A DNA stretch of 64,000 bases, taken from contig JAEUIE010000027.1 in assembly GCA_016795155.1 (NCBI GenBank), positions 36,146 through 100,145 of the forward strand. The letters run 5' to 3'. The DNA comes from Planctomycetia bacterium. GTDB taxonomy: Bacteria; Planctomycetota; Planctomycetia; Gemmatales; HRBIN36. Shown piece after piece: positions 1 through 64,000 of the stretch. Position 1 is the first letter of the stretch; every line of letters begins with the position of its first letter. Both the position numbers and the translations under genes were made by a program. The notes beneath the pieces were generated by a model that had not been told where the DNA came from, did not search any database, and worked only from the letters and a program-made list of their open reading frames with translations.

Positions 1-330
1 TCCGAAGGGCCTAAAATGACGGATGTTATAACATATCACGCATGTTTGCAGGGTGTGGCCCATTACACGCCTGCATTCCCGGAATATCCGGGTTCGCTGC
101 CCGCACCAATCGACCTGCTTACTATGGACATGTTTGAAGGTATATCCGATACGACATGTCCATTTTGGCTATCCAGCCTGATTTGAAGGTAGAACATCAA
201 CTTTAACCGGTATTACGTTAAGAACTGCTAAAGTTTGGATATCATCCCTTCATGACGTAGACGAAAAGGTTTGCCGGGAAGTTCCACAAATTATGCGTGA
301 GGAATGAACGCAGGTCTAGCCGAACCTGCC
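1..330. other. gene-free stretch upstream of the csrA terminator
   Basis: No convincing coding frame, RNA gene or repeat shared with the rest of the window was seen here. The sequence is rather A/T-rich. It may belong to the promoter region of a gene lying outside the window to the left. Confidence 0.4.
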
Positions 331-366
331 TCACAAAACAAAAATGCCCCGGCTTTTGACCAGGGC
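331..366 (-). terminator. rho-independent terminator of csrA
   Basis: Read on the minus strand, a 7-bp stem (GCCCTGG paired with CCGGGGC, one mismatch, positions 346-366) closes a loop of about 7 nt and is followed directly by a T-rich run (ATTTTTGTTTTG, 345 down to about 334). This lies about 30 bases after the csrA stop codon and has the expected intrinsic terminator layout. Confidence 0.75.
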
Positions 367-396
367 CTGGATTACCGTTATGGCACTTAACTACAA

Positions 397-603
397 TTAG
401 AGGTCACCCGTCGGTGACAGAGGAGTCTTGCCATTGGCTTCTTTGCCGTGAATGGCATCGTGAACCTCCTGCCGATGCACCGGAATTTCCTTCGGTGCAA
501 CAATACCCAAGCGCACTTTGTCGCCCCGTATTTCTACCACGGTTACTGTAATGTCGTCGTTGATGACGATACTTTCATTCTTTTTTCTGGACAGTACGAG
601 CAT
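397..603 (-). CDS. csrA: carbon storage regulator CsrA, RNA-binding translational regulator
   Basis: The 68-aa protein has the full CsrA/RsmA signature: MLVLSRKKNESI at the N-terminus, then ITVTVVEI, the G-D-K-VRLGI core, and the A-P-K-EIPVHR-x-EV segment that forms the RNA-binding edge. CsrA dimers bind GGA motifs in mRNA leaders and repress or stabilise the transcripts. The length is normal for the family, with a short tail of about 15 residues (KTPLSPTGDL) beyond the core. The ATG at 603 follows a purine-rich GAGGATAGG region. The gene stands alone, with a strong terminator behind it. No flagellar or fliW neighbour is in view, so the targets cannot be inferred. Confidence 0.95.
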   Translation of the reverse strand: MLVLSRKKNESIVINDDITVTVVEIRGDKVRLGIVAPKEIPVHRQEVHDAIHGKEANGKTPLSPTGDL

Positions 604-950
604 TGCTGCCTATCCTCTTCCTAAGATGTACGTCGCGATCCATAGGTTGCGCGGCAGGAACGGGTTGTGCCAGCGGGGACGCAATCCCCAGTGCAGTGAG
701 TCAGGTTCGTTGGGGTCATGAAGACATGGACCCAGCGGTGGGGGTACAGAAATTCTCTGTAGAACCCTAACCCATCTCTACTTAAATTTAAGCGTTGACT
801 TTGCCTACGTCAAGTTATAGGAATCCAAATTTGTTGCATTTTGGCACAGGAGTTGGACAAATCTGTACAATCGTTAGCCAACACGCAACAGGCACAGTCG
901 ACAGCGTTAAGCTGTAACAATCGTAATAGTCAGTCCGTTACACTCCAATT
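604..950. other. intergenic region between csrA and the HEAT-repeat gene
   Basis: This is 347 bases without a credible gene. It must contain the csrA promoter and 5' leader on the minus strand. A small imperfect hairpin (GGTC-ATG / CATGGACC) lies near 715-731, and a TTGAC...GTCAA inverted repeat near 794-813. No assignment to a known regulator is possible. Confidence 0.4.
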
Positions 951-2045
951 TTAACGCTTTTTCAGATAATACTGACTGATTTCCTGCACCGTGGGGTCCT
1001 TGTCTTGCGTCAATTGCAGTAACAGCCTGGCAGTCTGCTGGTCTTCCAGTTGTGACAGTGCTCTGGCAACGGCTGCACGGACAGCTGGTTCCGGATCTTT
1101 AGATAACCGCTCCAGCCAGAGCATTGAATCGATTCCTTTGGTTTTTAATACATAATCTGGAACCTCGGCTCGAACCGATGCGTCCCGACTTTTCATTTTC
1201 TGGGCCAGTTGAATCTGCCCATCACTTAATCCCCGAACTTTGAGTGCCCGGATGGTGGTATTTACCACCTCCGCTGATTCATCATTGAGAAAACGACACA
1301 GCTCATCGGTAGACAGCAATGCCTCGTGTTCACCCAGTGCGAGAATAACCAGTTGCCTGACTTCTGCCGATTTCTCTGTGCCGTTCTGAGCGAGCATAGG
1401 TACTAATGCTTCCTGCATTAAAACTGATGGGCATACAGCCAGCCTAACACTTGCGGAGCGCACCACTGTTGATGAATCATTGATGCCTTTTCTGACGAGG
1501 GCCTGCATGAACGGAACTAAATCCTTGGGAAGCGAATCTCGGCTTTTGACCACTTCCATCAGAGTGTCATAAGCCTCTTCGTGAACAACGGGAAAATCTG
1601 TCAACCTGATCAATGCACGCATGGCACACGCATTTTCTACTTGCAGATAAGGCTCATCAACCACCAGCGAATGGAACAGCTTTTGAACGGAACGCCTGCC
1701 CTGGTCAGAACATGCAGGCAACTGGCTTTCAAGGACGTTGAACACCTGTTGGGATGATTCGCTGACTGGTTCGAGTTGTCTGATCAGATGATTCAGTGCC
1801 GTGGAGGCATTCAGACAGGATTGTTCATTCTCGGATTGCAGCAGGCTGATAACCGCTTCAATACCCGGCATGCCGAGCTTCTCAATGCGGTTGATATGCC
1901 AATCCAGTTGTTCTGATGAAGCAGACTTCAGTCCTCTGACCTGATACCAGGCAAAGAGCGCATTCCAGTTCAGGTAAGCAAATACGCCACCAACTGCCAA
2001 AACTAAACCAAGAACACCTGCGGCATATTTCGATTTCGAAGCCAT
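951..2045 (-). CDS. membrane-anchored HEAT-repeat protein of unknown function
   Basis: The likely product is 364 aa. The open frame extends 54 codons further upstream, but the ATG at 2045 is preceded by an excellent GGGAGGA ribosome site and begins a typical N-terminal anchor (MASKSKYAAGVLGLVLAVGG), so I chose it. After the single membrane segment (about residues 6-25) the protein is all-helical. Its C-terminal half shows HEAT/PBS-lyase-like repeats, for example 'DASVRAEV', 'DPEPAVRAAVARAL' and 'DKDPTVQEISQYYL'. Such repeats are protein-binding scaffolds, so an extracytoplasmic scaffold role is inferred. Neighbours give no functional hint. Confidence 0.7.
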   Translation of the reverse strand: MASKSKYAAGVLGLVLAVGGVFAYLNWNALFAWYQVRGLKSASSEQLDWHINRIEKLGMPGIEAVISLLQSENEQSCLNASTALNHLIRQLEPVSESSQQVFNVLESQLPACSDQGRRSVQKLFHSLVVDEPYLQVENACAMRALIRLTDFPVVHEEAYDTLMEVVKSRDSLPKDLVPFMQALVRKGINDSSTVVRSASVRLAVCPSVLMQEALVPMLAQNGTEKSAEVRQLVILALGEHEALLSTDELCRFLNDESAEVVNTTIRALKVRGLSDGQIQLAQKMKSRDASVRAEVPDYVLKTKGIDSMLWLERLSKDPEPAVRAAVARALSQLEDQQTARLLLQLTQDKDPTVQEISQYYLKKR

Positions 2046-2268
2046 GACTGTTCCTCCCTGAACAATCGAAAACTTTAAGCAAATTTCCCGAAAACCACAA
2101 GCAGAGCTTGCCGTATTACCCCGCTTACGCTTTTTGCCGATTAGCTTCAGTCTTAACACATCGCTGTTCGATGATGACCATGGGCTATCTTGCCTGTGCA
2201 AACCCATATTGCCTGGCCAGTGTGTCTTTTACCTTTGACTAGATGATCTCTTTCCCGCTAGAGATCCT

Positions 2269-3078
2269 ATGTTACAACATGCGTTTTCATCCAGATTGCG
2301 TATTTTCCATGTCTTGACATGGTTTCTATGCATTGCATCGCCAGGCTGGGCGTTCATTGATATTGAACAGACTAACCAGGCCAGACAGCTCTGCATCGCT
2401 CAATTGCCTCTCGAGAAGATGGCTGAGCCTCTCAAGACCAAACTTTCCAAAGTTGTTCAAAACGCACAGATCTTTGAACGGAGTAAGCCTGAATCTTTCC
2501 CCTGCAATCCGGATGTCTATCGCTGGCTGCTCGAAAGCCCCGATGCTTCACTGTTTGCCTGGAAAAAACTCGGCGCCACCAAAGCGGAAATTGTCCGACA
2601 GGAGAATGGCAGCTTCCTGGGTAAGGATGGCACAGGTGGCGAGTTACGCTGGAACCTGGTCGCGAGTGGCCCACTCACCCGTATCTGGTTCGCGGAAGGC
2701 AGTGGCAGAATTGGGCCATTGCTGCCCACTATGACCATTCGTGCTCTCGTCTTCCTCCACTTCAGCGAAGTCAAAGGCATTGATGGCAGAACAGGCATCA
2801 AACACCGCATCGAAATTCTCGTGCATTACGATTCCATCCCCCTGGTGAATCGCATCACCAGCATGACTGCAGAATCCACAGGTAAGAAAGCAGTCCAGCA
2901 ACTGGAACTCTTCTTCTCAGGCATGGCATGGTATGCTTCCGAACATTCCGCCTGGACGCGCAAGACATTTCAACACTGGGCTAGCAACACGGAAAACAGG
3001 AATCGAGTCCAGCAGCTTTTCTCCTGCCTGGAACCCATCGAAACCGAAGTGCCCCCGCTTCCGCCAGGTTCCCGCTAA
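2269..3078 (+). CDS. exported protein of unknown function
   Basis: The 269-aa product starts with a clear signal peptide: a basic start, a hydrophobic stretch to about residue 28, and a possible cleavage after GWA. The mature part has no motif I recognise. It contains few cysteines and ends in a Pro-rich tail (EVPPLPPGSR). The gene converges with the metallophosphoesterase gene; the two stop codons are two bases apart. It is probably a planctomycete-specific exported protein. Confidence 0.6.
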   Translation: MLQHAFSSRLRIFHVLTWFLCIASPGWAFIDIEQTNQARQLCIAQLPLEKMAEPLKTKLSKVVQNAQIFERSKPESFPCNPDVYRWLLESPDASLFAWKKLGATKAEIVRQENGSFLGKDGTGGELRWNLVASGPLTRIWFAEGSGRIGPLLPTMTIRALVFLHFSEVKGIDGRTGIKHRIEILVHYDSIPLVNRITSMTAESTGKKAVQQLELFFSGMAWYASEHSAWTRKTFQHWASNTENRNRVQQLFSCLEPIETEVPPLPPGSR

Positions 3079-3080
3079 CT

Positions 3081-4004
3081 TCAACTTCCACTTGAAAGTG
3101 CTTCAGGCGATTGAAACGACATGAGCGTTTGCTGGGTTCGTTGAAATCGACCAGTCTCAGGATGGTAGGTATACTGGTTCACCCAGAGGCTGGAATCTTC
3201 GAATACGTACTCGCCATACGACCAGTGATCGTGCATGGTGCCACTACCCACGCAAAGTGCTGACACAGGCCGGTCAGGCTGTGCAGGCACCACGTAGGCC
3301 TGATGCCGGTGTCCATGCAGCCAAAGCTGAACGCCATACTTCAAAGCCACCTGAAGCAGATCGTTCAGGTCACGTAACCTGCGATGCCTGCGTTCAGGCT
3401 TGCCATCCGCCAGGGCAAAGGGGTAATGGGTAACCAATACACGGATGCGCTGTTGAGCCTGTTCGCTGGCGAGTAATCGCTCCAGCCGAACCAATTGATC
3501 CACCCCCACACGCCCGGTAGAATCCCACGCCCAGCGGTTCCATTGACAGGAATTCACCGCAACGATGAACAGGTCTCCCACCATGCGGGCAAAAGGGTAG
3601 ATGTCGCCATCTAGTCGATCGCCCTGCTGCCAGGGTGCAAAGTATTTTTCAAACAAGCCTGACTTCACGCTGTGCGTCGTGTAATAATCGTGATTGCCTG
3701 GAACAGCTATGGCATCAGGCGTGCCTGGCTGACCTACTTTCAGAATCTCAGCAGCATGTTGAAATTCTTCATCAACCCCTAGTGTCGTCGCGTCTCCTGA
3801 AAAGATCACCATGTCGGGCGAACGTGCATACGCATCATCCACCAGTGAACGCAACACCTGGGAAGCCTGCTTGAATCCCTTACTGCGAGGCATGTAGCGA
3901 CTGTTCACATAACCAGTGATGCGTTTACTCAGATAATCCCGAGCGCGCCAGCGGGCATCACTGTGAAACAAATGAATATCACTGAAATGAATGAGTCGCG
4001 TCAT
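3081..4004 (-). CDS. calcineurin-like metallophosphoesterase
   Basis: The product is 307 aa from the ATG at 4004; an upstream ATG at 4037 would add 11 residues. The whole di-metal phosphoesterase signature is present: D-x-H close to the N-terminus (HFSDIHLF), GD (FSGDAT), GNHD (VPGNHDYY), a later H (VTHYPF) and GHxH (LHGHRHQ). Family members cleave phosphodiesters or phosphomonoesters, including cyclic nucleotides and phospholipid head groups; the substrate cannot be told here. There is no signal peptide, so the enzyme is probably cytoplasmic. The start at 4004 matches the usual family beginning directly before the first beta strand. Confidence 0.85.
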   Translation of the reverse strand: MTRLIHFSDIHLFHSDARWRARDYLSKRITGYVNSRYMPRSKGFKQASQVLRSLVDDAYARSPDMVIFSGDATTLGVDEEFQHAAEILKVGQPGTPDAIAVPGNHDYYTTHSVKSGLFEKYFAPWQQGDRLDGDIYPFARMVGDLFIVAVNSCQWNRWAWDSTGRVGVDQLVRLERLLASEQAQQRIRVLVTHYPFALADGKPERRHRRLRDLNDLLQVALKYGVQLWLHGHRHQAYVVPAQPDRPVSALCVGSGTMHDHWSYGEYVFEDSSLWVNQYTYHPETGRFQRTQQTLMSFQSPEALSSGS

Positions 4005-4096
4005 TCTCTGCCTGTATTGAATCTGACTGCAACTCAATCATATACGATTCCATGTCATCATCAAAGTCTGAAGGATAGTAATGCTGTCGGCAAGCA

Positions 4097-4951
4097 TCAC
4101 ACCATAATCTTCATTCGCTCCTGCAACTCCGCTGGCAGCTTCCGTTGCAGATACTTTCGCACCTGATCAGGATTGTATCGTGTGCTGAAGTGGCCAATGA
4201 CAATCGCTTCATTACGGAACAGGTGTACACGATCAAGAAAATCATCCAGGTGCATATGTCCGAATTTGTGGATCTTGTCCTTGCGATGTTTGGGCAGAAT
4301 AAAACTCATTTCGGTAATCAGTATCTTTGCCCGGAACACGTCCGGCGTTTGATCAAGCCCCGCTGGGCTGGTATCTCCCGTGTAAGCCACAAGAGGCGTG
4401 CGCACTTCTTTCGTGACCGGAATGCCACTCAATCGGATATCACGAATCTCCTCGCCTGTTAAATGCTGATACTCTTCTCTCAACTTGTTACGCTTATCCC
4501 AGATCAGGAAACCTACCGAAGGAACAGTATGCGTGGTGGGGAATACGGTAACAACATGTTCCCGACTGAGGGGAATCTCATCTCCTGCATGTACACCATG
4601 CAGTTCGCACACCATGCGCCCTCGATCCAATCTCTGCCAGACCAGCAACAGTCGTTTCACATCCTCCAGGTTTTCAGCAGGTAGGTAAATAACAGGCGGT
4701 TCCATCTTCATCATCCGCCGCCTGGCAATGTAGACAGGCAAAGCTGCCATATGATCCAGGTGAGCATGGGTGATGAACCATTGAGGCATGTTCATGAAAT
4801 CCCAAGGCTGGGCGCCCAGATCAAAACCGAGCTTGAGTTCCGGGATTCGCCAGTAACTCTGCACTGCCGCCCGCGAATAACCTTCCACAGTTAAATCGCC
4901 AACTTTCAGACTGTGGTACGGTGCGTTTTCAACCATGTGATCTTCATTCAA
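4097..4951 (-). CDS. MBL-fold hydrolase, ribonuclease Z-like
   Basis: The 284-aa protein has the metallo-beta-lactamase signature THAHLDH (HxHxDH), a later His (TTHTVPSVG), an Asp in 'AYTGDTSP' and a C-terminal His (VIGHFSTRY). The order and spacing fit the ElaC/RNase Z branch, in which two zinc ions cleave tRNA 3' trailers or related phosphodiesters. The exosite arm typical of genuine tRNase Z is not obvious, so I do not give the rnz symbol. The gene is on the same strand as the metallophosphoesterase and 92 bases upstream of it; a shared transcript is possible. Confidence 0.75.
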
Positions 4952-5014
4952 TCCAAAAAGTAAGTTCTGATTTCAACATATGGCTGAACATCATTCAACC
5001 AAAGGAAATTGCTC

Positions 5015-5845
5015 TCACTCGGAAGACATGCCTGACCAGTGAAAGAGTTCACCTTTTCCTGTAGTTAGCCGATCACCCGAATATTGCTGGAAGATGCCAT
5101 CCATTGCCTTTTCCGAAATGGGAAACTGTAGCGACAGTAACCGCTGAAAAATCAGTCTTAACACCACCGGGTTATAGCTGCAATCAGGCTGAAAATGAGG
5201 CTCGCAATCAGGTTTGGTGTGTCTATCAAGACTGATGATGGTGCCTCTTCGCATGCTGATCCCAGGATGTTGCAGACTACCATTCAACACTACTAACGTG
5301 CCACCCTGCATGTGATACCCCGGATGCTGGTCGCAGGAATGCACCGCAATTAGCCCTCGTCTCATTCGGTAGCCTGCCTGTTCACCGGTGCGACCCAGGA
5401 TGAGTATCTCACCATCTGTCATGCCATCGAAACTGCCTGGTGCCGGGCCACCCGTTCGCATACCTGCATCGCCTGCCACGCGAATGATGCCACCCTGCAT
5501 GCTCGCGCCAACGGCGTGGCCTACCGAACCTTCGACGATGATCTGCCCACCGGTCATTTTCATGCCGGCATAGTCGCCCGCATCGCCACGAACTCGCAGG
5601 GCAAAGGAAGTCAGCCCTGCAGCAAGGTACAAGTAATTTGGATTGCCAGGCAAAGACCATTCATCGCCTTCCATTGCTGTGATGTCAAAAATATCTGACC
5701 AGGTGTAACTTCGATTGCCTGCCTGAATGGTTCGGCTTGCCAACTCTGTCAACGGCACATCGCGCAACTCATAAGGCCGAATGCTACTGGCATCCATAGT
5801 TCCTGTGGTTGGCTTCCCGTGTTTCCATTCAAAACGCAGTCCCAT
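5015..5845 (-). CDS. fhcC: formylmethanofuran dehydrogenase / formyltransferase-hydrolase complex subunit C
   Basis: The 276-aa protein has the tandem Gly-rich repeats of the FmdC/FwdC/FhcC family, a right-handed beta-helix related to the GXGXG domain of glutamate synthase (GMKMTGGQIIVEG, GASMQGGIIRVAG, GYRMRRGLIAV, GYHMQGGTLVVL, GISMRRGTIISL). In bacteria with H4MPT-linked C1 metabolism, FhcC is the scaffold of the FhcABCD complex that hydrolyses formyl-methanofuran to formate. The ATG overlaps the upstream ftr stop codon (TAATG), so the two genes are translationally coupled. The fhcA and fhcB subunits are not in this window. Confidence 0.9.
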   Translation of the reverse strand: MGLRFEWKHGKPTTGTMDASSIRPYELRDVPLTELASRTIQAGNRSYTWSDIFDITAMEGDEWSLPGNPNYLYLAAGLTSFALRVRGDAGDYAGMKMTGGQIIVEGSVGHAVGASMQGGIIRVAGDAGMRTGGPAPGSFDGMTDGEILILGRTGEQAGYRMRRGLIAVHSCDQHPGYHMQGGTLVVLNGSLQHPGISMRRGTIISLDRHTKPDCEPHFQPDCSYNPVVLRLIFQRLLSLQFPISEKAMDGIFQQYSGDRLTTGKGELFHWSGMSSE

Positions 5846-6741
5846 TATGCTTTCCCTTCCATGATGGCACGAAGTGGAAAGTGGAACTTACCGAGCTTGC
5901 CTCCATAGTTGCCTGCAGAAATGGCAATAACTCCCGGCCCCGCTGCCGCCTCTATTCCTGTTTTCATCGCTTGCCGGATCGAAGCTTCCGTCAACCCATC
6001 AATGACAATCTCCAGAACACTGTTGACGCCATCGTGCAACTGATGATTAACCCGGCTTCGCAGCACAGGCGAAAACTGCTCGTTGGCTGAGACAGTCAAC
6101 CCGCGGTAACGAGAACCGACTTTGCTGCCACTACTCACCACCCCACCAGGAAATGGGGTGATAACATCCGGAACTTCAGCTATAGCCTGCACTGCCCGCT
6201 CTGCTGCTTCCAGGCATGATTTCTGATCCGCTGCTTCGATCTGCAGATTACCACCGGCAATCGCCTTCATGACTCCACAGGTTTCCTCGCAGACAAATTC
6301 GCCGTCCATGATCGGTATCCGCCAATACCGCTTGTCTGCAATCCATTTGCTTTTCTGCCTGCCATCACCAAAGAAACGTAGATGTTTACCCAGCGGAACA
6401 CGATCGGTACTGCCAGCCATGCCATCAAACACCGCAGCCGTCGGACAGGTCATCAGACACTGTCCCACTCGTTTGGGTATCACCTTCATCAACGCATCAT
6501 GGCTCAAACAGAAGAACAACAAGCTAACGCCAGGCCGGGCATCAGGTGTTTCCCTGGGCGACAACCATTGTTCAACACCAGCTTCCGCATCACAGCCAAT
6601 CACCGAGGATCCATAGCCGATTACTACTTGTGCAGCTGTTCGAAGCCACTTCTCGTTGCATGCAGTGACGATGAGCCGGGCCGCCCACATGCGGAAGGCT
6701 TCAGCGTAGGTATCTTCAATCAAGGTGCCACGAAGATGCAT
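5845..6741 (-). CDS. fhcD: formylmethanofuran-tetrahydromethanopterin N-formyltransferase (FhcD/Ftr), copy 1
   Basis: The 298-aa protein matches Ftr along its whole length: EDTYAEAF at the start, SSVIGCDAEAG, ETPDARPGV, VGQCLMTCPTA, FFGDGRQ, TPFPGGV, SGSKVGSRY and the C-terminal ISAGNYGGKLGK. It moves the formyl group between H4MPT and methanofuran in the cytosol. In the bacterial enzyme it acts as subunit D of the Fhc complex, which fits its coupling to fhcC (shared TAATG). lpxB follows on its upstream side 37 bases away. A second, clearly different Ftr lies 4.4 kb upstream (11114-12034). Confidence 0.92.
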   Translation of the reverse strand: MHLRGTLIEDTYAEAFRMWAARLIVTACNEKWLRTAAQVVIGYGSSVIGCDAEAGVEQWLSPRETPDARPGVSLLFFCLSHDALMKVIPKRVGQCLMTCPTAAVFDGMAGSTDRVPLGKHLRFFGDGRQKSKWIADKRYWRIPIMDGEFVCEETCGVMKAIAGGNLQIEAADQKSCLEAAERAVQAIAEVPDVITPFPGGVVSSGSKVGSRYRGLTVSANEQFSPVLRSRVNHQLHDGVNSVLEIVIDGLTEASIRQAMKTGIEAAAGPGVIAISAGNYGGKLGKFHFPLRAIMEGKA

Positions 6742-6777
6742 GGCGATATCTTATGATCAAGAATGCATACAGCACGC

Positions 6778-7920
6778 TTAGGCTGCCTGCCTTTTGGTTG
6801 GCAACGTCGCCAGCAGATACTGCACCGCACGTTCACAGGCACCTGTGTTGGCAATTTTCCCCTTCACCTGCTGCATCTGGTCACGTACCTGATTTCTGGA
6901 TGCTTCACTTTGCAGCCAGCCAATCAGATGATCAGCAATCTTTTTGGAATCATCCTGAGCTGTCAGATACTCCGGCGACAATTCCTTTTCTGCGAGCAGG
7001 TTGATCAGACTGATGTATTTGGCATGTTTGAAAATCTTTGCCAGCTTCAACCAGAACGGACCAGTTTTATAAACCGTTACCGTAGGCAGCGTGGCATTCA
7101 ACAGTTCCAGGCTGACCGACCCCGATACAGCCATGCACACCTCAGCCCAATGGATAATCTCCGGCGTACGGCCAACATGAACTTCAATGTTTAGCTTTGG
7201 ATACTGTTTCACCTGTTCCTTGATCCATTCTGCCTGTTTACTCTTAAATCCTGCTACCAGAAATCGGGCATCTGGAATCGCTTCGTGAACATACTGCGCA
7301 GCTCGCAGCATCATCGGCACATTGTCATGCACCTCATGTGTGCGGGAGCCAGGCAGAATAGCAATTCTGCGGCCAGCCTGATTCTGTTGTTTCAGAAACG
7401 ATTCATCCAGCGTTTGCTGACTCAACGCATCAAAATAGGGATGACCGATGAACGTGCAATTCACTCCGCGGCTTCGATACCATTCCGTTTCAAAAGGCAG
7501 ATTGCAGAAAACGTGATCCACCCACTTTCGCATCCGCTTGACCCGATGCGTTGCCCACGCCCAGATCTGCGGAGGCACAAACCAGTACACCGGAATCCCC
7601 CGCTGATGAGCAGCCTTGGCCAGGTGCCAGTGGAATCCGGGATAATCAATTAACACCAGCGCATCCGGCCGATGCTGTTCAAAATGTGCAATGGCCTGGT
7701 TGAGAAAACGATAAAACTGGGGCAGGGCAACAATGACTCTCACGAAACCCATGACTGCATGTTCTGCCAGCGGATAGAGTTGCTGTTGCCCGGCTGCCTG
7801 CAGACGCGGGCCACCAAATCCATCAATCTCTGCAAGCGGATTGGCCTGTCGCAGTGCCATTGCCAGGTTGCTGCCGTGCAAGTCGCCACTTGGCTCACCA
7901 GCACTGATGAAGATTCGCAT
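6778..7920 (-). CDS. lpxB: lipid-A-disaccharide synthase
   Basis: The product is 380 aa from the ATG at 7920. This start has AAGGA six bases upstream and gives the canonical beginning MRIFISAGEPSGDLHG; an ATG 15 bases earlier is less likely. Other LpxB landmarks are GGPRLQAAG, VLIDYPGFH, VPPQIWAW, FIGHPYFD, ILPGSRTHEV and SGSVSLELL. LpxB (GT19) joins UDP-diacylglucosamine to lipid X, giving the tetra-acylated disaccharide of lipid A at the inner membrane face. Its presence supports an LPS-type outer membrane. It lies between genes of C1 metabolism, with no other lpx gene in view. Confidence 0.94.
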   Translation of the reverse strand: MRIFISAGEPSGDLHGSNLAMALRQANPLAEIDGFGGPRLQAAGQQQLYPLAEHAVMGFVRVIVALPQFYRFLNQAIAHFEQHRPDALVLIDYPGFHWHLAKAAHQRGIPVYWFVPPQIWAWATHRVKRMRKWVDHVFCNLPFETEWYRSRGVNCTFIGHPYFDALSQQTLDESFLKQQNQAGRRIAILPGSRTHEVHDNVPMMLRAAQYVHEAIPDARFLVAGFKSKQAEWIKEQVKQYPKLNIEVHVGRTPEIIHWAEVCMAVSGSVSLELLNATLPTVTVYKTGPFWLKLAKIFKHAKYISLINLLAEKELSPEYLTAQDDSKKIADHLIGWLQSEASRNQVRDQMQQVKGKIANTGACERAVQYLLATLPTKRQAA

Positions 7921-8015
7921 TACTAGTCCTTCCATGGTGATAATGTCTTACCATGAAATGGACAATTACAACAAGCCGAGGTGCTTACTTGTGATGAGAG
8001 TCAATTGCAACTGGC

Positions 8016-8121
8016 AGCCCGTGGCGCTAGCCAGGACGTGATCTCGCGGCGACAGAAACTCATGGCTTGTTGAAAATTATCTCATGCCTTTACACACTCG
8101 CCCTGGCTGGCGTCACGGGCT
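8016..8121. repeat. inverted repeat with arms of about 23 bp between lpxB and the kinase gene
   Basis: The left arm at 8016-8038 (AGCCCGTGGCGCTAGCCAGG...) pairs with the right arm at 8099-8121 (...CCTGGCTGGCGTCACGGGCT) with three mismatches, around a loop of about 60 bases. GTGGCG...CCAGG-type palindromes are commonly dispersed in planctomycete spacers. It may act as a structured terminator for the kinase transcript. Confidence 0.65.
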
Positions 8122-8194
8122 GCTACTGCATGGCACGCCTACGCTGGATTAACACACTATCACGAGGTAGCAAGGCTGGATAACTCGATTACAG

Positions 8195-11059
8195 TTACTT
8201 GGGCACCACTACCGTACCGGCCAACTTATCGAACCAGATGCGGTCAGGACGACGGAGAATCATAAAAAATGTCAGGAACACAAACACAGGAACCGGCAAC
8301 TGATTCACCCGGATGATCATCTCCCTCCACCTGATGGTCCATTCAAAGTAAGAGGAGATCAGCAGAAAGAGTAAAATGGGGGTTGCCAGGCAAAGAGTTC
8401 GCAACGCCATCCGCCAGCATTCCACCGGCGCTCCATCAAACCGACGAACTTCCAGCCCCACCAGGCCAAAGCTCAATTTGCCTCGAAATGCATACGACCA
8501 GATGGCCATGATAATCAATCCCGCAGCAGGCCCGGCCCACGGAGAGATCGATTTGACCATGACATTCCAACTCTGCATCAGTGATTCCTTATCGCTTGAC
8601 AAGACCAGCAGATAGGCTAACCCCAGGGTAATTGCCAGGGAAAAGATGGCGGCAGGCACCAGCCACATCGCCTGAACCACGATTGATCGGAACCGTGCCC
8701 AGCGGGTTAAATAGAAAGGCTGGAAGGATAGCTCCTTCAGCTCGGTCCGCAACTCGCTGAAAGATTGTACCGCAGGCGGCTCTCCCAATAGCCGGTTGAT
8801 CAGGTTGTAACCACCCACCGGAATGGGTTTCTGCAATAGATTACCCGCCAGCATCATAGGGCCTTCCAGCGCCAGGCGGCTCACGCGACCGAGAAACTCC
8901 AGCAGCGCCGACTGCGAAGGCACCGAGGTCGTTGCAACATCCCTGCTGATTGGCACATCCAGCCACTGTGTGCTGCCCCGCGACTGAATCCATAATTGCG
9001 ATGGGCTTAACATCGTCGGTATTGTCCTGTCCGATTGTGCCTGGTCGAGTTCCTCAGCACAATCAGTCAGAACATGGAATGTCGCAGTCCAGTCGAGCGT
9101 CTGCTGTTGATCCACCAGGTTCTGCAGTGAGAACCCTGCAGTAGCCAGAAAGGCATCCCAGGCTCGTCCTTCATGCTGCCCGCTGGCGATCCACCGCCAG
9201 CGCGTAGGCCGGCTCAGCTTCCGCCGGGCTGCATCCAGCTTCTGAAATTCCAGCGGTCGCATCCATATCCACACATTGCGGGACAATCGTTCATCGCGAC
9301 CAACGTAAACTGTTTGTTCATCGCTGGCCCAAAGCTGATGGGTTACCGTGAAGCCACCCAGTGTCATGGGCGTTGGCAAAGGCTGTGCCTGCGGTGGAAC
9401 GCTCGCTGCCTGCCGATTGAACTTCAGTTCCGAACGGGTGGGAAGTGGAGGAAGCCAGATCGTCGAAGTACTGCTAAGCAGTTCGTGAAGGCCACGATAG
9501 CCATTGCTTCGCCGCATCGTCGAGCAGAGTATCAGCAACCCGACGATGTTGCTGAGTGTTGGATCTGCGATGTCAAACTGGAAGGCAACCTGTTTACCTG
9601 CCGCCGCAGATTGCTTGACCTTCACCGTGTCGGTATTCAGCCCCAAGGCCAACGTAACCCAGAACAGCAACATGCTGATGCAGAGAAAAATAATATTGCG
9701 AACAATGACCTGCCTGGGCCTGGGCTTGCTGCCATCTGAAGGCGACGATAAACGCAGACGGAAACACCATTTACCAAATGTCGTGGCCCACAGCGATTCA
9801 GGAATGATGAAAACCAGCGTGTGAGCGAACAGGGTAATCATAATACTACCCAGCAGCGATTCCTCGAACAGCGAATCCATGGTGACTCGCAGCGACTCAT
9901 CAGCACTGGCATGTGCGTAGATGCTGAAACCCAATGCCGTGATGCCGGCAATGATCATCGTGATGACAAAATCAACTGTAAATGCAGCAATGCGCTGACC
10001 GAAGCGAACTATTCTTGCCCGGCCCGGCAAATAGACCGTTAACGCTTGCCTTAGTGATTCCAGATCGCGAAATCGCCGATGTCGATCCCGTTCCAGTGCC
10101 TGCCTGATGATCGCCTCCAGCCCCGGAGGCAAATCCTTCCTCAATTCACCCAGCGGTACTGGGTCTTCACTGACAATGCGAGCCAGCACAGCTGTGACAC
10201 TCTGCTGATCTTCAAAAGGCGCTTTGCCGGAGAGCAGAAAATAAAGCGTCGCACCTACGGAATAAACATCCACCTGCTGATCGACCACATGCCCCTTGAT
10301 CTGTTCCGGAGCTGCATAAAGTGGCGTGCCAATAAATGCACCGGTTCCCGTCAGCTCGACTGCTGTGGGAACATCGCCGGCTCCACGTTGATCCAACACT
10401 TTTGCCAATCCGAAATCACCCACCTTGGCCCGGCCTTGCTCATCGATGAAACAGTTGGCTGGCTTGACATCGCGATGCACCAGCCCCAGCCGATGCGCTT
10501 CCTGCAAACCGTCAATAATATCAAGGATCAACGTCACCGCTTCGGTAACAGGCAGCGGACTTTTCTCTCTGACATGGTCAACGAACGTCCGGCCTGGCAT
10601 TAGTTCCATCACGATGTACGGCTGGCCATGCTCTTCATCAGCAGCGAGCACAAACACACATCGGGGATGACTGATCGAACTGGCCAGCCTGCCTTCCTGC
10701 TTGAACCGCTGTGCCGAGGAATCGGAAAGATCAGAACCACGCTTGATCAACTTGAGTGCGACTTTTTGCCCATTCGCCATGTCTTCAGCTTCAAAGACGG
10801 TACCCATGCCACCGCTGCCGAGTTTGCGCAGCAGCCGATAGCCACCCACCTGTTCCGGGATGCCGGCATACGGTGAAGATATTCTGCGGTCGCTGATATA
10901 GGTGCTGTTATCGGGTGTATACACACCCGTTGCTTCCAGGCCGGTGGACGTCGGGAGTTTCTGCGCAGTCAGCGATGAGCCGCAGCGGCTGCAGAACCGT
11001 GGCGGATCATCATCCTGATAGGTGAGGACAGCGCTGCAGGAAGCACATTGCAACTGCAT
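8195..11059 (-). CDS. Ser/Thr protein kinase with zinc ribbon, pseudokinase and two RDD membrane domains
   Basis: The 954-aa protein has, in order: a zinc ribbon (CASC...CSRC, residues 5-26), an active-looking kinase domain (about 73-340: GSGGMG loop at 81-86, ALK Lys at 103, HRDVKPAN from 195, DFG at 215-217, and an activation segment with GTPLYAAPE), a first RDD-type membrane domain (about 355-530), a second kinase-shaped region (about 570-790), and a second RDD-like membrane domain to the end. The second kinase region lacks the Gly loop, the Lys (VWIWM where VALK is expected), HRD and DFG, so it looks like a pseudokinase. Kinase and pseudokinase should both face the cytosol. The substrate is unknown. 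It lies between lpxB and the second ftr. Confidence 0.9.
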   Translation of the reverse strand: MQLQCASCSAVLTYQDDDPPRFCSRCGSSLTAQKLPTSTGLEATGVYTPDNSTYISDRRISSPYAGIPEQVGGYRLLRKLGSGGMGTVFEAEDMANGQKVALKLIKRGSDLSDSSAQRFKQEGRLASSISHPRCVFVLAADEEHGQPYIVMELMPGRTFVDHVREKSPLPVTEAVTLILDIIDGLQEAHRLGLVHRDVKPANCFIDEQGRAKVGDFGLAKVLDQRGAGDVPTAVELTGTGAFIGTPLYAAPEQIKGHVVDQQVDVYSVGATLYFLLSGKAPFEDQQSVTAVLARIVSEDPVPLGELRKDLPPGLEAIIRQALERDRHRRFRDLESLRQALTVYLPGRARIVRFGQRIAAFTVDFVITMIIAGITALGFSIYAHASADESLRVTMDSLFEESLLGSIMITLFAHTLVFIIPESLWATTFGKWCFRLRLSSPSDGSKPRPRQVIVRNIIFLCISMLLFWVTLALGLNTDTVKVKQSAAAGKQVAFQFDIADPTLSNIVGLLILCSTMRRSNGYRGLHELLSSTSTIWLPPLPTRSELKFNRQAASVPPQAQPLPTPMTLGGFTVTHQLWASDEQTVYVGRDERLSRNVWIWMRPLEFQKLDAARRKLSRPTRWRWIASGQHEGRAWDAFLATAGFSLQNLVDQQQTLDWTATFHVLTDCAEELDQAQSDRTIPTMLSPSQLWIQSRGSTQWLDVPISRDVATTSVPSQSALLEFLGRVSRLALEGPMMLAGNLLQKPIPVGGYNLINRLLGEPPAVQSFSELRTELKELSFQPFYLTRWARFRSIVVQAMWLVPAAIFSLAITLGLAYLLVLSSDKESLMQSWNVMVKSISPWAGPAAGLIIMAIWSYAFRGKLSFGLVGLEVRRFDGAPVECWRMALRTLCLATPILLFLLISSYFEWTIRWREMIIRVNQLPVPVFVFLTFFMILRRPDRIWFDKLAGTVVVPK

Positions 11060-11113
11060 TCGGGTCTCCCATGAACGTTGTGTTGTTCTATGGGTATTCG
11101 TGCTGAACGATGG

Positions 11114-12034
11114 TCAGGTTACAACAGGTGGCTGTTTTTCTGCATGCAGGTAAATGAAACTCTTGCCGAGTTTGCCGTGGTAATTTCCTGCCGAGATTCT
11201 TTCCAATCCCTCGGTAGCCCGTGATGCTGCAATCGCCGCCTGCATGGCTGCAGCAATGGTTCCCAGATCGCTGCCATTCAAAATGATTTCCTGGACCGAA
11301 GCCACACCTGCAGGCAAGCGTGATTGATCACCCAGTTTACTGCGAAGGGTAGGGCAGTATTCTGCAAACGTGCTCCCCACGATGAACTTGTATTTGCTTC
11401 CCGCCTTGGAGCCACTGCCCGCCAAGCCACCAGGGAATGGCATGATAACTCCAGGCCGCTTTGCAGCTTCCACACCTTTCATTGCTGCATCCACTGCTGC
11501 ATCAACCGTGGTACCAAAATACCAGAGGTTGCCTCCCATCAAACCATCGCGATACCCGAAACGTCGATCGAGAAAGAACTCTCCACCCAGAATTGGAATC
11601 ACCCAGCCTTTGCGACCAAACCGTTCATCGCGGAACTGATGGCCATCACCAAAGAACGAGAGCTTGCGTCCCAGCTTGAAGAACTGTGCTTCATCACGCA
11701 TGGTGCTGAAGCATGCCGTGGTTGGGCAGGTCAGCACGTTCTGGCCAACACGAAGAATGAGCGATTTCTCCAGCCGCTCCGCACGATCTTTCCAGAAACG
11801 GGGCACATGAAACTGAACCACCGCGCCAGGCCGGCCATCGGGTGTTTCTGCTGGTGAAACATCATGCGATTTGCCCGCTTCGCAATCACACATGATGGTG
11901 CTGCTGGCATTGCCCGTGCAGGCTTCCACCGCACGTTCCACCCAGTAACGGTCGCGAGCCGTTATCAGTATCTCAGCATAAATGCTCTTAAATGCTTCCG
12001 CATAGGTGTCATCGACAGGGGCCAGGTAGCTCAT
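11114..12034 (-). CDS. formylmethanofuran-tetrahydromethanopterin N-formyltransferase, copy 2
   Basis: This 306-aa paralog of the Ftr at 5845-6741 keeps every landmark: DDTYAEAF, SSTIMCDCEAG, ETPDGRPGA, VGQNVLTCPTTA, LSFFGDGHQ, MPFPGGLAGSGSK, GSKYKF and ISAGNYHGKLGK. It differs at many other positions and has a longer insert after the 'VPRFWKDRAERLEKS' segment. It is transcribed alone, 54 bases upstream of the kinase gene and divergent from prs. It may catalyse the same formyl transfer, or be a second Fhc-associated subunit with a distinct role. Confidence 0.9.
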   Translation of the reverse strand: MSYLAPVDDTYAEAFKSIYAEILITARDRYWVERAVEACTGNASSTIMCDCEAGKSHDVSPAETPDGRPGAVVQFHVPRFWKDRAERLEKSLILRVGQNVLTCPTTACFSTMRDEAQFFKLGRKLSFFGDGHQFRDERFGRKGWVIPILGGEFFLDRRFGYRDGLMGGNLWYFGTTVDAAVDAAMKGVEAAKRPGVIMPFPGGLAGSGSKAGSKYKFIVGSTFAEYCPTLRSKLGDQSRLPAGVASVQEIILNGSDLGTIAAAMQAAIAASRATEGLERISAGNYHGKLGKSFIYLHAEKQPPVVT

Positions 12035-12196
12035 AGTGGGTCTACTTCGGAAAAATGGGACAGAGGAATAAGTACAAATGGCCAGCTTATTGTCACGGTT
12101 TTTTCAACTTGCCTGACAAGTAAAGCAGCAGGTTGTTGACTCGACTCCATCATATCTTCATAATGCCACTGCAACCCCAGCACAGTCGGGCTATCC

Positions 12197-13153
12197 ATGC
12201 TGAACTACGAGATCAAGATTTTTACAGGACGGTCCAACCCCATCCTGGCCCATGAAATTGCCTCTTATCTGGGGCTGACCCTGGGCAAACACACGCCCGG
12301 GAATTTTCCCGATGGTGAAATCTCCTACCGCATTGATGAAGATGTTCGTGGCCGCGATGTTTTCCTGGTTCAGCCTACCTGCCATCCGGTCAATGAAAAC
12401 CTGATGGAAATGCTGATCATGATTGATGCATTCCGCCGGGCCTCAGCCGCCCGCATTGCCGTCGTGCTGCCCTACTATGGCTACGCCAGGCAGGACCGCA
12501 AGGATCAGGGCCGTGTTCCTATCACTGCCAAGCTCGTTGCAGACCTGATTACCAAGGCCGGTGCCAGTCGTGTACTCACCATGGACCTGCATGCACCGCA
12601 GATTCAGGGTTTCTTCGATATTCCGGTCGACCATCTGATGGCTGCACCCATCTTTGTCCGCTACCTGCGGGAGCAACGCTACAAACCCGAAGACATCGTC
12701 TTCGTCAGCCCTGATGAAGGCCGCGTCAAAACCTCTGTCTTTTATCAGAAACGCCTGGGTGGTGATTTAGCCATCGTCGACAAACGTCGTACCAGTGCAA
12801 CTGACACCAAGCAGGCCAATCTGATTGGAGCCAGTCTGAAAGATAAAGTCTGCTTCCTTTTCGACGACATGATTTCAACGGGAGGCAGCATCGTTGGTGC
12901 AGTGAACATTGCCAAGAATGCCGGTGCACGGGAAGTGCATATCTTTGCCACGCACGCAGTGCTATGTGGACAAGCTGTCGAGAAACTGCGTGAAGCTCCC
13001 ATCAACAGTATCGTGGTAACAAATACTATCCCGGTTCCACCTCAGAAACAGTTGCCCAGCATGAAGATCTTGTCTGTCGGCCCGCTACTGGGCGAAGCTA
13101 TCCGCCGCCTGCACAGCAACGAATCCGTCAGCAGACTCTTCGATCCGCTGTAA
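12197..13153 (+). CDS. prs: ribose-phosphate pyrophosphokinase (PRPP synthase)
   Basis: The 318-aa protein is of standard class I length. It shows the PRPP synthase landmarks FTGRSNP, FPDGEISYRI, VVLPYYGYARQDRK (the ATP loop), TMDLHAPQIQGFF, SPDEG, the flexible VVDKRR loop (AIVDKRRTSA) and the PRPP-binding LFDDMISTGGSI. It makes PRPP from ribose 5-phosphate and ATP for nucleotide, His and Trp synthesis in the cytosol. It is divergent from the second ftr across a 160-base spacer, and monocistronic by context. Confidence 0.95.
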   Translation: MLNYEIKIFTGRSNPILAHEIASYLGLTLGKHTPGNFPDGEISYRIDEDVRGRDVFLVQPTCHPVNENLMEMLIMIDAFRRASAARIAVVLPYYGYARQDRKDQGRVPITAKLVADLITKAGASRVLTMDLHAPQIQGFFDIPVDHLMAAPIFVRYLREQRYKPEDIVFVSPDEGRVKTSVFYQKRLGGDLAIVDKRRTSATDTKQANLIGASLKDKVCFLFDDMISTGGSIVGAVNIAKNAGAREVHIFATHAVLCGQAVEKLREAPINSIVVTNTIPVPPQKQLPSMKILSVGPLLGEAIRRLHSNESVSRLFDPL

Positions 13154-13163
13154 TCCGTTTTTT

Positions 13164-13203
13164 CCTCTCTCCCCTGGAGGGAGAGGGGCTAGGGGTGAGG
13201 GGG
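13164..13203. repeat. GAGGGG-type palindromic element, copy 1
   Basis: CCTCTCTCCCC / GGGAGAGGGG inverted halves are followed by the tail CTAGGGGTGAGGGG. The same element recurs at 29525-29563, 29582-29628 and 61527-61573, with partial forms elsewhere. Here it fills the gap between the converging prs and isomerase genes. Confidence 0.8.
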
Positions 13204-13210
13204 CGGGTGT

Positions 13211-14047
13211 TCAGCCCACCCGCAAACACTCTTTCATGTACCGGATCGATTCACGTGCAATCGTCATAGGATCGGGTGTGTAGTCAAACACCTCCACCGA
13301 AACCCAGCCAGCATACCTGCAATCTTGTAACGCTTTCATGATCGGCTGAAATGGCATCGGGCCAAAACCCGGACCGCGACGGTTCGGATCGTTGGCATGA
13401 AAATGCCCGGTCTTCGAAATATTTTCCCTGATCAATGATGCAATGGCCTGGCCATCTTCCAGGGTCTGACATTCTGCTGCCATGGCTTTGACATCGAGAT
13501 GCAGAACGCAAAGAGGATGATCAACCGCCTTGATGAGTGCGTTCGCTTCAGCACAGGTATTGAGAAAGTTGGTTTCTGCCGTTCCGAGCGGCTCGATGCA
13601 GAGGCGAACGCCTTTATCACCCAATGCTGGCATAGCCTGCTTCAGGGTATCGAGTGCAAACTCAAAAGCCTGTGCTTCTGAAACGCCAGGCAGCCTGTTT
13701 CGCTGGAGAGGAGAGCCGAGCACCATGAGTGAACCACCCAGGTCATGGCACAGCACCGCTAACTCGGCCAGATATTGCGCTGTGCGATATCGCGTAGTCG
13801 CATCCGGGCTGGTTAGATGAAATCCCTCTGTTTTCGCCAAGAGCCAATGCAGGCCAATAATCTCGATTCCCAGGTCTTTTGCCTGCTGATGTAGGAGAAT
13901 TCTCTCATTTTTGGGGAGCAAAACGGGTGACGGCCCCAGCGTAAATGGCGCTACTTCCAAACCCTGGTAGCCCAAATTGGCTATAGATTGGCAGATTTGC
14001 TGGTGATTCCAGCCTTCGAAGGTCTCGTTGCAAATGGCGTACTGCAT
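13211..14047 (-). CDS. sugar phosphate isomerase/epimerase, TIM-barrel (AP endonuclease 2 family)
   Basis: I place the start at the ATG at 14047 (MQYAICNETFEGW), which is where family members begin; the open frame runs 53 codons further upstream without family resemblance. The product is 278 aa. It has the xylose-isomerase-like barrel pattern: 'GYQGLEVAPF', 'IIGLHWLLA', 'VLGSP', 'LCIEPL', 'HLDVKAM', 'HFHANDPN' and 'VSVEVFDY', with Glu, His and Asp metal ligands spread along the barrel strands. The usual reaction is isomerisation or epimerisation of a sugar or cyclitol. The substrate is not predictable from the neighbours. Confidence 0.8.
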   Translation of the reverse strand: MQYAICNETFEGWNHQQICQSIANLGYQGLEVAPFTLGPSPVLLPKNERILLHQQAKDLGIEIIGLHWLLAKTEGFHLTSPDATTRYRTAQYLAELAVLCHDLGGSLMVLGSPLQRNRLPGVSEAQAFEFALDTLKQAMPALGDKGVRLCIEPLGTAETNFLNTCAEANALIKAVDHPLCVLHLDVKAMAAECQTLEDGQAIASLIRENISKTGHFHANDPNRRGPGFGPMPFQPIMKALQDCRYAGWVSVEVFDYTPDPMTIARESIRYMKECLRVG

Positions 14048-14446
14048 TGGCACAAGAATAGGGGGGGCGTCCTTGCCCAGCAAGTCCCATCCTGGGAAGC
14101 TCGTGTGCCAAGTTGTCAAGAAGTTGTCGATGACAGGGGACGTCTCCTGCCGTAACCCCCGCCTATCGACGAGGAGTAATGTAATAGCGTAATGTGGGTA
14201 TTTCAAGAAAAATATCCGGAACTTTTTATCAATTTAACAAAATCGTTAAATTCCTCTTGAATTATACAATCGTTGTATTTGTGCAGGTCAGTGTCAAAAT
14301 AGACAACTTGGCAACAGTTTAACGACAAGTTATTGACAGGTTATTGACACTATCAACTTTCATACCAACCGACGAGCTCATACCGCATCAATCCTTCACT
14401 GACTATTCACACTGTACAACCATTCATCGAATCTCATCTAAGTAGA
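14048..14446. other. A/T-rich spacer between the isomerase and glutathione peroxidase genes
   Basis: About 400 bases carry no further gene. The part at 14205-14420 is distinctly A/T-rich, with two near-repeats (TTATTGACAGG, TTATTGACACT at about 14331-14351) and a GGGGGGG run at 14061-14067. It probably contains the minus-strand promoter of the isomerase. TTATTGACA is not a DnaA box, and no iteron array is present. Confidence 0.4.
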
Positions 14447-14475
14447 CAGGCTACCAGATCATTTCTGGTAGCCTG
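14447..14475. terminator. perfect 12-bp stem-loop after the glutathione peroxidase gene
   Basis: CAGGCTACCAGA pairs exactly with TCTGGTAGCCTG around a 5-base loop, 17 bases beyond the peroxidase stop codon. There is no U-run on the minus strand, so it may be a processing or stability hairpin and not a classical intrinsic terminator. Confidence 0.6.
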
Positions 14476-14491
14476 ATTATTCATTCATGCG

Positions 14492-15040
14492 TTATTTACC
14501 CAGAGCTGCTTCCACTGCGGAAACCAGTTCCTGGCCATCGGGTTCCACCTTGCTGCCGAACCGCTTGATGACTTCACCGTTGCGACCGATCAGGAATTTC
14601 TCGAAATTCCATTTGATGTCGCCTGGTGCCTTCTCTTTCAGTGCAGCGTAAAAGCTTGATGTCTCTGCGCCATTCACATCGATCTTGGAAAACATCGGGA
14701 AGGTTACCTGATACTTGCTGCTGCAGAACTCCATGATCGCAGCTTCATCGCCAGGTTCCTGTTTGCCAAACTGGTTACAGGGGAAGCCCAGCACGACCAG
14801 TCCCTTGTCCTTGTACTTCTCATACAGACTTTGCAAAGTCTTGTATTGACGGGTGTAGCCACACTTGCTGGCTACATTTACCACCAGAACAACTTTGCCC
14901 TGGTATTCCGACAGCTTAATTTCTTTACCTTCGATGTTCTTAACGGTGTGATTCAAAACACCTTCTGGTTTTTCTGCTGCCTGCAGAGTGATCCCCAGCA
15001 GGCCTAGTACACTCGTCATCGCACAGAGCAGTCTCAACAT
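14492..15040 (-). CDS. exported glutathione peroxidase-like thiol peroxidase
   Basis: The product is 182 aa from the ATG at 15040, chosen for the GGAG six bases upstream; two upstream in-frame ATGs are less well placed. A signal peptide ([20 protein letters not shown]) precedes a complete GPx fold: [11 protein letters not shown] with the peroxidatic Cys (Cys in place of selenocysteine), [14 protein letters not shown] with the catalytic Gln and a second Cys, and [10 protein letters not shown] with the catalytic Trp and Asn. Such Cys-GPx enzymes usually reduce hydroperoxides using thioredoxin-like donors. The leader places it outside the cytoplasm. Confidence 0.9.
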
Positions 15041-15133
15041 GATGTTCTCCATGATAAGTTCACAGACACTCAAGCAGCTTTTGCTAGATTATCGCTATCT
15101 TACAAAATCCATCTGGCTCAAGAGCGTAATCCA

Positions 15134-16531
15134 ATGCGCCTCCATCTAATTCTCATTTTCTGCTGGTGTGTTTGTGCAACCTTGCATGCTCAAGAACCTG
15201 GTTCTGCTCCGTTGCGTCGCATCGCATTTGGCAGTTGCGCCCGACAGGATAAGCCTCAACCCATCTGGGATGCCGTGCTTGATCAGAAGCCTGAAATATT
15301 CCTCTTTCTCGGCGACAATATCTACGGCGACACCAATGACATGACTGTTCTCAAACGCAAGTACGAGCAGCTAGGCAAAGTGCCAGGCTTTCAGCGTCTC
15401 AAACAATCAGTCAAACTGATGGCTACCTGGGACGATCACGATTACGGCAAAGATGATGCAGGCTACGAGTATGGCCCCAAGAAGGAATCACAGAATCTCT
15501 TTCTCGATTTCTTCGGCATACCAGCCGACTCGCCCCGTCGTCAGCAGGAAGGCATTTACTCTGCTGAAGCATTCGGCCCATCCGGCCAGCGTGTGCAGAT
15601 CATCATGCTCGATACCCGCACGTTCCGCACCCCCCTCAAGAAACAGCCTGTTAAAAATAAGGACGAAGGTCCCTACATTCCCGACTCCAGTGAAACTGCA
15701 GACATGCTCGGTGCTACCCAGTGGAAATGGCTGGAAGAGCAACTGAAACAACCTGCTGATGTGAGGATCATTGCATCGAGCATCCAAGTGGTGGCGGAAG
15801 ACCACGGCTGGGAAAAATGGAGTAATTTCCCCACGCAGCGGGAAAAACTGTTCAAACTGATCGAAACATCAAAAGCCAAAGGCGTTATTTTTGTCAGTGG
15901 GGATAGGCATCTCGCTGAAATCTCGATGCTGCCAACAGGCATGGGCTATCCTGCATACGATGTCACCTCCAGCGGCTTGACCGAAGCCAACAGACGCTGG
16001 CGAACGTTTGAAACCAACCGCCATCGTGTAGGCACTATGAACTTTGGCAACAATTTCGGAATGATCACTTTTGACTGGTATCAGAAAGATCCGCTGATCC
16101 GCCTGCAGATTCGCGATGAACTGGGTGAGGTCACCCTTCAACAAAAGGTGTCGCTCAGCACCATCCACCCAGATTGGGCACCGAAATTTCCTTCGACAGT
16201 TGCTGCCGCCCCACAAGCCACTAGCCCGGGCACCATCAACACTCTGGATGCTGCCAAGAAGATTGGCGAAGAAGTTACCGTGGAATTCACGGTGAAAGCA
16301 ACCGGTGGCAGTGGAAGTCGCGTGTTTCTCAACTCCGTAGCTGACTTTCGCGATTCCAGCAACTTCACGGTGGTGCTGGAAAAGGAGTATCTGAAAGCTG
16401 CAACCGAGATCACTGAGCCACGTGAATATTTCAAAGGCAAGAAGATACAGGTAACCGGTAAAGTGGATACCTATCGCGACACGGTGCAGATCAAGGTGAG
16501 TAATCCTAAACAAATGAAAGTAGTACCGTAA
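15134..16531 (+). CDS. PhoD-like alkaline phosphatase with C-terminal OB-fold-like domain
   Basis: The 465-aa protein has a signal peptide (about 1-19, LHAQ). The PhoD-like core follows: [39 protein letters not shown] and [14 protein letters not shown], which supply the metal-binding Asp, Asn and His residues. From about residue 375 a separate domain ('[15 protein letters not shown]...[16 protein letters not shown]') looks like the OB-fold module often attached to planctomycete exoproteins. Family enzymes hydrolyse phosphomonoesters or diesters outside the cytoplasm. It is divergent from the peroxidase gene and converges with the phosphatase gene at 16533, one base apart. Confidence 0.88.
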
Positions 16532-16532
16532 A

Positions 16533-16991
16533 CTACTTCTCTCCCCGCTTCACTTCCCTGGCAAACAGGTGAATAGCCTCTTCCTGTTCCTCGGTTTCGA
16601 TGGAACCCGGGCGCAGTTGCCGCACATGCTTGATGGCATCGGACGAAGTCATTCCTTCAGCGACAAACCACGCAGCTAGAATCGTGCCCGTGCGGCCCAG
16701 ACCTGCACCACAGTGTACCGCAGCGCCCAGTTGTGAATCTTTCGCTTTGCGAATTGCATCGATAGCCGTTTGCAAATCGTTCTGCGATGGGGCGGTAAAA
16801 TCCATCACGGGAATATGCACCTGCATCAGCCCGGCTTGATTGACGGCACGACGCTGTGGCGGCTCTTCCGTCAGCGAAATGAGGATATCAATACCATGCT
16901 GGCGAAGCCATAGAAGCTCTTCCTCGCTACGAGGCTTGGCCATCGCTGCCAGGTAAGGCTTGACTAACCAGGAAAAGTACAAAGGTTCCAC
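16533..16991 (-). CDS. dual-specificity protein phosphatase
   Basis: The 152-aa protein carries the Cys-phosphatase P-loop HCGAGLGRTG (His93, Cys94, Arg100) and an upstream general-acid Asp (VMDF, Asp64). It is of the short, cytosolic DUSP type and would dephosphorylate phospho-Ser/Thr/Tyr proteins or RNA 5' ends. Ser/Thr kinases elsewhere in the window are natural but unproven counterparts. Confidence 0.88.
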   Translation of the reverse strand: MEPLYFSWLVKPYLAAMAKPRSEEELLWLRQHGIDILISLTEEPPQRRAVNQAGLMQVHIPVMDFTAPSQNDLQTAIDAIRKAKDSQLGAAVHCGAGLGRTGTILAAWFVAEGMTSSDAIKHVRQLRPGSIETEEQEEAIHLFAREVKRGEK

Positions 16992-17099
16992 GCCACCTCC
17001 ATTCTCTTGTTTTGCAGTATAACCGGTGCCACGTGACAGGAAAGCCTAAATCCGGAACTGCAATGAACATCGTGGACAGCACCCTGACAACAAGGCATA

Positions 17100-18272
17100 A
17101 TGGTGTATCCTTCCAAGTCGAGTCGTACGATGGAAAATCGAGAAATCATCTCTGATGCACCAGTGCCACTGGAACACATGGAAGCCCTCAGCCATTTTGC
17201 GGGTGAGATTGGCTTAAGGCTCGGCAGATACCTGATGACTGTTCTTGGCGAGAGCAATTATCTTCTGGGGTTGCACCCGCCGGGTGATCGTTCACGTCCG
17301 TGGATTGAACAGATCAAATCTGCTGCCGGTGCTGCCTCACAACTGGTACAGCAACTGATAACGTTTTCATGCAGGCACCCGCCCGAAGTGGAACTGATCA
17401 CACTCCACGCCATCATCAAACGAGTTGCTGAGAAGTTCACGATGCTCTTTGGCAACAGCCTCGCCCGGGGTGAATTTCAAATTGATGTGCAATTAAACGC
17501 CGGCGATTCGCTCATCCTGGTCGATGCCAACCAGTTTGAATCAGCCATCGTCAGGCTGCTTCAGTGGATTCATCAGCGAAGCAGTACCGGAACGCTCACG
17601 CTCAAAACCCGTGATGTTCCTGGCGGGATACAACTGAGCCTGTGTGACCCTGGCCCTGCACTTACCGATGCAGAGCAACAACATCTTTTTGAACCTTTTC
17701 ATGGCGTTGATCCTGAATCTGCCGACATGGGCCTCGCAGTTGCTTACGGCATCATTCGCCAGGCACAAGGTAAAGTGCTGCTGAACACCGGTGAGAACGG
17801 CACCGAAATCATCATCGAGCTACCCCTGGCTGCTACGGAAGTCAGCAAACCCGTAACTCAAGCCAAAGCCAACAAGCAGACCGTTCTGGTAGTGGATGAT
17901 GAAGAACTGGTTCGCAATTACCTGGTACTGGCACTGCAGCATCTGGGCTATGAAGTGATCGCAGCCAAGGACAGTAACGATGCCCTTTTTCACTGCCTGC
18001 AGACAAGCGTGAATATCGATGTTCTCCTGACCGATATGATTCTGCCAGGCATCAATGGTCGTCAGTTGGCAGAGCAGGCCAAGAAGCTTAGACCAACCTT
18101 GAAGATGGTTTTCATGTCCGGGTATACCGAGAACATGCTGGGGGAGGGTAGGGTCTTTCTCCGTAAACCCGTTACGCCAGACCAGTTGCAACGAGCACTT
18201 GAACATGTACTCAGCACTTCAGGCGATCCACTTTCCAAAGCATTGTCTAGCATCGAAGTACAGTTAAAATGA
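17100..18272 (+). CDS. degenerate hybrid histidine kinase with intact receiver domain
   Basis: The 390-aa protein aligns with PAS-less hybrid kinases of the 'GRLAGGVAHDFNN' class, but its counterpart segment reads 'SHFAGEIGLRLGR', so the phosphoacceptor His is gone. The ATPase region (about 110-245) also lacks the N-box Asn (VDANQFESAIVRLLQW) and a normal G1 box (CDPGPAL). The C-terminal receiver (about 258-380) is intact: VVDDEE, phospho-acceptor Asp in LLTDMILPG, MSGYT, and Lys in LRKPVT. The likely role is a single-domain-type response regulator fused to a dead kinase scaffold. The start is uncertain: the first codon is 17100 and an ATG at 17130 is possible. Confidence 0.8.
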   Translation: MVYPSKSSRTMENREIISDAPVPLEHMEALSHFAGEIGLRLGRYLMTVLGESNYLLGLHPPGDRSRPWIEQIKSAAGAASQLVQQLITFSCRHPPEVELITLHAIIKRVAEKFTMLFGNSLARGEFQIDVQLNAGDSLILVDANQFESAIVRLLQWIHQRSSTGTLTLKTRDVPGGIQLSLCDPGPALTDAEQQHLFEPFHGVDPESADMGLAVAYGIIRQAQGKVLLNTGENGTEIIIELPLAATEVSKPVTQAKANKQTVLVVDDEELVRNYLVLALQHLGYEVIAAKDSNDALFHCLQTSVNIDVLLTDMILPGINGRQLAEQAKKLRPTLKMVFMSGYTENMLGEGRVFLRKPVTPDQLQRALEHVLSTSGDPLSKALSSIEVQLK

Positions 18273-18302
18273 AAGGTGAGTCATTAACACAAGGAGTTTC
18301 TA

Positions 18303-19410
18303 GTGCTTAACCCTGAGTTGCGTCATCGGCTTGATGATGTGGTTGCCCGCCTGACCAATCTGCAGGACTCTCTTTGACCTTCCGGGCAAACTAGCCGAGC
18401 GAAGCAGGCTAGAAGCACGAATGGGAGAAGCAGGCTTCTGGGATCAACCTGAAAAAGCCAAGCAGGTCATTGCCCAGCTTAAGCCGCTCAACAATCTCCT
18501 GAAGCCTTTTGAAGAACTGAATAAAACCAAAGACGACATGGTTGTGATGGCGGAGTTCGCCAGCGAAGATCCATCCATGGAAGCAGAGTTGGCTTCCGAA
18601 TTGGCCCGATTTGAAAAGCGTTTTAACGCATTCGAATTCCAGGCCATGCTCAGCGGACCAGAGGATGGCAGCAATGCCTTCCTCCGCATCCAGGCTGGCA
18701 CTGGCGGAACCGATGCTTGCGATTTCGCCAACATGCTCCTCCGCATGTACACCCGCTGGGCGGAAGATCATGGCTACACGGTCGAATTGACGGATCAACT
18801 CGATAACGAAGAAGCAGGCATCCGCAATGCCACCATTCGCATTGCCGGCGATTATGCCTACGGCAGGCTGCAATCAGAGATCGGCGTGCACCGGTTGGTG
18901 CGCATCAGCCCGTTTGGTTCAGGCGATAAGCGACAGACCAGTTTTGTCGCGGTCGATGTGCTTCCGGAAATCGAACAGCCTACTATCGAAATCAAGCCGG
19001 ACGATGTCGAAATTCAGACGTTTTCCTGTGGTGGTCCGGGTGGCCAGCATGTCAACAAAACCCAGTCAGGTGTAAGGCTTATTCATCACCCCACCGGGTT
19101 GGTCGCTGAAAGCCGATCAGAACGCAGCCAGCATAAGAACAAGGACAACTGCTGGAAAATGCTCTACGCCAAGATGTTCAAGATGGAGGAAAACCGCCGA
19201 CGTGCCGAAGTGGAAAAGCAGTATGACGACAAAGGCGAAGTGGCCTGGGGCAACCAGATTCGCAATTACGTCATGCAGCCTTACACCCTTGTCAAAGATA
19301 CCCGGACCGGCACCGAAACCGCCCAGGTGCAGAAAGTGCTCGATGGCGATCTCGATCAATTCATGGAGGATTACCTGCAGCAGCTGGTAATGAAACGGAA
19401 TAAGAAGTAA
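18303..19410 (+). CDS. prfB: peptide chain release factor 2 with programmed +1 frameshift
   Basis: Translation starts at GTG 18303, six bases after AAGGAG, and runs 24 codons to CTT-TGA-C at 18372-18378. The in-frame TGA at 18375-18377 is bypassed by a +1 shift onto GAC (18376), which continues as DLPGKLAERS to the stop at 19410; the full product is about 368 aa. RF2 features include SPFGSGDKRQTSF and the GGQ loop CGGPGGQHVNKT. RF2 releases peptides at UGA and UAA; low RF2 favours the shift, which autoregulates synthesis. An AGGA just upstream (18364-18367) may serve as the stimulatory internal site, though its spacing is a little longer than usual. Confidence 0.95.
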
Positions 19411-19524
19411 TGACACGTTGGAAACGTGTCCCACAGTTTTGTGGGTCACGATTGTATCGTGACGTTGCTGAGCGATGTCTAAACGCTACATCCCCGATGA
19501 CACGTTTCAAACGTGTCCCACGGT
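19411..19524. repeat. string of four short hairpins between prfB and the gamma-CA gene
   Basis: Consecutive palindromes run through the spacer: GACACGTTgGAAACGTGTC, CCCACAGTTTTGTGGG, TCACGATTGTATCGTGA, and a last GACACGTTTCAAACGTGTC copy that forms the 3' end of the next (minus-strand) gene. The first and last are near copies. It looks like a dispersed structured repeat and may terminate both converging genes. Confidence 0.7.
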
Positions 19525-20007
19525 GAACGCACCATCCGCATGAGCCGCTGCCAGTTTCAGGTAGTGGGTGTTCAACTCCTTGATGCGAACAACTTCTTCA
19601 TCAGTTACCTGCCTGACTATTTTTCCGGGCACTCCCATCACCAGGCTGCGTGGCGGAATCACTACTCCTTCCGGAATCAAAGCCCGTGCTGCAATGATGC
19701 TCTCCTCACCAATCACGCTGCGGCCCAATAGTGTGGCTCCCATGCCAATCAGGCAATGTTTACTCACACGCGAACCGTGGATAATAGCAGAGTGCCCCAC
19801 GACAACTCCTTCTTCAAGTTCATTGGGGAAACCCGTGTCGCAGTGGATCATCGTCAGGTCTTGGATGTTGACATTCTTTCCAACAATGATCTGATCAACA
19901 TCACCACGAATCACGCAGCCATACCAGATGTTGACACCTTCGGAGAGAGTTACCTTGCCTACAACGGTGGCGTTGGCAGCGAGGAAGTAGTCACGTATTC
20001 GACGCAT
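19507..20007 (-). CDS. gamma-carbonic anhydrase-like hexapeptide-repeat protein
   Basis: From the ATG at 20007 (MRRIRDYFLAANATVVG) the product is 166 aa; the 36 codons upstream lack family similarity. The left-handed beta-helix hexapeptides are clear, with the three zinc His positions kept (MIHCD, VVGHSAIIHGS). The family includes gamma-CA, YrdA and CaiE. Actual CO2 hydration is unproven because the extra catalytic Glu residues of Cam are not evident. The last residues (VGHV-stop) are encoded by a palindromic repeat. Confidence 0.85.
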   Translation of the reverse strand: MRRIRDYFLAANATVVGKVTLSEGVNIWYGCVIRGDVDQIIVGKNVNIQDLTMIHCDTGFPNELEEGVVVGHSAIIHGSRVSKHCLIGMGATLLGRSVIGEESIIAARALIPEGVVIPPRSLVMGVPGKIVRQVTDEEVVRIKELNTHYLKLAAAHADGAFTVGHV

Positions 20008-20145
20008 CGTCCGTTTCCTGAGGTTCAAGAATGGTTTCGTTATATCTGTCGAAACCATCCTGAGTAGGAACTCTGCTGCAAGCTGACCTTGCGAATCCTG
20101 CTGTGATCGGCACAATACCGGTATCTGACATAGGAGTTGACAGAT

Positions 20146-21495
20146 ATGCTCGACAACGTTTTGCAGGCCATCGGTCGCACGCCACTGATCCGCCTGAACA
20201 AGGTCACCGAAGGCTTACGCACTCCCATCTATGTCAAAGTGGAAGCGATGAACCCAGGTGGCTCGGTCAAGGATCGAGTCGGCCTGGCCATGATTACCGA
20301 TGCTGAACGCAAGGGGCATCTGAAACCCGGCGGAACCATCATCGAAGCCACGGCGGGGAATACCGGTGTCGGCCTGGCGATGGCTGCAGCAGTGAAGGGG
20401 TATCGCTGCATCTTTGTGCTGCCTGACAAAATGTCGCAGGAGAAGATCAGCCTGCTGAAAGCCTACGGTGCCGAGATCGTCATCACTGCCACTAATGTTC
20501 CGCCTAATTCCCCCGAAAGCTATGCAGGCGTGGCCGATCGCCTTACTCGCGAAATTCCTGGAGCCTGGCGACCCAACCAGTTTGCCAACCTCAGCAACCC
20601 GGAAATTCACTACCGCACCACTGGCCCCGAAATCTGGCAGCAGAGCGAGGGACGTGTCACGGCACTGGTTGCAGGCGTTGGCACGGGGGGCACCTTATCC
20701 GGCGCAGGCCGCTATCTGAAGGAACAGAATCCTGACATCAAGCTCATCGGCGCTGATCCCGATGGTTCCATTCTCTCAGGCAGCATGCCCAAAAGCTGGA
20801 AAGTTGAAGGCATCGGCGAAGACTTTGTTCCACGCACGCTCGATAGCCAGATTGTGGATGAATGGATCTGTGTTAAGGATGCTGACAGCTTCTATGCTGC
20901 ACGAGCCATGGCACGCAAGGAAGGATTGCTGCTAGGCGGCTCTGCTGGCACCAATGTCGCTGCTGCCATTCAATATGCCCGGCGACTTGGTCCGAACGAC
21001 CTGGTTGTTGTCATCGGCTGCGATACGGGCAGGAACTATCTCAGCAAGTTTTATGACGACAACTGGATGCGTGAAACCGGGTTGCTCAAAGACGATCCCA
21101 ATAACGAATGCATTGGCGACATGCTGAAGAAACGGGGCGACAGGCCGCTCATCAGCATTGCACCTACCGCCACGGTGGCAGAAGCTATTGATGTGCTGCA
21201 GAAGCGAGGTATCTCCCAGATGCCCGTCGTTCTGGATGGCCAAGCACTCGGTTCTGTTCAGGAGATTACGGTAGCACGTTTTCTCCAGGAAGGGCACGAG
21301 CCTTCCCAGGTGCAAGTCAAGGATGTCATGGCCAAGCCGTTGCCTCAACTTGATGTCAGCACACATATAGATGAAGCATTCCGCCTGTTGCAGGCTGGCA
21401 ACACCGGCGTGCTCGCCACATTGCAAGGCAAAGTAGTCGATATCGTCACCAGGATCGACCTGATTCAATACTGGAATCAGCGGCGGAAGAGGTGA
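20146..21495 (+). CDS. cystathionine beta-synthase with C-terminal CBS domain pair
   Basis: The ATG at 20146 follows AGGAG by nine bases and gives 449 aa. The fold-type II PLP domain has the Schiff-base Lys42 (GGSVKDRVG), the phosphate-loop residues in EATAGNTGVG, and VAGVGTGGTLSG. The C-terminal third (about 335-449) is a pair of CBS domains (IDVLQKRGISQMPVV, FRLLQAGNTGVLAT), absent from plain cysteine synthases. It should condense Ser or an activated Ser with homocysteine, or with sulfide. A separate CysK lies at 44613. hicA starts eight bases downstream, so read-through transcription is likely. Confidence 0.9.
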   Translation: MLDNVLQAIGRTPLIRLNKVTEGLRTPIYVKVEAMNPGGSVKDRVGLAMITDAERKGHLKPGGTIIEATAGNTGVGLAMAAAVKGYRCIFVLPDKMSQEKISLLKAYGAEIVITATNVPPNSPESYAGVADRLTREIPGAWRPNQFANLSNPEIHYRTTGPEIWQQSEGRVTALVAGVGTGGTLSGAGRYLKEQNPDIKLIGADPDGSILSGSMPKSWKVEGIGEDFVPRTLDSQIVDEWICVKDADSFYAARAMARKEGLLLGGSAGTNVAAAIQYARRLGPNDLVVVIGCDTGRNYLSKFYDDNWMRETGLLKDDPNNECIGDMLKKRGDRPLISIAPTATVAEAIDVLQKRGISQMPVVLDGQALGSVQEITVARFLQEGHEPSQVQVKDVMAKPLPQLDVSTHIDEAFRLLQAGNTGVLATLQGKVVDIVTRIDLIQYWNQRRKR

Positions 21496-21502
21496 TAACG
21501 GG

Positions 21503-21820
21503 ATGCCTGCCACAATACGTGAACTCATCCGGCGGATTCAGAAGGATGGCTGGTTTCAGGTAAGGCAAACCGGAAGCTATAGTCAATTCCACCTTCCAAC
21601 CAAACCCGGAACAGTTACCATTGCAGGCAAAGAATCTATGGAAGTTGCTCTAAAAACGGAGCGTAGTATTTTGAGGCAGGCCGGGTTACAATGGAGTAAT
21701 GGAGATGCACATGAAAAAATATGCCATCCTACTCGAACCAACGTCTACGGGTTATTCCGCTTCGGTGCCCGATCTTCCGGGGTGCATCTCCGCTGCGGAA
21801 ACACGCGAGGAAACCATTGA
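21503..21820 (+). CDS. HicA-family mRNA interferase, His lost and C-terminus extended
   Basis: Residues 1-64 follow the short HicA fold (IRELIRRIQKDGWF, GSYSQFHLPTKPGTVTI, SILRQAGLQ). Typical members read GSHRQY or GSHHQF, where the His is catalytic for mRNA cleavage; here it is GSYSQF, so the catalytic His is replaced by Tyr. The second common His in the loop after VTV is also missing. Family proteins stop near QAGL, but this frame runs on 40 more codons and overlaps hicB by 110 bases. A GAGGTGA site precedes the ATG. It may be an inactive or neofunctionalised toxin. Confidence 0.75.
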   Translation: MPATIRELIRRIQKDGWFQVRQTGSYSQFHLPTKPGTVTIAGKESMEVALKTERSILRQAGLQWSNGDAHEKICHPTRTNVYGLFRFGARSSGVHLRCGNTRGNH

Positions 21821-21953
21821 CCTGTTTCGTGAAGCCATTCCCATGCATCTCGAAGGAATGTTATCTCGAGGCGAACCAGTTCCTGCCATGCCATCTATAC
21901 TGGAATATGTCGAGGTTGATGAAGCTGCCTTGCAGGGTGCTTCGAACAAATAG
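21711..21953 (+). CDS. HicB-family antitoxin, partial-RNase-H fold
   Basis: The product is 80 aa from the ATG at 21711, which has GGAG six bases upstream; two earlier in-frame ATGs (21699, 21705) are less well placed. It is a typical HicB core: YAILLEP, YSASVPDLPGCIS, ETREETIDLFREAI, HLEGMLSRGEPVP. No HTH or ribbon-helix-helix DNA-binding tail follows, so autoregulation by DNA binding is doubtful. It overlaps the extended end of hicA, and would bind and block HicA if the partner is functional. Confidence 0.85.
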   Translation: MKKYAILLEPTSTGYSASVPDLPGCISAAETREETIDLFREAIPMHLEGMLSRGEPVPAMPSILEYVEVDEAALQGASNK

Positions 21954-22021
21954 CTTGCTGTGGCTGTTTTTCAGATCATTGCCCAAACTAACTTTCGAGT
22001 TTTCAGGTAGTGCGTGATTCA

Positions 22022-22894
22022 TCATTTTAGAAGTGGAAAAAACTTCCCACCCAACGTCTCCCCTTCTTTCAACGGTGGAACGCCATGAAGCAGCGATTCC
22101 GATTTCGCGCTGATCACGCCGTCACGCACGTAATTCATCACCGCAGCCCGGCGAGAGCGTTCCGATCGATTCTCTTTGGAACCATGTACCAACAGTGGAT
22201 GATGGAAGGCACACTCGCCTGCTTTCACTTCTACCAGAACTTCGTTGTTGAACTGCTTGATCTGTTCCTCATTGAGCACTTCACGCAAGCCATCCATGTC
22301 CCCGGCCAGTGCAGGCATAGGCAAGAGCGGCCAGCGATGACTGGCTGGGATGTATCGCAAACAGCCATTCGCTTCATTGCTGTCGTCGAGCGCAATCCAG
22401 CATGTCAGATGTGCCATCGGCTGCGTGCGTGTCCAGTAGGAATAATCCTGATGCCAGGCTACCACACCACCATGATGTGCAGGCTTGCAGAACAATTGAT
22501 CATGCCAGAACCGCACGCTGCCACCCAATAGCTGCGATGCAGGCATCACCAGGGCAGGGTTCCACAGCAAGTCATGAAACCCCGGCGTGATCCGCCAATG
22601 CCCCAGACAATGGAACAGCACCTTGCTGGGATCCGCCGATTCGTTGCTGTGGAATTCGTAGAAGAGTTCATGCCCAGGGTGCCTGGGGTCTGCAATCTCT
22701 GCCAACTCTTTTCGCAGAACAGCAACCTGCTCATCGTTCAGAACACGAATACCTTTCAGGTAGCCATGCTCGTGGAAAAACAGAACCTGATCATCTGACA
22801 GTCGGTATTGGTTCCAATCTGCTTCGCTGGCAGGCTGCGGGAAGAGATTGGTAACCGGTTGATGCTGTTTGGCCAGGTCTGGATGTTGTGACAT
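22022..22894 (-). CDS. phytanoyl-CoA dioxygenase family (PhyH) Fe(II)/2-oxoglutarate oxygenase
   Basis: The 290-aa protein has the double-stranded beta-helix iron site: HxD in [10 protein letters not shown], the distal His in HPLLVHGS, and the 2-oxoglutarate Arg shortly after ([10 protein letters not shown]). PhyH enzymes hydroxylate small substrates or acyl-CoAs. Planctomycetes have many paralogs with unknown substrates. No signal peptide is present. It stands alone, convergent with the hic pair. Confidence 0.85.
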
Positions 22895-23149
22895 ATAAAC
22901 GCCATCCGCAGGGGTGGATTGTTGTCAGAGAAGAATTTCGTTAATCTTTGTCGTTTAATCGCATTCAACAGTGATAGTCTATGTAACTCAGGTAAGCCAT
23001 AGGGATCATTTATAATTTACCTAATGTACCAATCAAGACAGTAGAGCATCAAGAAAACGGTCATTCCTTGTGCACCTGATTTGAAGCCTGTGTGGGTTTA
23101 ACCTATGGTTAGGTTAGCCGCCAAGTGAAAATGCCCAGGAGCTTGCGTC

Positions 23150-25453
23150 ATGAGGGTTGCCAATATCTTTTCATGGGTCACAGCCAAAGCCACTACTTCC
23201 GCCACCAGACGTTTGCGCGTTATCCCATCGATTGAAAATCTCGAAGCACGCGATGTGCCTGCACTGAATCCCTCGCCCCTCGAGCAGGAAATGCTCGAGT
23301 ACACCAACCGGATGCGCATGGACCCGGCTGGTGAACTCAACAGGCTTCTCGTCAGCACCAACCCGCTGCAAGCTCGTGATTCCCAGGTGCAGGCAGCACT
23401 TTCCTACTTCGGCGTGAGCGGATCCACGCTGGTCAGCCAATGGGCCAGCTTGTCGCCTGCAGCTCCGCTGGCCTGGCACGAAGGGTTGATGAACTCGGCA
23501 CGCAACCACAACCTCGCCATGATCGCTGCTGATACTCAGTCGCATCAGTTGCCTGGCGAAGCCAGCCTGGGTGCACGCGCTACTGCAGGTGGCTACACCA
23601 ACTGGAGTGGCGTTGGCGAAAATATCTATGCCTACTCCAACAGCGTGCTCTATGGCCATGCTGGCTTCGCCATCGATTGGGGTAGTGGCCCCGGTGGCAT
23701 TCAAAGCCCCGCCGGGCATCGCATCAACATGATGAACAGCAGCTACCGGGAAATAGGCATCTCGGTGATTGCAGAGAACAATAGTTCCACCCAGGTGGGG
23801 CCTCAAGTCATCACCCAAGACTTTGGCAACCGCTTCAGCTTTGGCAATCCCTATCTGCTCGGCGTCGTCTTCTCCGATTCCAACAGCAACAACTTCTACA
23901 ACGCTGGCGAAGGGCTAGGCGGCATCAACGTCAATATCAGTGGCGCGGCAGGCAACTTCAATACCACCACGATGTCTGCAGGCGGTTACCAGTTGCAGGT
24001 TCCCTCAGGCAGTTACACTGTCACCTTCAGCGGTGGCAGCTTGAGTAGCCCCATTGTCAAAACAGTCACCGTGGGTTCAGCCAACGTGAAAGTGGATGGC
24101 AAAGCAGGAGATACCAGTAATCCGCCACCCACCACCAACACCGCGCCGGTACTGAACGCCAGCTACAACGCAACGCTGACGAGCATTCTCAAGGGCACTA
24201 CCAACCCCGCTGGCAATACGGTATCCAGCATCGTCGGCAACTCCATCACGGATGTGAACACCTCTAATTCACTCGGCATCGCCGTCACTGCTGGCAATTC
24301 CACTTCCGGGCAATGGCAGTATTCATTGGATAATGGCTCCACCTGGAACAGCCTGAGCACCGCCAGTTCCTCAGTAGCCAGACTATTGCGAATGAGTGAT
24401 CGCGTTCGCTTCGTTCCGAATTCCACCTTCACCGGCACCGACAGCTTCACCTACCGGGCCTGGGATCAGACTACCGGCACCCCTGGCGGCACCGCTAATG
24501 TCTCCACCAGTGCACAAGTGGGTGGCAGTACGGCGTTCAGCACCGCCACCGATTCTGCCAGTATTAATGTGGTTGCTTCCACCAATAACACCGCACCGGT
24601 TCTCAACACGGCAGGCAGCTTTGTTTTGCCTTACGTTGCCCGCAATAGCACGACCCCGACACCTATCCGCATCAGCACGCTGCTGGGCACCAACGTTTCC
24701 GACAGCGATGCCGGTGCCGTGGAGGGCGTTGCCATCACTGCCATCGACAGTACCAAGGGTGCCTGGCAATATTCGGTGAACAATGGAACCAACTGGTACA
24801 CTCTCAGCACCGCCAGCAATACTGGTGCTCTCCTGTTGCGTGCAACAGACTTGTTGCGATTCAAACCTAAGTACAATCTGGTCGGGCAATCGAGCATGGT
24901 CTTCCGGGCATGGGATCAGACCTTTGGCACCGCAGGCTCACTGGTGAACGCCAGCACTGGTGGAGGCAACACTGCATTCAGTGCTGACCAGGTCTTTGCC
25001 CATGTTCAGGTGGGCAACAGTGCACCGGTTCTGAATACATCCTCGCCTTTCGTTCTGAACCCCTACACACAAGGTACCAGCAACCCAGGAACGCTGATCA
25101 GCACCCTTCTTGGAAACGCAGTAAGCGATACAGATATGAATGCCAAGAAAGGCATTGCTGTGGTCGGTCTAACCGGCACCGCAACCGGCAAATGGCAATA
25201 TTCTCTCGATAACGGCACCACCTGGGTCAACTTCCCAGCTACCACGGGCACCAATGCCCGTTTACTGCGAGCCAGCGATAAAATCCGCTACGTTCCCAAT
25301 GCAGGCTTTACCGGCCAGGTGACACTGAAATTCCTCGCTTGGGATCAGTCAACTGGAGTGGCAGGCAGCATTGCCAAGCTCAGTTCCACCACCGTGGGTG
25401 GTTTTAGTGCGTATAGCAAGCTATCAGGTATCGCAAGCCTGGTGGTAAGTTAG
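23150..25453 (+). CDS. large secreted protein with CAP domain and three-fold repeat
   Basis: The 767-aa protein opens with a planctomycete exoprotein leader ending 'IENLEARDVPALN'. Next is a CAP/SCP domain (about 45-225: EQEMLEYTNRMRMDP, HNLAMIAADTQSHQLPGE, GENIYAYS, GHRINMM), then an SdrD/collagen-binding B-like module (about 234-320: VFSDSNSNNFYNAGEGLGGINVNI). Three homologous repeats follow at 330-479, 480-622 and 623-767. Each starts with N-x-APVLN, contains QYSxxNGTxW and ends with an AWDQ-x-x-GT segment. The likely role is cell-surface or matrix binding. The ligand is not predictable. Confidence 0.85.
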   Translation: MRVANIFSWVTAKATTSATRRLRVIPSIENLEARDVPALNPSPLEQEMLEYTNRMRMDPAGELNRLLVSTNPLQARDSQVQAALSYFGVSGSTLVSQWASLSPAAPLAWHEGLMNSARNHNLAMIAADTQSHQLPGEASLGARATAGGYTNWSGVGENIYAYSNSVLYGHAGFAIDWGSGPGGIQSPAGHRINMMNSSYREIGISVIAENNSSTQVGPQVITQDFGNRFSFGNPYLLGVVFSDSNSNNFYNAGEGLGGINVNISGAAGNFNTTTMSAGGYQLQVPSGSYTVTFSGGSLSSPIVKTVTVGSANVKVDGKAGDTSNPPPTTNTAPVLNASYNATLTSILKGTTNPAGNTVSSIVGNSITDVNTSNSLGIAVTAGNSTSGQWQYSLDNGSTWNSLSTASSSVARLLRMSDRVRFVPNSTFTGTDSFTYRAWDQTTGTPGGTANVSTSAQVGGSTAFSTATDSASINVVASTNNTAPVLNTAGSFVLPYVARNSTTPTPIRISTLLGTNVSDSDAGAVEGVAITAIDSTKGAWQYSVNNGTNWYTLSTASNTGALLLRATDLLRFKPKYNLVGQSSMVFRAWDQTFGTAGSLVNASTGGGNTAFSADQVFAHVQVGNSAPVLNTSSPFVLNPYTQGTSNPGTLISTLLGNAVSDTDMNAKKGIAVVGLTGTATGKWQYSLDNGTTWVNFPATTGTNARLLRASDKIRYVPNAGFTGQVTLKFLAWDQSTGVAGSIAKLSSTTVGGFSAYSKLSGIASLVVS

Positions 25454-25466
25454 CACTCGGAAACTG

Positions 25467-25592
25467 TGCCACACTCCGACTGTCCTCAGTCGGGGTGTGG
25501 TTTCGGGAAACCGTGTGGCATCTCAATTATTCAAAGTGACACCACGAGCGATACCAGCACACCTCGACGTGAGTACACGTCGAAGTGTGGCA
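25467..25592. repeat. two GTGCCACAC-type hairpins after the CAP protein gene
   Basis: One hairpin at about 25467-25500 (TGCCACACtCCGACTG / CAGTCGGgGTGTGG) and one at 25559-25592 (CACACcTCGACGTG / CACGTCGAaGTGTGGCA) share outer bases but have different inner stems. The second has an AGTA apex. They separate the converging CAP and exported-protein genes and belong to the hairpin family also present at 62203-62287. Confidence 0.7.
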
Positions 25593-25595
25593 CGA

Positions 25596-26579
25596 TCATC
25601 GATCGCGCTGATTCTGCATCTGCTGCTGAATCTTCATGATGTTCATCGTCTGCTGATGGCGGTTTTTAATATCTGCAGCCAGGTCGTGAGGTATTCGTGT
25701 ATACTTCTTTTCGGTTTCGTTCGGCTCAAAGAGTTTTGCATCGAGCGTTTTAAGCAATTCAACTTTGTTGAGATCAATCGAAACAAGAACCTTGTCAGGC
25801 CCCTGCTTCTCGGTGATGCCCACCATTTCAATCCGCACTAGTTGATCGTTGCTGGCATTGAAATAAAGTCTCGCCAGCCGGGGCACCTGGAAGAAGTGCA
25901 GTTTCTCCTTCCACAGATAGCGCTGATCCTGCTGGTTCGGGCTGGTGCCTTTCTTGGTCGGTGCAATGATGTCCAGTACCTCGTTCGTCCATTGGCCTTC
26001 AATCATTTTGACGTTCAACTTTTCTTTCCCGGGAACTTCCAGCGTGGTGGCTTTGGGTTCGCTGAAGATCATCCGCTTTTTCAGATCGCCGAGTGCTGCA
26101 GACACGCCTGCAAAGCCGTGAATGCCTGTTTGTTCCTTCTCCACATCATCGCGTGCTACTCGTTCTGTTTCATTGGTCGCCAGTTGATCCAATGCAGTTT
26201 GAAGTTCCTGCAACGTGTAACTGACCATGGTGCTCTGCTCTGGTAGAGTTTCCAGGCGATAGAAGGTGTTGCCATCGCACAGCAGTTTCAGCCGGGCAGT
26301 GCGGCCTACCTGTTTATACTCCAGGTCGATATGCACCTTGCGTTTATCTGCAGTGATGGAACGCCCATTAATAACTGCATTCTGGGAACGGCCCAGAACA
26401 ATCTGCTGGTAATCCACCTCAATACCTTCCGGCCTGGTAAAGAGCTTGATGTTGTTATCCAGTAAAGCCTGGGCTGCAGGATGATGAGCTGGGGCATTGC
26501 CAGGAGTTTGCGCATATCCCCCGGATTGCCTGGTTAAACAAACTGAAATGATGAACAGGGCAAAGTATAACGGTCGCAT
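25596..26579 (-). CDS. exported protein of unknown function
   Basis: The 327-aa protein has a signal peptide (about 1-24, ending QSGGYAQ). The mature part alternates polar beta-strand segments (VDYQQIVLGRS, VHIDLEYKQVG, RLKLLCDGNTFYRL, RLYFNASNDQLVRIEM) in a way reminiscent of LolA/LolB-like outer-membrane carrier folds; this resemblance is only by eye. The C-terminus is Gln-rich and probably helical. It is likely a planctomycete exported family. It is divergent from the lipoprotein gene at 26782. Confidence 0.6.
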   Translation of the reverse strand: MRPLYFALFIISVCLTRQSGGYAQTPGNAPAHHPAAQALLDNNIKLFTRPEGIEVDYQQIVLGRSQNAVINGRSITADKRKVHIDLEYKQVGRTARLKLLCDGNTFYRLETLPEQSTMVSYTLQELQTALDQLATNETERVARDDVEKEQTGIHGFAGVSAALGDLKKRMIFSEPKATTLEVPGKEKLNVKMIEGQWTNEVLDIIAPTKKGTSPNQQDQRYLWKEKLHFFQVPRLARLYFNASNDQLVRIEMVGITEKQGPDKVLVSIDLNKVELLKTLDAKLFEPNETEKKYTRIPHDLAADIKNRHQQTMNIMKIQQQMQNQRDR

Positions 26580-26781
26580 CAGGTTTTTCCGTTGGAATCA
26601 TTGCAATAAGGATGCTGGAACTGCCGAGTATACAAGACAAGAGACACATGAACAAGCGCGCTGCCCGGGGGGGACGCGTGTTGGGCTACATTCGGGTGCG
26701 GTCCTTACGCCCGTAGCCTTGGATACAGCTATTAGTTTAGGACAGTCCGCCAGGGAAAGCAGCCTTGGCAGGGGGAGACGA

Positions 26782-27996
26782 ATGAAACGACGAGTCACCG
26801 GTTTCCTTCTCGCTATTGCCGCTACCAGCGGTTGCATGAACACCGATGGTGGGATGGGTTATAATCAGCCTGGCATGCAGAATGGCGCCATGCGTTTAGC
26901 TTCCAGCGAATACGGGCCTGTTGGCCCCTGGAACACTCCCATGATACCACAAGGCGCTATGGGTGGCATGCAAGCCATGAGCAGTCCCATGGGCGGCGGT
27001 TCACCGATCGTTCAAATGGGCTATGCTGGTGGCGATGCCGGAATCCTTCAGGTTTCTGGCTGCTCCAACGGCGCATGCTCACTGCCTGGCGCACCCCCCA
27101 TGGGTGGCATGGGTGGTGGCGTGAATATGGACCCAGGCTGCTATACCACAGGCGGCCGAGTCAACAGCTTTGGACATCTGCCTAACGGTCCCGATGCTGG
27201 TCTCTCTTCACAACGAACTCAAGTAAAGTTCTCTGGTCCGGTCAATGCCAAGGTAGGCTGGTATGTCAACGGCCCCGATGGCAAGCCCGTGCTTTCACCA
27301 AGCCAGATCACCATGCCAGGACGATTCAACTTCGCTCAGGCTGCGATCTATCGCCTCAAGATTTCCGATATCCAGGGCCGTCCTGGTGTTGAACTGTACC
27401 CCACCATCGAAGTGGTGCCCAGCAACGCCAAGTCTGACGCTTTCCTGTCTCACAATGTTGTGCCTGTCGAATTCTCTGATGAAGACCTCGGTCAGATTCG
27501 CGAAGGCAACTACATCACCAAGGTTATCTACCTGCCTGACGCTCAGTACATGAGCCTGGCTGGTGGTGCTGAAGAACTTTCTTCCACTCGCCTGGAACCT
27601 GGTGTTGATCCGATCGCAGAAGCCATGCGACGTGGCCACATCCTTCTGATCATCCGCGTGGGTAACATCAGCCTGGATGTGCCTAACTCACCTCCACTGA
27701 GTGCACCCGGCACCTTCGGTGTTCCACAAGGTGGCCCAGCTCCAATGCCTGCTCCAGGTGGCGCACCTGGCGCTCCCGGCCAAGGTCCAGTTCATCCTGC
27801 TGCCTTCATGATGATGATGCAACAGCAGGGTGGCATGCCTCCTATGCCTCCAGCAGCTGGCAAAGCTCCCAAGGCTGGCTTTCCGCTGACCACCATCTCC
27901 GCTCCTCGCGGTTTGGGTTTCGACTTTGACGATGCCCCTCAACCTGCTTTCCGCGAACGTCCAGGCATGTTCGATAAAGCAGTCTGGGGTAAATAA
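26782..27996 (+). CDS. Gly/Pro/Met-rich lipoprotein, paralog of the next gene
   Basis: From the ATG at 26782, placed after GGGGGAG, the product is 404 aa; an open frame extends 95 codons upstream but has no ribosome site. The N-terminus looks like a lipoprotein signal (LLAIAATSGC). A Met/Gly/Pro-rich stretch (about 20-130) precedes a globular domain (about 150-300: YRLKISDIQGRPGVELYPTIEVVP, EGNYITKVIYLPD, AEAMRRGHILLIIRVGN). The same domain is found in the next gene. A second Pro/Gly/Met-rich tail follows. Surface location is likely; the function is unknown. Confidence 0.75.
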   Translation: MKRRVTGFLLAIAATSGCMNTDGGMGYNQPGMQNGAMRLASSEYGPVGPWNTPMIPQGAMGGMQAMSSPMGGGSPIVQMGYAGGDAGILQVSGCSNGACSLPGAPPMGGMGGGVNMDPGCYTTGGRVNSFGHLPNGPDAGLSSQRTQVKFSGPVNAKVGWYVNGPDGKPVLSPSQITMPGRFNFAQAAIYRLKISDIQGRPGVELYPTIEVVPSNAKSDAFLSHNVVPVEFSDEDLGQIREGNYITKVIYLPDAQYMSLAGGAEELSSTRLEPGVDPIAEAMRRGHILLIIRVGNISLDVPNSPPLSAPGTFGVPQGGPAPMPAPGGAPGAPGQGPVHPAAFMMMMQQQGGMPPMPPAAGKAPKAGFPLTTISAPRGLGFDFDDAPQPAFRERPGMFDKAVWGK

Positions 27997-28083
27997 TCTG
28001 AAAGCGGTTAATGAGGTTGAGGGCTGCTGGCGATTGTCTCCTCGACGACGCTTTCAGACCTCAACCTCAGTGTGTTTCTGAGG

Positions 28084-29496
28084 ATGCTTTCTACGCCAAA
28101 GCGAGTGACTGCCATGCGATCTATCATCCTGTTGTTGACAATGTGCTGGATGAGCATCTGCACACTGGGACAAGCACAGGGACCGATGCCGGGAATCATT
28201 CCGCCACCGGGGAAGTTGCACCTTCGCCTGCAAGGTGATTCAGGCACCAAGCTCTCGTACCTCACTGCACCCAATACGTGGAAAACTCAATCACTGCCTT
28301 GTGAACTGACTTTGCAGCCCGGTGCCCGCTACCTTTTCAAAGTCGAAGGGTTGCCTCATTGCCCTGGGCTGGTTTTCTATCCCACGCTGGAAGTGCTCGA
28401 CGTTCTCTATCTGCCGAAAACTTTGAAAGCCTCCGATCATCCAGCTCCTGTGACTCTCACCGAACAGGATGGACTGGCTGTGATGAAAGGCGCTATGGTC
28501 ACCAAGATTATCACGCTCGAAGACCCCGAAAGTCCCTTCATTGGCATAGGTGGCAACGTCAACGGTGCTGATGCGGAACCGCTAGGCGGCCTGGATATCA
28601 TGTCCTTCGCTCGTGAAGTTGGCAGACCCGTTGCAATTCTCCGCTGGGGCAACAAGGAACCTACCGAAGCTGACCTGGCAGGAAGATCACAGAGCATGGG
28701 TGGCCCGATCTGCGGCCCAGTCGTTCCCATCAAGCCCTTCAAAACCGGTGAAGAATGCCTGCGTGATGGTGGCGATTTCCATCGACCTGCACATTTTGCC
28801 GAAGGCAAGCTGAAAGGCCTTGATCCTTCCGATACTGTCATGACCTATACCGACCGTACCGGGAAGAAGCACATCCTGCCTTCGAACCCGGTCTGCCTGT
28901 GCGTGCCCCGCTTTGTCAACATCCGACAGGTCATTCAACTGGAAGGCTTTGCTCTTAACGAAGCAGCCCAGCCAGTCATTTTGAAGGAACAGGTTGAACG
29001 TGCAGTCTCCAAAGACAAGGCTGTTCCTGCCAAGCAACTCGAAGAAGGCCTCATCCTGAGACTGGCACTGAAAGCGATGGCTGACATCACCACTGACAAG
29101 CTGGTTACCTACAAACAAGTTGAAGGTGTCAAAATCATCGGCCGCCTGGAACAGGCACTGGAAAAGGTGGGTGTTGAACCTCCCTCTCCAGAATGCGTGG
29201 ATGAACCATTGGTACTGTGCAAAAGCTGTTCAACAGAGAAAGCCCAGATTGGCGATATCGTGACCTTTACCATCAAGTACGATAACAAAAGCTGTCAGCC
29301 CATTCATGATGTTGCGGTTTCCGACAGCCTGACCACCCGACTGGAATATGTGCCAGGCACTGCCAAGTCGAGCCGTGAAGCCATCTTTGTCACCACAGTG
29401 AATGAAGCAGGCTCACTGGTGTTGCGATGGGAACTCAAAGATCCACTCCCCGCCAAGCAGGGTGGCGAAGTAACCTTCCAGGCACGCATTAAGTAA
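28084..29496 (+). CDS. exported surface protein with DUF11 domain, paralog of the preceding lipoprotein
   Basis: The product is 470 aa from ATG 28084; the Met at 28114 (MRSIILLLTMCWMS) is an equally possible start of the signal peptide, and GTG 28072 is less likely. Residues of about 45-200 match the preceding lipoprotein (YLFKVEGLPHCPGLVFYPTLEVLD, KGAMVTKIITLEDPE, SFAREVGRPVAILRWGN). A central region carries paired Cys (CLCVP). The C-terminal about 95 residues form a DUF11 domain (GDIVTFTIKYDNKS...LEYVPGTAKSSREA). The two genes are 87 bases apart, on the same strand, and probably arose by duplication. Confidence 0.75.
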   Translation: MLSTPKRVTAMRSIILLLTMCWMSICTLGQAQGPMPGIIPPPGKLHLRLQGDSGTKLSYLTAPNTWKTQSLPCELTLQPGARYLFKVEGLPHCPGLVFYPTLEVLDVLYLPKTLKASDHPAPVTLTEQDGLAVMKGAMVTKIITLEDPESPFIGIGGNVNGADAEPLGGLDIMSFAREVGRPVAILRWGNKEPTEADLAGRSQSMGGPICGPVVPIKPFKTGEECLRDGGDFHRPAHFAEGKLKGLDPSDTVMTYTDRTGKKHILPSNPVCLCVPRFVNIRQVIQLEGFALNEAAQPVILKEQVERAVSKDKAVPAKQLEEGLILRLALKAMADITTDKLVTYKQVEGVKIIGRLEQALEKVGVEPPSPECVDEPLVLCKSCSTEKAQIGDIVTFTIKYDNKSCQPIHDVAVSDSLTTRLEYVPGTAKSSREAIFVTTVNEAGSLVLRWELKDPLPAKQGGEVTFQARIK

Positions 29497-29524
29497 TTCA
29501 AACTAATCACTCACATGTGCCCCA

Positions 29525-29563
29525 CTCTCTCCGCCATAGGGGAGAGGGTTCAGGGGTGAGGGG
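29525..29563. repeat. GAGGGG-type palindromic element, copy 2
   Basis: CTCTCTCCGCCATAGGGGAGAG with the tail TTCAGGGGTGAGGGG; a diverged relative of copies 1, 3 and 4 in tandem with copy 3. Confidence 0.75.
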
Positions 29564-29581
29564 TGAAGAATCGCCAACATA

Positions 29582-29628
29582 CTCCCCTCTCCCTCCCGGG
29601 GAGAGGGGCTGGGGGTGAGGGGTTCTTC
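29582..29628. repeat. GAGGGG-type palindromic element, copy 3
   Basis: CCCCTCTCCC / GGGAGAGGGG-type halves and a CTGGGGGTGAGGGG tail. Its 47 bases are identical to the element inside the DUF1549/1553 gene at 61527-61573. Confidence 0.9.
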
Positions 29629-29649
29629 TCATGGCGAAGCCCTTCATGT

Positions 29650-31251
29650 TCAACTGAAGATGCCGATCTTCCTTCCCAGCATTTCAATCAGTGGCGGCAG
29701 GAATCGGATCAGCACATATCCCAGTGCCGCCACCGCCATCAGCAACACGATCAGCTTGACCCAACCGCCAAAAGTCAGGAATAGATCAGTCCACCACCTG
29801 CGGCGTTCATAGGCATCCACTTCCTCCGAGATCTTTTCAAACTGCTTCTGCAGCTTCGCGGACCGTCGTTCAGCACGTACCTGCACCAGTACGCTGCGAA
29901 GCACCGATTCCCATTGTGGATATTCCGCAATGGGTCGGAAACGTTCGTTGGGTTGATGACTGGCCATTGCCGTCGGGTCAATCTTGCGAGACTCAATCTG
30001 TACACGCAGTTGTTCGGTTGTCAACTCTACCAGTTTGGTCGGCCCTTTGCCATCTTTCTTGATCTGCACATACCACTTCGGTTCGCTGACAGGTAGAATC
30101 ACCTGTTCCGGATAACTGGTCGAGCTCATGGAGACGTTGATCTCTGGTTTCGATTTGCGAGGAGTAGCAACAATCTGGGTGATTCCCGTTACTTTTTCCG
30201 AGAGAAATGGCCCAGCCAGATCGAGTTGTTCCAGCGCTGCAAGCACTTCCTCACACGACTGATAACGATTGACCGGCGAACGATCCATCATTTTCGCAAT
30301 GATCAGTTCCAGCTTTTCAGGCACGTTCCGATTGTATTGCCTCATCGAAGCCATGTACCCTGACTGCTTTTCCTGCAGCAGGCCTGCGAAATCTTTCGAT
30401 GCAAAGGGCTTGTGCTTGCACAGCATTACATACAGCATGACTCCCAGAGCATAGATATCACTGCGGGCATCCACTGATTTCGCCGAACGCATCTGTTCAG
30501 GAGGCATATACATCGGCGTACCGATGCCAATACCCGACATCGTCAACGACAGGTTGTCATCCACCGGCTTGGCCAAGCCAAGATCAGCCAGCTTGACCAC
30601 ACCATCGTGACCGATCAGAACATTGTCAGGCTTGATATCACGATGGATGATCTGGTGTTCATGTGCATATTTCAGTGCATGAGCTACATCGAGGATGATG
30701 CACAAGGCATCTTCAACCGATAACCGTTCCCTGGTTTTCAGCAACTGCTTCAGCGTACCACCATTTACATACTCCATCACCAGGAAGCGCAAGCCTTGAA
30801 TCTTTCCCATGCCGTAGCATCGCACGATGTTGGTGTGATGCAGTTTGGAAAGCACACTCGCTTCACGCTTGAACCGCGAAATAATGGATGCATCCTGGGC
30901 ATACCGAAGGGATAACACTTTCAGTGCTACCTCACGCTGCTCACTGGTGTGCCTGGCATGAAACACCGAACCCATGGTGCCTTTACCCAGGCGTGAAAGA
31001 ATTTCATAGCCCCCCAGTTGCAGTCCAGTACACTCGTTATCCAGACGAGCGTACCATTCCTGCAAGGTTTCCGCAACAGGCACACCCAGACTGCCTGTAT
31101 CTTGTTGAATAACATCAAGATCAGGATGCGTTTCTTTATGGCCAACCAGTTCAGAAGTTGTCTCTTGAACAGTTTGAGCGGGAACTTCTTTAACGTTGAC
31201 CGTTACCGTACTTTCGGTAAGGTTCTGACGAGACGACGGGACAGCGGCCAT
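29650..31251 (-). CDS. Ser/Thr protein kinase with GYF2-like region and C-terminal membrane anchor
   Basis: The 533-aa protein has a kinase domain at about 80-345: Gly loop LGKGTMGSV, Lys111 in VALKVL, HRDIKPDNVLIG, DLG (Leu for Phe in the DFG motif, common in bacterial kinases), and GTPMYMPPEQ. After it come a linker, a region of about 60 residues (WYVQIKKDGKGPTKLVELTTEQL) resembling a GYF_2 display domain, a coiled section, and one membrane segment near 497-517. The kinase should face the cytosol. It is monocistronic, divergent from fmt. Confidence 0.9.
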   Translation of the reverse strand: MAAVPSSRQNLTESTVTVNVKEVPAQTVQETTSELVGHKETHPDLDVIQQDTGSLGVPVAETLQEWYARLDNECTGLQLGGYEILSRLGKGTMGSVFHARHTSEQREVALKVLSLRYAQDASIISRFKREASVLSKLHHTNIVRCYGMGKIQGLRFLVMEYVNGGTLKQLLKTRERLSVEDALCIILDVAHALKYAHEHQIIHRDIKPDNVLIGHDGVVKLADLGLAKPVDDNLSLTMSGIGIGTPMYMPPEQMRSAKSVDARSDIYALGVMLYVMLCKHKPFASKDFAGLLQEKQSGYMASMRQYNRNVPEKLELIIAKMMDRSPVNRYQSCEEVLAALEQLDLAGPFLSEKVTGITQIVATPRKSKPEINVSMSSTSYPEQVILPVSEPKWYVQIKKDGKGPTKLVELTTEQLRVQIESRKIDPTAMASHQPNERFRPIAEYPQWESVLRSVLVQVRAERRSAKLQKQFEKISEEVDAYERRRWWTDLFLTFGGWVKLIVLLMAVAALGYVLIRFLPPLIEMLGRKIGIFS

Positions 31252-31445
31252 GGGAGTCCCTCCTGTTGCAGGATGCTCATACTATGATCTGACTATATCA
31301 AAGCGAAAACGGAATATCTAAACCGACATCAGGCACATAAAATCGGAAGGAATGATAAAGTGATTATACCCGGAGTTCATCTGTCGGCCATTTTTTCATT
31401 GTAAAATGTCAAAAATTTCTGCCTCTTATTTGCCTTTACCAACCC

Positions 31446-31457
31446 TACAATGCTCAC
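31446..31457 (+). promoter_or_regulatory. possible -10 box placing the fmt start codon at +1
   Basis: TACAAT lies six bases before the fmt ATG, and no ribosome site is visible, as expected for a leaderless mRNA. The -35 region is poor, so this is only suggestive. Confidence 0.25.
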
Positions 31458-32423
31458 ATGAAAATACTCATGATGGGCACAGGTGTCTTTGCTGAACCAA
31501 CTTTCTCAGCATTACTGAAAAGCAGACACACTCTTCTCGGTCTGGTCACCAACCCTGACCGCCCCAGTGGCAAAGATCGCGAGATGGAACGAGGCATCAA
31601 AAAGCTTGCAGTAGATGCTGGCTTGCCTGTCTATCAGCCTCTCAACATCAATACTCCTGAAGCTGTCACTTATCTGCGGACACATTTCGCAGCCGATATT
31701 TATGTAGTGGCAGCCTACGGCCAGCTTCTGTCCAAAGATGTGTTGAGCATCCCTGCACGAGGCGGCATCAATGTACACTCGTCACTGCTACCGAAGTACC
31801 GTGGGGCAGCGCCCATTGCCTGGGCTATCTATCATGGTGATACACAAACGGGAGTCACCATCATCCGCATGACGCCACGCATGGATGCTGGTGAAATGCT
31901 GGCACAGGCGACGGAAACCATTCATGCTGATGATACCGCAGGCACGCTCGAAGCACGGCTCGCCAAGCTGGGTGCATCACTCGCTCTGAGTGTACTGGAG
32001 CAGATAGAGCAGGGTACCGAGCAAGGCATCCCTCAGGATATGAAACTGGTCACCAAAGCGCCCAAGCTCAGCAAAGAGATGGCACTGATTGACTTCAACC
32101 GTACTGCCAGCCAGGTTGATTGCCAGATACGCGCCTTCCAACCCTGGCCTAATCCCTACACCTATTGGCATCGCAGTTCAGGACAGCCACTCAGGCTGAT
32201 CGTCCTCCGCGCCACGCCAGACGCATCTCAACAAACCGAAAAAGCCCCAGGCGAAGTAATCCAAGTCGGGCCCAACCAGTTAAGCATTGCCTGTGGACAA
32301 GGCACCGTGCTGAATCTGCTCACCATCCAACCCAGCGGAAAAAAAGAACAACCCGTCTCTGAGTTCATACGGGGTTACCGAGTGCAGGTGGGAGATCGAT
32401 TAGGAAGCGAAGCAAACAAATAA
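31458..32423 (+). CDS. fmt: methionyl-tRNA formyltransferase
   Basis: The 321-aa protein has Fmt length and motifs: MKILMMGTGVFAEP, AYGQLL, and the catalytic Asn105/His107 with the SLLPKYRG loop (INVHSSLLPKYRGAAPI), followed by the TGVTIIRM and DAGEML segments. The C-terminal OB-like domain binds tRNA. It formylates Met-tRNAi from 10-formyl-THF. The usual neighbour def is absent. No ribosome site is seen before the ATG. Confidence 0.95.
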   Translation: MKILMMGTGVFAEPTFSALLKSRHTLLGLVTNPDRPSGKDREMERGIKKLAVDAGLPVYQPLNINTPEAVTYLRTHFAADIYVVAAYGQLLSKDVLSIPARGGINVHSSLLPKYRGAAPIAWAIYHGDTQTGVTIIRMTPRMDAGEMLAQATETIHADDTAGTLEARLAKLGASLALSVLEQIEQGTEQGIPQDMKLVTKAPKLSKEMALIDFNRTASQVDCQIRAFQPWPNPYTYWHRSSGQPLRLIVLRATPDASQQTEKAPGEVIQVGPNQLSIACGQGTVLNLLTIQPSGKKEQPVSEFIRGYRVQVGDRLGSEANK

Positions 32424-32444
32424 CTTGACCGTAAATCGTTTTTA

Positions 32445-32623
32445 GCTCCGAAGGAGCCACCGATATTAGCCTGGCCCGGAAGGGCCAGGTGAGAAGTTGA
32501 AAAAGGACAAAGCTCCGGAGGAGCGCTCGAAGTTTCGAGCGCTCCTCCGGAGCTTTACTGATTATGTCATTCTAGTTCCAGGCCCTACCGGGCCTGGCTA
32601 TTACCGGTCGCTCCGATGGAGCC
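32445..32623. repeat. 179-bp nested palindromic element after fmt
   Basis: Two outer arms (32445-32489 and 32578-32623) are inverted copies with few mismatches; each also contains its own small hairpins (GCTCCGAAGGAGC, CTGGCCCGGAAGGGCCAG). Between them sits a perfect 23-bp stem with a 2-base apex (32509-32556, AAAGCTCCGGAGG...). This cruciform-like unit fills the gap between converging fmt and the FGGY kinase gene, and may terminate both. Confidence 0.85.
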
Positions 32624-32665
32624 AAAAACGTGATTCGTCGAATTCGTTTAAACTACGACTTATAA

Positions 32666-34183
32666 TTATTTGGGAACAACCACACCCTTCAGCACCTGGT
32701 AGAGCCGTCGATACTTCTCATACCCCTCTTCATAACTCAGCCGGCTGGATAGTTGTGGCTCGATGTTGCTTTCAAACCTGACCATCTCCCCCGCTGCCTG
32801 TTCAAGGCTTGCAAACTCTCCAGTATGCACAGCAGCTACCATCGCTGAACCCAACGCACACGCTTCCGTTTCAGAAGGCACTGCTACTGGAACCTGGCAT
32901 ACATCGGCATGGATCTGCAGCCAGAGTTTGCTCTTGGCTCCACCACCACCGGCAATCAGTTGCGTGATAGGCAAACCATGATGGGCCAGGTCTTCCAGAA
33001 TATGCCGGGTACCATAGGCGGTTCCTTCGTAAATGCTGCGGAGCATGTGGCCTGCACTATGTGAAAGCGTTAATCCCCACCAGGTGCCCCGGCTCAATGG
33101 ATCTTTCAACGGCGTGCGAGCGCCTTGCCAGTGTTCCAAACATACCAGACCATCGCAACCGGGTGCAACTTTTTCCGCCTTCTGATCAAGCAGTGCATAC
33201 ACAGGGATACCCAGTTGAGCAGCTTCCTTTTCTTCCTTCCCTGCAAAGTGCTCACGGTACCAGTTCACAATCGAACCCGTTGCGGTTTGACCTCCTTCGA
33301 GCGTATATAACCCCGGACGGATGGCGTCAGCATAGCAGCCCAGCATCCCGGTTCCCAGCAAAGGCTGATCAGCATTCACCAGATGACACGTGCTCGAACC
33401 CATGATCATCGCCAGCTTGCCAGGTGCCACAGCTCCCAGACCAATCATGCCGGCATAGGCATCAATGCCACCCTGAGCAATCGGTGTGCCTGCCTTGAGT
33501 CCAATAGCCTCCGCTGCTGCAGCAGAAAGTTTGCCTGTGCCCGCACCATAGGGAACCACTTCGCTTGGCCACTTGTCGTACAAATCTTCGAGATCAACCG
33601 CCTGCAACAACGCTTTGCTCCAGCCACCTTCAGGCGCTACATAGTTCCATTTCACTGCGACATGGTTCAGCGATAACGTCCAGTTCCCTGTCAGTTGGTA
33701 CATCAGCCAATCAGTGCATTCCACCACATGCCTGGCTGCATCGTAACTGGCTCGTTCGTTCTGCTTCAGCCAGAGTGCCTTAGGCAACATCCATTCAGGT
33801 GAAACGATGTTCGAAACCCATCGCAGTGAATCGTCCTGCGTCTGCGTAATGGCTTGTGCCTGGGCGTGGCTACGCTGATCCATCCACAAGAGTGCAGGGC
33901 GGACCGGCAAACCCGCTGCATCCACCGCCAGCACTGTGCAGGCTGTGCTGTCCAGACCAATCGCTACGATATCTTCTGCCTGACATTTCGCATCACTGAT
34001 GGCCTGCGGGATGGCAGTGCAGATGCCTTTCCACCAGTCGAGAGGCTGCTGTTCCGCCCAGCCTGGCTTGGGATACGTTGTTTCAAGCGGCGCCGTCCCA
34101 CTGCCATGACGTTTGCCCTGGCTGTCGAACAGCACTGCTCTCACGCTTTGCGTACCGATATCCAATCCGAGAAAAAGTCTCAT
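32666..34183 (-). CDS. FGGY-family carbohydrate kinase
   Basis: The 505-aa protein begins with the FGGY nucleotide motif MRLFLGLDIGTQSVRAVLFD. It has GLDSTACT, WMDQR with the catalytic-side Asp region, GGIDAYAGMIGLG, MGSSTCH, EGGQTATGSI and LIAGGGGAKSKLWLQI. The STCH and GGQTATG segments resemble ribulokinase/ribitol-kinase-like members more than xylulokinase, so I assign no symbol. It phosphorylates a pentose, pentitol or related sugar with ATP in the cytosol. No isomerase or transporter lies next to it. Confidence 0.85.
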   Translation of the reverse strand: MRLFLGLDIGTQSVRAVLFDSQGKRHGSGTAPLETTYPKPGWAEQQPLDWWKGICTAIPQAISDAKCQAEDIVAIGLDSTACTVLAVDAAGLPVRPALLWMDQRSHAQAQAITQTQDDSLRWVSNIVSPEWMLPKALWLKQNERASYDAARHVVECTDWLMYQLTGNWTLSLNHVAVKWNYVAPEGGWSKALLQAVDLEDLYDKWPSEVVPYGAGTGKLSAAAAEAIGLKAGTPIAQGGIDAYAGMIGLGAVAPGKLAMIMGSSTCHLVNADQPLLGTGMLGCYADAIRPGLYTLEGGQTATGSIVNWYREHFAGKEEKEAAQLGIPVYALLDQKAEKVAPGCDGLVCLEHWQGARTPLKDPLSRGTWWGLTLSHSAGHMLRSIYEGTAYGTRHILEDLAHHGLPITQLIAGGGGAKSKLWLQIHADVCQVPVAVPSETEACALGSAMVAAVHTGEFASLEQAAGEMVRFESNIEPQLSSRLSYEEGYEKYRRLYQVLKGVVVPK

Positions 34184-34273
34184 CGAATGCCTCGTCTCAT
34201 TTCAACTGTTCCTTTATCAAGGAAGACATGGTAACTTGCAAGAGGCTAGATGGAAGTTTCCGGTGCGGGACGG

Positions 34274-34310
34274 GTGCCACGGTTTGCGTGTACTCACGCT
34301 AACCGTGCCA
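34274..34310. repeat. hairpin with TACT apex before the ankyrin/PQQ gene
   Basis: GCCACGGTTTGCGTG and CACGCTAACCGTGCC pair almost fully around a TACT apex. A similar shortened form is at 63781-63812, and the same apex occurs in other hairpins of the window. Confidence 0.7.
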
Positions 34311-34365
34311 ATTCACCGCACAGTTACTTTTACGGACTTACTTCGCTCGAAGATTCCGGTGCAAT

Positions 34366-37300
34366 ATGCAGCAGAACAAGCGCTCAAAGTGGTATCGTCG
34401 CGGGTGGGTCATCCTGACTGGGGTGGTAATCGTCGTTGGCTTGCTCATGCTGGCTTTCCGATTTGTACACGAATGGCGCGTGGATCGCGAACTGGCGCAA
34501 CTACTGTCCGAACTCGATCAAAAAGACCCGAACTGGAAATTTGAAAAATGGAACGAGCGACAGCCTGTATTGAACGACAATGAAAACCTGGCCTTCCTTG
34601 CCCTTAACATGAAATCCAAAGTCGCTCCGGAACCCATTGATTTTTCTGAAATCTTCTTCCATTTCGAAGAACAACCAGCCAGGCAACTCAATGCCGACCA
34701 GATCAGCATGCTGCAATCCATGCTGATTGGTTGCAAGGAACTGCCTGCAGAGATGCAAACTCTGTTACAGGCGAAAACTGGAACATTTCCTTTCCCCGAT
34801 CATCGCCAGCCCAATTTCAAGGTTCTGTTTCAGAATTACGGCAGACAGCAGGATATCCGCACCGCTGCCTATATCCTCCAGCGACAGTCGATGCTCTGGT
34901 CCCAGGAGAAGAAACATGCCGAGGCTGTTGATGCTTGCCGAGCCATACTGCATCTGGCACGAGCTTTGGAACATGAACCGGGGCTGGTGAATAATCTTGT
35001 GGCCATGGCTATGCATTCCTATGCAGTCAGCGCACTGGAACGCACACTTGCCATGACGGATCAACCACTTCCGACCAAAGCCCTGGAACAACTGCAGCAA
35101 CGGCTGCTGGAAGAATCACAGGAGCCGTTATTCCGAAGGGCCATCGTCGGTGAGCGGGCCATTATTGATCGTTATCTGCGTGAAGTTGCCGAAGGACGAT
35201 ACAGCCATCAAGAACTCGTTCGCATGTTTACGCCCCCCTGGAATAGAAACAACAACTGGTTTTCCTGGCAGTACATCGTCGACAAATGGCGGGAATGGAC
35301 CAGAACCTCTCCACTGGGTTATCTTCCTGAAGAGCGTCTGAACCTCCTTCGCCATTGCGAAAAAGTGCTTGCTATTGTTGATGGAGCTTCCCCTAACTCA
35401 CTTGAGGAAATCATGGCCTTGGATACAGAGGTCAAACAGAACCCCGGCGCGGTTAGTTCGCTGATGGGAGGTGCTGTTTCCAAAGTCTTCGGTGCCGACA
35501 TCAAACGTCAAACCCTTTTGAAAATGGGAGCTGCACTACTCGCCGCTGAACGCTATCGGCTCGCCACTGGAAAAGTTCCCACCGGCTGGAATGACCTGGT
35601 TCCGTCTTTCTTCCCTGCCATTCCCATTGATCCCTACGATCAAAAGCCCGTCCGCTGGAAGAACACCGACCAGGGTTTCATGCTTTACTCGGTCTGGATG
35701 GACCAGAAAGATGATGGCGGCCGCATCCGTCACGATGGCCTCATGATGACGTCAGCGAGTGACTTTGGTGTGGAGTTCTTCGCACCCGCCCACCGCCGGC
35801 AGCCGCCAACACCTGCCAAAGTGGTTGCAGACCTGACTGCACCGGCTAACGACAAGGAAAAATTCTTTGCTGCTGCTCGCGCTGGCGATGTCGAAGCTGT
35901 CAAAACACTGCTCGATGCCGGCCTGGATGTAAACACCAAAACAGAATACGGGGCCACCGCTCTCTGCTTTGCAGCGGAACGGGGACATCTCGAACTGATG
36001 AAGCTGCTGCTTGATCGCCAGATCGATCTGAAAGCCAAGGATACCTTCTACTCCGCTGATGCCATCACCTGGGCAGCCATGAAAGATCAGCACGAAGCCG
36101 TTGCCTTGCTGCTCAAATCGGGAGCCACCGGAGAAACCTCATTGCTCTCCCAGGCCATCTTCGGCAACAAGCCGAAAATGGTCGCTGCCATCCTCTCTAC
36201 AGGCCGCATCAAGCAGGAATCACTCGACAGCTCTCTGGCCTCGCTCGATCCGAAGAAAACCGAAATCGCCAAGCTGTTAGCCGATGCAGGCGCCAAGGCC
36301 AAGCCCAAAGAACCTAAAGCAGAAGAGAAGAAAACCGCAGCAACTCCGCCTTCCAAAACCGATGACACACCCAAGCCGCTGGAAACTGTTGTCGAACCAA
36401 CAGGCAGGGCAAATGAACCCCGCAACTGGCCAGGCTTCCGTGGCGAAAGCAATGCCGGCGTGGTCGATGGTCAGTTTCCGCCCACGTCCTGGAATTCCAA
36501 AACCGGCAAGCACCTGGCTTGGAAAACTCCCATCCCCGGCCTCGGGCTTTCCTGCCCGGTGGTGTGGGGGAACCAGCTTTTTGTGACCACTGCTATCAAC
36601 CTCGACAGTCCCAAGCCCTCACTTCGCATCGGTCAATATGGCGACGTCGATTCGGTCGCTGAATCTTCACCTCACGTCTGGAAGGTTTATTGCCTCGATG
36701 CCACTACAGGCAATGTGCTCTGGGAACAAACTTCCTGCACCGGAGTGCCCAAAACGAAAAGGCACATGAAGTCGAGCCATGCGAACGCCACGCCCGCTAC
36801 CGATGGCAGGCACGTTGTCGTCAACTTCGGCTCCGAAGGATTGTACTGCTACTCCATGGATGGCCGGTTGCTCTGGAAAAACCAACTGGGCAAACTCGGC
36901 TCAGGCTGGTTCTTCAATCCCGATTACGAGTGGGGCTTCGGCAGTTCGCCCATCATCTTTGGCGACAATGTCATCGTGCAGTGCGACATCGGCAAGAATT
37001 CCTTCATCGCTGCCTACTCGTTGCAGGATGGCTCCACCATGTGGCAAACGCCACGGGATGAAATTCCCTCCTGGTGCAGTCCCACAGTTGTGTATCCGGA
37101 GAAAGGCAAACCGGAACTCGTCACCGTCGCAACGAAATTTGCCCGAGGCTACGATCCCTACTCAGGTGAAGAACTCTGGAAGCTTGGCAAATTCTCCGAG
37201 ATCGCTGTACCTACGCCGTTTTATGCCAAAGGCTTGATCTACCTCACCACAGGCTATCGGCCCATCCAGCCAATCTTTGCCGTCAAACCCGGCGCCCGCG

Positions 37301-37713
37301 GAGATATTACTCTTGAGAAAGGCAAGGAAATAAACGACTGGATCGCGTGGAGCAAAACCCGAGGCGGGCCCTATCTCCCCACTCCGCTCGTCTATGGCGA
37401 TCATCTCTATGTTTGCAGCAACAATGGCGTGTTGAGCTGCTATGAAGCATCCACGGGAAAAGTCATCTATCAGAAACGGCTCGGCGGCGCCAATGGCTAC
37501 ACCGCTTCGCTGGTTGCTGCTGATGGACGCATTTACTGCACTGATGAAGAAGGTCTGGTGCGCGTGGTGAAAGCAGGCCCGGAGTTTCAACTGCTTGCAC
37601 TTAACCCGCTCGATGAAGAATGTCTGTGCCACCCCGCCATCAGCAACGGCACCATCTTCTTTCGCACCCGCAGCCAGGTTCAGGCGTTCCGCTTACCGCC
37701 TATTTCCAAATAG
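34366..37713 (+). CDS. membrane protein fusing ankyrin repeats to a PQQ-like beta-propeller
   Basis: The 1115-aa protein has one N-terminal membrane segment (about 13-33). A helical region of about 450 residues without recognised motifs follows, with some resemblance to planctomycete 'YRLATGKVPTGWNDL' peptide-binding or pilus-like segments near 395-430. Ankyrin repeats occupy about 497-640 (AARAGDVEAVKTLLDAGLDVNTK, TALCFAAERGHLELMKLLL), then a Lys/Pro-rich linker. A PQQ-like (pyrrolo-quinoline quinone type) eight-bladed propeller begins near 685 ('NWPGFRGESNAG') and runs to the end. Such propellers in planctomycetes usually lack a cofactor. The fusion suggests a protein-interaction scaffold outside the cytosol. 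The function is unknown. Confidence 0.85.
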   Translation: MQQNKRSKWYRRGWVILTGVVIVVGLLMLAFRFVHEWRVDRELAQLLSELDQKDPNWKFEKWNERQPVLNDNENLAFLALNMKSKVAPEPIDFSEIFFHFEEQPARQLNADQISMLQSMLIGCKELPAEMQTLLQAKTGTFPFPDHRQPNFKVLFQNYGRQQDIRTAAYILQRQSMLWSQEKKHAEAVDACRAILHLARALEHEPGLVNNLVAMAMHSYAVSALERTLAMTDQPLPTKALEQLQQRLLEESQEPLFRRAIVGERAIIDRYLREVAEGRYSHQELVRMFTPPWNRNNNWFSWQYIVDKWREWTRTSPLGYLPEERLNLLRHCEKVLAIVDGASPNSLEEIMALDTEVKQNPGAVSSLMGGAVSKVFGADIKRQTLLKMGAALLAAERYRLATGKVPTGWNDLVPSFFPAIPIDPYDQKPVRWKNTDQGFMLYSVWMDQKDDGGRIRHDGLMMTSASDFGVEFFAPAHRRQPPTPAKVVADLTAPANDKEKFFAAARAGDVEAVKTLLDAGLDVNTKTEYGATALCFAAERGHLELMKLLLDRQIDLKAKDTFYSADAITWAAMKDQHEAVALLLKSGATGETSLLSQAIFGNKPKMVAAILSTGRIKQESLDSSLASLDPKKTEIAKLLADAGAKAKPKEPKAEEKKTAATPPSKTDDTPKPLETVVEPTGRANEPRNWPGFRGESNAGVVDGQFPPTSWNSKTGKHLAWKTPIPGLGLSCPVVWGNQLFVTTAINLDSPKPSLRIGQYGDVDSVAESSPHVWKVYCLDATTGNVLWEQTSCTGVPKTKRHMKSSHANATPATDGRHVVVNFGSEGLYCYSMDGRLLWKNQLGKLGSGWFFNPDYEWGFGSSPIIFGDNVIVQCDIGKNSFIAAYSLQDGSTMWQTPRDEIPSWCSPTVVYPEKGKPELVTVATKFARGYDPYSGEELWKLGKFSEIAVPTPFYAKGLIYLTTGYRPIQPIFAVKPGARGDITLEKGKEINDWIAWSKTRGGPYLPTPLVYGDHLYVCSNNGVLSCYEASTGKVIYQKRLGGANGYTASLVAADGRIYCTDEEGLVRVVKAGPEFQLLALNPLDEECLCHPAISNGTIFFRTRSQVQAFRLPPISK

Positions 37714-38033
37714 CAGTTTGTTGTCATCTCGCTTCGTTGAAATGACATGACAACGAGCTTCTTTATAGCCACGATGTGACATGGATGTCAGCCAGTAGTA
37801 CAGCAATCAATGAGAGCCAACAATCGATTAGTCGAATATCTAGGTAAAATAGATAATCTGCGGACTCACTAATCATGATCCGAGTTTCAGTGTGATCGCT
37901 TCCATCCCACCCTTCGGTAAAACCCTTAAAGTTCAGCATCTGTACCAGACGATTCAACCAGTGCTGTACACCGTAAGTCGTTGTGTATGCCCAGGGGGGG
38001 CGTCATCTCGACTCAGGCGGAGGAGGGGGATCC
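37714..38033. other. spacer before the lipoprotein gene
   Basis: These 320 bases hold no convincing gene. A stem pairing GTTGTCAT with ATGACA/GACAAC lies at about 37728-37755, just after the ankyrin/PQQ gene, and may help end its transcript. A run of seven G is at 37994-38000. The promoter for the next gene should be here. Confidence 0.4.
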
Positions 38034-38585
38034 ATGATTAGCACACGGGCACTGGGCGGGACCATACTGGGCGTCGCCTTGGCCTTCGGCTTAACGGGGT
38101 GTTTAGGCGTCATCCCGCAACCTGCCTGGATTACTGAACGCATGAACGAAAAGTATGACAAGCGTTTGAAAGAACGCGCTACCGTCATGCCGCCGATCCT
38201 GCCTGGCCAGCCTATTCCAGTCTGTGAAGATCCACCTTCTGAAGAAGAAATCGTGCGAGCACTGCCTCGCGTGAAACGTGGCATTCCATTTGTGATCGAA
38301 GAGTTCCGTGATGACTTCGAATTCGATGTTCAAAAAGTCGTCGATTCGATCGATCCCTGCACTTACTTTCCACTGGTGGGGCCTGCCCAGCTGCATCACT
38401 GCCACTATGTAGTGACCGTTCGCTGGAAGGAACGCATCAAGTCCGATCAGCCTTTCCCCTTCTGGGTTGAAAATGATCGCACGGAAGTGCTGCAAATGGA
38501 TAAGGATCACCTGCACCTGTGTGTAGGCAACGATCCACGCTACCAGCAGTCGATGTTCAACTGGACGAGCGGTAACTATCGCTAA
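38034..38585 (+). CDS. lipoprotein of unknown function
   Basis: The product is 183 aa from the ATG at 38034, preceded by GGAGGAGGGGGA. A good lipobox (FGLTGC) ends the signal peptide. The mature part has regularly spaced Pro and Cys residues (VCEDPPSEEE, DPCTYFPL, HHCHYVV) and ends 'SMFNWTSGNYR'. I do not recognise a family. The next gene, 145 bases on, probably shares its transcript and encodes another exported protein. Confidence 0.65.
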   Translation: MISTRALGGTILGVALAFGLTGCLGVIPQPAWITERMNEKYDKRLKERATVMPPILPGQPIPVCEDPPSEEEIVRALPRVKRGIPFVIEEFRDDFEFDVQKVVDSIDPCTYFPLVGPAQLHHCHYVVTVRWKERIKSDQPFPFWVENDRTEVLQMDKDHLHLCVGNDPRYQQSMFNWTSGNYR

Positions 38586-38610
38586 ACCTCGGCAGGGACG
38601 CTGAGGAACA

Positions 38611-38644
38611 CCCCGATGCCGCCACGGATGGCACCGCATCGGGG
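38611..38644. other. 9-bp perfect stem-loop between the lipoprotein and BON-domain genes
   Basis: CCCCGATGC pairs with GCATCGGGG over a 16-base loop, with no T-run after it. It may be an mRNA processing or stability element between co-transcribed genes. Confidence 0.6.
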
Positions 38645-38730
38645 GCTAGCAAAGCCAGACGTGTGGCCGCCACCCTCCTCGGGACAGCAAGGTCACCCGA
38701 CTGGCTTTTCTCTTTGCAGCGAGGGAAGTG

Positions 38731-39978
38731 ATGATGCATTCCAGAATAATCTTGTCAGGGTTCTCGCTGTGCTGTTTCGGATTAGCTGCTTCGTTCCTCG
38801 TTGCCGATACGCCGGTACGCCCGTCGCGTGTCTCGTTCCCATCGAAAAAGTCTGTTGATGCGGAACCAGCCAAGCCTGCTGATGTCAAACCAGCCGCGGT
38901 CAAAACGGTAGAACCAAAAGTCGAACCGGTTGTCAGGCAGGCTGCTCAAGTCGTTGAAGAAATCAAACTCAGTGATCACGATTACCATGTCAAAGCTGCC
39001 AGCGTTGAAGTAGCCTGGTTGCAGGATGCCATGACCTATGGCTTGCGTTTGCGGGCCAACGCCAGGCCGGAAGAGAAAATGATCGTCCTCAGTGGCTTCA
39101 TTCCCACCGACCGTCTGCGGGAAAAAGCACTGACGCTGGCCCGGCAAACCGCAGGGAACATTCCCGTTGCTGACCAGATGGTGCTGCAGCCTCACATGGT
39201 GCTCTCGCATGAAGCAGCGACTGATCCGGAACAGGTGTTTCTGATCCAGGTGGAACTGGAAAAGGTGATGCCTGGCATCTCCAAAACACTGCAGGTGAGT
39301 CTGAACTCGCAGGGCGTTGCCCTGGTGAGTGGCAGAGTGGATGAGTTTGAAGACCGTCGCAAGATCATTCGCGCCTTGCAGGCGATACCAGGCTGTACTG
39401 CAGTCAAATATGATCTGAAGGTGTTTGCTACGCAGGTTCTGCTCCCTGCTGTTGCAGTATCTGTACCTGACCAGGCTCCAACAGTAACGCTATCTCCCGT
39501 GACATCCAGCACCGAGAAGAAGGCGCCTGCCAAGCTGGAGAAGCAGCTTTTGCCAGTCCCACCAGTAGTGCAGCCTGATAAACTGCAGAAGCCACCAGTG
39601 CCTGCCATTCCGGTGGTGAAAGCAGAGCCACCTCGCAATGAAACGGCACCCTTGGCAGTTGCTGTCATCCAGGCTGGTGTCTGTACGGTGAAGAAGCCAC
39701 CGGAGGTATCGCTGAGCGGACTGATACCACCCGGCATGATGGGGTGGACCAGTACTGTATCGGAACCAGTTGTATTGCTGGGTGCACCGGTGATTGTGCA
39801 GACGGGTTACTCCATCAACCTGGATGTCATGCAGTCAACAACGCCGGTTGGTAAGAAAACCATCACCAGACCAATAGAAGTGGGATTGCCAGCAACGACG
39901 ATCGTGCCCGTTTCTGTAGAGACAAGCAGGCAGGTACCTGACCAGATTCACGTGATGCCTCGTCTGGCGGATAAGTAA
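38731..39978 (+). CDS. exported protein with two BON-like domains and Pro-rich tail
   Basis: The product is 415 aa from the ATG at 38731, which follows GAGGG; GTG 38728 and ATG 38734 are alternatives. The signal peptide ends near residue 27. Two BON-type alpha/beta modules are visible at about 85-150 (EEKMIVLSGFIPTDRLREKALTLARQ) and 168-235 (LQVSLNSQGVALVSGRVDEFEDRRKIIRAL). BON domains bind phospholipid or peptidoglycan surfaces. The long C-terminal part is rich in Pro, Val and Lys, suggesting an extended cell-wall-spanning tail. It follows the lipoprotein gene on the same strand. Confidence 0.75.
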   Translation: MMHSRIILSGFSLCCFGLAASFLVADTPVRPSRVSFPSKKSVDAEPAKPADVKPAAVKTVEPKVEPVVRQAAQVVEEIKLSDHDYHVKAASVEVAWLQDAMTYGLRLRANARPEEKMIVLSGFIPTDRLREKALTLARQTAGNIPVADQMVLQPHMVLSHEAATDPEQVFLIQVELEKVMPGISKTLQVSLNSQGVALVSGRVDEFEDRRKIIRALQAIPGCTAVKYDLKVFATQVLLPAVAVSVPDQAPTVTLSPVTSSTEKKAPAKLEKQLLPVPPVVQPDKLQKPPVPAIPVVKAEPPRNETAPLAVAVIQAGVCTVKKPPEVSLSGLIPPGMMGWTSTVSEPVVLLGAPVIVQTGYSINLDVMQSTTPVGKKTITRPIEVGLPATTIVPVSVETSRQVPDQIHVMPRLADK

Positions 39979-39988
39979 TTCGACAGTT

Positions 39989-40086
39989 GTGGCAGGGTTA
40001 TGCATGTACCCATGCATGACCCTGCAAGAAAGCAAAGTTGCTACAGATCCAGCAGGGTCATTCGGAGTACCGAATAACCCTGCCAC
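39989..40086. repeat. 98-bp element with 13-bp terminal inverted repeats, copy A
   Basis: The ends GTGGCAGGGTTAT and ATAACCCTGCCAC are perfect inverted copies. Inside are two further hairpins, ATGCATG/CATGCAT and ATTCGGagtaCCGAAT. A second copy is at 50216-50312. No target-site duplication is obvious. Confidence 0.85.
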
Positions 40087-40208
40087 GGCTTATCAAAAGC
40101 TATAATCTGAACCGTCTGTTGTGACATACTCCTGTCACCGTTCCCCCTTACTCCCGACCCCTCTCCCTCCAAGGGAGAAGACAAAGCAGCCCCGTGATGC
40201 ATAAATCA

Positions 40209-41318
40209 TTACTTTCCACTGACGGGTTCGATGGCAACTGTCATAGTAACCTGTTCTGCGACTTTGCCTTGCGGGTTATGTCTCGGTATGGTGGTGGTCA
40301 TGTTGCCCCAGACTGATTCGATTTGCGTACTCTCCAATGGATATCGCAGCACCAGTTCCAGTTTTCCCTGGTAGCTGATCTTCGTCTTGTTATCGAGCGT
40401 GAAGCTGACCTGCCCGGACACCGTGGCATAGCGATGAGTAGATGTAGCACCGGCTTGTTGAAATTGAAGAGTCCCCGACACTGCCTCCACGCCGCCATGC
40501 CCGTCCATCACTGCAGGTGGATACATTTGATCGAGCCAGCGTTTCAGTTGTTGTGCTTCGATCTTGCGTGAATCCTTACTCCATACCAGAGCAGACAACT
40601 CCTCTGGTGCATATGCGATGGCTTCCACGGTAGGCACTTTGAAATGCTGCAGGCGGTTGGAACCGAGTGTCAGGTAGATTCTGATTCCTGGCCCCTTGGG
40701 AACAGGCAGGGCCGAGGTAGCCGGGCGACTCGTACTCTCGTTTGGCAGGTTCAACAGCTTGCTGGCATGCCGCATTTCTCTGGCGAAGTAGTCGGGCATG
40801 CGTTGCTTGATTTCATGGATCGGAGCGGGATGCCGATCCGTCATGCCATCGAAGGAATGGATCAATTGGCCGTCTTCGGAGAGGATGAACACGAGGATGT
40901 TGCTGGAAGGCTGGTTTCTCTTGTGAGCGCGGACCAGCTTTTGAATTTCTTCGGGAGCGTCTTCAGGTTCGCGGCCACTCCAACTGGAGACGATAAAGGG
41001 TGCCAGCGTTTGCTGAACCTGCGTGTTGCCGAGGCAACTGCCTCGGAAATGATCGGCACTGGCTCAGGTGTGGCCGGTGAAGAAATTGCAGCCTGCGGTG
41101 ATGTTGGTGATCCAGAACAATGCAATGGGCCGGTGTTCCTGCCTGGCCCGCTCCCGGGCTTGTTCGAAACTCTCAGCCCAGTCGAGCTGGAAGAATTTCA
41201 ACTGGCTTGACGTGGGGATGGCAGCGAGAGATCGTTGATGAATTTTGCGAGCCTGGGCATCCTGTGCAAACAGATTCGAAGCCAGGCAGCAAAACAGAAG
41301 GAAAGTAATGGCACGCAT
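40209..41318 (-). pseudogene. exported thioredoxin-like protein gene interrupted by an in-frame TGA
   Basis: The frame opens at ATG 41318 with a signal peptide (MRAITFLLFCCLASNLFAQ) and a thioredoxin-like start (FEQARERARQEHRPIALFWITN, then AGCNFF). It meets TGA at 41064-41066 after 84 codons. The same frame then continues without any stop for 284 codons (ASADHFRGSCLGNTQVQ... to PVSGK), with composition like a real protein on both sides. It is either a nonsense mutation (TGG Trp to TGA is one base), or a recoded codon. A hairpin 17 bases after the TGA (41029-41046) resembles a bacterial SECIS. The C-terminal 150 residues are beta-rich and unidentified. Confidence 0.75.
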
Positions 41319-41484
41319 GAACCACCAATTATAGACAATGTGTCTAAAGCATAGCTTGCGAGAGTTTGGTTGCAACGGGAATTCCAGAATAATCTCAGTT
41401 GTTGAATCGTATCAGACTCCCTGCTTGCAGTTCCCTCATCAATCAACGATAATCTGAAACGGATTGTTTCACCTTGAGAATGGT

Positions 41485-42666
41485 ATGTTTGCAGAGACTG
41501 CATCGTTTACCTGGACTGACAGTTGGCGATTACTGGTCATACCACTGCTGGTTCTGGTGAACGGAGTTTTTGTGGCTGGCGAGTTTGCCCTCATTGCCAT
41601 TCGGCGTACCGAAGTGGAGCAGCTGTTGAAATCGGGAACCCGGCGGGCCAAATCACTTTCTCGCCAGGTCGAATCGCTCGATGATGCCATTGCCGCCTGC
41701 CAGTTGGGCATTACGGTAGCCAGCCTGATGCTCGGCTGGCTCGGGGAACGGGCGCTGGCGCAACTGTTTCATCCCCTGTTCTCGTTTCTCACCGGTGGCT
41801 GGCAGCAGGCGGCGGCACATACCGTGGCCAGCATCCTCGCCATCATCATTATCACCGTGCTGCATGTGGTACTGGGAGAACAGGCACCAAAGCTGATCGC
41901 CTTGCAAAGACCAACGTCCGTGTCGCTCTGGATTGCCCTGCCTCTGGAATATTTCACGAAGGTCACCAAACCACTGGTGGTGGCTATGAATGTGATGTCC
42001 AATGGGGTGGCCAAGCTGGTGGGTTTGCCGCCAGTGGGCAGCGAACATCGGCTGCATTCGGTGGAAGAACTGGGCATGCTGGTGGAAGAGGTGGAAGAAG
42101 CCGGGCTGCTTTCGCCGGAGCAGGCTGAGTATGTGCACAACGTGTTTCGCTTCTCAGCCAAGAAGGTTGGCGAGTGCATGTTGCCTCGCGAGAAGATGGT
42201 CTGTCTGGAGTTGCAAACGCCTCTCGACAAGGTGCTGGAACAAGTACGGGAGACGGCACATACTCGTATTCCTGTTTTCGATGGTACGCTGGATAACATT
42301 GTTGGCATTGTGAACACCAAAGATCTGCTCCATCTGGTTTCATTGCAGGGCATGGCCATTCTCGATGATGCAATTTACCCTGCCAGCTTCCTCAAGCCTG
42401 AACAGAGCATTGCCGATGCGATGCGGATGTTCAAGAAAACGCATCGACACATGGCTATCGTTCGCAACACGAACAACGAAGTGGTCGGTCTGATCACACT
42501 GGAAGATATTCTCGAAGAGATCATTGGCGACATTGAAGATGAACATGATCGGCCACAACTGAAGCTGCCACCCCGGCGAAGCAATACGGCTCGGATACTG
42601 AGCAAGCAGCAGGGGTTGCCTCTGGTCAAGCCTCCTCCATTGCCGCCACGAAAGGATTTGCCATGA
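41485..42666 (+). CDS. CNNM/DUF21 membrane protein with CBS domain pair (HlyC/CorC-like)
   Basis: The product is 393 aa from the ATG at 41485; a TTG at 41464 is the only earlier option. The DUF21 transmembrane domain (about 10-190) has several hydrophobic segments. A CBS pair (about 205-335) follows, with the typical CNNM junction (MLPREKMVCLEL, ETAHTRIPVFDG, VVGLITLEDILEEIIGDIEDE). The C-terminal CorC_HlyC domain is absent and replaced by a short basic Pro-rich tail (KPPPLPPRKDLP). The family is linked to Mg2+ or Co2+ efflux. It overlaps the following phosphorylase gene by four bases (ATGA). Confidence 0.88.
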   Translation: MFAETASFTWTDSWRLLVIPLLVLVNGVFVAGEFALIAIRRTEVEQLLKSGTRRAKSLSRQVESLDDAIAACQLGITVASLMLGWLGERALAQLFHPLFSFLTGGWQQAAAHTVASILAIIIITVLHVVLGEQAPKLIALQRPTSVSLWIALPLEYFTKVTKPLVVAMNVMSNGVAKLVGLPPVGSEHRLHSVEELGMLVEEVEEAGLLSPEQAEYVHNVFRFSAKKVGECMLPREKMVCLELQTPLDKVLEQVRETAHTRIPVFDGTLDNIVGIVNTKDLLHLVSLQGMAILDDAIYPASFLKPEQSIADAMRMFKKTHRHMAIVRNTNNEVVGLITLEDILEEIIGDIEDEHDRPQLKLPPRRSNTARILSKQQGLPLVKPPPLPPRKDLP

Positions 42667-43967
42667 GGGCCGTCGATGTCATTCGCCATAAGCGGGATGG
42701 CGGCACACTCTCTGCCGAGGAGATCGCTTTCTTCATTGATGGCGTGACCAGCCATTCGTGGGAGATGTATCAGATATCTGCCATGCTGATGGCAATCGTC
42801 TGGCGCGGGTTGAACGATGGGGAAACGGCGGAACTGACTGCTCGCATGGTGAAATCGGGTGTAGTACTCGATTGGTCTGATATTCCCGGCAAAATGGTGG
42901 ATAAACATTCAGCCGGTGGCGTTGGCGACAAGACTTCGCTGGTGCTGGTGCCGCTGGCGGCTGCGTGTGGCTGCAAGATTCCCAAGATGTCCGGGCGAGG
43001 ACTGGCTCACACGGGCGGCACGCTCGATAAGCTCGAAGCGATTCCGGGTTATCGCATCAACATCTCGCCTGAAGAATTCAAAGCCATCGTTCGCGAGGTA
43101 GGCTGTGCCATCGTGGGGCAAACTGCCAACTTGGCGCCGGCAGACAAGAAGCTTTACAGCATTCGCGATGTGACGGCTACCGTCGAGAGTATCCCGCTGA
43201 TTGCGGGCTCCATCATGAGCAAGAAGCTGGCGGAAGGCATCCAGGGTGTAGTACTCGATGTGAAAGCAGGCCGTGGCGCTTTCATGAAGACCCGCGACGA
43301 CGCCAGGCAACTGGCTCAGACAATGGTGAACATTGGCCAGCGAAATGGCGTGCGAACTGTTGCCCTTCTTACGGATATGAATCAACCTTTGGGTTATGCC
43401 ATCGGCAACAGCCTGGAGGTGATGGAAGCGGTGCAGACACTGCAGGGCCAAGGGCCACGCGACCTGGAACAGCTTTCCGTCAGGCTTGCAGCCTGGCTAG
43501 TCGTGTTATCTGATCTGGCATCATCGCTGCCCAAGGCGGAAGAAATGGTTCAAACAGTCTTGGCCAATGGCAAAGGGTTTCAAAAGTTTTGTGAGATGTG
43601 CGCCAGGCTGGGGGGCGATGTGAAGGTGCTGGAAGACATTAGCCTGTTCCCACAGGCATCGGGCAGGTATCGGGTGCTCGCGAAACAGAACGGGTTTGTG
43701 CAATCGGTGCATGCGGAACACCTGGGGCGATCAGCGATGCTGTTGGGCGCAGGCCGAGCGCGAGTGGAGGATTCCATCGATCATGCGGTAGGAGCGGTGA
43801 TGTTACGCAAGCCAGGTGATGCGATACAAGTGGGCGAAGCATTAGTGGAGTTGCATTACAACCACGAAGCTAGGTTGCATGAAGCGATCCCACTCGCGGA
43901 ACAGGCGTTTGAGATGGGGGACAAGCCTCCGAAGTTGGAGCAGTTGATCTTGGAGACGGTGGGGTAA
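42663..43967 (+). CDS. pyrimidine-nucleoside / thymidine phosphorylase
   Basis: The 434-aa protein has family-standard length. It shows the phosphorylase signature SGRGLAHTGGTLDKLEAIPG, the phosphate loop KHSAGGVGDKTSL, and SKKLAEG with VLDVKAGRGAFM. It cleaves thymidine/uridine/deoxyuridine with phosphate to base and (deoxy)ribose 1-phosphate in the cytosol. I do not choose between deoA and pdp from motifs alone. The ATG overlaps the stop of the CNNM gene, so translation is coupled although no functional link is known. Confidence 0.93.
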   Translation: MRAVDVIRHKRDGGTLSAEEIAFFIDGVTSHSWEMYQISAMLMAIVWRGLNDGETAELTARMVKSGVVLDWSDIPGKMVDKHSAGGVGDKTSLVLVPLAAACGCKIPKMSGRGLAHTGGTLDKLEAIPGYRINISPEEFKAIVREVGCAIVGQTANLAPADKKLYSIRDVTATVESIPLIAGSIMSKKLAEGIQGVVLDVKAGRGAFMKTRDDARQLAQTMVNIGQRNGVRTVALLTDMNQPLGYAIGNSLEVMEAVQTLQGQGPRDLEQLSVRLAAWLVVLSDLASSLPKAEEMVQTVLANGKGFQKFCEMCARLGGDVKVLEDISLFPQASGRYRVLAKQNGFVQSVHAEHLGRSAMLLGAGRARVEDSIDHAVGAVMLRKPGDAIQVGEALVELHYNHEARLHEAIPLAEQAFEMGDKPPKLEQLILETVG

Positions 43968-44055
43968 AGATATGGTAACTGTTGCGGGTCTCATGACCTC
44001 AGGAGGTCATTTCACAGCGAGCTATTCACAACACAACCTTCCGTGGAACCGAATG

Positions 44056-44484
44056 TCACGAATCTTCAGTGTAGGAAGGCTGTTTCTTATCGTCATGAGA
44101 TTTGAGTTGGAAGGATGCAACAAACTCACCGAACATGCATGCGATCCATACATAAAAGCCTGGGTAGAATTGAGAGAGGTGGACAGTGTCGGGAGGAGTT
44201 ACGCCGAACAGAAAAACCGAACATGCCAATATGGTTGCCAGTAGTCCACATCGAAAGGACCATTTTCTGTTGCCTTGAAAGAGATGATACAACCCCAATA
44301 ACCACACTGGATTGGCCCACCACGCAATCGTCAGCATTGCATATGGAAGCGAAAACAGCATCTCGTATCCATAGTACACAGAGCCTTTTGCTCCAGAGAT
44401 ACCCAATCCAGGCATATAGAAGGCTGGAAGTGCGAGAGAAACGAGATACGCCAGTAAAAGTACTTGAGCGATGCGGCGATTCAT
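44056..44484 (-). CDS. small integral membrane protein
   Basis: The product is 142 aa from Met 44484; four residues longer if the ATG at 44496 is used. It has about four hydrophobic segments (RIAQVLLLAYLVSLALPAFY, YAMLTIAWWANPVWLLGLYHL, CGLLATILACSVFLFG, FYVWIACMFGEFVASF) and a charged cytosolic tail. I do not recognise a family. It stands alone between deoA-type and cysK genes and is transcribed toward the phosphorylase gene. Confidence 0.65.
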   Translation of the reverse strand: MNRRIAQVLLLAYLVSLALPAFYMPGLGISGAKGSVYYGYEMLFSLPYAMLTIAWWANPVWLLGLYHLFQGNRKWSFRCGLLATILACSVFLFGVTPPDTVHLSQFYPGFYVWIACMFGEFVASFQLKSHDDKKQPSYTEDS

Positions 44485-44612
44485 TTTTAACTGCACATGA
44501 AAGAACTAACCCTTAGAGCATCTAAGACCAAGAACCCGTTTACCTCAAGCCATTCTCCCAGGTCGAGGGGAGAAAGCAAAGATCAATTTGTTAGCTACGC
44601 TAAGTCACATCC

Positions 44613-45575
44613 TCAATCCTTCAACCCATCAAACAATGCTGTCGAGAGATACCTTTCACCCAAGCTTGGCAGAATAGTGACAATACGTTTACCATGATAT
44701 TCTGGCCGGGCGGCGACCTGGGCGGCGCCCCAGACGTTGGCGCCGCTGCTGATGCCTGCCATGATGCCTTCTTCGATCATCAGTCGGCGTGACCATTCCA
44801 TCGCTGCTTCGTTGGTGACCTGCAGGGTTTCATCGACGAGGCTCAGGTCGAGGTTTTTGGGTACGAAGTTAGCGCCGATGCCTTGAATCTTGTGCGAACC
44901 GGGTTTCAAGGGTTCACCGTTGCGGGTTTGGGTGATGACTGGGGAGAGCACTGGTTCGACCACGATGCATTTGAAGTTGGGATTGAACTTGCGGATGTAA
45001 CGACCAACGCCAGTGATCGTTCCGCCGGTACCTACGCCACAGACGATGGCATCGATGTTCTTGGCGGTGTCTTCCCAGATTTCGGGTCCGGTAGTGCGTT
45101 CGTGGATGGCAGGGTTGGCCGGGTTATCAAACTGTTGGGGCATCCAGGCGTGCTTTCCGCCGTTATCGACAAGTTCCTGTGCTTTGTTGAGAGCGCCGCG
45201 CATGCCTTCCGCGGCGGGGGTGAGCACGAGGTTCGCGCCCATGGCACGCAGCAGAGCCCGGCGTTCCAGCGACATCGATTCAGGCATCGTCAGCGTCAGC
45301 CTGTAACCCTTGGCTGCACAGACAAAAGCCAGGGCAATGCCGGTGTTGCCACTGGTCGGTTCAATGATATGGGTGTCTTTGGTGAGGATGCCTCGGCGTT
45401 CAGCATCTTCAATCATGGCGACGCCGATGCGATCCTTGACGCTGCTGAGCGGATTGAAGAACTCGCACTTGGCAAAGACCGTGGCATGCTCGGCAGGGAT
45501 CACCCGACGCAGGCGAACCATGGGGGTGTTGGCTATCGTGTGGGTAATGCTGTCAAACGTTTTGCCGAGAGGCAT
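44613..45575 (-). CDS. cysK: cysteine synthase A (O-acetylserine sulfhydrylase)
   Basis: The 320-aa protein has fold-type II PLP features: Lys47 in LSSVKDRIG, the substrate loop EPTSGNTGIAL, and the phosphate loop VCGVGTGGTITG. Length is that of plain CysK, with no CBS domains, unlike the cystathionine beta-synthase at 20146. It makes L-Cys from O-acetyl-Ser and sulfide. It is followed on the same strand by a large spacer; no cysE is nearby. Confidence 0.93.
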   Translation of the reverse strand: MPLGKTFDSITHTIANTPMVRLRRVIPAEHATVFAKCEFFNPLSSVKDRIGVAMIEDAERRGILTKDTHIIEPTSGNTGIALAFVCAAKGYRLTLTMPESMSLERRALLRAMGANLVLTPAAEGMRGALNKAQELVDNGGKHAWMPQQFDNPANPAIHERTTGPEIWEDTAKNIDAIVCGVGTGGTITGVGRYIRKFNPNFKCIVVEPVLSPVITQTRNGEPLKPGSHKIQGIGANFVPKNLDLSLVDETLQVTNEAAMEWSRRLMIEEGIMAGISSGANVWGAAQVAARPEYHGKRIVTILPSLGERYLSTALFDGLKD

Positions 45576-45681
45576 GGCGAATTCCCTTTATTGTAATGCA
45601 AGAGAGGCAGCAGCATTTTAGCAAGATGAATGGTTGGGTGGAAGGAAAACTGTTGAAAGGGCTGACAATAAAAACACCCTT

Positions 45682-45716
45682 ACCGCCGGCCCCTCTCCTA
45701 CCAGCGGAGAGTGGAG
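45682..45716. repeat. degenerate GAGGGG-type element
   Basis: GGCCCCTCTCCTaccaGCGGAGAGTGGAG, a decayed relative of the elements at 13164 and 29582, just beyond the stop of the DUF4175-like gene. Confidence 0.5.
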
Positions 45717-45721
45717 AAATG

Positions 45722-47635
45722 TTATCGCGGCTCAAAAACCTTCCGCTGCTGCTTTTCCACTTGCCTGAGGCGGTTTTCCTGCTGCACGACGTTGACCACC
45801 CAGTCGATGAACTGCGATTCGGAGACAATGGATTTTCTTCTGACGACAGACCGGCCGAGGTTGCGGTCGGGGTCGGCGTGGCGGTCGCGGGCTTCGAGGT
45901 AGTATTCGAGCGTGTCGCCCAGTTTCAGTTGCGGGATGGAACGTGTCTGGAAATCAAAGCGTCCGCCACCCTGCACCCTTCCGAGTTCTCGTTCAGGGTC
46001 AGCAGGCTGCACCGTGTGAAAAGCGATCTGGTCCTTGGGCTGACTTGATGTAATTGCACCGGTCTTGAAATCAAAGGTGCCTTGCTGGCCGGCTTTTGCT
46101 TCGGTCAAAGGCAACTGTTCCCAGGGGCCTTCGTTGATGCGGTAGCGGAACACGACGGAATCGATAGCCAGGTCGTCACGCACCAGGTAGCTGATGCGGA
46201 TGGAGCGACCCAAGGGTACGGGCATGCCATCGAGATCGAGTTCTTCCGCGCCTTCGCTCGGCTGGGAAAAGCGTTCGGGCAACAGGGTGATAACGGGCAC
46301 TTCATCAGGATGAAAGGAAATGGATCGGCGCGGTATCGGCCGGTTGGTTAAGCCATGCTGGTCACTCACCACAATGCGATAAGCAGCAGCCTGCGAGGGA
46401 AGCGCGACTTGTGCCGATGCCGATAAGCCATCCGAGGCAATGGACAGCGGGATGCGGGCAAGAGGCAATAGCGGGCCGGCTGCACTGGGTGTCCAGCCGA
46501 GAGATTGTTCAGCATGAAGTAGAAACGGCACAGCAACCGGGCCGACGGGCAAAGCTAACTGTGCCCCCAGTTCAGGAAGTAATGGCGCCAGCAGTTCAGC
46601 ATATGCCTCGGCAATGGGAGTTGGTGTACTGACCTGGATGCGGGCCACGCTGCCTGGCACCGGTTTCAAATCGCCTTTAGGTTGAGGCAGTTCGTATGGT
46701 GAACCATCAGGCCGCAACCCCACATATCGGGGTAACAGTAGCGATGCTTCCCACGAAGTGAGCACAGGCCGGGGGACGAAGTTGATTTCACCCGATTCAT
46801 GCGAACGGCCATCGTAGAGCCAGGCATCGTGCGTGAACGAAGTGGAAGAAGCAGGAAGCGACGTGGTGAACAACGCACCTTCGTTGGTGACCGTGTGGAA
46901 CCGAAGAGGGTAAGTTTCTTTAGCCTGGCCTTCAGGTCGAATCTCGACGGCGCCTGTCATCTCCTGAGACCAGTTGCCTGTGACGAGGTACGTCAGCGTG
47001 GCTGGTTCGCCACTGGGCTGCAGCGTGGGAGTGATGTTGAGCAGATGCACGCTGCGTGGGATGGGCTGCGCGGAACCCATGAACCGTTGCCAGAGTATCG
47101 CAGTGGTATCAGGCCACTTGAGCCAGAGGACCAGTGGAATCAGCAATGCGGGAAGCTGCAGCGTCCAACTCCATCGCCAGCGCCGTTGGTCAAGCAGCTC
47201 CGTGAAATCAGCATGCTCAGCCATCGTCTCGGCATTTTGCGTTACCTTGGCGATCAGTTCTTTTGACATGCCTGATTGGTTAGCGCCGGGAGCATTCAGT
47301 TGCACTGCGGTAACCAGGTTGTGGCCATAACAAGCATCCTGCGATTCGACCCACAGGGCCAGTTCGTTGCCGGAAAGCCCCTGGTTCCACGGTTTGATCA
47401 GCCATTGCCAGGTGAGCCAGCCCATGGTGCCTGCAACGGTGAAACGCATACCCCAGCGTAGCCAGCCGGGAGTATCCCGCCAAAGATCAATGAGCCAATC
47501 GATGCCGGTAAAGATCAGGAACAGCGACACGGTGATGGCAACAATGCGGGCAATTCCCCAGACCAGGCGCAAACGCCTTTCGTGCTGTGCCAGGCTACCG
47601 AGTTTTTGCAGCAGTATTTCAGGCATGCGTGGCAT
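45722..47635 (-). CDS. large membrane protein, DUF4175-like
   Basis: The ATG at 47635 overlaps the stop of the upstream VWA gene (TAATG) and gives 637 aa; 11 earlier codons are open but unlikely. Two membrane segments at about 25-80 (LVWGIARIVAITVSLFLIFTGI, GMRFTVAGTMGWLTWQWLI) and one at about 150 precede a long extracytoplasmic beta-rich region with Ig-like pieces and a charged C-terminal coil (LDWVVNVVQQENRLRQVEKQQRKVFE). In planctomycetes such proteins follow VWA/MoxR-type clusters. Function unknown; it likely forms a complex with its coupled partner. Confidence 0.7.
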   Translation of the reverse strand: MPRMPEILLQKLGSLAQHERRLRLVWGIARIVAITVSLFLIFTGIDWLIDLWRDTPGWLRWGMRFTVAGTMGWLTWQWLIKPWNQGLSGNELALWVESQDACYGHNLVTAVQLNAPGANQSGMSKELIAKVTQNAETMAEHADFTELLDQRRWRWSWTLQLPALLIPLVLWLKWPDTTAILWQRFMGSAQPIPRSVHLLNITPTLQPSGEPATLTYLVTGNWSQEMTGAVEIRPEGQAKETYPLRFHTVTNEGALFTTSLPASSTSFTHDAWLYDGRSHESGEINFVPRPVLTSWEASLLLPRYVGLRPDGSPYELPQPKGDLKPVPGSVARIQVSTPTPIAEAYAELLAPLLPELGAQLALPVGPVAVPFLLHAEQSLGWTPSAAGPLLPLARIPLSIASDGLSASAQVALPSQAAAYRIVVSDQHGLTNRPIPRRSISFHPDEVPVITLLPERFSQPSEGAEELDLDGMPVPLGRSIRISYLVRDDLAIDSVVFRYRINEGPWEQLPLTEAKAGQQGTFDFKTGAITSSQPKDQIAFHTVQPADPERELGRVQGGGRFDFQTRSIPQLKLGDTLEYYLEARDRHADPDRNLGRSVVRRKSIVSESQFIDWVVNVVQQENRLRQVEKQQRKVFEPR

Positions 47636-50067
47636 TAACTCAGATTGGAGAGTTTGCGGATAATCCATTCACCAGTCAGCAGACAGCCGATCAGCACCAG
47701 CGCCAGGGGGTTCCATAGGACAAAGTCGCGACGATATTGATACATGCCCAGCAAGGGTTTAATACGTTCAGGCAATAGATGCAAATCTTCCTCGCGGGAG
47801 AAGGTGCCTCCACTGCCTTCGCTCAACGATTTCAAGAGGGCAGCATTCATTGGAATAGGCAATCGCTCATCATGCGGAGCGAAGTCGACATGGAAAGGCA
47901 TCTGGCTCGGTTCGGGTGATTCCATGGCAAGCATGAAGCGGCCCGGTTTTTCGTTATTGAGCAGAGCGCGATAGTCGCCTGGCTGGCCGGGGATGGCTTC
48001 CAGATTCAGGTTGGAAACGGGTTCGCCACTCGGCTTGCCAGTACGGTCGAGCGGGATGATACGTGCCGACAGGCGTGCATCTTGAACAGGTTGATATTCC
48101 TGATTGTAGACCCGAGCATAGAGGAAGCCGGGTTTGCCTACATACTGTTCCAGGCGGTCGAAGGAGAACTGCACGCGGCGAGCACCACCCAGCAGCCGAG
48201 GCAACCCGAGTTGATAGACCACCTGGCCCCAGAAGCGAGCGAAGAGTTTTTCCCCGCCATTGGCTCGCCATCGCCAGGTTTCATCGGAGCCGATGTAAAG
48301 CACTTGCCCCCGGCCATAGCGTTGCAGCGCCATCACAGGCCTGCCCCGTTCGCCCATGTTCTTGTCGGGATGTTCCAGCAATGTCACGGTGCCGGGCCTG
48401 ACTTTCAGCACGTTGGCTATCTGATAAAAGCCGGGAAGTTCCTGCCAAAGCTTATGGTTGGCATCCTGCTCATCAGCCAAAGCCATCATCTCATGACGCT
48501 GACCTGCGGAGGTAAGCAAAGGCAGAACGGATTCGGTCTTGCGGGAAAAATCAATGGGCTCAAGCTCTTGCGGCACTTCGACCGGCAACACGTCTTCCAG
48601 CGCAGTTTTCATGTATTTGCCTGGTGAGTGGCGGTGGCCTGCAATCATGACCAGCCCGGCGCCTTCGCGCACCAGGTCGCGCAGCCAGGTCAGCTTTTCG
48701 ATTCCCCAGACTTCAGGGTTCACATCGCCCAGAATGACCAGATCGTACTGGAACAGATCAGCTCGTGAAGCGGGAAGCTGCGCTTCGAACGGAGTTTTCT
48801 GCATGCCTGCCGGGTCGTTGCCGGTGAAGTGAAAATGTGCTTCGACCCGTCGATCGCGCAGCAGCGTGGACATGAGAAACTTGGTTTCAAAGCGGGGTGA
48901 CTGATCAATCAGCAACACTTTGACCTGTCGATCAATGACCCGCACCCGCTGGTTCCATTCGATGGTGGAAAGCGGCGAATCTTCGAGTGCCGGGCCAGTG
49001 ACCTGCACACGCAGATCAACCGGGCCATCGGTCGTCAGGTTCTTTGGCACCACGAGCGGAATGGTTTCCTGCAGTTGCTCGCCGTTGCGGCCTGCCAAAT
49101 CTTTCCGGGCAACGATGATGTCATTCAGTGAAATCGTCATGGTCATCGGCAACGCTTTCAGCCCCTGCGCACGCCAGGTGATATGCGCCTGCACGGTGTC
49201 TTCGAGAAACATGGCTTCAGGCACCGTGACCGATTTGATCTGCAGGTGCGACCAGTCGGTCGAGCCGATGCCTACGGTGTGAATGGGTATGCTGAACTCT
49301 TTCGCCCGCTTGACCGATTGTTCAGGCGCGATAGCACTCCCCTGTTCCAGGCCATCGGTCATCACCACGATGGCAGCAGGCAGATCAGCTTCGATCTCAG
49401 CAGAGAGCAACTGATACAGTGCATCGCCCAGCGTCGATGCGGTTTCGGTGGCAGTGAAACCTTCGATGGAAACCTGTCCTCCTGCCTGCACGTTGATCTG
49501 CGAGCCGTTGAGCGACTGGCCGAAGAGCATGATCCGCACCGGGCTGTGCTTTTCCATCTTCTTGACAAGTTGCAATTGCGGATGAGCCAGAAGCAGACGA
49601 ACCAGATCGGCCCGGGAAAGCTGATCGGGTGTGCCTTGCGGTACCTGGCTCATGGAACTGGAAGGATTAATGCTGGTATCAGGCGGGACAAGTTGAGCAG
49701 CTAGGGCCAGCCGTAATTTGTCAGCAGCCTGCGAGCGGGGATCAATCAGTGCCATGCTCAGACTATTATCGAGCAGAAGGACAACAGGCCGTGGCTGTTG
49801 TGACTGCAACGTTGCTTCGAGAGTAGGCCTGCAGATGAGGAGCAGGATGAGAGAGAAGACGCCCAGGCGAAGTAGAACGAGTAGAGTGCGTTGCCAGCGG
49901 GCGAGTTTTTCCTGCCGATAGAACCAGAAGGACAGGCCAGCCATGAGCAAAATGGCGGGAACCCAGACCCACCAGGGTGGAATGGCTCGCAGGCTCCACG
50001 CATACTCCAGCAGGCGCGTACCAGCAGCGCCCGGTTCATTGATCAGCCATGACGCCAGTCCATCCAA
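47635..50067 (-). CDS. membrane protein with von Willebrand A domain and glutamine-amidotransferase-like domain
   Basis: The 810-aa protein has two N-terminal membrane segments (about 33-55, 62-82), a VWA domain (about 93-290) with the MIDAS motif DNSLSM and a later TDG (VVMTDGLEQG), a beta-rich region, then an amidotransferase-like Rossmann region (about 395-600: VKVLLIDQSPRFETKF, YDLVILGDVNPE, GAGLVMIAGHRH) without a visible catalytic Cys. It ends in a third membrane segment (PLALVLIGCLLTG). MIDAS binding of Mg2+ is predicted. Coupled by TAATG overlap to the DUF4175-like gene. Homologous clusters often include MoxR ATPase and DUF58 genes, absent here. Confidence 0.8.
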   Translation of the reverse strand: MDGLASWLINEPGAAGTRLLEYAWSLRAIPPWWVWVPAILLMAGLSFWFYRQEKLARWQRTLLVLLRLGVFSLILLLICRPTLEATLQSQQPRPVVLLLDNSLSMALIDPRSQAADKLRLALAAQLVPPDTSINPSSSMSQVPQGTPDQLSRADLVRLLLAHPQLQLVKKMEKHSPVRIMLFGQSLNGSQINVQAGGQVSIEGFTATETASTLGDALYQLLSAEIEADLPAAIVVMTDGLEQGSAIAPEQSVKRAKEFSIPIHTVGIGSTDWSHLQIKSVTVPEAMFLEDTVQAHITWRAQGLKALPMTMTISLNDIIVARKDLAGRNGEQLQETIPLVVPKNLTTDGPVDLRVQVTGPALEDSPLSTIEWNQRVRVIDRQVKVLLIDQSPRFETKFLMSTLLRDRRVEAHFHFTGNDPAGMQKTPFEAQLPASRADLFQYDLVILGDVNPEVWGIEKLTWLRDLVREGAGLVMIAGHRHSPGKYMKTALEDVLPVEVPQELEPIDFSRKTESVLPLLTSAGQRHEMMALADEQDANHKLWQELPGFYQIANVLKVRPGTVTLLEHPDKNMGERGRPVMALQRYGRGQVLYIGSDETWRWRANGGEKLFARFWGQVVYQLGLPRLLGGARRVQFSFDRLEQYVGKPGFLYARVYNQEYQPVQDARLSARIIPLDRTGKPSGEPVSNLNLEAIPGQPGDYRALLNNEKPGRFMLAMESPEPSQMPFHVDFAPHDERLPIPMNAALLKSLSEGSGGTFSREEDLHLLPERIKPLLGMYQYRRDFVLWNPLALVLIGCLLTGEWIIRKLSNLS

Positions 50068-50707
50068 GCGAAGGCCCCTTGCAATATCAACTCATACTAC
50101 TGTCATAGCATCGCGGGAGCATGAAGCCATGAGGTTTGCGTGCTCTTCAGAAACTTCTCACGTACCTCCTCTTGACAGGGCGGGTGACCAGGTGCCAGTT
50201 GAGAAACCGGTAGGTGTGGCAGGGTCATGCATGTAATCATGCATGACCCTGCAGAACTACTGAGTTTTACATATCCAGCAGGGTCATCCGGAGTACCGAA
50301 TAACCCTGCCACAACTTTGCATGAAGAGTGTAGTGATTGACACTGATATGTCGCTGATTCAACCCCCACCCGGCCTCCCCTTGGCAAGGGGAGGAGAAAT
50401 ACAGGGTAGGCAAACGGTGCCAGTCTGGAAGTTGAGTTTTGCAAAGTGAGCTGCCTGTTAATTGCGTTGACATGGGTATGACACCTATTCAACTAAGACT
50501 GCGAACAACTGCTGCAATCGCTACAGCAATCGTCCCTCGACCGGGAAAAGATTAAACTCGCTGCCATCAGTGTCAAGAATCGCAAAGTATGAAAGAGAGT
50601 CCACCGATGCTTAACTATGTCAGTCTATCGTCAATGTGACATGTAAGTGTCACTACGCACCAGTTGACGAGAGCACCGCGAGCCGACATCCGAGTGGAGG
50701 GAGTGAA
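50068..50707. other. 640-base spacer with a repeat and the promoter of the coiled-coil gene
   Basis: It holds copy B of the 98-bp element (50216-50312), a Gly-rich hairpin CTCCCCTTggCAAGGGGAG near 50378-50396, and the A/T-rich run before the coiled-coil gene. No other gene is credible. Confidence 0.5.
50216..50312. repeat. 98-bp element with terminal inverted repeats, copy B
   Basis: It has the same order of parts as copy A (GTGGCAGGGTCAT..., ATGCATGTAATCATGCAT, CCGGAGTACCG, ...ATAACCCTGCCAC). The middle, between the two internal hairpins, differs. It lies between the divergent VWA and coiled-coil genes. Confidence 0.85.
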
Positions 50708-51286
50708 ATGCCAGGGGCCAAGTGGGGTTGGGTTGCCTTCATCGGGGCAATCAGCGTGCTTTTTGCCGCCAGCCAGCAGGACCAGTCTTCCAGTATCAAA
50801 GTGACGCAACTATTAAGGCAGGAACTGAAATCCACCATGACGGAGCGGGATCAGTTGCAAGGCACTCTGAGCCAATCACAGGAACAGGTATCCCTGCTGA
50901 CCGAATGGTCGCAGCAGCAGGAATTGCAGCTATCGTTCAATCAGCGCGATCTGAAACGGGCTCAACAGGAAATAGAAAAGCTGCGTAAGGAAGTTTCCAG
51001 CATCAGCCAGGATCGCAATCAGCTTCAGCAGTCGCTGGCAGCCTTGCACCTGGAACGAAGCCAGACCCGCCGGAGCATTGATCAGCTCAAGCAGGGGCTG
51101 CATCAACTGCTACAGCAGACGGAAGGTGTTGCAGCCTCGCTGTCAGGCCCGCCTGCAGGTTATGCACAAATTCTATTTGAAGAAGAACAGCCCAGGCCTT
51201 TATCTCTGCAGGCACAGGCAATGCCCATCAAGCCCGTGCAGTCCTGGGTTCAGTATGCCGATGAGCCGTTGAATGAAAAGCAGTAG
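50708..51286 (+). CDS. coiled-coil membrane-anchored protein of unknown function
   Basis: The ATG at 50708 follows GGAGGGAG and gives 192 aa. A single N-terminal membrane segment (about 6-20) is followed by a long heptad-rich coiled coil (about 28-135: LQGTLSQSQEQVSLLTEW, RAQQEIEKLRKEV). A conserved-looking tail follows (GYAQILFEEEQPRPL...YADEPLNEKQ). A decayed duplicate of the tail occurs at 54197-54366, so the gene once had a sister copy. Neighbours do not suggest a function. Confidence 0.7.
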   Translation: MPGAKWGWVAFIGAISVLFAASQQDQSSSIKVTQLLRQELKSTMTERDQLQGTLSQSQEQVSLLTEWSQQQELQLSFNQRDLKRAQQEIEKLRKEVSSISQDRNQLQQSLAALHLERSQTRRSIDQLKQGLHQLLQQTEGVAASLSGPPAGYAQILFEEEQPRPLSLQAQAMPIKPVQSWVQYADEPLNEKQ

Positions 51287-51389
51287 AATACTGTGCTACT
51301 GCTTTCGGTATTCCGCAAGCAGTGCTGGTTGTGCAATGTATCGCATGACCCAGTACTGCTTAACGAGTAGGTGAGGCAGTGCTACGACT

Positions 51390-52493
51390 CTAGCGCTGGC
51401 GATAATCCGTGTCGATGATCAGTCGGTCGACAGCTACATCTTCCCAGGAGTAAAGTTTAAAGCGCTGACCGTCTGGCCTTTTAGTGCCGTCCTGAATCAC
51501 GAGCAAACCCTTGGGAAACAGAGGACCAAGAGGACGGTTGGTGACCTCCAGCCCATCGGTTTCCGATACCTTGCCGAGTTTGCCTGCTGCAGGATCAATG
51601 GTGCCGATAAAGGAATTGTTGGGGCCACGATCGTAGATTTTGAAGGTATTGTTCCCCTGGCTCGATAAGATCACGTATCCTTTACCTCCGGCCGCATAAT
51701 AGATCGTGACACCTTCACAATCGGCAGTAAGCCCGTGCTCACCGACTTTGGCAATAAGTCGACCTTCGTTCCCGCCATCTTCCTCTGCTGAGAAACGCCA
51801 GAGACCAACGTCTTCTTCAGAGACATAGAGGGCACCTGTTTCCTGGTCGGCCACACACCCTTCGGCCTGCGATGATACCTGGAAGGTGCGAACCCTGTTC
51901 CCACGCACCTTGCCATCGCCGGTATCCTCGAGCACATATTGTTCATACTTTCCGTTTTTGTGATTTACGAAGAAGTAATGCTTGCCGGTCTTGCGGCTGA
52001 AATAGGTACAGGAGCCATAGCCAACATCACCATCAAATACCTTGATTCCCTCGGGTCCGGTGATTTCCTCCAGGGTCCGGGCAGTCGGGTTGATCTTCCA
52101 GACTCGAACACAGGGATTCGTCTTGTCGCGACAGACGCTGATAGCCAGATCGGTAGGTTTCTGGCGCAGAGGGAACCCATAAATGATATCGACGTTGTTT
52201 GGATGTGTGGTGGGACTTGCCACCCCAAGCTGGCGTCCATCCAGTTGGAAGAGATGCATCCCGCCCTTCTTATTGGTGCCAAGAATAAGGCTTAATGCCG
52301 GGTCGCTGGGATGTATCCAGATAGCGGGATCATCAAAGCTGTCTTCTGTAGTACCCGACGACACCGTTTCGAATTTTGGTTCTGGCCGGAGCAGTACACC
52401 CTGGCGATCGGCAGCTGGGTTTGAGTCTTGTGGAAAGAGTAAACCTGCAGAGCAAGTCGCAACTGCCATCAGAAATATGAACATTCGAAGCAT
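51390..52493 (-). CDS. exported beta-propeller phytase
   Basis: The 367-aa protein has a signal peptide (to about residue 22). It shows the beta-propeller phytase (BPP) opening 'DDPAIWIHPSDPALSLILGTNKKGG' in shortened form: DDPAIWIHPSDP, LGTNKKGGM, then NVDIIYGF, DGDVGYGSCTY, AEGCVADQETGALYVSEEDVGLW and CEGVTIY. The Asp/Glu residues that bind calcium in this family are present. It should release phosphate stepwise from phytate outside the cell. It lies tail to tail with the coiled-coil gene. Confidence 0.9.
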   Translation of the reverse strand: MLRMFIFLMAVATCSAGLLFPQDSNPAADRQGVLLRPEPKFETVSSGTTEDSFDDPAIWIHPSDPALSLILGTNKKGGMHLFQLDGRQLGVASPTTHPNNVDIIYGFPLRQKPTDLAISVCRDKTNPCVRVWKINPTARTLEEITGPEGIKVFDGDVGYGSCTYFSRKTGKHYFFVNHKNGKYEQYVLEDTGDGKVRGNRVRTFQVSSQAEGCVADQETGALYVSEEDVGLWRFSAEEDGGNEGRLIAKVGEHGLTADCEGVTIYYAAGGKGYVILSSQGNNTFKIYDRGPNNSFIGTIDPAAGKLGKVSETDGLEVTNRPLGPLFPKGLLVIQDGTKRPDGQRFKLYSWEDVAVDRLIIDTDYRQR

Positions 52494-52665
52494 AAGAGTG
52501 AGCCATCCTGGTAAAAGACATCGGCCCGCACAAACGCGGGCCGGAAAGAAATTACAGCATTATCCACTTTTGATGAGTCTGGCAGGTATCATTAATCACG
52601 TCCGTCAGTCTTGATGATTACGTCAGGTCATCGCCAGAGATGTACGGGTATTCTTCACCCGGTGA

Positions 52666-53739
52666 CTAGTCATCCAGGAAATTTACTTCACCGCCGCGAG
52701 CTGTGCACAGAGCAGCAAACGCCCGGGCAGAAATCGTTTCCTTGATAAAGCGAATCGAGCCATCGCCCATACATACATTGACACCACCTGGGTGGAAGCT
52801 GTAGGGTTCGCTATCATTGTTGCAGTTGATAATGGCGTTGGCCGTCGTGCGTGGTGCACTTCCGCCATTCACGTTGCCAGTGTTACTGTTGCATCCATCC
52901 ACACTCATAACACCACCATCGGGACTGGCCCAGCCGAGCTGGTCTGTGAGCGCAGGTGCCTGATCAACTCGAGGTGAATTTCCTACCCTGCGCCAGTTAT
53001 TAGGTCTGCCAGCATCTTCAACGAACAGGATGGTGTTCGACAATCCATCAAAAACCGACATGATTGGTGTGTTGATAGTTTGCTTCATCGGGCCACCCAG
53101 AGAAGCTTCGCTATCAGCAGTGATTCCAGGTGGATCAATGATTGGGCTGCCTGCACTATCCGCAATGGTCAAGCCATTTGCACGGTAAAAGCGATATCGC
53201 ACCTGGCGAATGGCTGCATAGTCGCCAGGACCAAAAAAATCGCTTGGAATCGATGCCGAGCCTGGCCCGGGGCTGAAGGTCGTGGTGAAGGCGGTATTCG
53301 CTGCTCTTTCGGAAGGGGAAGTGGGGCAGATGAAGACCTTGAATTTAGCCTTCGCAACATCCAGGTTGGACAGTCCGCCTAGATTGGGGGTGGCGTCGCT
53401 CCACCGTTTGTTCGGGTCGTACTGCTTGGCAACGTTATCCTGCTCGATGTACGGCAACACCAGGTGTGTCCAACAGCGGTGCTTGTCGTCAATCTTTGGA
53501 CCTGCTGGAGCAAAACCTCTGGCTGGAGGCAGCTGGCTGCTGTAGTCACCTGCGTAATTGTGCATCGCGATGCCAAATTGTCGCATGTTACTTTGGCAAA
53601 TCATCTTGTTGGCTGCCTCACGTACTTTTTGAATGGCGGGCAGCAACATGGCCATCAAAAGGGAAATGATCGCAATCACTACCAGCAATTCAATCAGGGA
53701 GAACCCTGCTCGACGTCTTGATGGGAAACAAGTGTTCAT
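52666..53739 (-). CDS. DUF1559 protein with type IV pilin-like leader
   Basis: The 357-aa protein begins with a prepilin leader (RRAGFSLIELLVVIAIISLLMAM, cleaved after the Gly before Phe) and a membrane helix. The middle matches the DUF1559/SBP_bac_10 family (HNYAGDYSSQLPPARG, WTHLVLPYIEQDN). The C-terminus carries the H-x9-DG-type motif (FHPGGVNVCMGDGSIRFI). These proteins are very numerous in planctomycetes and are thought to be pseudopilins at the cell surface. Monocistronic. Confidence 0.9.
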   Translation of the reverse strand: MNTCFPSRRRAGFSLIELLVVIAIISLLMAMLLPAIQKVREAANKMICQSNMRQFGIAMHNYAGDYSSQLPPARGFAPAGPKIDDKHRCWTHLVLPYIEQDNVAKQYDPNKRWSDATPNLGGLSNLDVAKAKFKVFICPTSPSERAANTAFTTTFSPGPGSASIPSDFFGPGDYAAIRQVRYRFYRANGLTIADSAGSPIIDPPGITADSEASLGGPMKQTINTPIMSVFDGLSNTILFVEDAGRPNNWRRVGNSPRVDQAPALTDQLGWASPDGGVMSVDGCNSNTGNVNGGSAPRTTANAIINCNNDSEPYSFHPGGVNVCMGDGSIRFIKETISARAFAALCTARGGEVNFLDD

Positions 53740-54196
53740 CCTAAGCCTCCAGCAGATTCGTCAAAAAGAAAAGGAGTTGTTTGGCAGTTGCCAAACACGG
53801 AGTTGATGCTAGTCAAGCAAACTCAGCCATACTCAGTGTGCCGATCCATAGCAGCAATTGGACCACTCAGCTTCGATCGCTGCCGGTCAAAAACTATTGA
53901 TGCTTAACGGCAACGAGATTCTAGGACTACTGCTGTCATGCAACCGAGAAGTGTCAGTAAAGGTTTTGTGTAGAGTTGATGTAGACTGCAGGCAGTGAGG
54001 ATACCGCGGTTTGCGTCTAGGCACGCTAGCTTTTTGTTGGGCAGAAGTTGAGAAAAGGTGGGTGTACTGCTGCTGAGCGACGGTGCCTCCGAAACACGAT
54101 ATTCGATAACCGTTGGGTGTGTCACAGCGTAGAGTTGCGAGGCACGTGTGCTCTCGCAACATATTAGACAGACGCACCAACGTCGCGGGATCTGTT
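53740..54196. other. gene-free stretch before the decayed duplicate
   Basis: No credible gene is seen. A hairpin GTTGCGAG / CTCTCGCAAC lies at about 54134-54160, and a GCGGTTTGCG...GCTAGC segment near 54005 recalls the hairpin at 34274. Confidence 0.4.
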
Positions 54197-54366
54197 GCAG
54201 CAGACCTAAGGAGTTGCAGCATCACTCTCCGGCCGGCCTGCGGGGTGTGCACAAATCCTCTTTGAGGAAGACGAACCAAGGACTTTGTCTCCGCAGGCTT
54301 TGCCAGCCATACCGATGCAGACCTGGATACAGTTTTGCGGATGAGCAGTTGAATGAGAAGCAGTAG
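54197..54366 (+). pseudogene. decayed duplicate of the 3' end of the coiled-coil gene
   Basis: The 170 bases align with the last 170 of the gene at 50708-51286 (GCAGCAGAC..., CACAAATcCTcTTTGA, TGCC-ATACC, ending GAATGAgAAGCAGTAG). One extra T near 54332 moves the final ADEQLNEKQ out of frame with the preceding QILFEEDEPRTL. No start or 5' half remains. It ends three bases before the first island-flanking repeat. Confidence 0.85.
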
Positions 54367-54369
54367 GGC

Positions 54370-54514
54370 GGGTCGAGCGATAAAACCTTGAAAAAATGGT
54401 TAATACGCTGGATCAAGCTCGCCCCGCCTTGCAATTGCAGGCGTTGATGGGGCGAGCCTGGTTTCGCAAGTGTTTTATCACCAGAGACTTGGCGCTCGAT
54501 CCATCCTACTCGGC
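54370..54514. repeat. island-flanking structured repeat, left copy
   Basis: The 145 bases align in direct orientation with 57298-57441 at roughly three quarters identity. Shared blocks include GGGTCGAGCGA at the start, CTCGCCCCGCCTTGC, TTGATGGGGCGAGC, GGTTTCG and CTTATCACC/TTTATCACC, ending TACTCGGC. CTCGCCCC pairs with GGGGCGAG around GCCTTGCAATTGCAGGC, giving a strong nested hairpin. Confidence 0.85.
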
Positions 54515-54676
54515 TAAAACAGGCTAGAGTAATTCACTGATGTGGTCGATTTATTCAGATTTACTGTATTTTAGCTCTCAAGAGGCTGCGTTTGTAGCAT
54601 TTCTCTTGTATCCCAACATGCTGCAAGCTAAATTGCATTGTGAGTGAATTGGCTGTAGTTTGCACTGGAGCATTTC

Positions 54677-55174
54677 ATGGCGATCAACGATAGCACGGAA
54701 AAGAACTTGATCCGATTGAATGATCAACAATCGGGAAATAAGGATCTTGCAGCAACTGCAGGTTCTGGTGCAGTCATCCAACTTGGAGCAAATTTGCAGC
54801 TAGACCTGACCGGTCTAACAGTTGAGCAGCAACAACAGTTAAAAATAAAACATGCAGAAGCCATGATTGGAGTTAATAAAAAGGCGCAGGAACTTGTTAC
54901 CGATGCAGGTGCATTGAATCATGCTCTTGGAACAATGGCACATCATACTGGTGAAGTTGCATCTTCCGGGCAAGACGTGACGATTACTCACACTCAAGAT
55001 AGCTCGCTTGGGCGTACCGAAATAATTATGGGGACAAGCGACGCAGCAAAAAAAGGCAAACTGACGTTGTCTCAAACTAAACAACGTGGAAGTGGTTGTT
55101 CTCTAATGATTGCAGCTATCATAGCAGGTGGTCTTGGAGCATTTATGTGCATAGCAGTGTTCTCTTCCTGGTAG
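54677..55174 (+). CDS. island protein 1: tail-anchored protein of unknown function
   Basis: The 165-aa protein follows GGAG by six bases. It has an N-terminal Gly/Ala/Gln region, a Gln-rich helix (EQQQQLKIKHAEAMIG), a polar segment (DVTITHTQDSSLGRTEIIMGTS) and a single C-terminal membrane segment (about 139-163) entered by SGCSLM and ended by Trp. There is no signal peptide, so it should be inserted tail-first, its bulk in the cytosol. It is A/T-richer than the surrounding genes. I recognise no family. Confidence 0.7.
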   Translation: MAINDSTEKNLIRLNDQQSGNKDLAATAGSGAVIQLGANLQLDLTGLTVEQQQQLKIKHAEAMIGVNKKAQELVTDAGALNHALGTMAHHTGEVASSGQDVTITHTQDSSLGRTEIIMGTSDAAKKGKLTLSQTKQRGSGCSLMIAAIIAGGLGAFMCIAVFSSW

Positions 55175-55257
55175 CATCTTGAAATTGGTTTGCAACGCCA
55201 GTCCGAACTAAATTCGTTTTCAAAACCAGTATGTTAAAGCTGCTTTAAAATGAACCG

Positions 55258-55551
55258 ATGTCAACGATTAATCTAACCATCAGCGACGACATCGAAGCTA
55301 ATAGAGTGCTCGACTCTTTAGCAAGCCAGTGCGGACACATGACGCCAACCGACCGGGATCAAATTATTTCACAAATTAGCACCATCATCTATGACTTAGA
55401 GCAACGTGGTAAGGACTTAGCATCCCTCGGCAGCCAGTTTAGGACAGTCAAAACTCTTCAATTATTGGGTTGCAAAATCCAGATCTCTGCTACCTACGGT
55501 AACCCAAAGTATCGTTCTTTATTCTCGTGGTTACGTTCATTCCTTCCATGA
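55258..55551 (+). CDS. island protein 2: small protein of unknown function
   Basis: The 97-aa protein has no membrane segment. It looks like an alpha/beta protein (INLTISDDIEANRVLDSLAS, QLLGCKIQISATYG) and ends in aromatic/basic residues (RSLFSWLRSFLP). The ribosome site is weak. It lies 83 bases after island protein 1 and 18 bases before island protein 3 on the same strand, so co-expression is likely. No family recognised. Confidence 0.55.
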   Translation: MSTINLTISDDIEANRVLDSLASQCGHMTPTDRDQIISQISTIIYDLEQRGKDLASLGSQFRTVKTLQLLGCKIQISATYGNPKYRSLFSWLRSFLP

Positions 55552-55569
55552 AAATGAGCACATCATTCA

Positions 55570-56622
55570 ATGAGCCGTAAGCAACTCCAGGATGCAATTC
55601 TAAAGATTCTTCAGAATTCTCCACTCCCATTAAAGGCGAGAGAGATTAGAACTTCCATTTGTCGAGAGCTTGATCTACCATCAATCACGGTAAAAGACAT
55701 CAATTCAATTCTCTACTCTGAACTTAGGCATACAGCTGTAAAGGACGAAGAACATCGCTGGAAGATTCAAGCTCAGCGTTCGTCTGCAAAGTCAACATTC
55801 AAGAATAAAGGTTTAGAACAAGCACTACAACACATTGATGAAGCGAAGAAGTTGTCTGAATTATTAGGAGGGACAGACGCTGATGTGAAACAGTATCTAT
55901 TCAGTTTGTCTGAAAGCGATCTTTCCGTGATCTTGAACGAATATGAAAATCAATATGGTGCAAGCAAGAGAGAATACGCAGAAAATATACTACCGCTCTG
56001 GCGAACTGGACGCAGAAAAATGAGTGGCTTGGTTGCAGAACGACTTTACAATCTATTACCGCCGAGAATGCCCTTGCAGATTAAATATGACATGGTGCAA
56101 ACACTTTGGAAAAAGTTCAGCCCGAGTTCGAAGGCAAGCTATGTTATTGGACCAGACTGCGACCCAACCTTGGCTTGCAATATTATTGAACAGCATCTTC
56201 TTGAGAGCATTTCGAAGTACACAATCCCCCATGAGCTCGAAAATCGGTTTAGCTGGCTTTCTGCAGGTGATGTTTCGATACGACAAGATTTGCTGAACTA
56301 TTTTCTTGAGAAGGAAAGAGCCTTAATTATTGAGGATGCTAGTAATCGAACCAAAATAATCATGAAGCATCTTCAACAACACGGGCAATGGACGGAATGC
56401 ATCAAACAAGAATACACACTATGTAACCAGAGATTAGAAATATTCTTTGACAAATCTGCAACAGGAATTATGGAGGGACGGCCATGTCCTTCTAATTCTC
56501 AGCAACTTGTGGACAAGCAACATCAAAAGATTCCAGAGAGCAGTGGTTGCTTAATGTTGTTATGTGTTATCCTAGTGGTAGGGGCAACAGCCTGCGTTTG
56601 CATCGTCGTAAATTGGTTCTAA
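55570..56622 (+). CDS. island protein 3: winged-helix-like protein with C-terminal membrane anchor
   Basis: The 350-aa protein has, at about 1-65, a winged-helix pattern (LQDAILKILQNSPLPLKAREI, VKDINSILYSELR, DEEHRWKI) like HARE/HB1-type wHTH domains found in restriction and chromatin proteins; this is by eye. A helical middle of about 250 residues is unassigned. The C-terminus is one membrane segment (about 325-347) entered by SGCLML and ended by NWF, resembling the tail of island protein 1. A membrane-tethered DNA- or protein-binding role is inferred. Confidence 0.65.
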   Translation: MSRKQLQDAILKILQNSPLPLKAREIRTSICRELDLPSITVKDINSILYSELRHTAVKDEEHRWKIQAQRSSAKSTFKNKGLEQALQHIDEAKKLSELLGGTDADVKQYLFSLSESDLSVILNEYENQYGASKREYAENILPLWRTGRRKMSGLVAERLYNLLPPRMPLQIKYDMVQTLWKKFSPSSKASYVIGPDCDPTLACNIIEQHLLESISKYTIPHELENRFSWLSAGDVSIRQDLLNYFLEKERALIIEDASNRTKIIMKHLQQHGQWTECIKQEYTLCNQRLEIFFDKSATGIMEGRPCPSNSQQLVDKQHQKIPESSGCLMLLCVILVVGATACVCIVVNWF

Positions 56623-56687
56623 GAGCAATTGATCAACGTGAGTGATTCGCAGCTTGTGATACCCAGCTATTGAAGGATAATGATGCT

Positions 56688-57290
56688 GTGCTAGAAATAT
56701 TAATTCAACTTGTCCTGGTCACGCTTATTTCTCCCGATGAGATGACATGCAAAGTTGTTGGAATTACTGATGGAGACACGATAGTAGTGTTGGATTCTGA
56801 AAAACAACAACATAAGATTCGGCTCGAAGGCATTGATGCTCCAGAAAAGAGCCAGCCATTCGGCTCAAAGAGTAAGGATGCGTTAAGTACATTGATAATG
56901 GGAAAGGATGTAACGATTCGTTGGTCGAAAAAGGATCGTTATGGACGCATACTAGGAGACGTTTTTGTTGGTGAATTACACGTTAACCTAGAGTTAGTTA
57001 AGTGCGGCATGGCCTGGCACTTCAAGGAATATTCGAGCTCAAAATCGTTGTCAAATGCTGAAGCTGAAGCCAGAAATTCAAAAAGTGGTTTATGGGCATT
57101 AAATAATCCAATCTCGCCTTGGCAGTTTCGGAAAGACCGTAACATACCGAATGAAAATGCTTCAGTTAAAAAACCTACTAGTCCAAATGGATGGAGCAGA
57201 ACATCTATAGCATTGGTTTGCCTACTCCTTGTCGCCACTTTCATAGGTATTCGTCTGAAAGCAAAAAGTTTATTCGGCAGAATTAGCTAA
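56688..57290 (+). CDS. island protein 4: membrane-anchored staphylococcal-type nuclease
   Basis: I use GTG 56688, which has AAGGA ten bases upstream, giving 200 aa; TTG 56670 would put that site inside the gene. A hydrophobic N-terminus precedes an SNase domain (about 16-140) with complete active site: DGDT (Asp for Ca2+), IRLEGIDAPE (Arg, Asp, Glu) and DRYGR (the second Arg). A second hydrophobic segment (about 172-190) and basic end follow. SNases cut DNA and RNA with Ca2+. If the N-terminus is a signal peptide the nuclease faces outward, anchored at its C-terminus. Confidence 0.85.
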   Translation: MLEILIQLVLVTLISPDEMTCKVVGITDGDTIVVLDSEKQQHKIRLEGIDAPEKSQPFGSKSKDALSTLIMGKDVTIRWSKKDRYGRILGDVFVGELHVNLELVKCGMAWHFKEYSSSKSLSNAEAEARNSKSGLWALNNPISPWQFRKDRNIPNENASVKKPTSPNGWSRTSIALVCLLLVATFIGIRLKAKSLFGRIS

Positions 57291-57297
57291 ACAGTGT

Positions 57298-57441
57298 GGG
57301 TCGAGCGAAACAGCTTCGAAACGATACTGAAGTCACTGAATCAATCTCGCCCCGCCTTGCGATTGCAAGCGCTGATGGGGCGAGCTTGGTTTCGTGGGTG
57401 TCTTATCACCTGAGACTTAGCGCTCACCCATCTTACTCGGC
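57298..57441. repeat. island-flanking structured repeat, right copy
   Basis: Direct copy of 54370-54514 (see there): the same order of blocks and a CTCGCCCC / GGGGCGAG hairpin around GCCTTGCGATTGCAAGC. It starts seven bases after the nuclease stop codon and ends just before the stop of the following minus-strand gene. Confidence 0.85.
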
Positions 57442-57444
57442 ACA

Positions 57445-58428
57445 TCAAGGTAACGCCACCTTGCGGAAGGTGAACTGCACGGGCATTTCCTGGGGGGTGG
57501 TGGGGATGGTGAGTTCTACTTTCCAGGGTGAGGGGCTGTTGGGGACATTGCGGAGGAGCCAGTTGGCGTTGACGGTGCTGCCTGAATCGGTGCGGATTTC
57601 CCGGCCTACGGGTGTGATGATGTTGGAATCACTGCGTAGTTGCAGCTTGAGAGAGTTGAACAGCCTGCTTTGATGGCTTTCCCATTCGCGTGTGCCGGGG
57701 GGATATTGCACTTCGGTGGAGAGTTCCCAGGTCTGGCTGGCGGAGTTCTTATCCACGCGACGCAGGATTGCAGTGATGCCGGACTTCTTTTCCTGAGTGT
57801 TCGGCTGGCAGGGCATGGTCATGGTAATGCGTCCCGGGGCGAGCCAGGCTATGCCAGCGAGTTGCACTTCTTCCAGATGCGTTTGCGTTCGCGGCGGGCG
57901 AGGCAGGCGAAACTCCAGCACCTTGATCGGTTCTCCTTCGAAACTGTAACTCGTTGCAGGGCTGCTTTGTCCAGCAGGCTGCAAGGCAATCAGCAAAGGA
58001 ACTAGTCGTGGCTCCAAGGCCAGTTCTACTTGAAGAATCAGCCTATCCAGCGATGCGTCTTCATAGGCCACGATGCTTCGACGCAACAGCCTGGCCCGCC
58101 AGGGGCCACTGTAGGCGATGTAGGTTGCTGTAGTGGAATCGATGCTGGATAACTCTATCTCTTCTGCTTTCAGCTGCACCGATAGCTGGCACTGCAAAGT
58201 AAGAAGATCGAGCAGTTCCCAAAAGGTCTTTTTACCTGCAGTCAACTGAAACTGCTTATCAGGCCATTGAACAGGCAGATTATTTCGTGTTGTTACGCGA
58301 TTACCTGTCTGGTTCAGCAGTTGCAAAACCTGTGCTGGTGACTCGCCACCTTGAAGAATCACCACGCTGGCTTGAGGAGTTGCAAGCGAGGCTGGTTGCA
58401 GCAGAAGTGCAGTGAGTAAACAAAGCAT
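57445..58428 (-). CDS. exported protein of unknown function, last gene of a GT2 operon
   Basis: From the ATG at 58428, which overlaps the DUF2304 stop codon (TAATG), the product is 327 aa; the longer open frame upstream is a shadow of the DUF2304 and GT2 genes. The signal peptide is clear (MLCLLTALLLQPASLA). The mature part is beta-rich with a short DUF-like N-terminal piece resembling secretin or STN modules ('VVILQGGESPAQVLQLLNQTGNRVT', 'FWELLDLLTLQCQLSVQLK'); that resemblance is by eye. Three tight overlaps make it part of one operon. Confidence 0.7.
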   Translation of the reverse strand: MLCLLTALLLQPASLATPQASVVILQGGESPAQVLQLLNQTGNRVTTRNNLPVQWPDKQFQLTAGKKTFWELLDLLTLQCQLSVQLKAEEIELSSIDSTTATYIAYSGPWRARLLRRSIVAYEDASLDRLILQVELALEPRLVPLLIALQPAGQSSPATSYSFEGEPIKVLEFRLPRPPRTQTHLEEVQLAGIAWLAPGRITMTMPCQPNTQEKKSGITAILRRVDKNSASQTWELSTEVQYPPGTREWESHQSRLFNSLKLQLRSDSNIITPVGREIRTDSGSTVNANWLLRNVPNSPSPWKVELTIPTTPQEMPVQFTFRKVALP

Positions 58429-58781
58429 TACGAGGGGCCTGTGGATTTGCGGGGTGCTACGGGCTGGCTCAGGGCCATTTGGCGAATGATCAAAGTCATT
58501 TGCCGTTGTAACTGAACTTGCCGGGCGTAGAGCAGGAAACTGACCGCGATGAAGGACAACGTCAGCAAGTAGAGAAGCAGGTTGGCACCGACGCCGATGC
58601 CGAGCCAGCGGGCGATGTAGGTGAGGGAATCGGGGAAGAGAATGAAGCCGATGGCACTCAGCCAGATGGCGGAGCGGAACAGCGGGCCGGCGAGGTTGGT
58701 CTGCAAGCGGTAGTGTCTGACCCACTCCCAGAGCACCAGGCACGAGAGCACAGTGACGGCGGCAATTTGAAACAGGTTCAT
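58428..58781 (-). CDS. DUF2304 small membrane protein
   Basis: The ATG at 58781 overlaps the GT2 stop codon (ATGA) and gives 117 aa. Three hydrophobic segments (IAAVTVLSCLVLWEWV, FRSAIWLSAIGFILFP, LLLYLLTLSFIAVSFLLYA) and a final basic helix (RQVQLQRQMTLIIRQMAL) fit DUF2304, which regularly accompanies GT2 enzymes acting on polyprenyl phosphate. Confidence 0.85.
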   Translation of the reverse strand: MNLFQIAAVTVLSCLVLWEWVRHYRLQTNLAGPLFRSAIWLSAIGFILFPDSLTYIARWLGIGVGANLLLYLLTLSFIAVSFLLYARQVQLQRQMTLIIRQMALSQPVAPRKSTGPS

Positions 58782-59464
58782 TTGATCATTCTCCCGAGCA
58801 GGAGTTCGCCTGCAATTTTCACAGCGTGTAGCGATGATTGTCCCTTGGCCAAGGTGTCGGCGGTGTAGCGGATGGTGACAGGTACTTCGACATAGCGTAG
58901 GCGATGCCTGCGGATCTGGTCGAGAATTTCTGAGGCATGTGCCATGCGATCCTGGAGCAGGTTGATCTTCAAGGCGGCTTGTCGTGTGAGAGCGCGAAAG
59001 CCATTGTGTGTATCGGTCACCCGCATCTGGGAAACGATGCGAGTGAAGAGTACGCCTGCTTTCAGAATGAAGCGACGAGTCCAAGGCATGTTGACGGTGT
59101 TGCCGAGGAACCGCGAGCCAAGTGCCACATCAGCCTGGCCGGTTTGCAGTGGCTCAAGCAGCCTGGGGATTTCAGTGGGATCATGCTGGCCATCAGCATC
59201 GAAGGTGACGAGGTAGTCTGCACCTTGTTGCAAGGCAAAGGTGATGCCTGTCTGCAATGCTGCGCCCTGGCCACAATTGATAGGATGCCGGACAACCCAC
59301 GCCCCAGCATCGTGGGCCACCTGGCTGGTAGCATCGGCGGAGCCATCGTCGATGACTACGACCTGCCGATAACTTTGCATTAATGTGTGCAAAGTGTTGC
59401 CAAGCCGGGCTGCTTCCTGATATGCCGGGACGATGATCCAGATGGATGGAGAATGCATGGCCAT
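58778..59464 (-). CDS. family 2 glycosyltransferase, dolichyl/polyprenyl-phosphate sugar transferase-like
   Basis: The 228-aa protein has a GT-A fold: IIVPAYQE, VVVIDDGSADAT, GQGAALQTGI, the DXD-type FDADGQHDP, GSRFLG and the later HNGFRALTR. Lacking C-terminal membrane helices, it may depend on the DUF2304 partner for membrane contact. It probably loads a sugar onto a polyprenyl phosphate carrier for surface glycosylation. First gene of the overlapping three-gene operon. Confidence 0.88.
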   Translation of the reverse strand: MAMHSPSIWIIVPAYQEAARLGNTLHTLMQSYRQVVVIDDGSADATSQVAHDAGAWVVRHPINCGQGAALQTGITFALQQGADYLVTFDADGQHDPTEIPRLLEPLQTGQADVALGSRFLGNTVNMPWTRRFILKAGVLFTRIVSQMRVTDTHNGFRALTRQAALKINLLQDRMAHASEILDQIRRHRLRYVEVPVTIRYTADTLAKGQSSLHAVKIAGELLLGRMIK

Positions 59465-59615
59465 GTGAAAGTATTATAAGGTGTTGTTGCAACAGGATAT
59501 ATGATTTCACGGTGGGTTATGATAAACTAAAGGAGGGAGAATGCTCCTTCCTGCCATTTGGGCAATAATGCTCAGCGTGTTATTGCTTGCCTTCAGACCG
59601 TATCTGGTTGAACTC

Positions 59616-62192
59616 ATGCGATTATTGATCCTTTCCCTGATCATAACGGTGGTTGCAGTATCGATGCAGGCCCAGGAGCCGCCGAAGGCGACCAAAGCGC
59701 AATTGCAGCATTTTGAGAGCAAGGTTCTGCCTATCCTGAAGGAAAACTGTTTCAAATGTCATGGCGGGCAGGCCAAGATTCGGGGCGGGCTGCGCATCAC
59801 TTCGCGGGCAGACATTCTGAAAGGTGGTGATACCGGTTCTGCGGTTGATCTGAAGAAGCCTGCCGAGAGCCTGTTCTGGAAAGCGATTCATCATCAGGAT
59901 GGCTACGAGATGCCTCCTACAGGCAAGCTTGCCCCTGAGAAGCTGGCCGTGCTCGAACAGTGGATGAAAGATGGCATCCCCTGGTCCGATTCGGTCAAGC
60001 TTGAAACTTCGAAAGAAGAGCACAAGGCAATGGGCGGCGTGGTGACAGCGGAATCGAAGAATTACTGGGCGTTCAAACCGGTCAATTCGCCAGCGCCACC
60101 GGCGGTGAAGAACACTGCATGGGTGAAGACACCTATTGATGCGTTCATCTTGGACAAGCTGGAAGCAAAGGGCATTCAGCCAAGCCCGGCTACGGACAAA
60201 CTGGCACTGATCCGACGGGCTACCTACGACCTGACTGGCTTGCCCCCAACACCTGAAGAGATCGACAGCTTTGTTAACGACAAAGACCCTGCGGCTTATG
60301 AGAAGCTGATCGACAAGTTGCTGGCATCGCCGCACTACGGCGAGAAGTGGGCACGGCACTGGCTCGATGTGGTGCGCTTTGCGGAAACCAATGGCTACGA
60401 ACGGGATGGCCCGAAGCCTTTCGCCTGGCGATACCGCGATTATGTCATCCGCAGTTTGAACAGCGATAAGCCTTATGATCTCTTCATCAAGGAACAGTTG
60501 GCGGGTGATGAGTTGCCGGGCGAGAACCCTGATGCGATTATCGCTACCGGTTTCTACCGGCTTGGCTTGTGGGATGATGAACCAGCAGACCCGAAGCAGG
60601 CCCGGTTCGATGAGATGGATGATATTGTCGCGACCACGTCGCAGGGCTTTCTGGGCATCACCATGAACTGTGCCCGGTGTCACGATCACAAGATCGATCC
60701 AATCCCGCAGGCGGACTATTACAAGTTGCTGGCTTTCTTTGCTGATGTGGAACGCTTCAGTCTGGATCGGAATGTGCGCTCGCCTTACAACCTGACCGAT
60801 ATTTCTCCGCCGGAGAAACGGGCTAGGTATGAAGCTGAGTTCACGGCCCGGCAGGCCAAGCTGCATGCGTTGGAAAAGGAGATGACCTTCCTGGAAGATA
60901 AGATCATCAAGCGTATGCCTGAAGAAGAACAGCGAGCATCCGAAGGGCTGGATCGGCCTGAGGTGATCAAGAAACTAAACAAGTACTGGAAGGAAGATGA
61001 GAAGCAGCAATATGAGACGTTGAAGAAAGAACAGACCCAGTTGAAGCGTAAGCCTGAGCCGGACCGGGACCTGGCCTTATCTGTGAATAAGTGCAAAGTG
61101 AATCCGCCTCCCACGTTTGTGATGGTGCGTGGATCGCCTCATTCTCCTGGTGCCCGCGTGTCTCCAGGCTATCCCAGCGTGCTGGCCGATAAAGACCCGG
61201 AGTTGCCTGCACCTTCGAAGGAAGCCAAATCGAGTGGCAGACGAACCGTGCTGGCCAACTGGATTGCCTCGAAGGACAATCCGCTGACAGCCCGCGTGAT
61301 AGTCAACCGCATCTGGCAGCATCATCTGGGTAAAGGCATCGTTGCCAGTTCCAACGACTTCGGCAAGTTCGGTTCACCACCTACCCACCCCGAATTGCTC
61401 GACTGGCTGGCCACCGACTTTATGACCCATGGCTGGAAGATGAAGCGGCTGCACAAGTTGATCATGATGTCGAATGTGTATCAGATGAGTTCCAGGGTTG
61501 AGGGGGCAGGGGTGAAGGCAACCAATCTCCCCTCTCCCTCCCGGGGAGAGGGGCTGGGGGTGAGGGGTTCTTCAAGTGGAGCGAATGCGACCACCATGGA
61601 TCCCGAGAACAATCTATACTGGCACTTCAACCCTCGCCGCCTCACTGCAGAGGAAGTGCGTGACACCATCCTGTCGGTCAATGGCACACTCAACATGAAG
61701 ATGTATGGCCCCAGTGTCTACCCGATCATCCCCAGGGAAGTGCTGGCGGGGCAATCGATTCCGGGTGATGGCTGGGGTAAGTCTTCGGCGGAGGAAGCGG
61801 CCCGACGCAGCATCTATGTCTATGTCAAGCGTTCGCTCCAGGTGCCTATTCTGGTGAGCCATGATCAGGCTGATCCGGACAGCAGTTGCCCGGTGCGGTA
61901 CACGACGACGGTGCCTACCCAGGCCCTGGGCATGCTCAACAGCGAGTTCACGAACCAGCAGGCGGAGAAACTGGCCCAGCGCGTTGCGAAGGATGTGCCC
62001 AGCGATGTGAAGGGGCAGATTGGCCGTGCCATTCGTCTGACCACCGGTCGTGTTTCCACGGAAGCGGAAATTCAGAAGGATGTTGAATTGCTGGAGCGGT
62101 TCAAAGCCAAGCATGGCATGAACGAATCCCAGGCCATGAAGCAGGTGATGCTGATGCTGCTGAATGCGAACGAAATGGTGTATGTGGATTGA
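59616..62192 (+). CDS. PSCyt1-DUF1549-DUF1553 planctomycete cytochrome-like protein, with an in-frame repeat insertion
   Basis: From the ATG at 59616 the product is 858 aa: signal peptide (MRLLILSLIITVVAVSMQAQ), PSCyt1 domain with a heme motif CFKCH at about residues 46-50, DUF1549 (about 165-370, with ARHWLDVVRFAETNGYERDG) and a second CARCHDHK heme-like motif, then DUF1553 (about 545-840: SGRRTVLANWIASKDNP, RVIVNRIWQHHLGKG, NPRRLTAEEVRD). Between SSRVEGAG and DPENN, 15-16 codons come from a GAGGGG-type repeat (61527-61573; LPSPSRGEGLGVRGSS). Homologs go straight from SSR... to a DPEN segment. The function is unknown; the DUF1501 gene downstream is its standard partner. Confidence 0.9.
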   Translation: MRLLILSLIITVVAVSMQAQEPPKATKAQLQHFESKVLPILKENCFKCHGGQAKIRGGLRITSRADILKGGDTGSAVDLKKPAESLFWKAIHHQDGYEMPPTGKLAPEKLAVLEQWMKDGIPWSDSVKLETSKEEHKAMGGVVTAESKNYWAFKPVNSPAPPAVKNTAWVKTPIDAFILDKLEAKGIQPSPATDKLALIRRATYDLTGLPPTPEEIDSFVNDKDPAAYEKLIDKLLASPHYGEKWARHWLDVVRFAETNGYERDGPKPFAWRYRDYVIRSLNSDKPYDLFIKEQLAGDELPGENPDAIIATGFYRLGLWDDEPADPKQARFDEMDDIVATTSQGFLGITMNCARCHDHKIDPIPQADYYKLLAFFADVERFSLDRNVRSPYNLTDISPPEKRARYEAEFTARQAKLHALEKEMTFLEDKIIKRMPEEEQRASEGLDRPEVIKKLNKYWKEDEKQQYETLKKEQTQLKRKPEPDRDLALSVNKCKVNPPPTFVMVRGSPHSPGARVSPGYPSVLADKDPELPAPSKEAKSSGRRTVLANWIASKDNPLTARVIVNRIWQHHLGKGIVASSNDFGKFGSPPTHPELLDWLATDFMTHGWKMKRLHKLIMMSNVYQMSSRVEGAGVKATNLPSPSRGEGLGVRGSSSGANATTMDPENNLYWHFNPRRLTAEEVRDTILSVNGTLNMKMYGPSVYPIIPREVLAGQSIPGDGWGKSSAEEAARRSIYVYVKRSLQVPILVSHDQADPDSSCPVRYTTTVPTQALGMLNSEFTNQQAEKLAQRVAKDVPSDVKGQIGRAIRLTTGRVSTEAEIQKDVELLERFKAKHGMNESQAMKQVMLMLLNANEMVYVD
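61527..61573. repeat. GAGGGG-type palindromic element, copy 4, in frame inside a gene
   Basis: 47 bases identical to 29582-29628, read in frame as LPSPSRGEGLGVRGSS in the DUF1549/1553 protein. Confidence 0.92.
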
Positions 62193-62202
62193 GCTTTAAA
62201 CC

Positions 62203-62287
62203 TGTGCCACACTCCAGCGGTACTCCGCTGGGGTGTGCTTCGAATAACAAGAATCCACACCCCGCCGGACATACTGGCGGAGTGTGT
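62203..62287. repeat. two GTGCCACAC-type hairpins between the DUF1549/1553 and DUF1501 genes
   Basis: TGCCACACTCCAGCGG / CCGCTGGGGTGTG around a TACT apex (about 62203-62239), then CACACCCCGCC / GGCGGAGTGTG (about 62251-62286) around GGACATACT. Same family as 25467-25592. Confidence 0.7.
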
Positions 62288-62324
62288 ACAATCAAAACAA
62301 CGAACTAGACTTAGGGTGAAACCC

Positions 62325-63773
62325 ATGTCCCAATTCTGTCACCGTACCCGTCGTGAAGCGTTGTGGGAAACAGGCTGTGGCTTCGGCGCAGTTGCTCTCA
62401 CCGGCTTGCTCTCCAGCGACGGCTTCTTCAACAAGCTGCAGGCGAGCGATCAGTCGGGTAAGTTCGTCAATCCGCTGGCACCCAAGCCACCGATGATTCC
62501 CGCCAAGGCCAAGGCGGTCATCTTCCTCTTCATGTACGGCGGGCCGAGCCAGGTTGATACTTTCGACTACAAGCCCAAGCTCTATCCACTCGATGGCAAG
62601 ACCATTCCCGTCAAAACCTTTGGTCGGGGTGGGCACCGCAACGAAGGCCGGGCCGTCGGTCCCAAGTGGAAGTTCAAGCAGTACGGCCAGTGTGGCAAGT
62701 ACGTCAGCGATCTCTTCCCGAACCTCGCCCAGCATGTCGATGACATTGCTTTCATTCATTCGATGTATGCCGAGTCGCCTATTCACGGCTCAGCGCTGTT
62801 GATGATGAATTCAGGCCGACTGCTCTCAGGCCATCCATCGCTCGGCTCATGGATCAACTATGGCCTGGGAAGCGTGAATGAGAATTTGCCGGGCTACGTG
62901 GTGATGCTCGATAATAAAGGCGGGCCGATCAGCGGACCACGCAACTGGGCATCGGGCTATATGCCTGCCAGCTTCCAGGGCACCATCTTGCGTGCAACCA
63001 AGACTCCAATCTTCAATCTCGATTTGCCACCTGGCATGACTCGTGCTGCCCAGCGCGATCTACTCGACAGGCTGCGTGAGAAGAACAACGAACACCAGCG
63101 TGGCCGGGAAGCCAACAGCGAACTGGCGGCACGCATTGCCAGCTATGAACTGGCTTACAACATGCAGCAGCATGCTCCCGAAGCGGTCGATTTCAGCAAG
63201 GAATCGGCAGAGACCAAGGCACTCTATGGCATCGATGGCTCCCGCACGGAAGACTTTGGCCGCAAGTGCCTGCTCGCCCGCCGACTGGTGGAACGGGGCG
63301 TGCGGTTCATTCAGATTTACTCAGGCGGCGCCCACAATGACGACAACTGGGATGCCCACACCGACATCGTGAAGAACCACACCAAGCACGCGGGCGATAC
63401 CGATAAGCCGATTGCCGGCCTGCTGGCTGATCTGAAACGCCGGGGCCTGCTCGATAGCACGCTGGTAGTCTGGGGCGGCGAGTTTGGCCGACAACCCACC
63501 GCCGAATACGCCCAGGGTACCGGCCGCGACCACAACAGCTATGGCTTCACCATGTGGATGGCAGGCGGCGGCATTAAAGGCGGCGTGAGCGTCGGCGAAA
63601 CCGACGAACTAGGCTCCGCTGCCATCAGCAACCGCTACCACGTCAAGAACCTGCACGCCACGATTCTGCACCAGATGGGGCTGGATCAGAACAAGTTGTC
63701 TTACTTCTATGGCGGCTTGGATCAGAAGCTGGTGGGGGTAGAAGGTGCGGAGGTAATTGAGCAAGTGGTGTAG
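62325..63773 (+). CDS. DUF1501 secreted protein
   Basis: The product is 482 aa from Met 62325 (MSQFCHRTRREALW), about 10 bases after AGGG. A Tat-like RR pair (CHRTRREALWETGCGFGAVAL) precedes the hydrophobic leader. The DUF1501 (alkaline-phosphatase-like fold) core shows MYGGPSQVDTFDYKP, HSMYAESPIHGSA, GRLLSGHPSLGSWINYGLGS, GSRTEDFGRKCLLARRLVERGVRFIQ and VVWGGEFGRQPTAEY with a final GRDHN. It forms the standard two-gene unit with the DUF1549/1553 gene. Substrate unknown; export probably by Tat. Confidence 0.9.
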   Translation: MSQFCHRTRREALWETGCGFGAVALTGLLSSDGFFNKLQASDQSGKFVNPLAPKPPMIPAKAKAVIFLFMYGGPSQVDTFDYKPKLYPLDGKTIPVKTFGRGGHRNEGRAVGPKWKFKQYGQCGKYVSDLFPNLAQHVDDIAFIHSMYAESPIHGSALLMMNSGRLLSGHPSLGSWINYGLGSVNENLPGYVVMLDNKGGPISGPRNWASGYMPASFQGTILRATKTPIFNLDLPPGMTRAAQRDLLDRLREKNNEHQRGREANSELAARIASYELAYNMQQHAPEAVDFSKESAETKALYGIDGSRTEDFGRKCLLARRLVERGVRFIQIYSGGAHNDDNWDAHTDIVKNHTKHAGDTDKPIAGLLADLKRRGLLDSTLVVWGGEFGRQPTAEYAQGTGRDHNSYGFTMWMAGGGIKGGVSVGETDELGSAAISNRYHVKNLHATILHQMGLDQNKLSYFYGGLDQKLVGVEGAEVIEQVV

Positions 63774-63780
63774 AGGAGTT

Positions 63781-63812
63781 GAGTGCCACAGTTTGCGTAG
63801 TCGCTAACGGTG
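63781..63812. repeat. short hairpin after the DUF1501 gene
   Basis: GTGCCACAGTTTGCG and CGCTAACGGTGCC pair imperfectly around a TAGT apex. Related to 34274-34310. Confidence 0.5.
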
Positions 63813-63928
63813 CCGAAACGGCGTCACACGTGCACCCGCGTAAATAAACAGCCATTGTCCTAGGCCGTGTTGATTGAATCTAGCCAAGATGGTAAATGAT
63901 GGTGCGAGATTAGGCAAGGAGTAAGCCG

Positions 63929-64000
63929 ATGCATCGTCATGAGTTGACAGATGAGCAGTGGGCCCGTTTGGAAGGTTTGCTTCCCGGTCGTCGTGGTGGA
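63929..64000 (+). CDS. IS5-family-like transposase, N-terminal fragment cut by the window end
   Basis: 24 codons are visible (MHRHELTDEQWARLEGLLPGRRGG). 'LTDEQWxxLEPLLP' openings are typical of the short first frame of IS5-group (IS427/IS1031 type) transposases. AAGGAG precedes the ATG by seven bases. The left terminal inverted repeat probably lies in 63850-63915 but cannot be fixed without the right end. Confidence 0.8.
   Translation, partial: MHRHELTDEQWARLEGLLPGRRGG

Follow-up and report, generated by a model that had tools for sequence, protein, structure and literature searches.

A horizontally acquired planctomycete gene set with an SNase-family nuclease and predicted membrane-anchored partners is a candidate defence module

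We asked what four low-GC genes, enclosed by two direct repeats in a Planctomycetia bacterium, do together and how they came to lie there. Between the repeat copies, the window (the whole 64-kb stretch of DNA analysed) carries four predicted plus-strand ORFs at 54677-55174, 55258-55551, 55570-56622 and 56670-57290, whose products are here called P1 to P4. The G+C content of 54677-57290 was 42.0%, against 53.5 ± 1.8% in 278 same-size segments from the rest of the stretch (minimum 48.5%), and its tetranucleotide distance was 0.453, against 0.191 ± 0.020 (maximum 0.254). Searches with P3 found matches in 2 of 198 relatives and in 1 of 392 genomes across the phylum, the host being counted in both cases. 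Deviant composition and patchy occurrence thus support horizontal acquisition of the four-gene set, in line with the original prediction of a horizontally acquired low-GC island, which had called for the composition comparisons.

A check of neighbourhoods bore out the further suggestion that these genes form a membrane-linked set with a nuclease, since the set was kept together elsewhere. Loci with P1-P3 come from about five phyla, as judged by record title, and the order P1, P2 slot, P3 was kept in 16/16 testable distant loci. P1 adjoins P3 in 16 of 17 genome loci, the P1 of one (L012) being a 58-aa piece only; the 17th locus (L011) begins 88 bases before P3. An SNase gene adjoins the set in 11/17 loci, which counts as 10/16 independent loci because the module DNA of L022 and L023 is identical (2144/2144). 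No SNase is adjacent at the remaining 6/17, two of which are cut by contig ends. The viral contig L030 carries a PLDc_2 nuclease instead of the SNase (PF13091, 2.3e-28), and in L032 the SNase lies directly 5' of P1. Within the order of the host, SNase genes are uncommon, with 9 matches across 41 genomes. Evolutionary distances correlated between P1 and P3 (r 0.73, 19 loci, 0/5000 shuffles), between P1 and the SNase (r 0.71, 12 loci, 0/5000 shuffles) and between P3 and the SNase (r 0.49, 12 loci, shuffle fraction 0.0056), correlations that are expected to be owed partly to shared descent.

The fourth gene (56670-57290, plus strand) encodes the nuclease. P4 matched the staphylococcal nuclease family PF00565 with E 2.8e-25 (89.3 bits, cut-off 21), and its start is more likely the GTG at 56688, which has AAGGA ahead of it, than the TTG at 56670. 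The catalytic residues of SNases are Arg, Asp, Glu and Arg. The IRL, GIDAPE and YGR motifs of P4 carry the active-site residues, and in an alignment with 10 other SNases the first Arg, Asp and Glu were present in 11/11 and the second Arg was clear in 10/11, so that P4 is a family member with predicted DNase activity. It differs from the family at large in its own predicted membrane anchor and its place in a conserved gene set. P4 has a short N-terminal hydrophobic stretch and a C-terminal TM segment (178-196), which reproduces the hydrophobic C-terminal segment originally predicted. Hydrophobic segments were present in 11/12 SNases of the set, N-terminal in 10, and two cysteine pairs were found in 6/11, P4 itself being without them. 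The nucleases of the set are mostly predicted to be anchored or exported, and their signal-like N-termini and these paired cysteines indicate that they are probably periplasmic; charge around the hydrophobic segment (n=11) favoured the periplasm in 3, the reverse in 4 and tied in 4, leaving the side not fixed. Against PADLOC, the sole match of P4 was an SNc+LTD model (4.1e-10).

The other three proteins gave no match above chance in Pfam, NCBIfam or PADLOC, which agrees with the earlier impression that the products belong to no named defence family. P1 (54677-55174, plus strand; 165 aa, AlphaFold2 pLDDT 79.5) was modelled with a low-confidence N-terminus, a long helix (49-96), a beta-hairpin (102-119) bearing the motif GRTEhIMG, and a C-terminal TM segment (140-164). 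Its family has 59 members, P1 itself counted, and a C-terminal TM segment was predicted in 59/59 alignment rows. P2 (55258-55551, plus strand) is a fast-evolving protein of 97 aa in a slot conserved between P1 and P3; an ORF of 90-117 aa fills this slot in 15/16 testable loci, and the 16th (L020) was recognized by profile (E 3.4e-5). P3 (55570-56622, plus strand; 350 aa, pLDDT 90.8) comprises a winged helix (1-68), an all-alpha core from residue 80, a helix (235-271), a beta-hairpin (277-294) and a C-terminal TM segment (326-349), the last being predicted in 56/67 rows of a family of 86 members, P3 itself counted. The tail anchors first noted in the 165-aa and 350-aa proteins were thereby reproduced, and both P1 and P3 are predicted to be cytosolic proteins held by their C-terminal anchors.

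The N-terminal part of P3 (55570-55773, plus strand) forms a compact, Zalpha-like winged helix. The hallmarks of Zalpha domains are an Asn and a Tyr on the recognition helix, a Trp in the wing and a proline pair before the wing Trp. N45, Y49 and W64 were present in 8/8 planctomycete-type P3 N-termini, whereas the proline pair was absent from all eight, so that the domain shares with Zalpha the compact winged helix and the Asn/Tyr/Trp residues, without the wing prolines. It is a sequence relative of the Z-DNA-binding protein I73R of African swine fever virus (7viv, 7vwv), which was the only Zalpha chain listed by a profile search with the P3 winged helix at E≤10. Unlike I73R, the P3 domain is bacterial and fused to a membrane-anchored core. 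This part of P3 varies among homologues: the Zalpha-like winged helix of the protein described here gives way to a WYL domain in two of them and, in most, to a short tail rich in Lys, Arg and Tyr, the short N-termini having a mean net charge of +4.8 (51 rows, some of which are fragments).

Tentatively, and at a little under even chances, we propose that the four genes form a mobile defence module in which a membrane-held SNase-family nuclease on the outer face cuts phage or plasmid DNA during entry. The nuclease would act from the outer side of the cytoplasmic membrane, on DNA that is being threaded into the cell. P3 may touch nucleic acid at the inner face via its N-terminal part, and P1 and P2 may form the link across the membrane between P3 and the nuclease where the DNA comes in. 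The host chromosome would be spared by the compartment of the nuclease, and self would thus be told from non-self by place, as proposed for SNIPE at the inner membrane. SNIPE (PD-lambda-1), a nuclease bound to the membrane, cleaves phage DNA as it is injected; it is a single polypeptide that combines DUF4041 with a GIY-YIG nuclease on the cytosolic side (PMC13190303). The gene set shares with it a membrane-tethered nuclease and a variable N-terminal part, here that of P3. It differs in having four genes and an SNase (or PLD) nuclease that probably faces the periplasm; DUF4041 and GIY-YIG were absent from all four proteins in a Pfam scan at E≤1. By analogy, we infer a SNIPE-like way of working with unrelated parts and with the nuclease on the other face. 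Zorya and Kiwa are named in the SNIPE discussion as membrane systems proposed for phage entry (PMC13190303), and they resemble the set as membrane systems with a proposed action at that step. No PADLOC model matched P1-P3 at E≤1, and there was thus no Zorya or Kiwa match in a library that presumably contains models of both.

In animal antiviral immunity and in large DNA viruses, Zalpha serves as a sensor of left-handed nucleic acid. It is conceivable, though in our judgement improbable, that the proteins make up a membrane immune complex, built from three new families, which reads DNA on either face of the membrane as it comes in. The Zalpha-like domain of P3 would sense strained injected DNA in the cytosol and the partner nuclease would cut in the periplasm, with an interchangeable sensor slot (Zalpha, WYL or basic tail) and nuclease slot (SNase or PLD). 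Should cutting at entry by the outer-face nuclease prove true, the recognition of foreign DNA by its place, a principle demonstrated to date for SNIPE, would have at least two separate origins in unrelated components, and in one of them the nuclease would lie outside the membrane. Three unnamed protein families would also join the catalogue of phage and plasmid defence, and a bacterial Zalpha relative would be available to study the origin of that domain.

Membrane partners with a nuclease are a common sensor-effector layout, which would suit an abortive system. In this reading P3 and P1 would detect an infection from their place in the membrane and set off the nuclease, or damage to the membrane, so that the infected cell dies, instead of the cutting being confined to DNA that comes in. 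The swapping of the P3 N-terminus resembles that of sensor domains, but the anchors or export signals at the N-termini of most nucleases and the paired cysteines suggest separation from the chromosome, and we hold abortive killing to be unlikely.

The set is carried by mobile DNA, with one conjugative plasmid and three viral contigs among its carriers. A conjugative Vibrio plasmid carries P1, the P2 slot and P3 with an Abi_2 gene nearby and without an adjacent SNase, and a conjugative Thioalkalivibrio plasmid carries a P3 relative only. Phage head, portal or terminase genes lie near the set in L030, L031 and L012. The comM gene, which helps natural transformation, is split by inserts of about 13.7 kb (L009) and 10.1 kb (L018) with the set at the edge, and is intact in the other 12 of 14 genomes tested. 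This carriage would fit plasmid exclusion or competition between elements, with the set blocking incoming conjugative or transformed DNA for its carrier rather than phages. Yet each of two queries matched only 2 of 72,556 plasmid records, the same pair, and most loci are chromosomal contigs, so we give this alternative equally little credence. No relative turned up among 50,697 phage records with any of three queries. Defence-type neighbours of the set included SIR2-like, type II methyltransferase, PDC-S35, PDC-S57, PDC-S64 and Ppl proteins, in a scan whose control was unmatched, being planctomycete chromosome only, and also gave matches (2 members of 85 per model shown). Exported SNases can trim extracellular DNA for food or transformation, and a scavenging or uptake role, with a surface nuclease and membrane complex doing so, is within their reach; the very patchy occurrence, the carriage by mobile DNA and the two insertions that break comM make it slightly less probable still.

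The flanking repeats are MITE-like and a side issue relative to the genes. The pair of direct repeats of about 145 bp noted at the outset was indeed found, at 54365-54510 (left) and 57293-57438 (right), both on the plus strand. The left copy has inverted ends of GGGTGGGTCGAGCG type with TA at both edges, and the right copy starts at most 3 bases from the SNase stop codon. The whole units are identical at 118/144 positions (82%) in a gapped alignment, and at 80% over 133 nt without gaps (54365-54497 and 57293-57425). Terminal inverted ends and several copies are both MITE features, and the genome holds five copies, four full and one partial, a number with which an RNA model search agrees. TA stands at both edges in three of the four full copies (C3, C6 and left), the 5' edge of the right copy having diverged. 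The three copies outside the window are solitary and without cargo, the repeat was found in 0/40 other genomes, and its 11-base core was absent from all related gene-set loci retrieved for this check, so the idea that the repeats bound or carried the cassette found no support. It is very unlikely that a composite mobile unit of two repeats brought the four genes in: the copies enclose exactly the low-GC genes, resemble each other slightly more than the left one resembles C3 and C6 (76%) and both run on with TACTCGGC at the right edge, but at 82% identity they have drifted further apart than a recent joint insertion would allow, solitary copies stand elsewhere without cargo, and the gene set occurs without the repeat core. 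Of the two observations named beforehand as counting against the island, repeats lacking cargo were thus found, though in only five copies, while the four genes do occur together in other genomes. Both flanking copies fold, on the plus strand, far below shuffled sequence (z -4.7 and -4.1; 0/200 shuffles each).

Two direct repeats of ~145 bp (54365-54510 and 57293-57438, plus strand) enclose four plus-strand genes in the window, as the original prediction described: P1 (54677-55174, 165 aa), P2 (55258-55551, 97 aa), P3 (55570-56622, 350 aa) and an SNase-family nuclease (56670-57290). The low GC content claimed for the island was also borne out, the genes between the repeats having 42% GC against a background of 53.5% +/- 1.8% for 278 equally long segments outside the island. 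In tetranucleotide profile they lie 0.453 from background, compared with 0.191 +/- 0.020 (maximum 0.254) for other segments. The host belongs to the planctomycetes (genome 5.28 Mb in 68 contigs), with PSCyt1/PSCyt2/PSD1 and DUF1559 genes close by.

The proposal that the repeats bound a mobile carrier was not supported. The two copies share 82% identity over 144 aligned bases, and on the plus strand both are more stable than shuffled sequence (z -4.7 and -4.1). blastn found five copies in the host genome, and a covariance model built from the four full copies (150 of 1232 candidates scored) recovered the same five loci in nine matches, of which four hit a copy on its reverse strand. None of the three copies beyond the window bounds other cargo; each is solitary in its surrounding 11-20 kb stretch. 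The repeat was found in 0/40 other genomes, and its 11-base core was absent from all related gene-set loci searched. The ends are inverted (GGGTGGGTCGAGCG / CGCTCGACCCACCC) and TA borders the repeat in 3/4 full copies, which agrees with a MITE. The right copy begins at most 3 bases after the SNase stop codon, and the left one where a degraded duplicate of the 3' portion of gene 50636-51286 ends (139/173 bases identical, 80%). On these findings, the repeats do not define a carrier. The duplicate lies at 54192-54366 and its source at 51107-51286 in this coiled-coil gene.

We found 85 other P3 homologues and 58 other P1 homologues in the protein database. Searching genome contigs with the P3 alignment gave 17 loci, mostly from MAGs, assigned by record title to Planctomycetales, Planctomicrobium, Sphingomonas, Aestuariivirga, Maricaulis, Roseivivax, Sulfitobacter, Thiogranum, Agitococcus, a deltaproteobacterium, a Thermodesulfobacteriota MAG, Bryobacterales, Anaerolineaceae and others. 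P1 lies upstream of P3 in 16/17, counting L012, which has only a 58-aa piece, and leaving uncounted L011, whose contig begins 88 bases 5' of P3. The P2 slot is occupied by a 90-117-aa gene in 15 loci and by a profile match in a sixteenth (L020). P2 is fast-evolving: only four slot genes matched the window P2 directly (E<=0.01), and for the remaining slots position, shape or a profile match is the basis for assuming homology. The predicted joint occurrence was therefore confirmed in distant loci as the order P1-P2 slot-P3, usually with an adjoining SNase.

The SNase gene adjoins the set in 11/17 loci, or 10/16 when L022 and L023, identical in module DNA, are counted once. It lies 5' of P1 in L013, L015, L016, L022 and L023, 3' of P3 in L017, L018, L024 and L025, and convergent with the set in L009 and L021. 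None was detected in L010, L012, L019 or L020, where both flanks are visible (profile search, E<=0.05); in L011 and L014, also without an adjoining SNase, a contig end truncates the upstream side. Across 41 genomes of the host's order there were just 9 SNase matches, two from the host itself, and 8/14 control genomes have an SNase. With SNase genes this scarce, chance does not account for such frequent adjacency. On viral contigs, an SNase is immediately 5' of P1 in L032 and ~2.5 kb downstream in L031, and in L030 its position is filled by a PLDc_2 nuclease (2084-2614, minus strand) whose N-terminus resembles that of a lipoprotein, on a contig shared with phage head genes. In the Sulfitobacter locus L025, the gene 3' of the SNase (5147-5929) has no Pfam match and shows hydrophobic segments by eye.

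The set is carried on mobile DNA. In L009 (DAOVLV010000001.1), a comM-type Mg-chelatase gene is split into parts ~13.7 kb apart, at 35616-36275 (ChlI part and Mg_chelatase positions 1-46) and 49954-50451 (positions 40-204), and P1 starts at 36437. The gene is likewise split in L018 (NZ_QKVK01000003.1), with parts ~10.1 kb apart at 372761-373306 (Mg_chelatase positions 24-205) and 383453-384058 (the other part), and P1 starts at 373449. Thus, the set stands at the edge of a comM insertion twice (about 36276-49953 and 373307-383452), in different phyla. Twelve further genomes, the host among them, each gave a single unbroken match to the gene. Islands are known to insert often in comM. Genes for phage structural proteins are found close to the set at three loci: a major head protein in L030 (phrog_212, 8e-80), a portal in L031 (1.6e-61) and a terminase large subunit in L012 (4.6e-46). 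A conjugative Vibrio plasmid carries P1, P2-slot and P3 genes with an Abi_2 gene close by; no SNase was found in the 14-kb stretch covered, and its slot gene did not match the P2 profile. P3 matches occurred in 2/198 relatives (the host and G072, the latter on a P3-core protein only) and in 1/392 genomes across the phylum, the host. Similarity among P3 proteins extends across phyla: those of L010 (a gammaproteobacterial MAG) and L014 (an acidobacterial MAG) are each other's nearest relatives (59%). A solitary, remote relative of P3 (26% identity) is present on a Thioalkalivibrio conjugative plasmid (L029, 8001-8930), with P1 not found in the surrounding stretch.

Structure prediction reproduced the tail anchors claimed for P1 and P3, each model ending in a C-terminal membrane helix. 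P3 (pLDDT 90.8; alignment of 67 sequences, including 66 of the 85 other homologues) is predicted to begin with a winged helix (1-68), followed by an all-alpha core, then a long helix and its beta-hairpin, and to end in the membrane helix; P1 (79.5) is predicted as a long helix, hairpin and membrane helix. The sole hydrophobic segment was C-terminal in 59/59 P1 rows, which comprised the window protein, 11 rows from the loci and 47 of the 58 homologues in the database, and 56/67 P3 rows, some of them fragments, had a segment, always C-terminal. Among 12 SNases, one of which (L009, 995-1402) does not adjoin a set, 11 had a hydrophobic segment, N-terminal in 10 and C-terminal in the window. Charge bias did not settle the predicted membrane side (periplasm 3, against 4, ties 4). 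Signal-like N-termini, by reading, in L021, L031 and the L009 upstream copy, together with two cysteine pairs in 6/11 SNases (L013, L015, L016, L018, L021 and L023; lacking in the window SNase), favour a periplasmic nuclease. Among P3 homologues, P0066 and P0068 have an N-terminal WYL domain replacing the winged helix or basic tail, and in a 432-aa protein of another planctomycete genome (L027, 844-2142, minus strand) the P3 core leads into a linker rich in proline and then a C-terminus unlike that of P3.

By analogy, the best single account of the set is a putative defence role in which incoming DNA would be destroyed at the membrane, as in SNIPE. SNIPE shows that tethering to the membrane can confine a nuclease to phage DNA (PMC13190303). 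When compared with SNIPE itself, the four-gene set fell outside that system. The data establish the conservation of the set, the family of the nuclease and its carriage by mobile elements; the anchors and membrane sides are predictions, and the proteins would form a complex, contact DNA and cut it at the membrane during entry. The neighbourhoods were scanned with PADLOC. In 100 neighbouring ORFs (>=200 aa, from 20 loci), 106 models matched at E<=1e-10; the 25 listed, including type II methyltransferase, PDC-S35, PD-T4-5, PDC-S64, Ppl and HEC-09, had one matching member each. In 85 control ORFs, 36 models matched; the 25 listed had two members each and are, judging by their names, presumably kinase-type. 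This contrast is a hint rather than a measured enrichment, because the control was planctomycete chromosome only. In a hand-picked scan, where most other neighbouring proteins gave no match, we found PDC-S57 and a SIR2-like protein beside L015, a methyltransferase and PDC-S35 beside L019, PDC-S64 beside L012 and Ppl beside L031.
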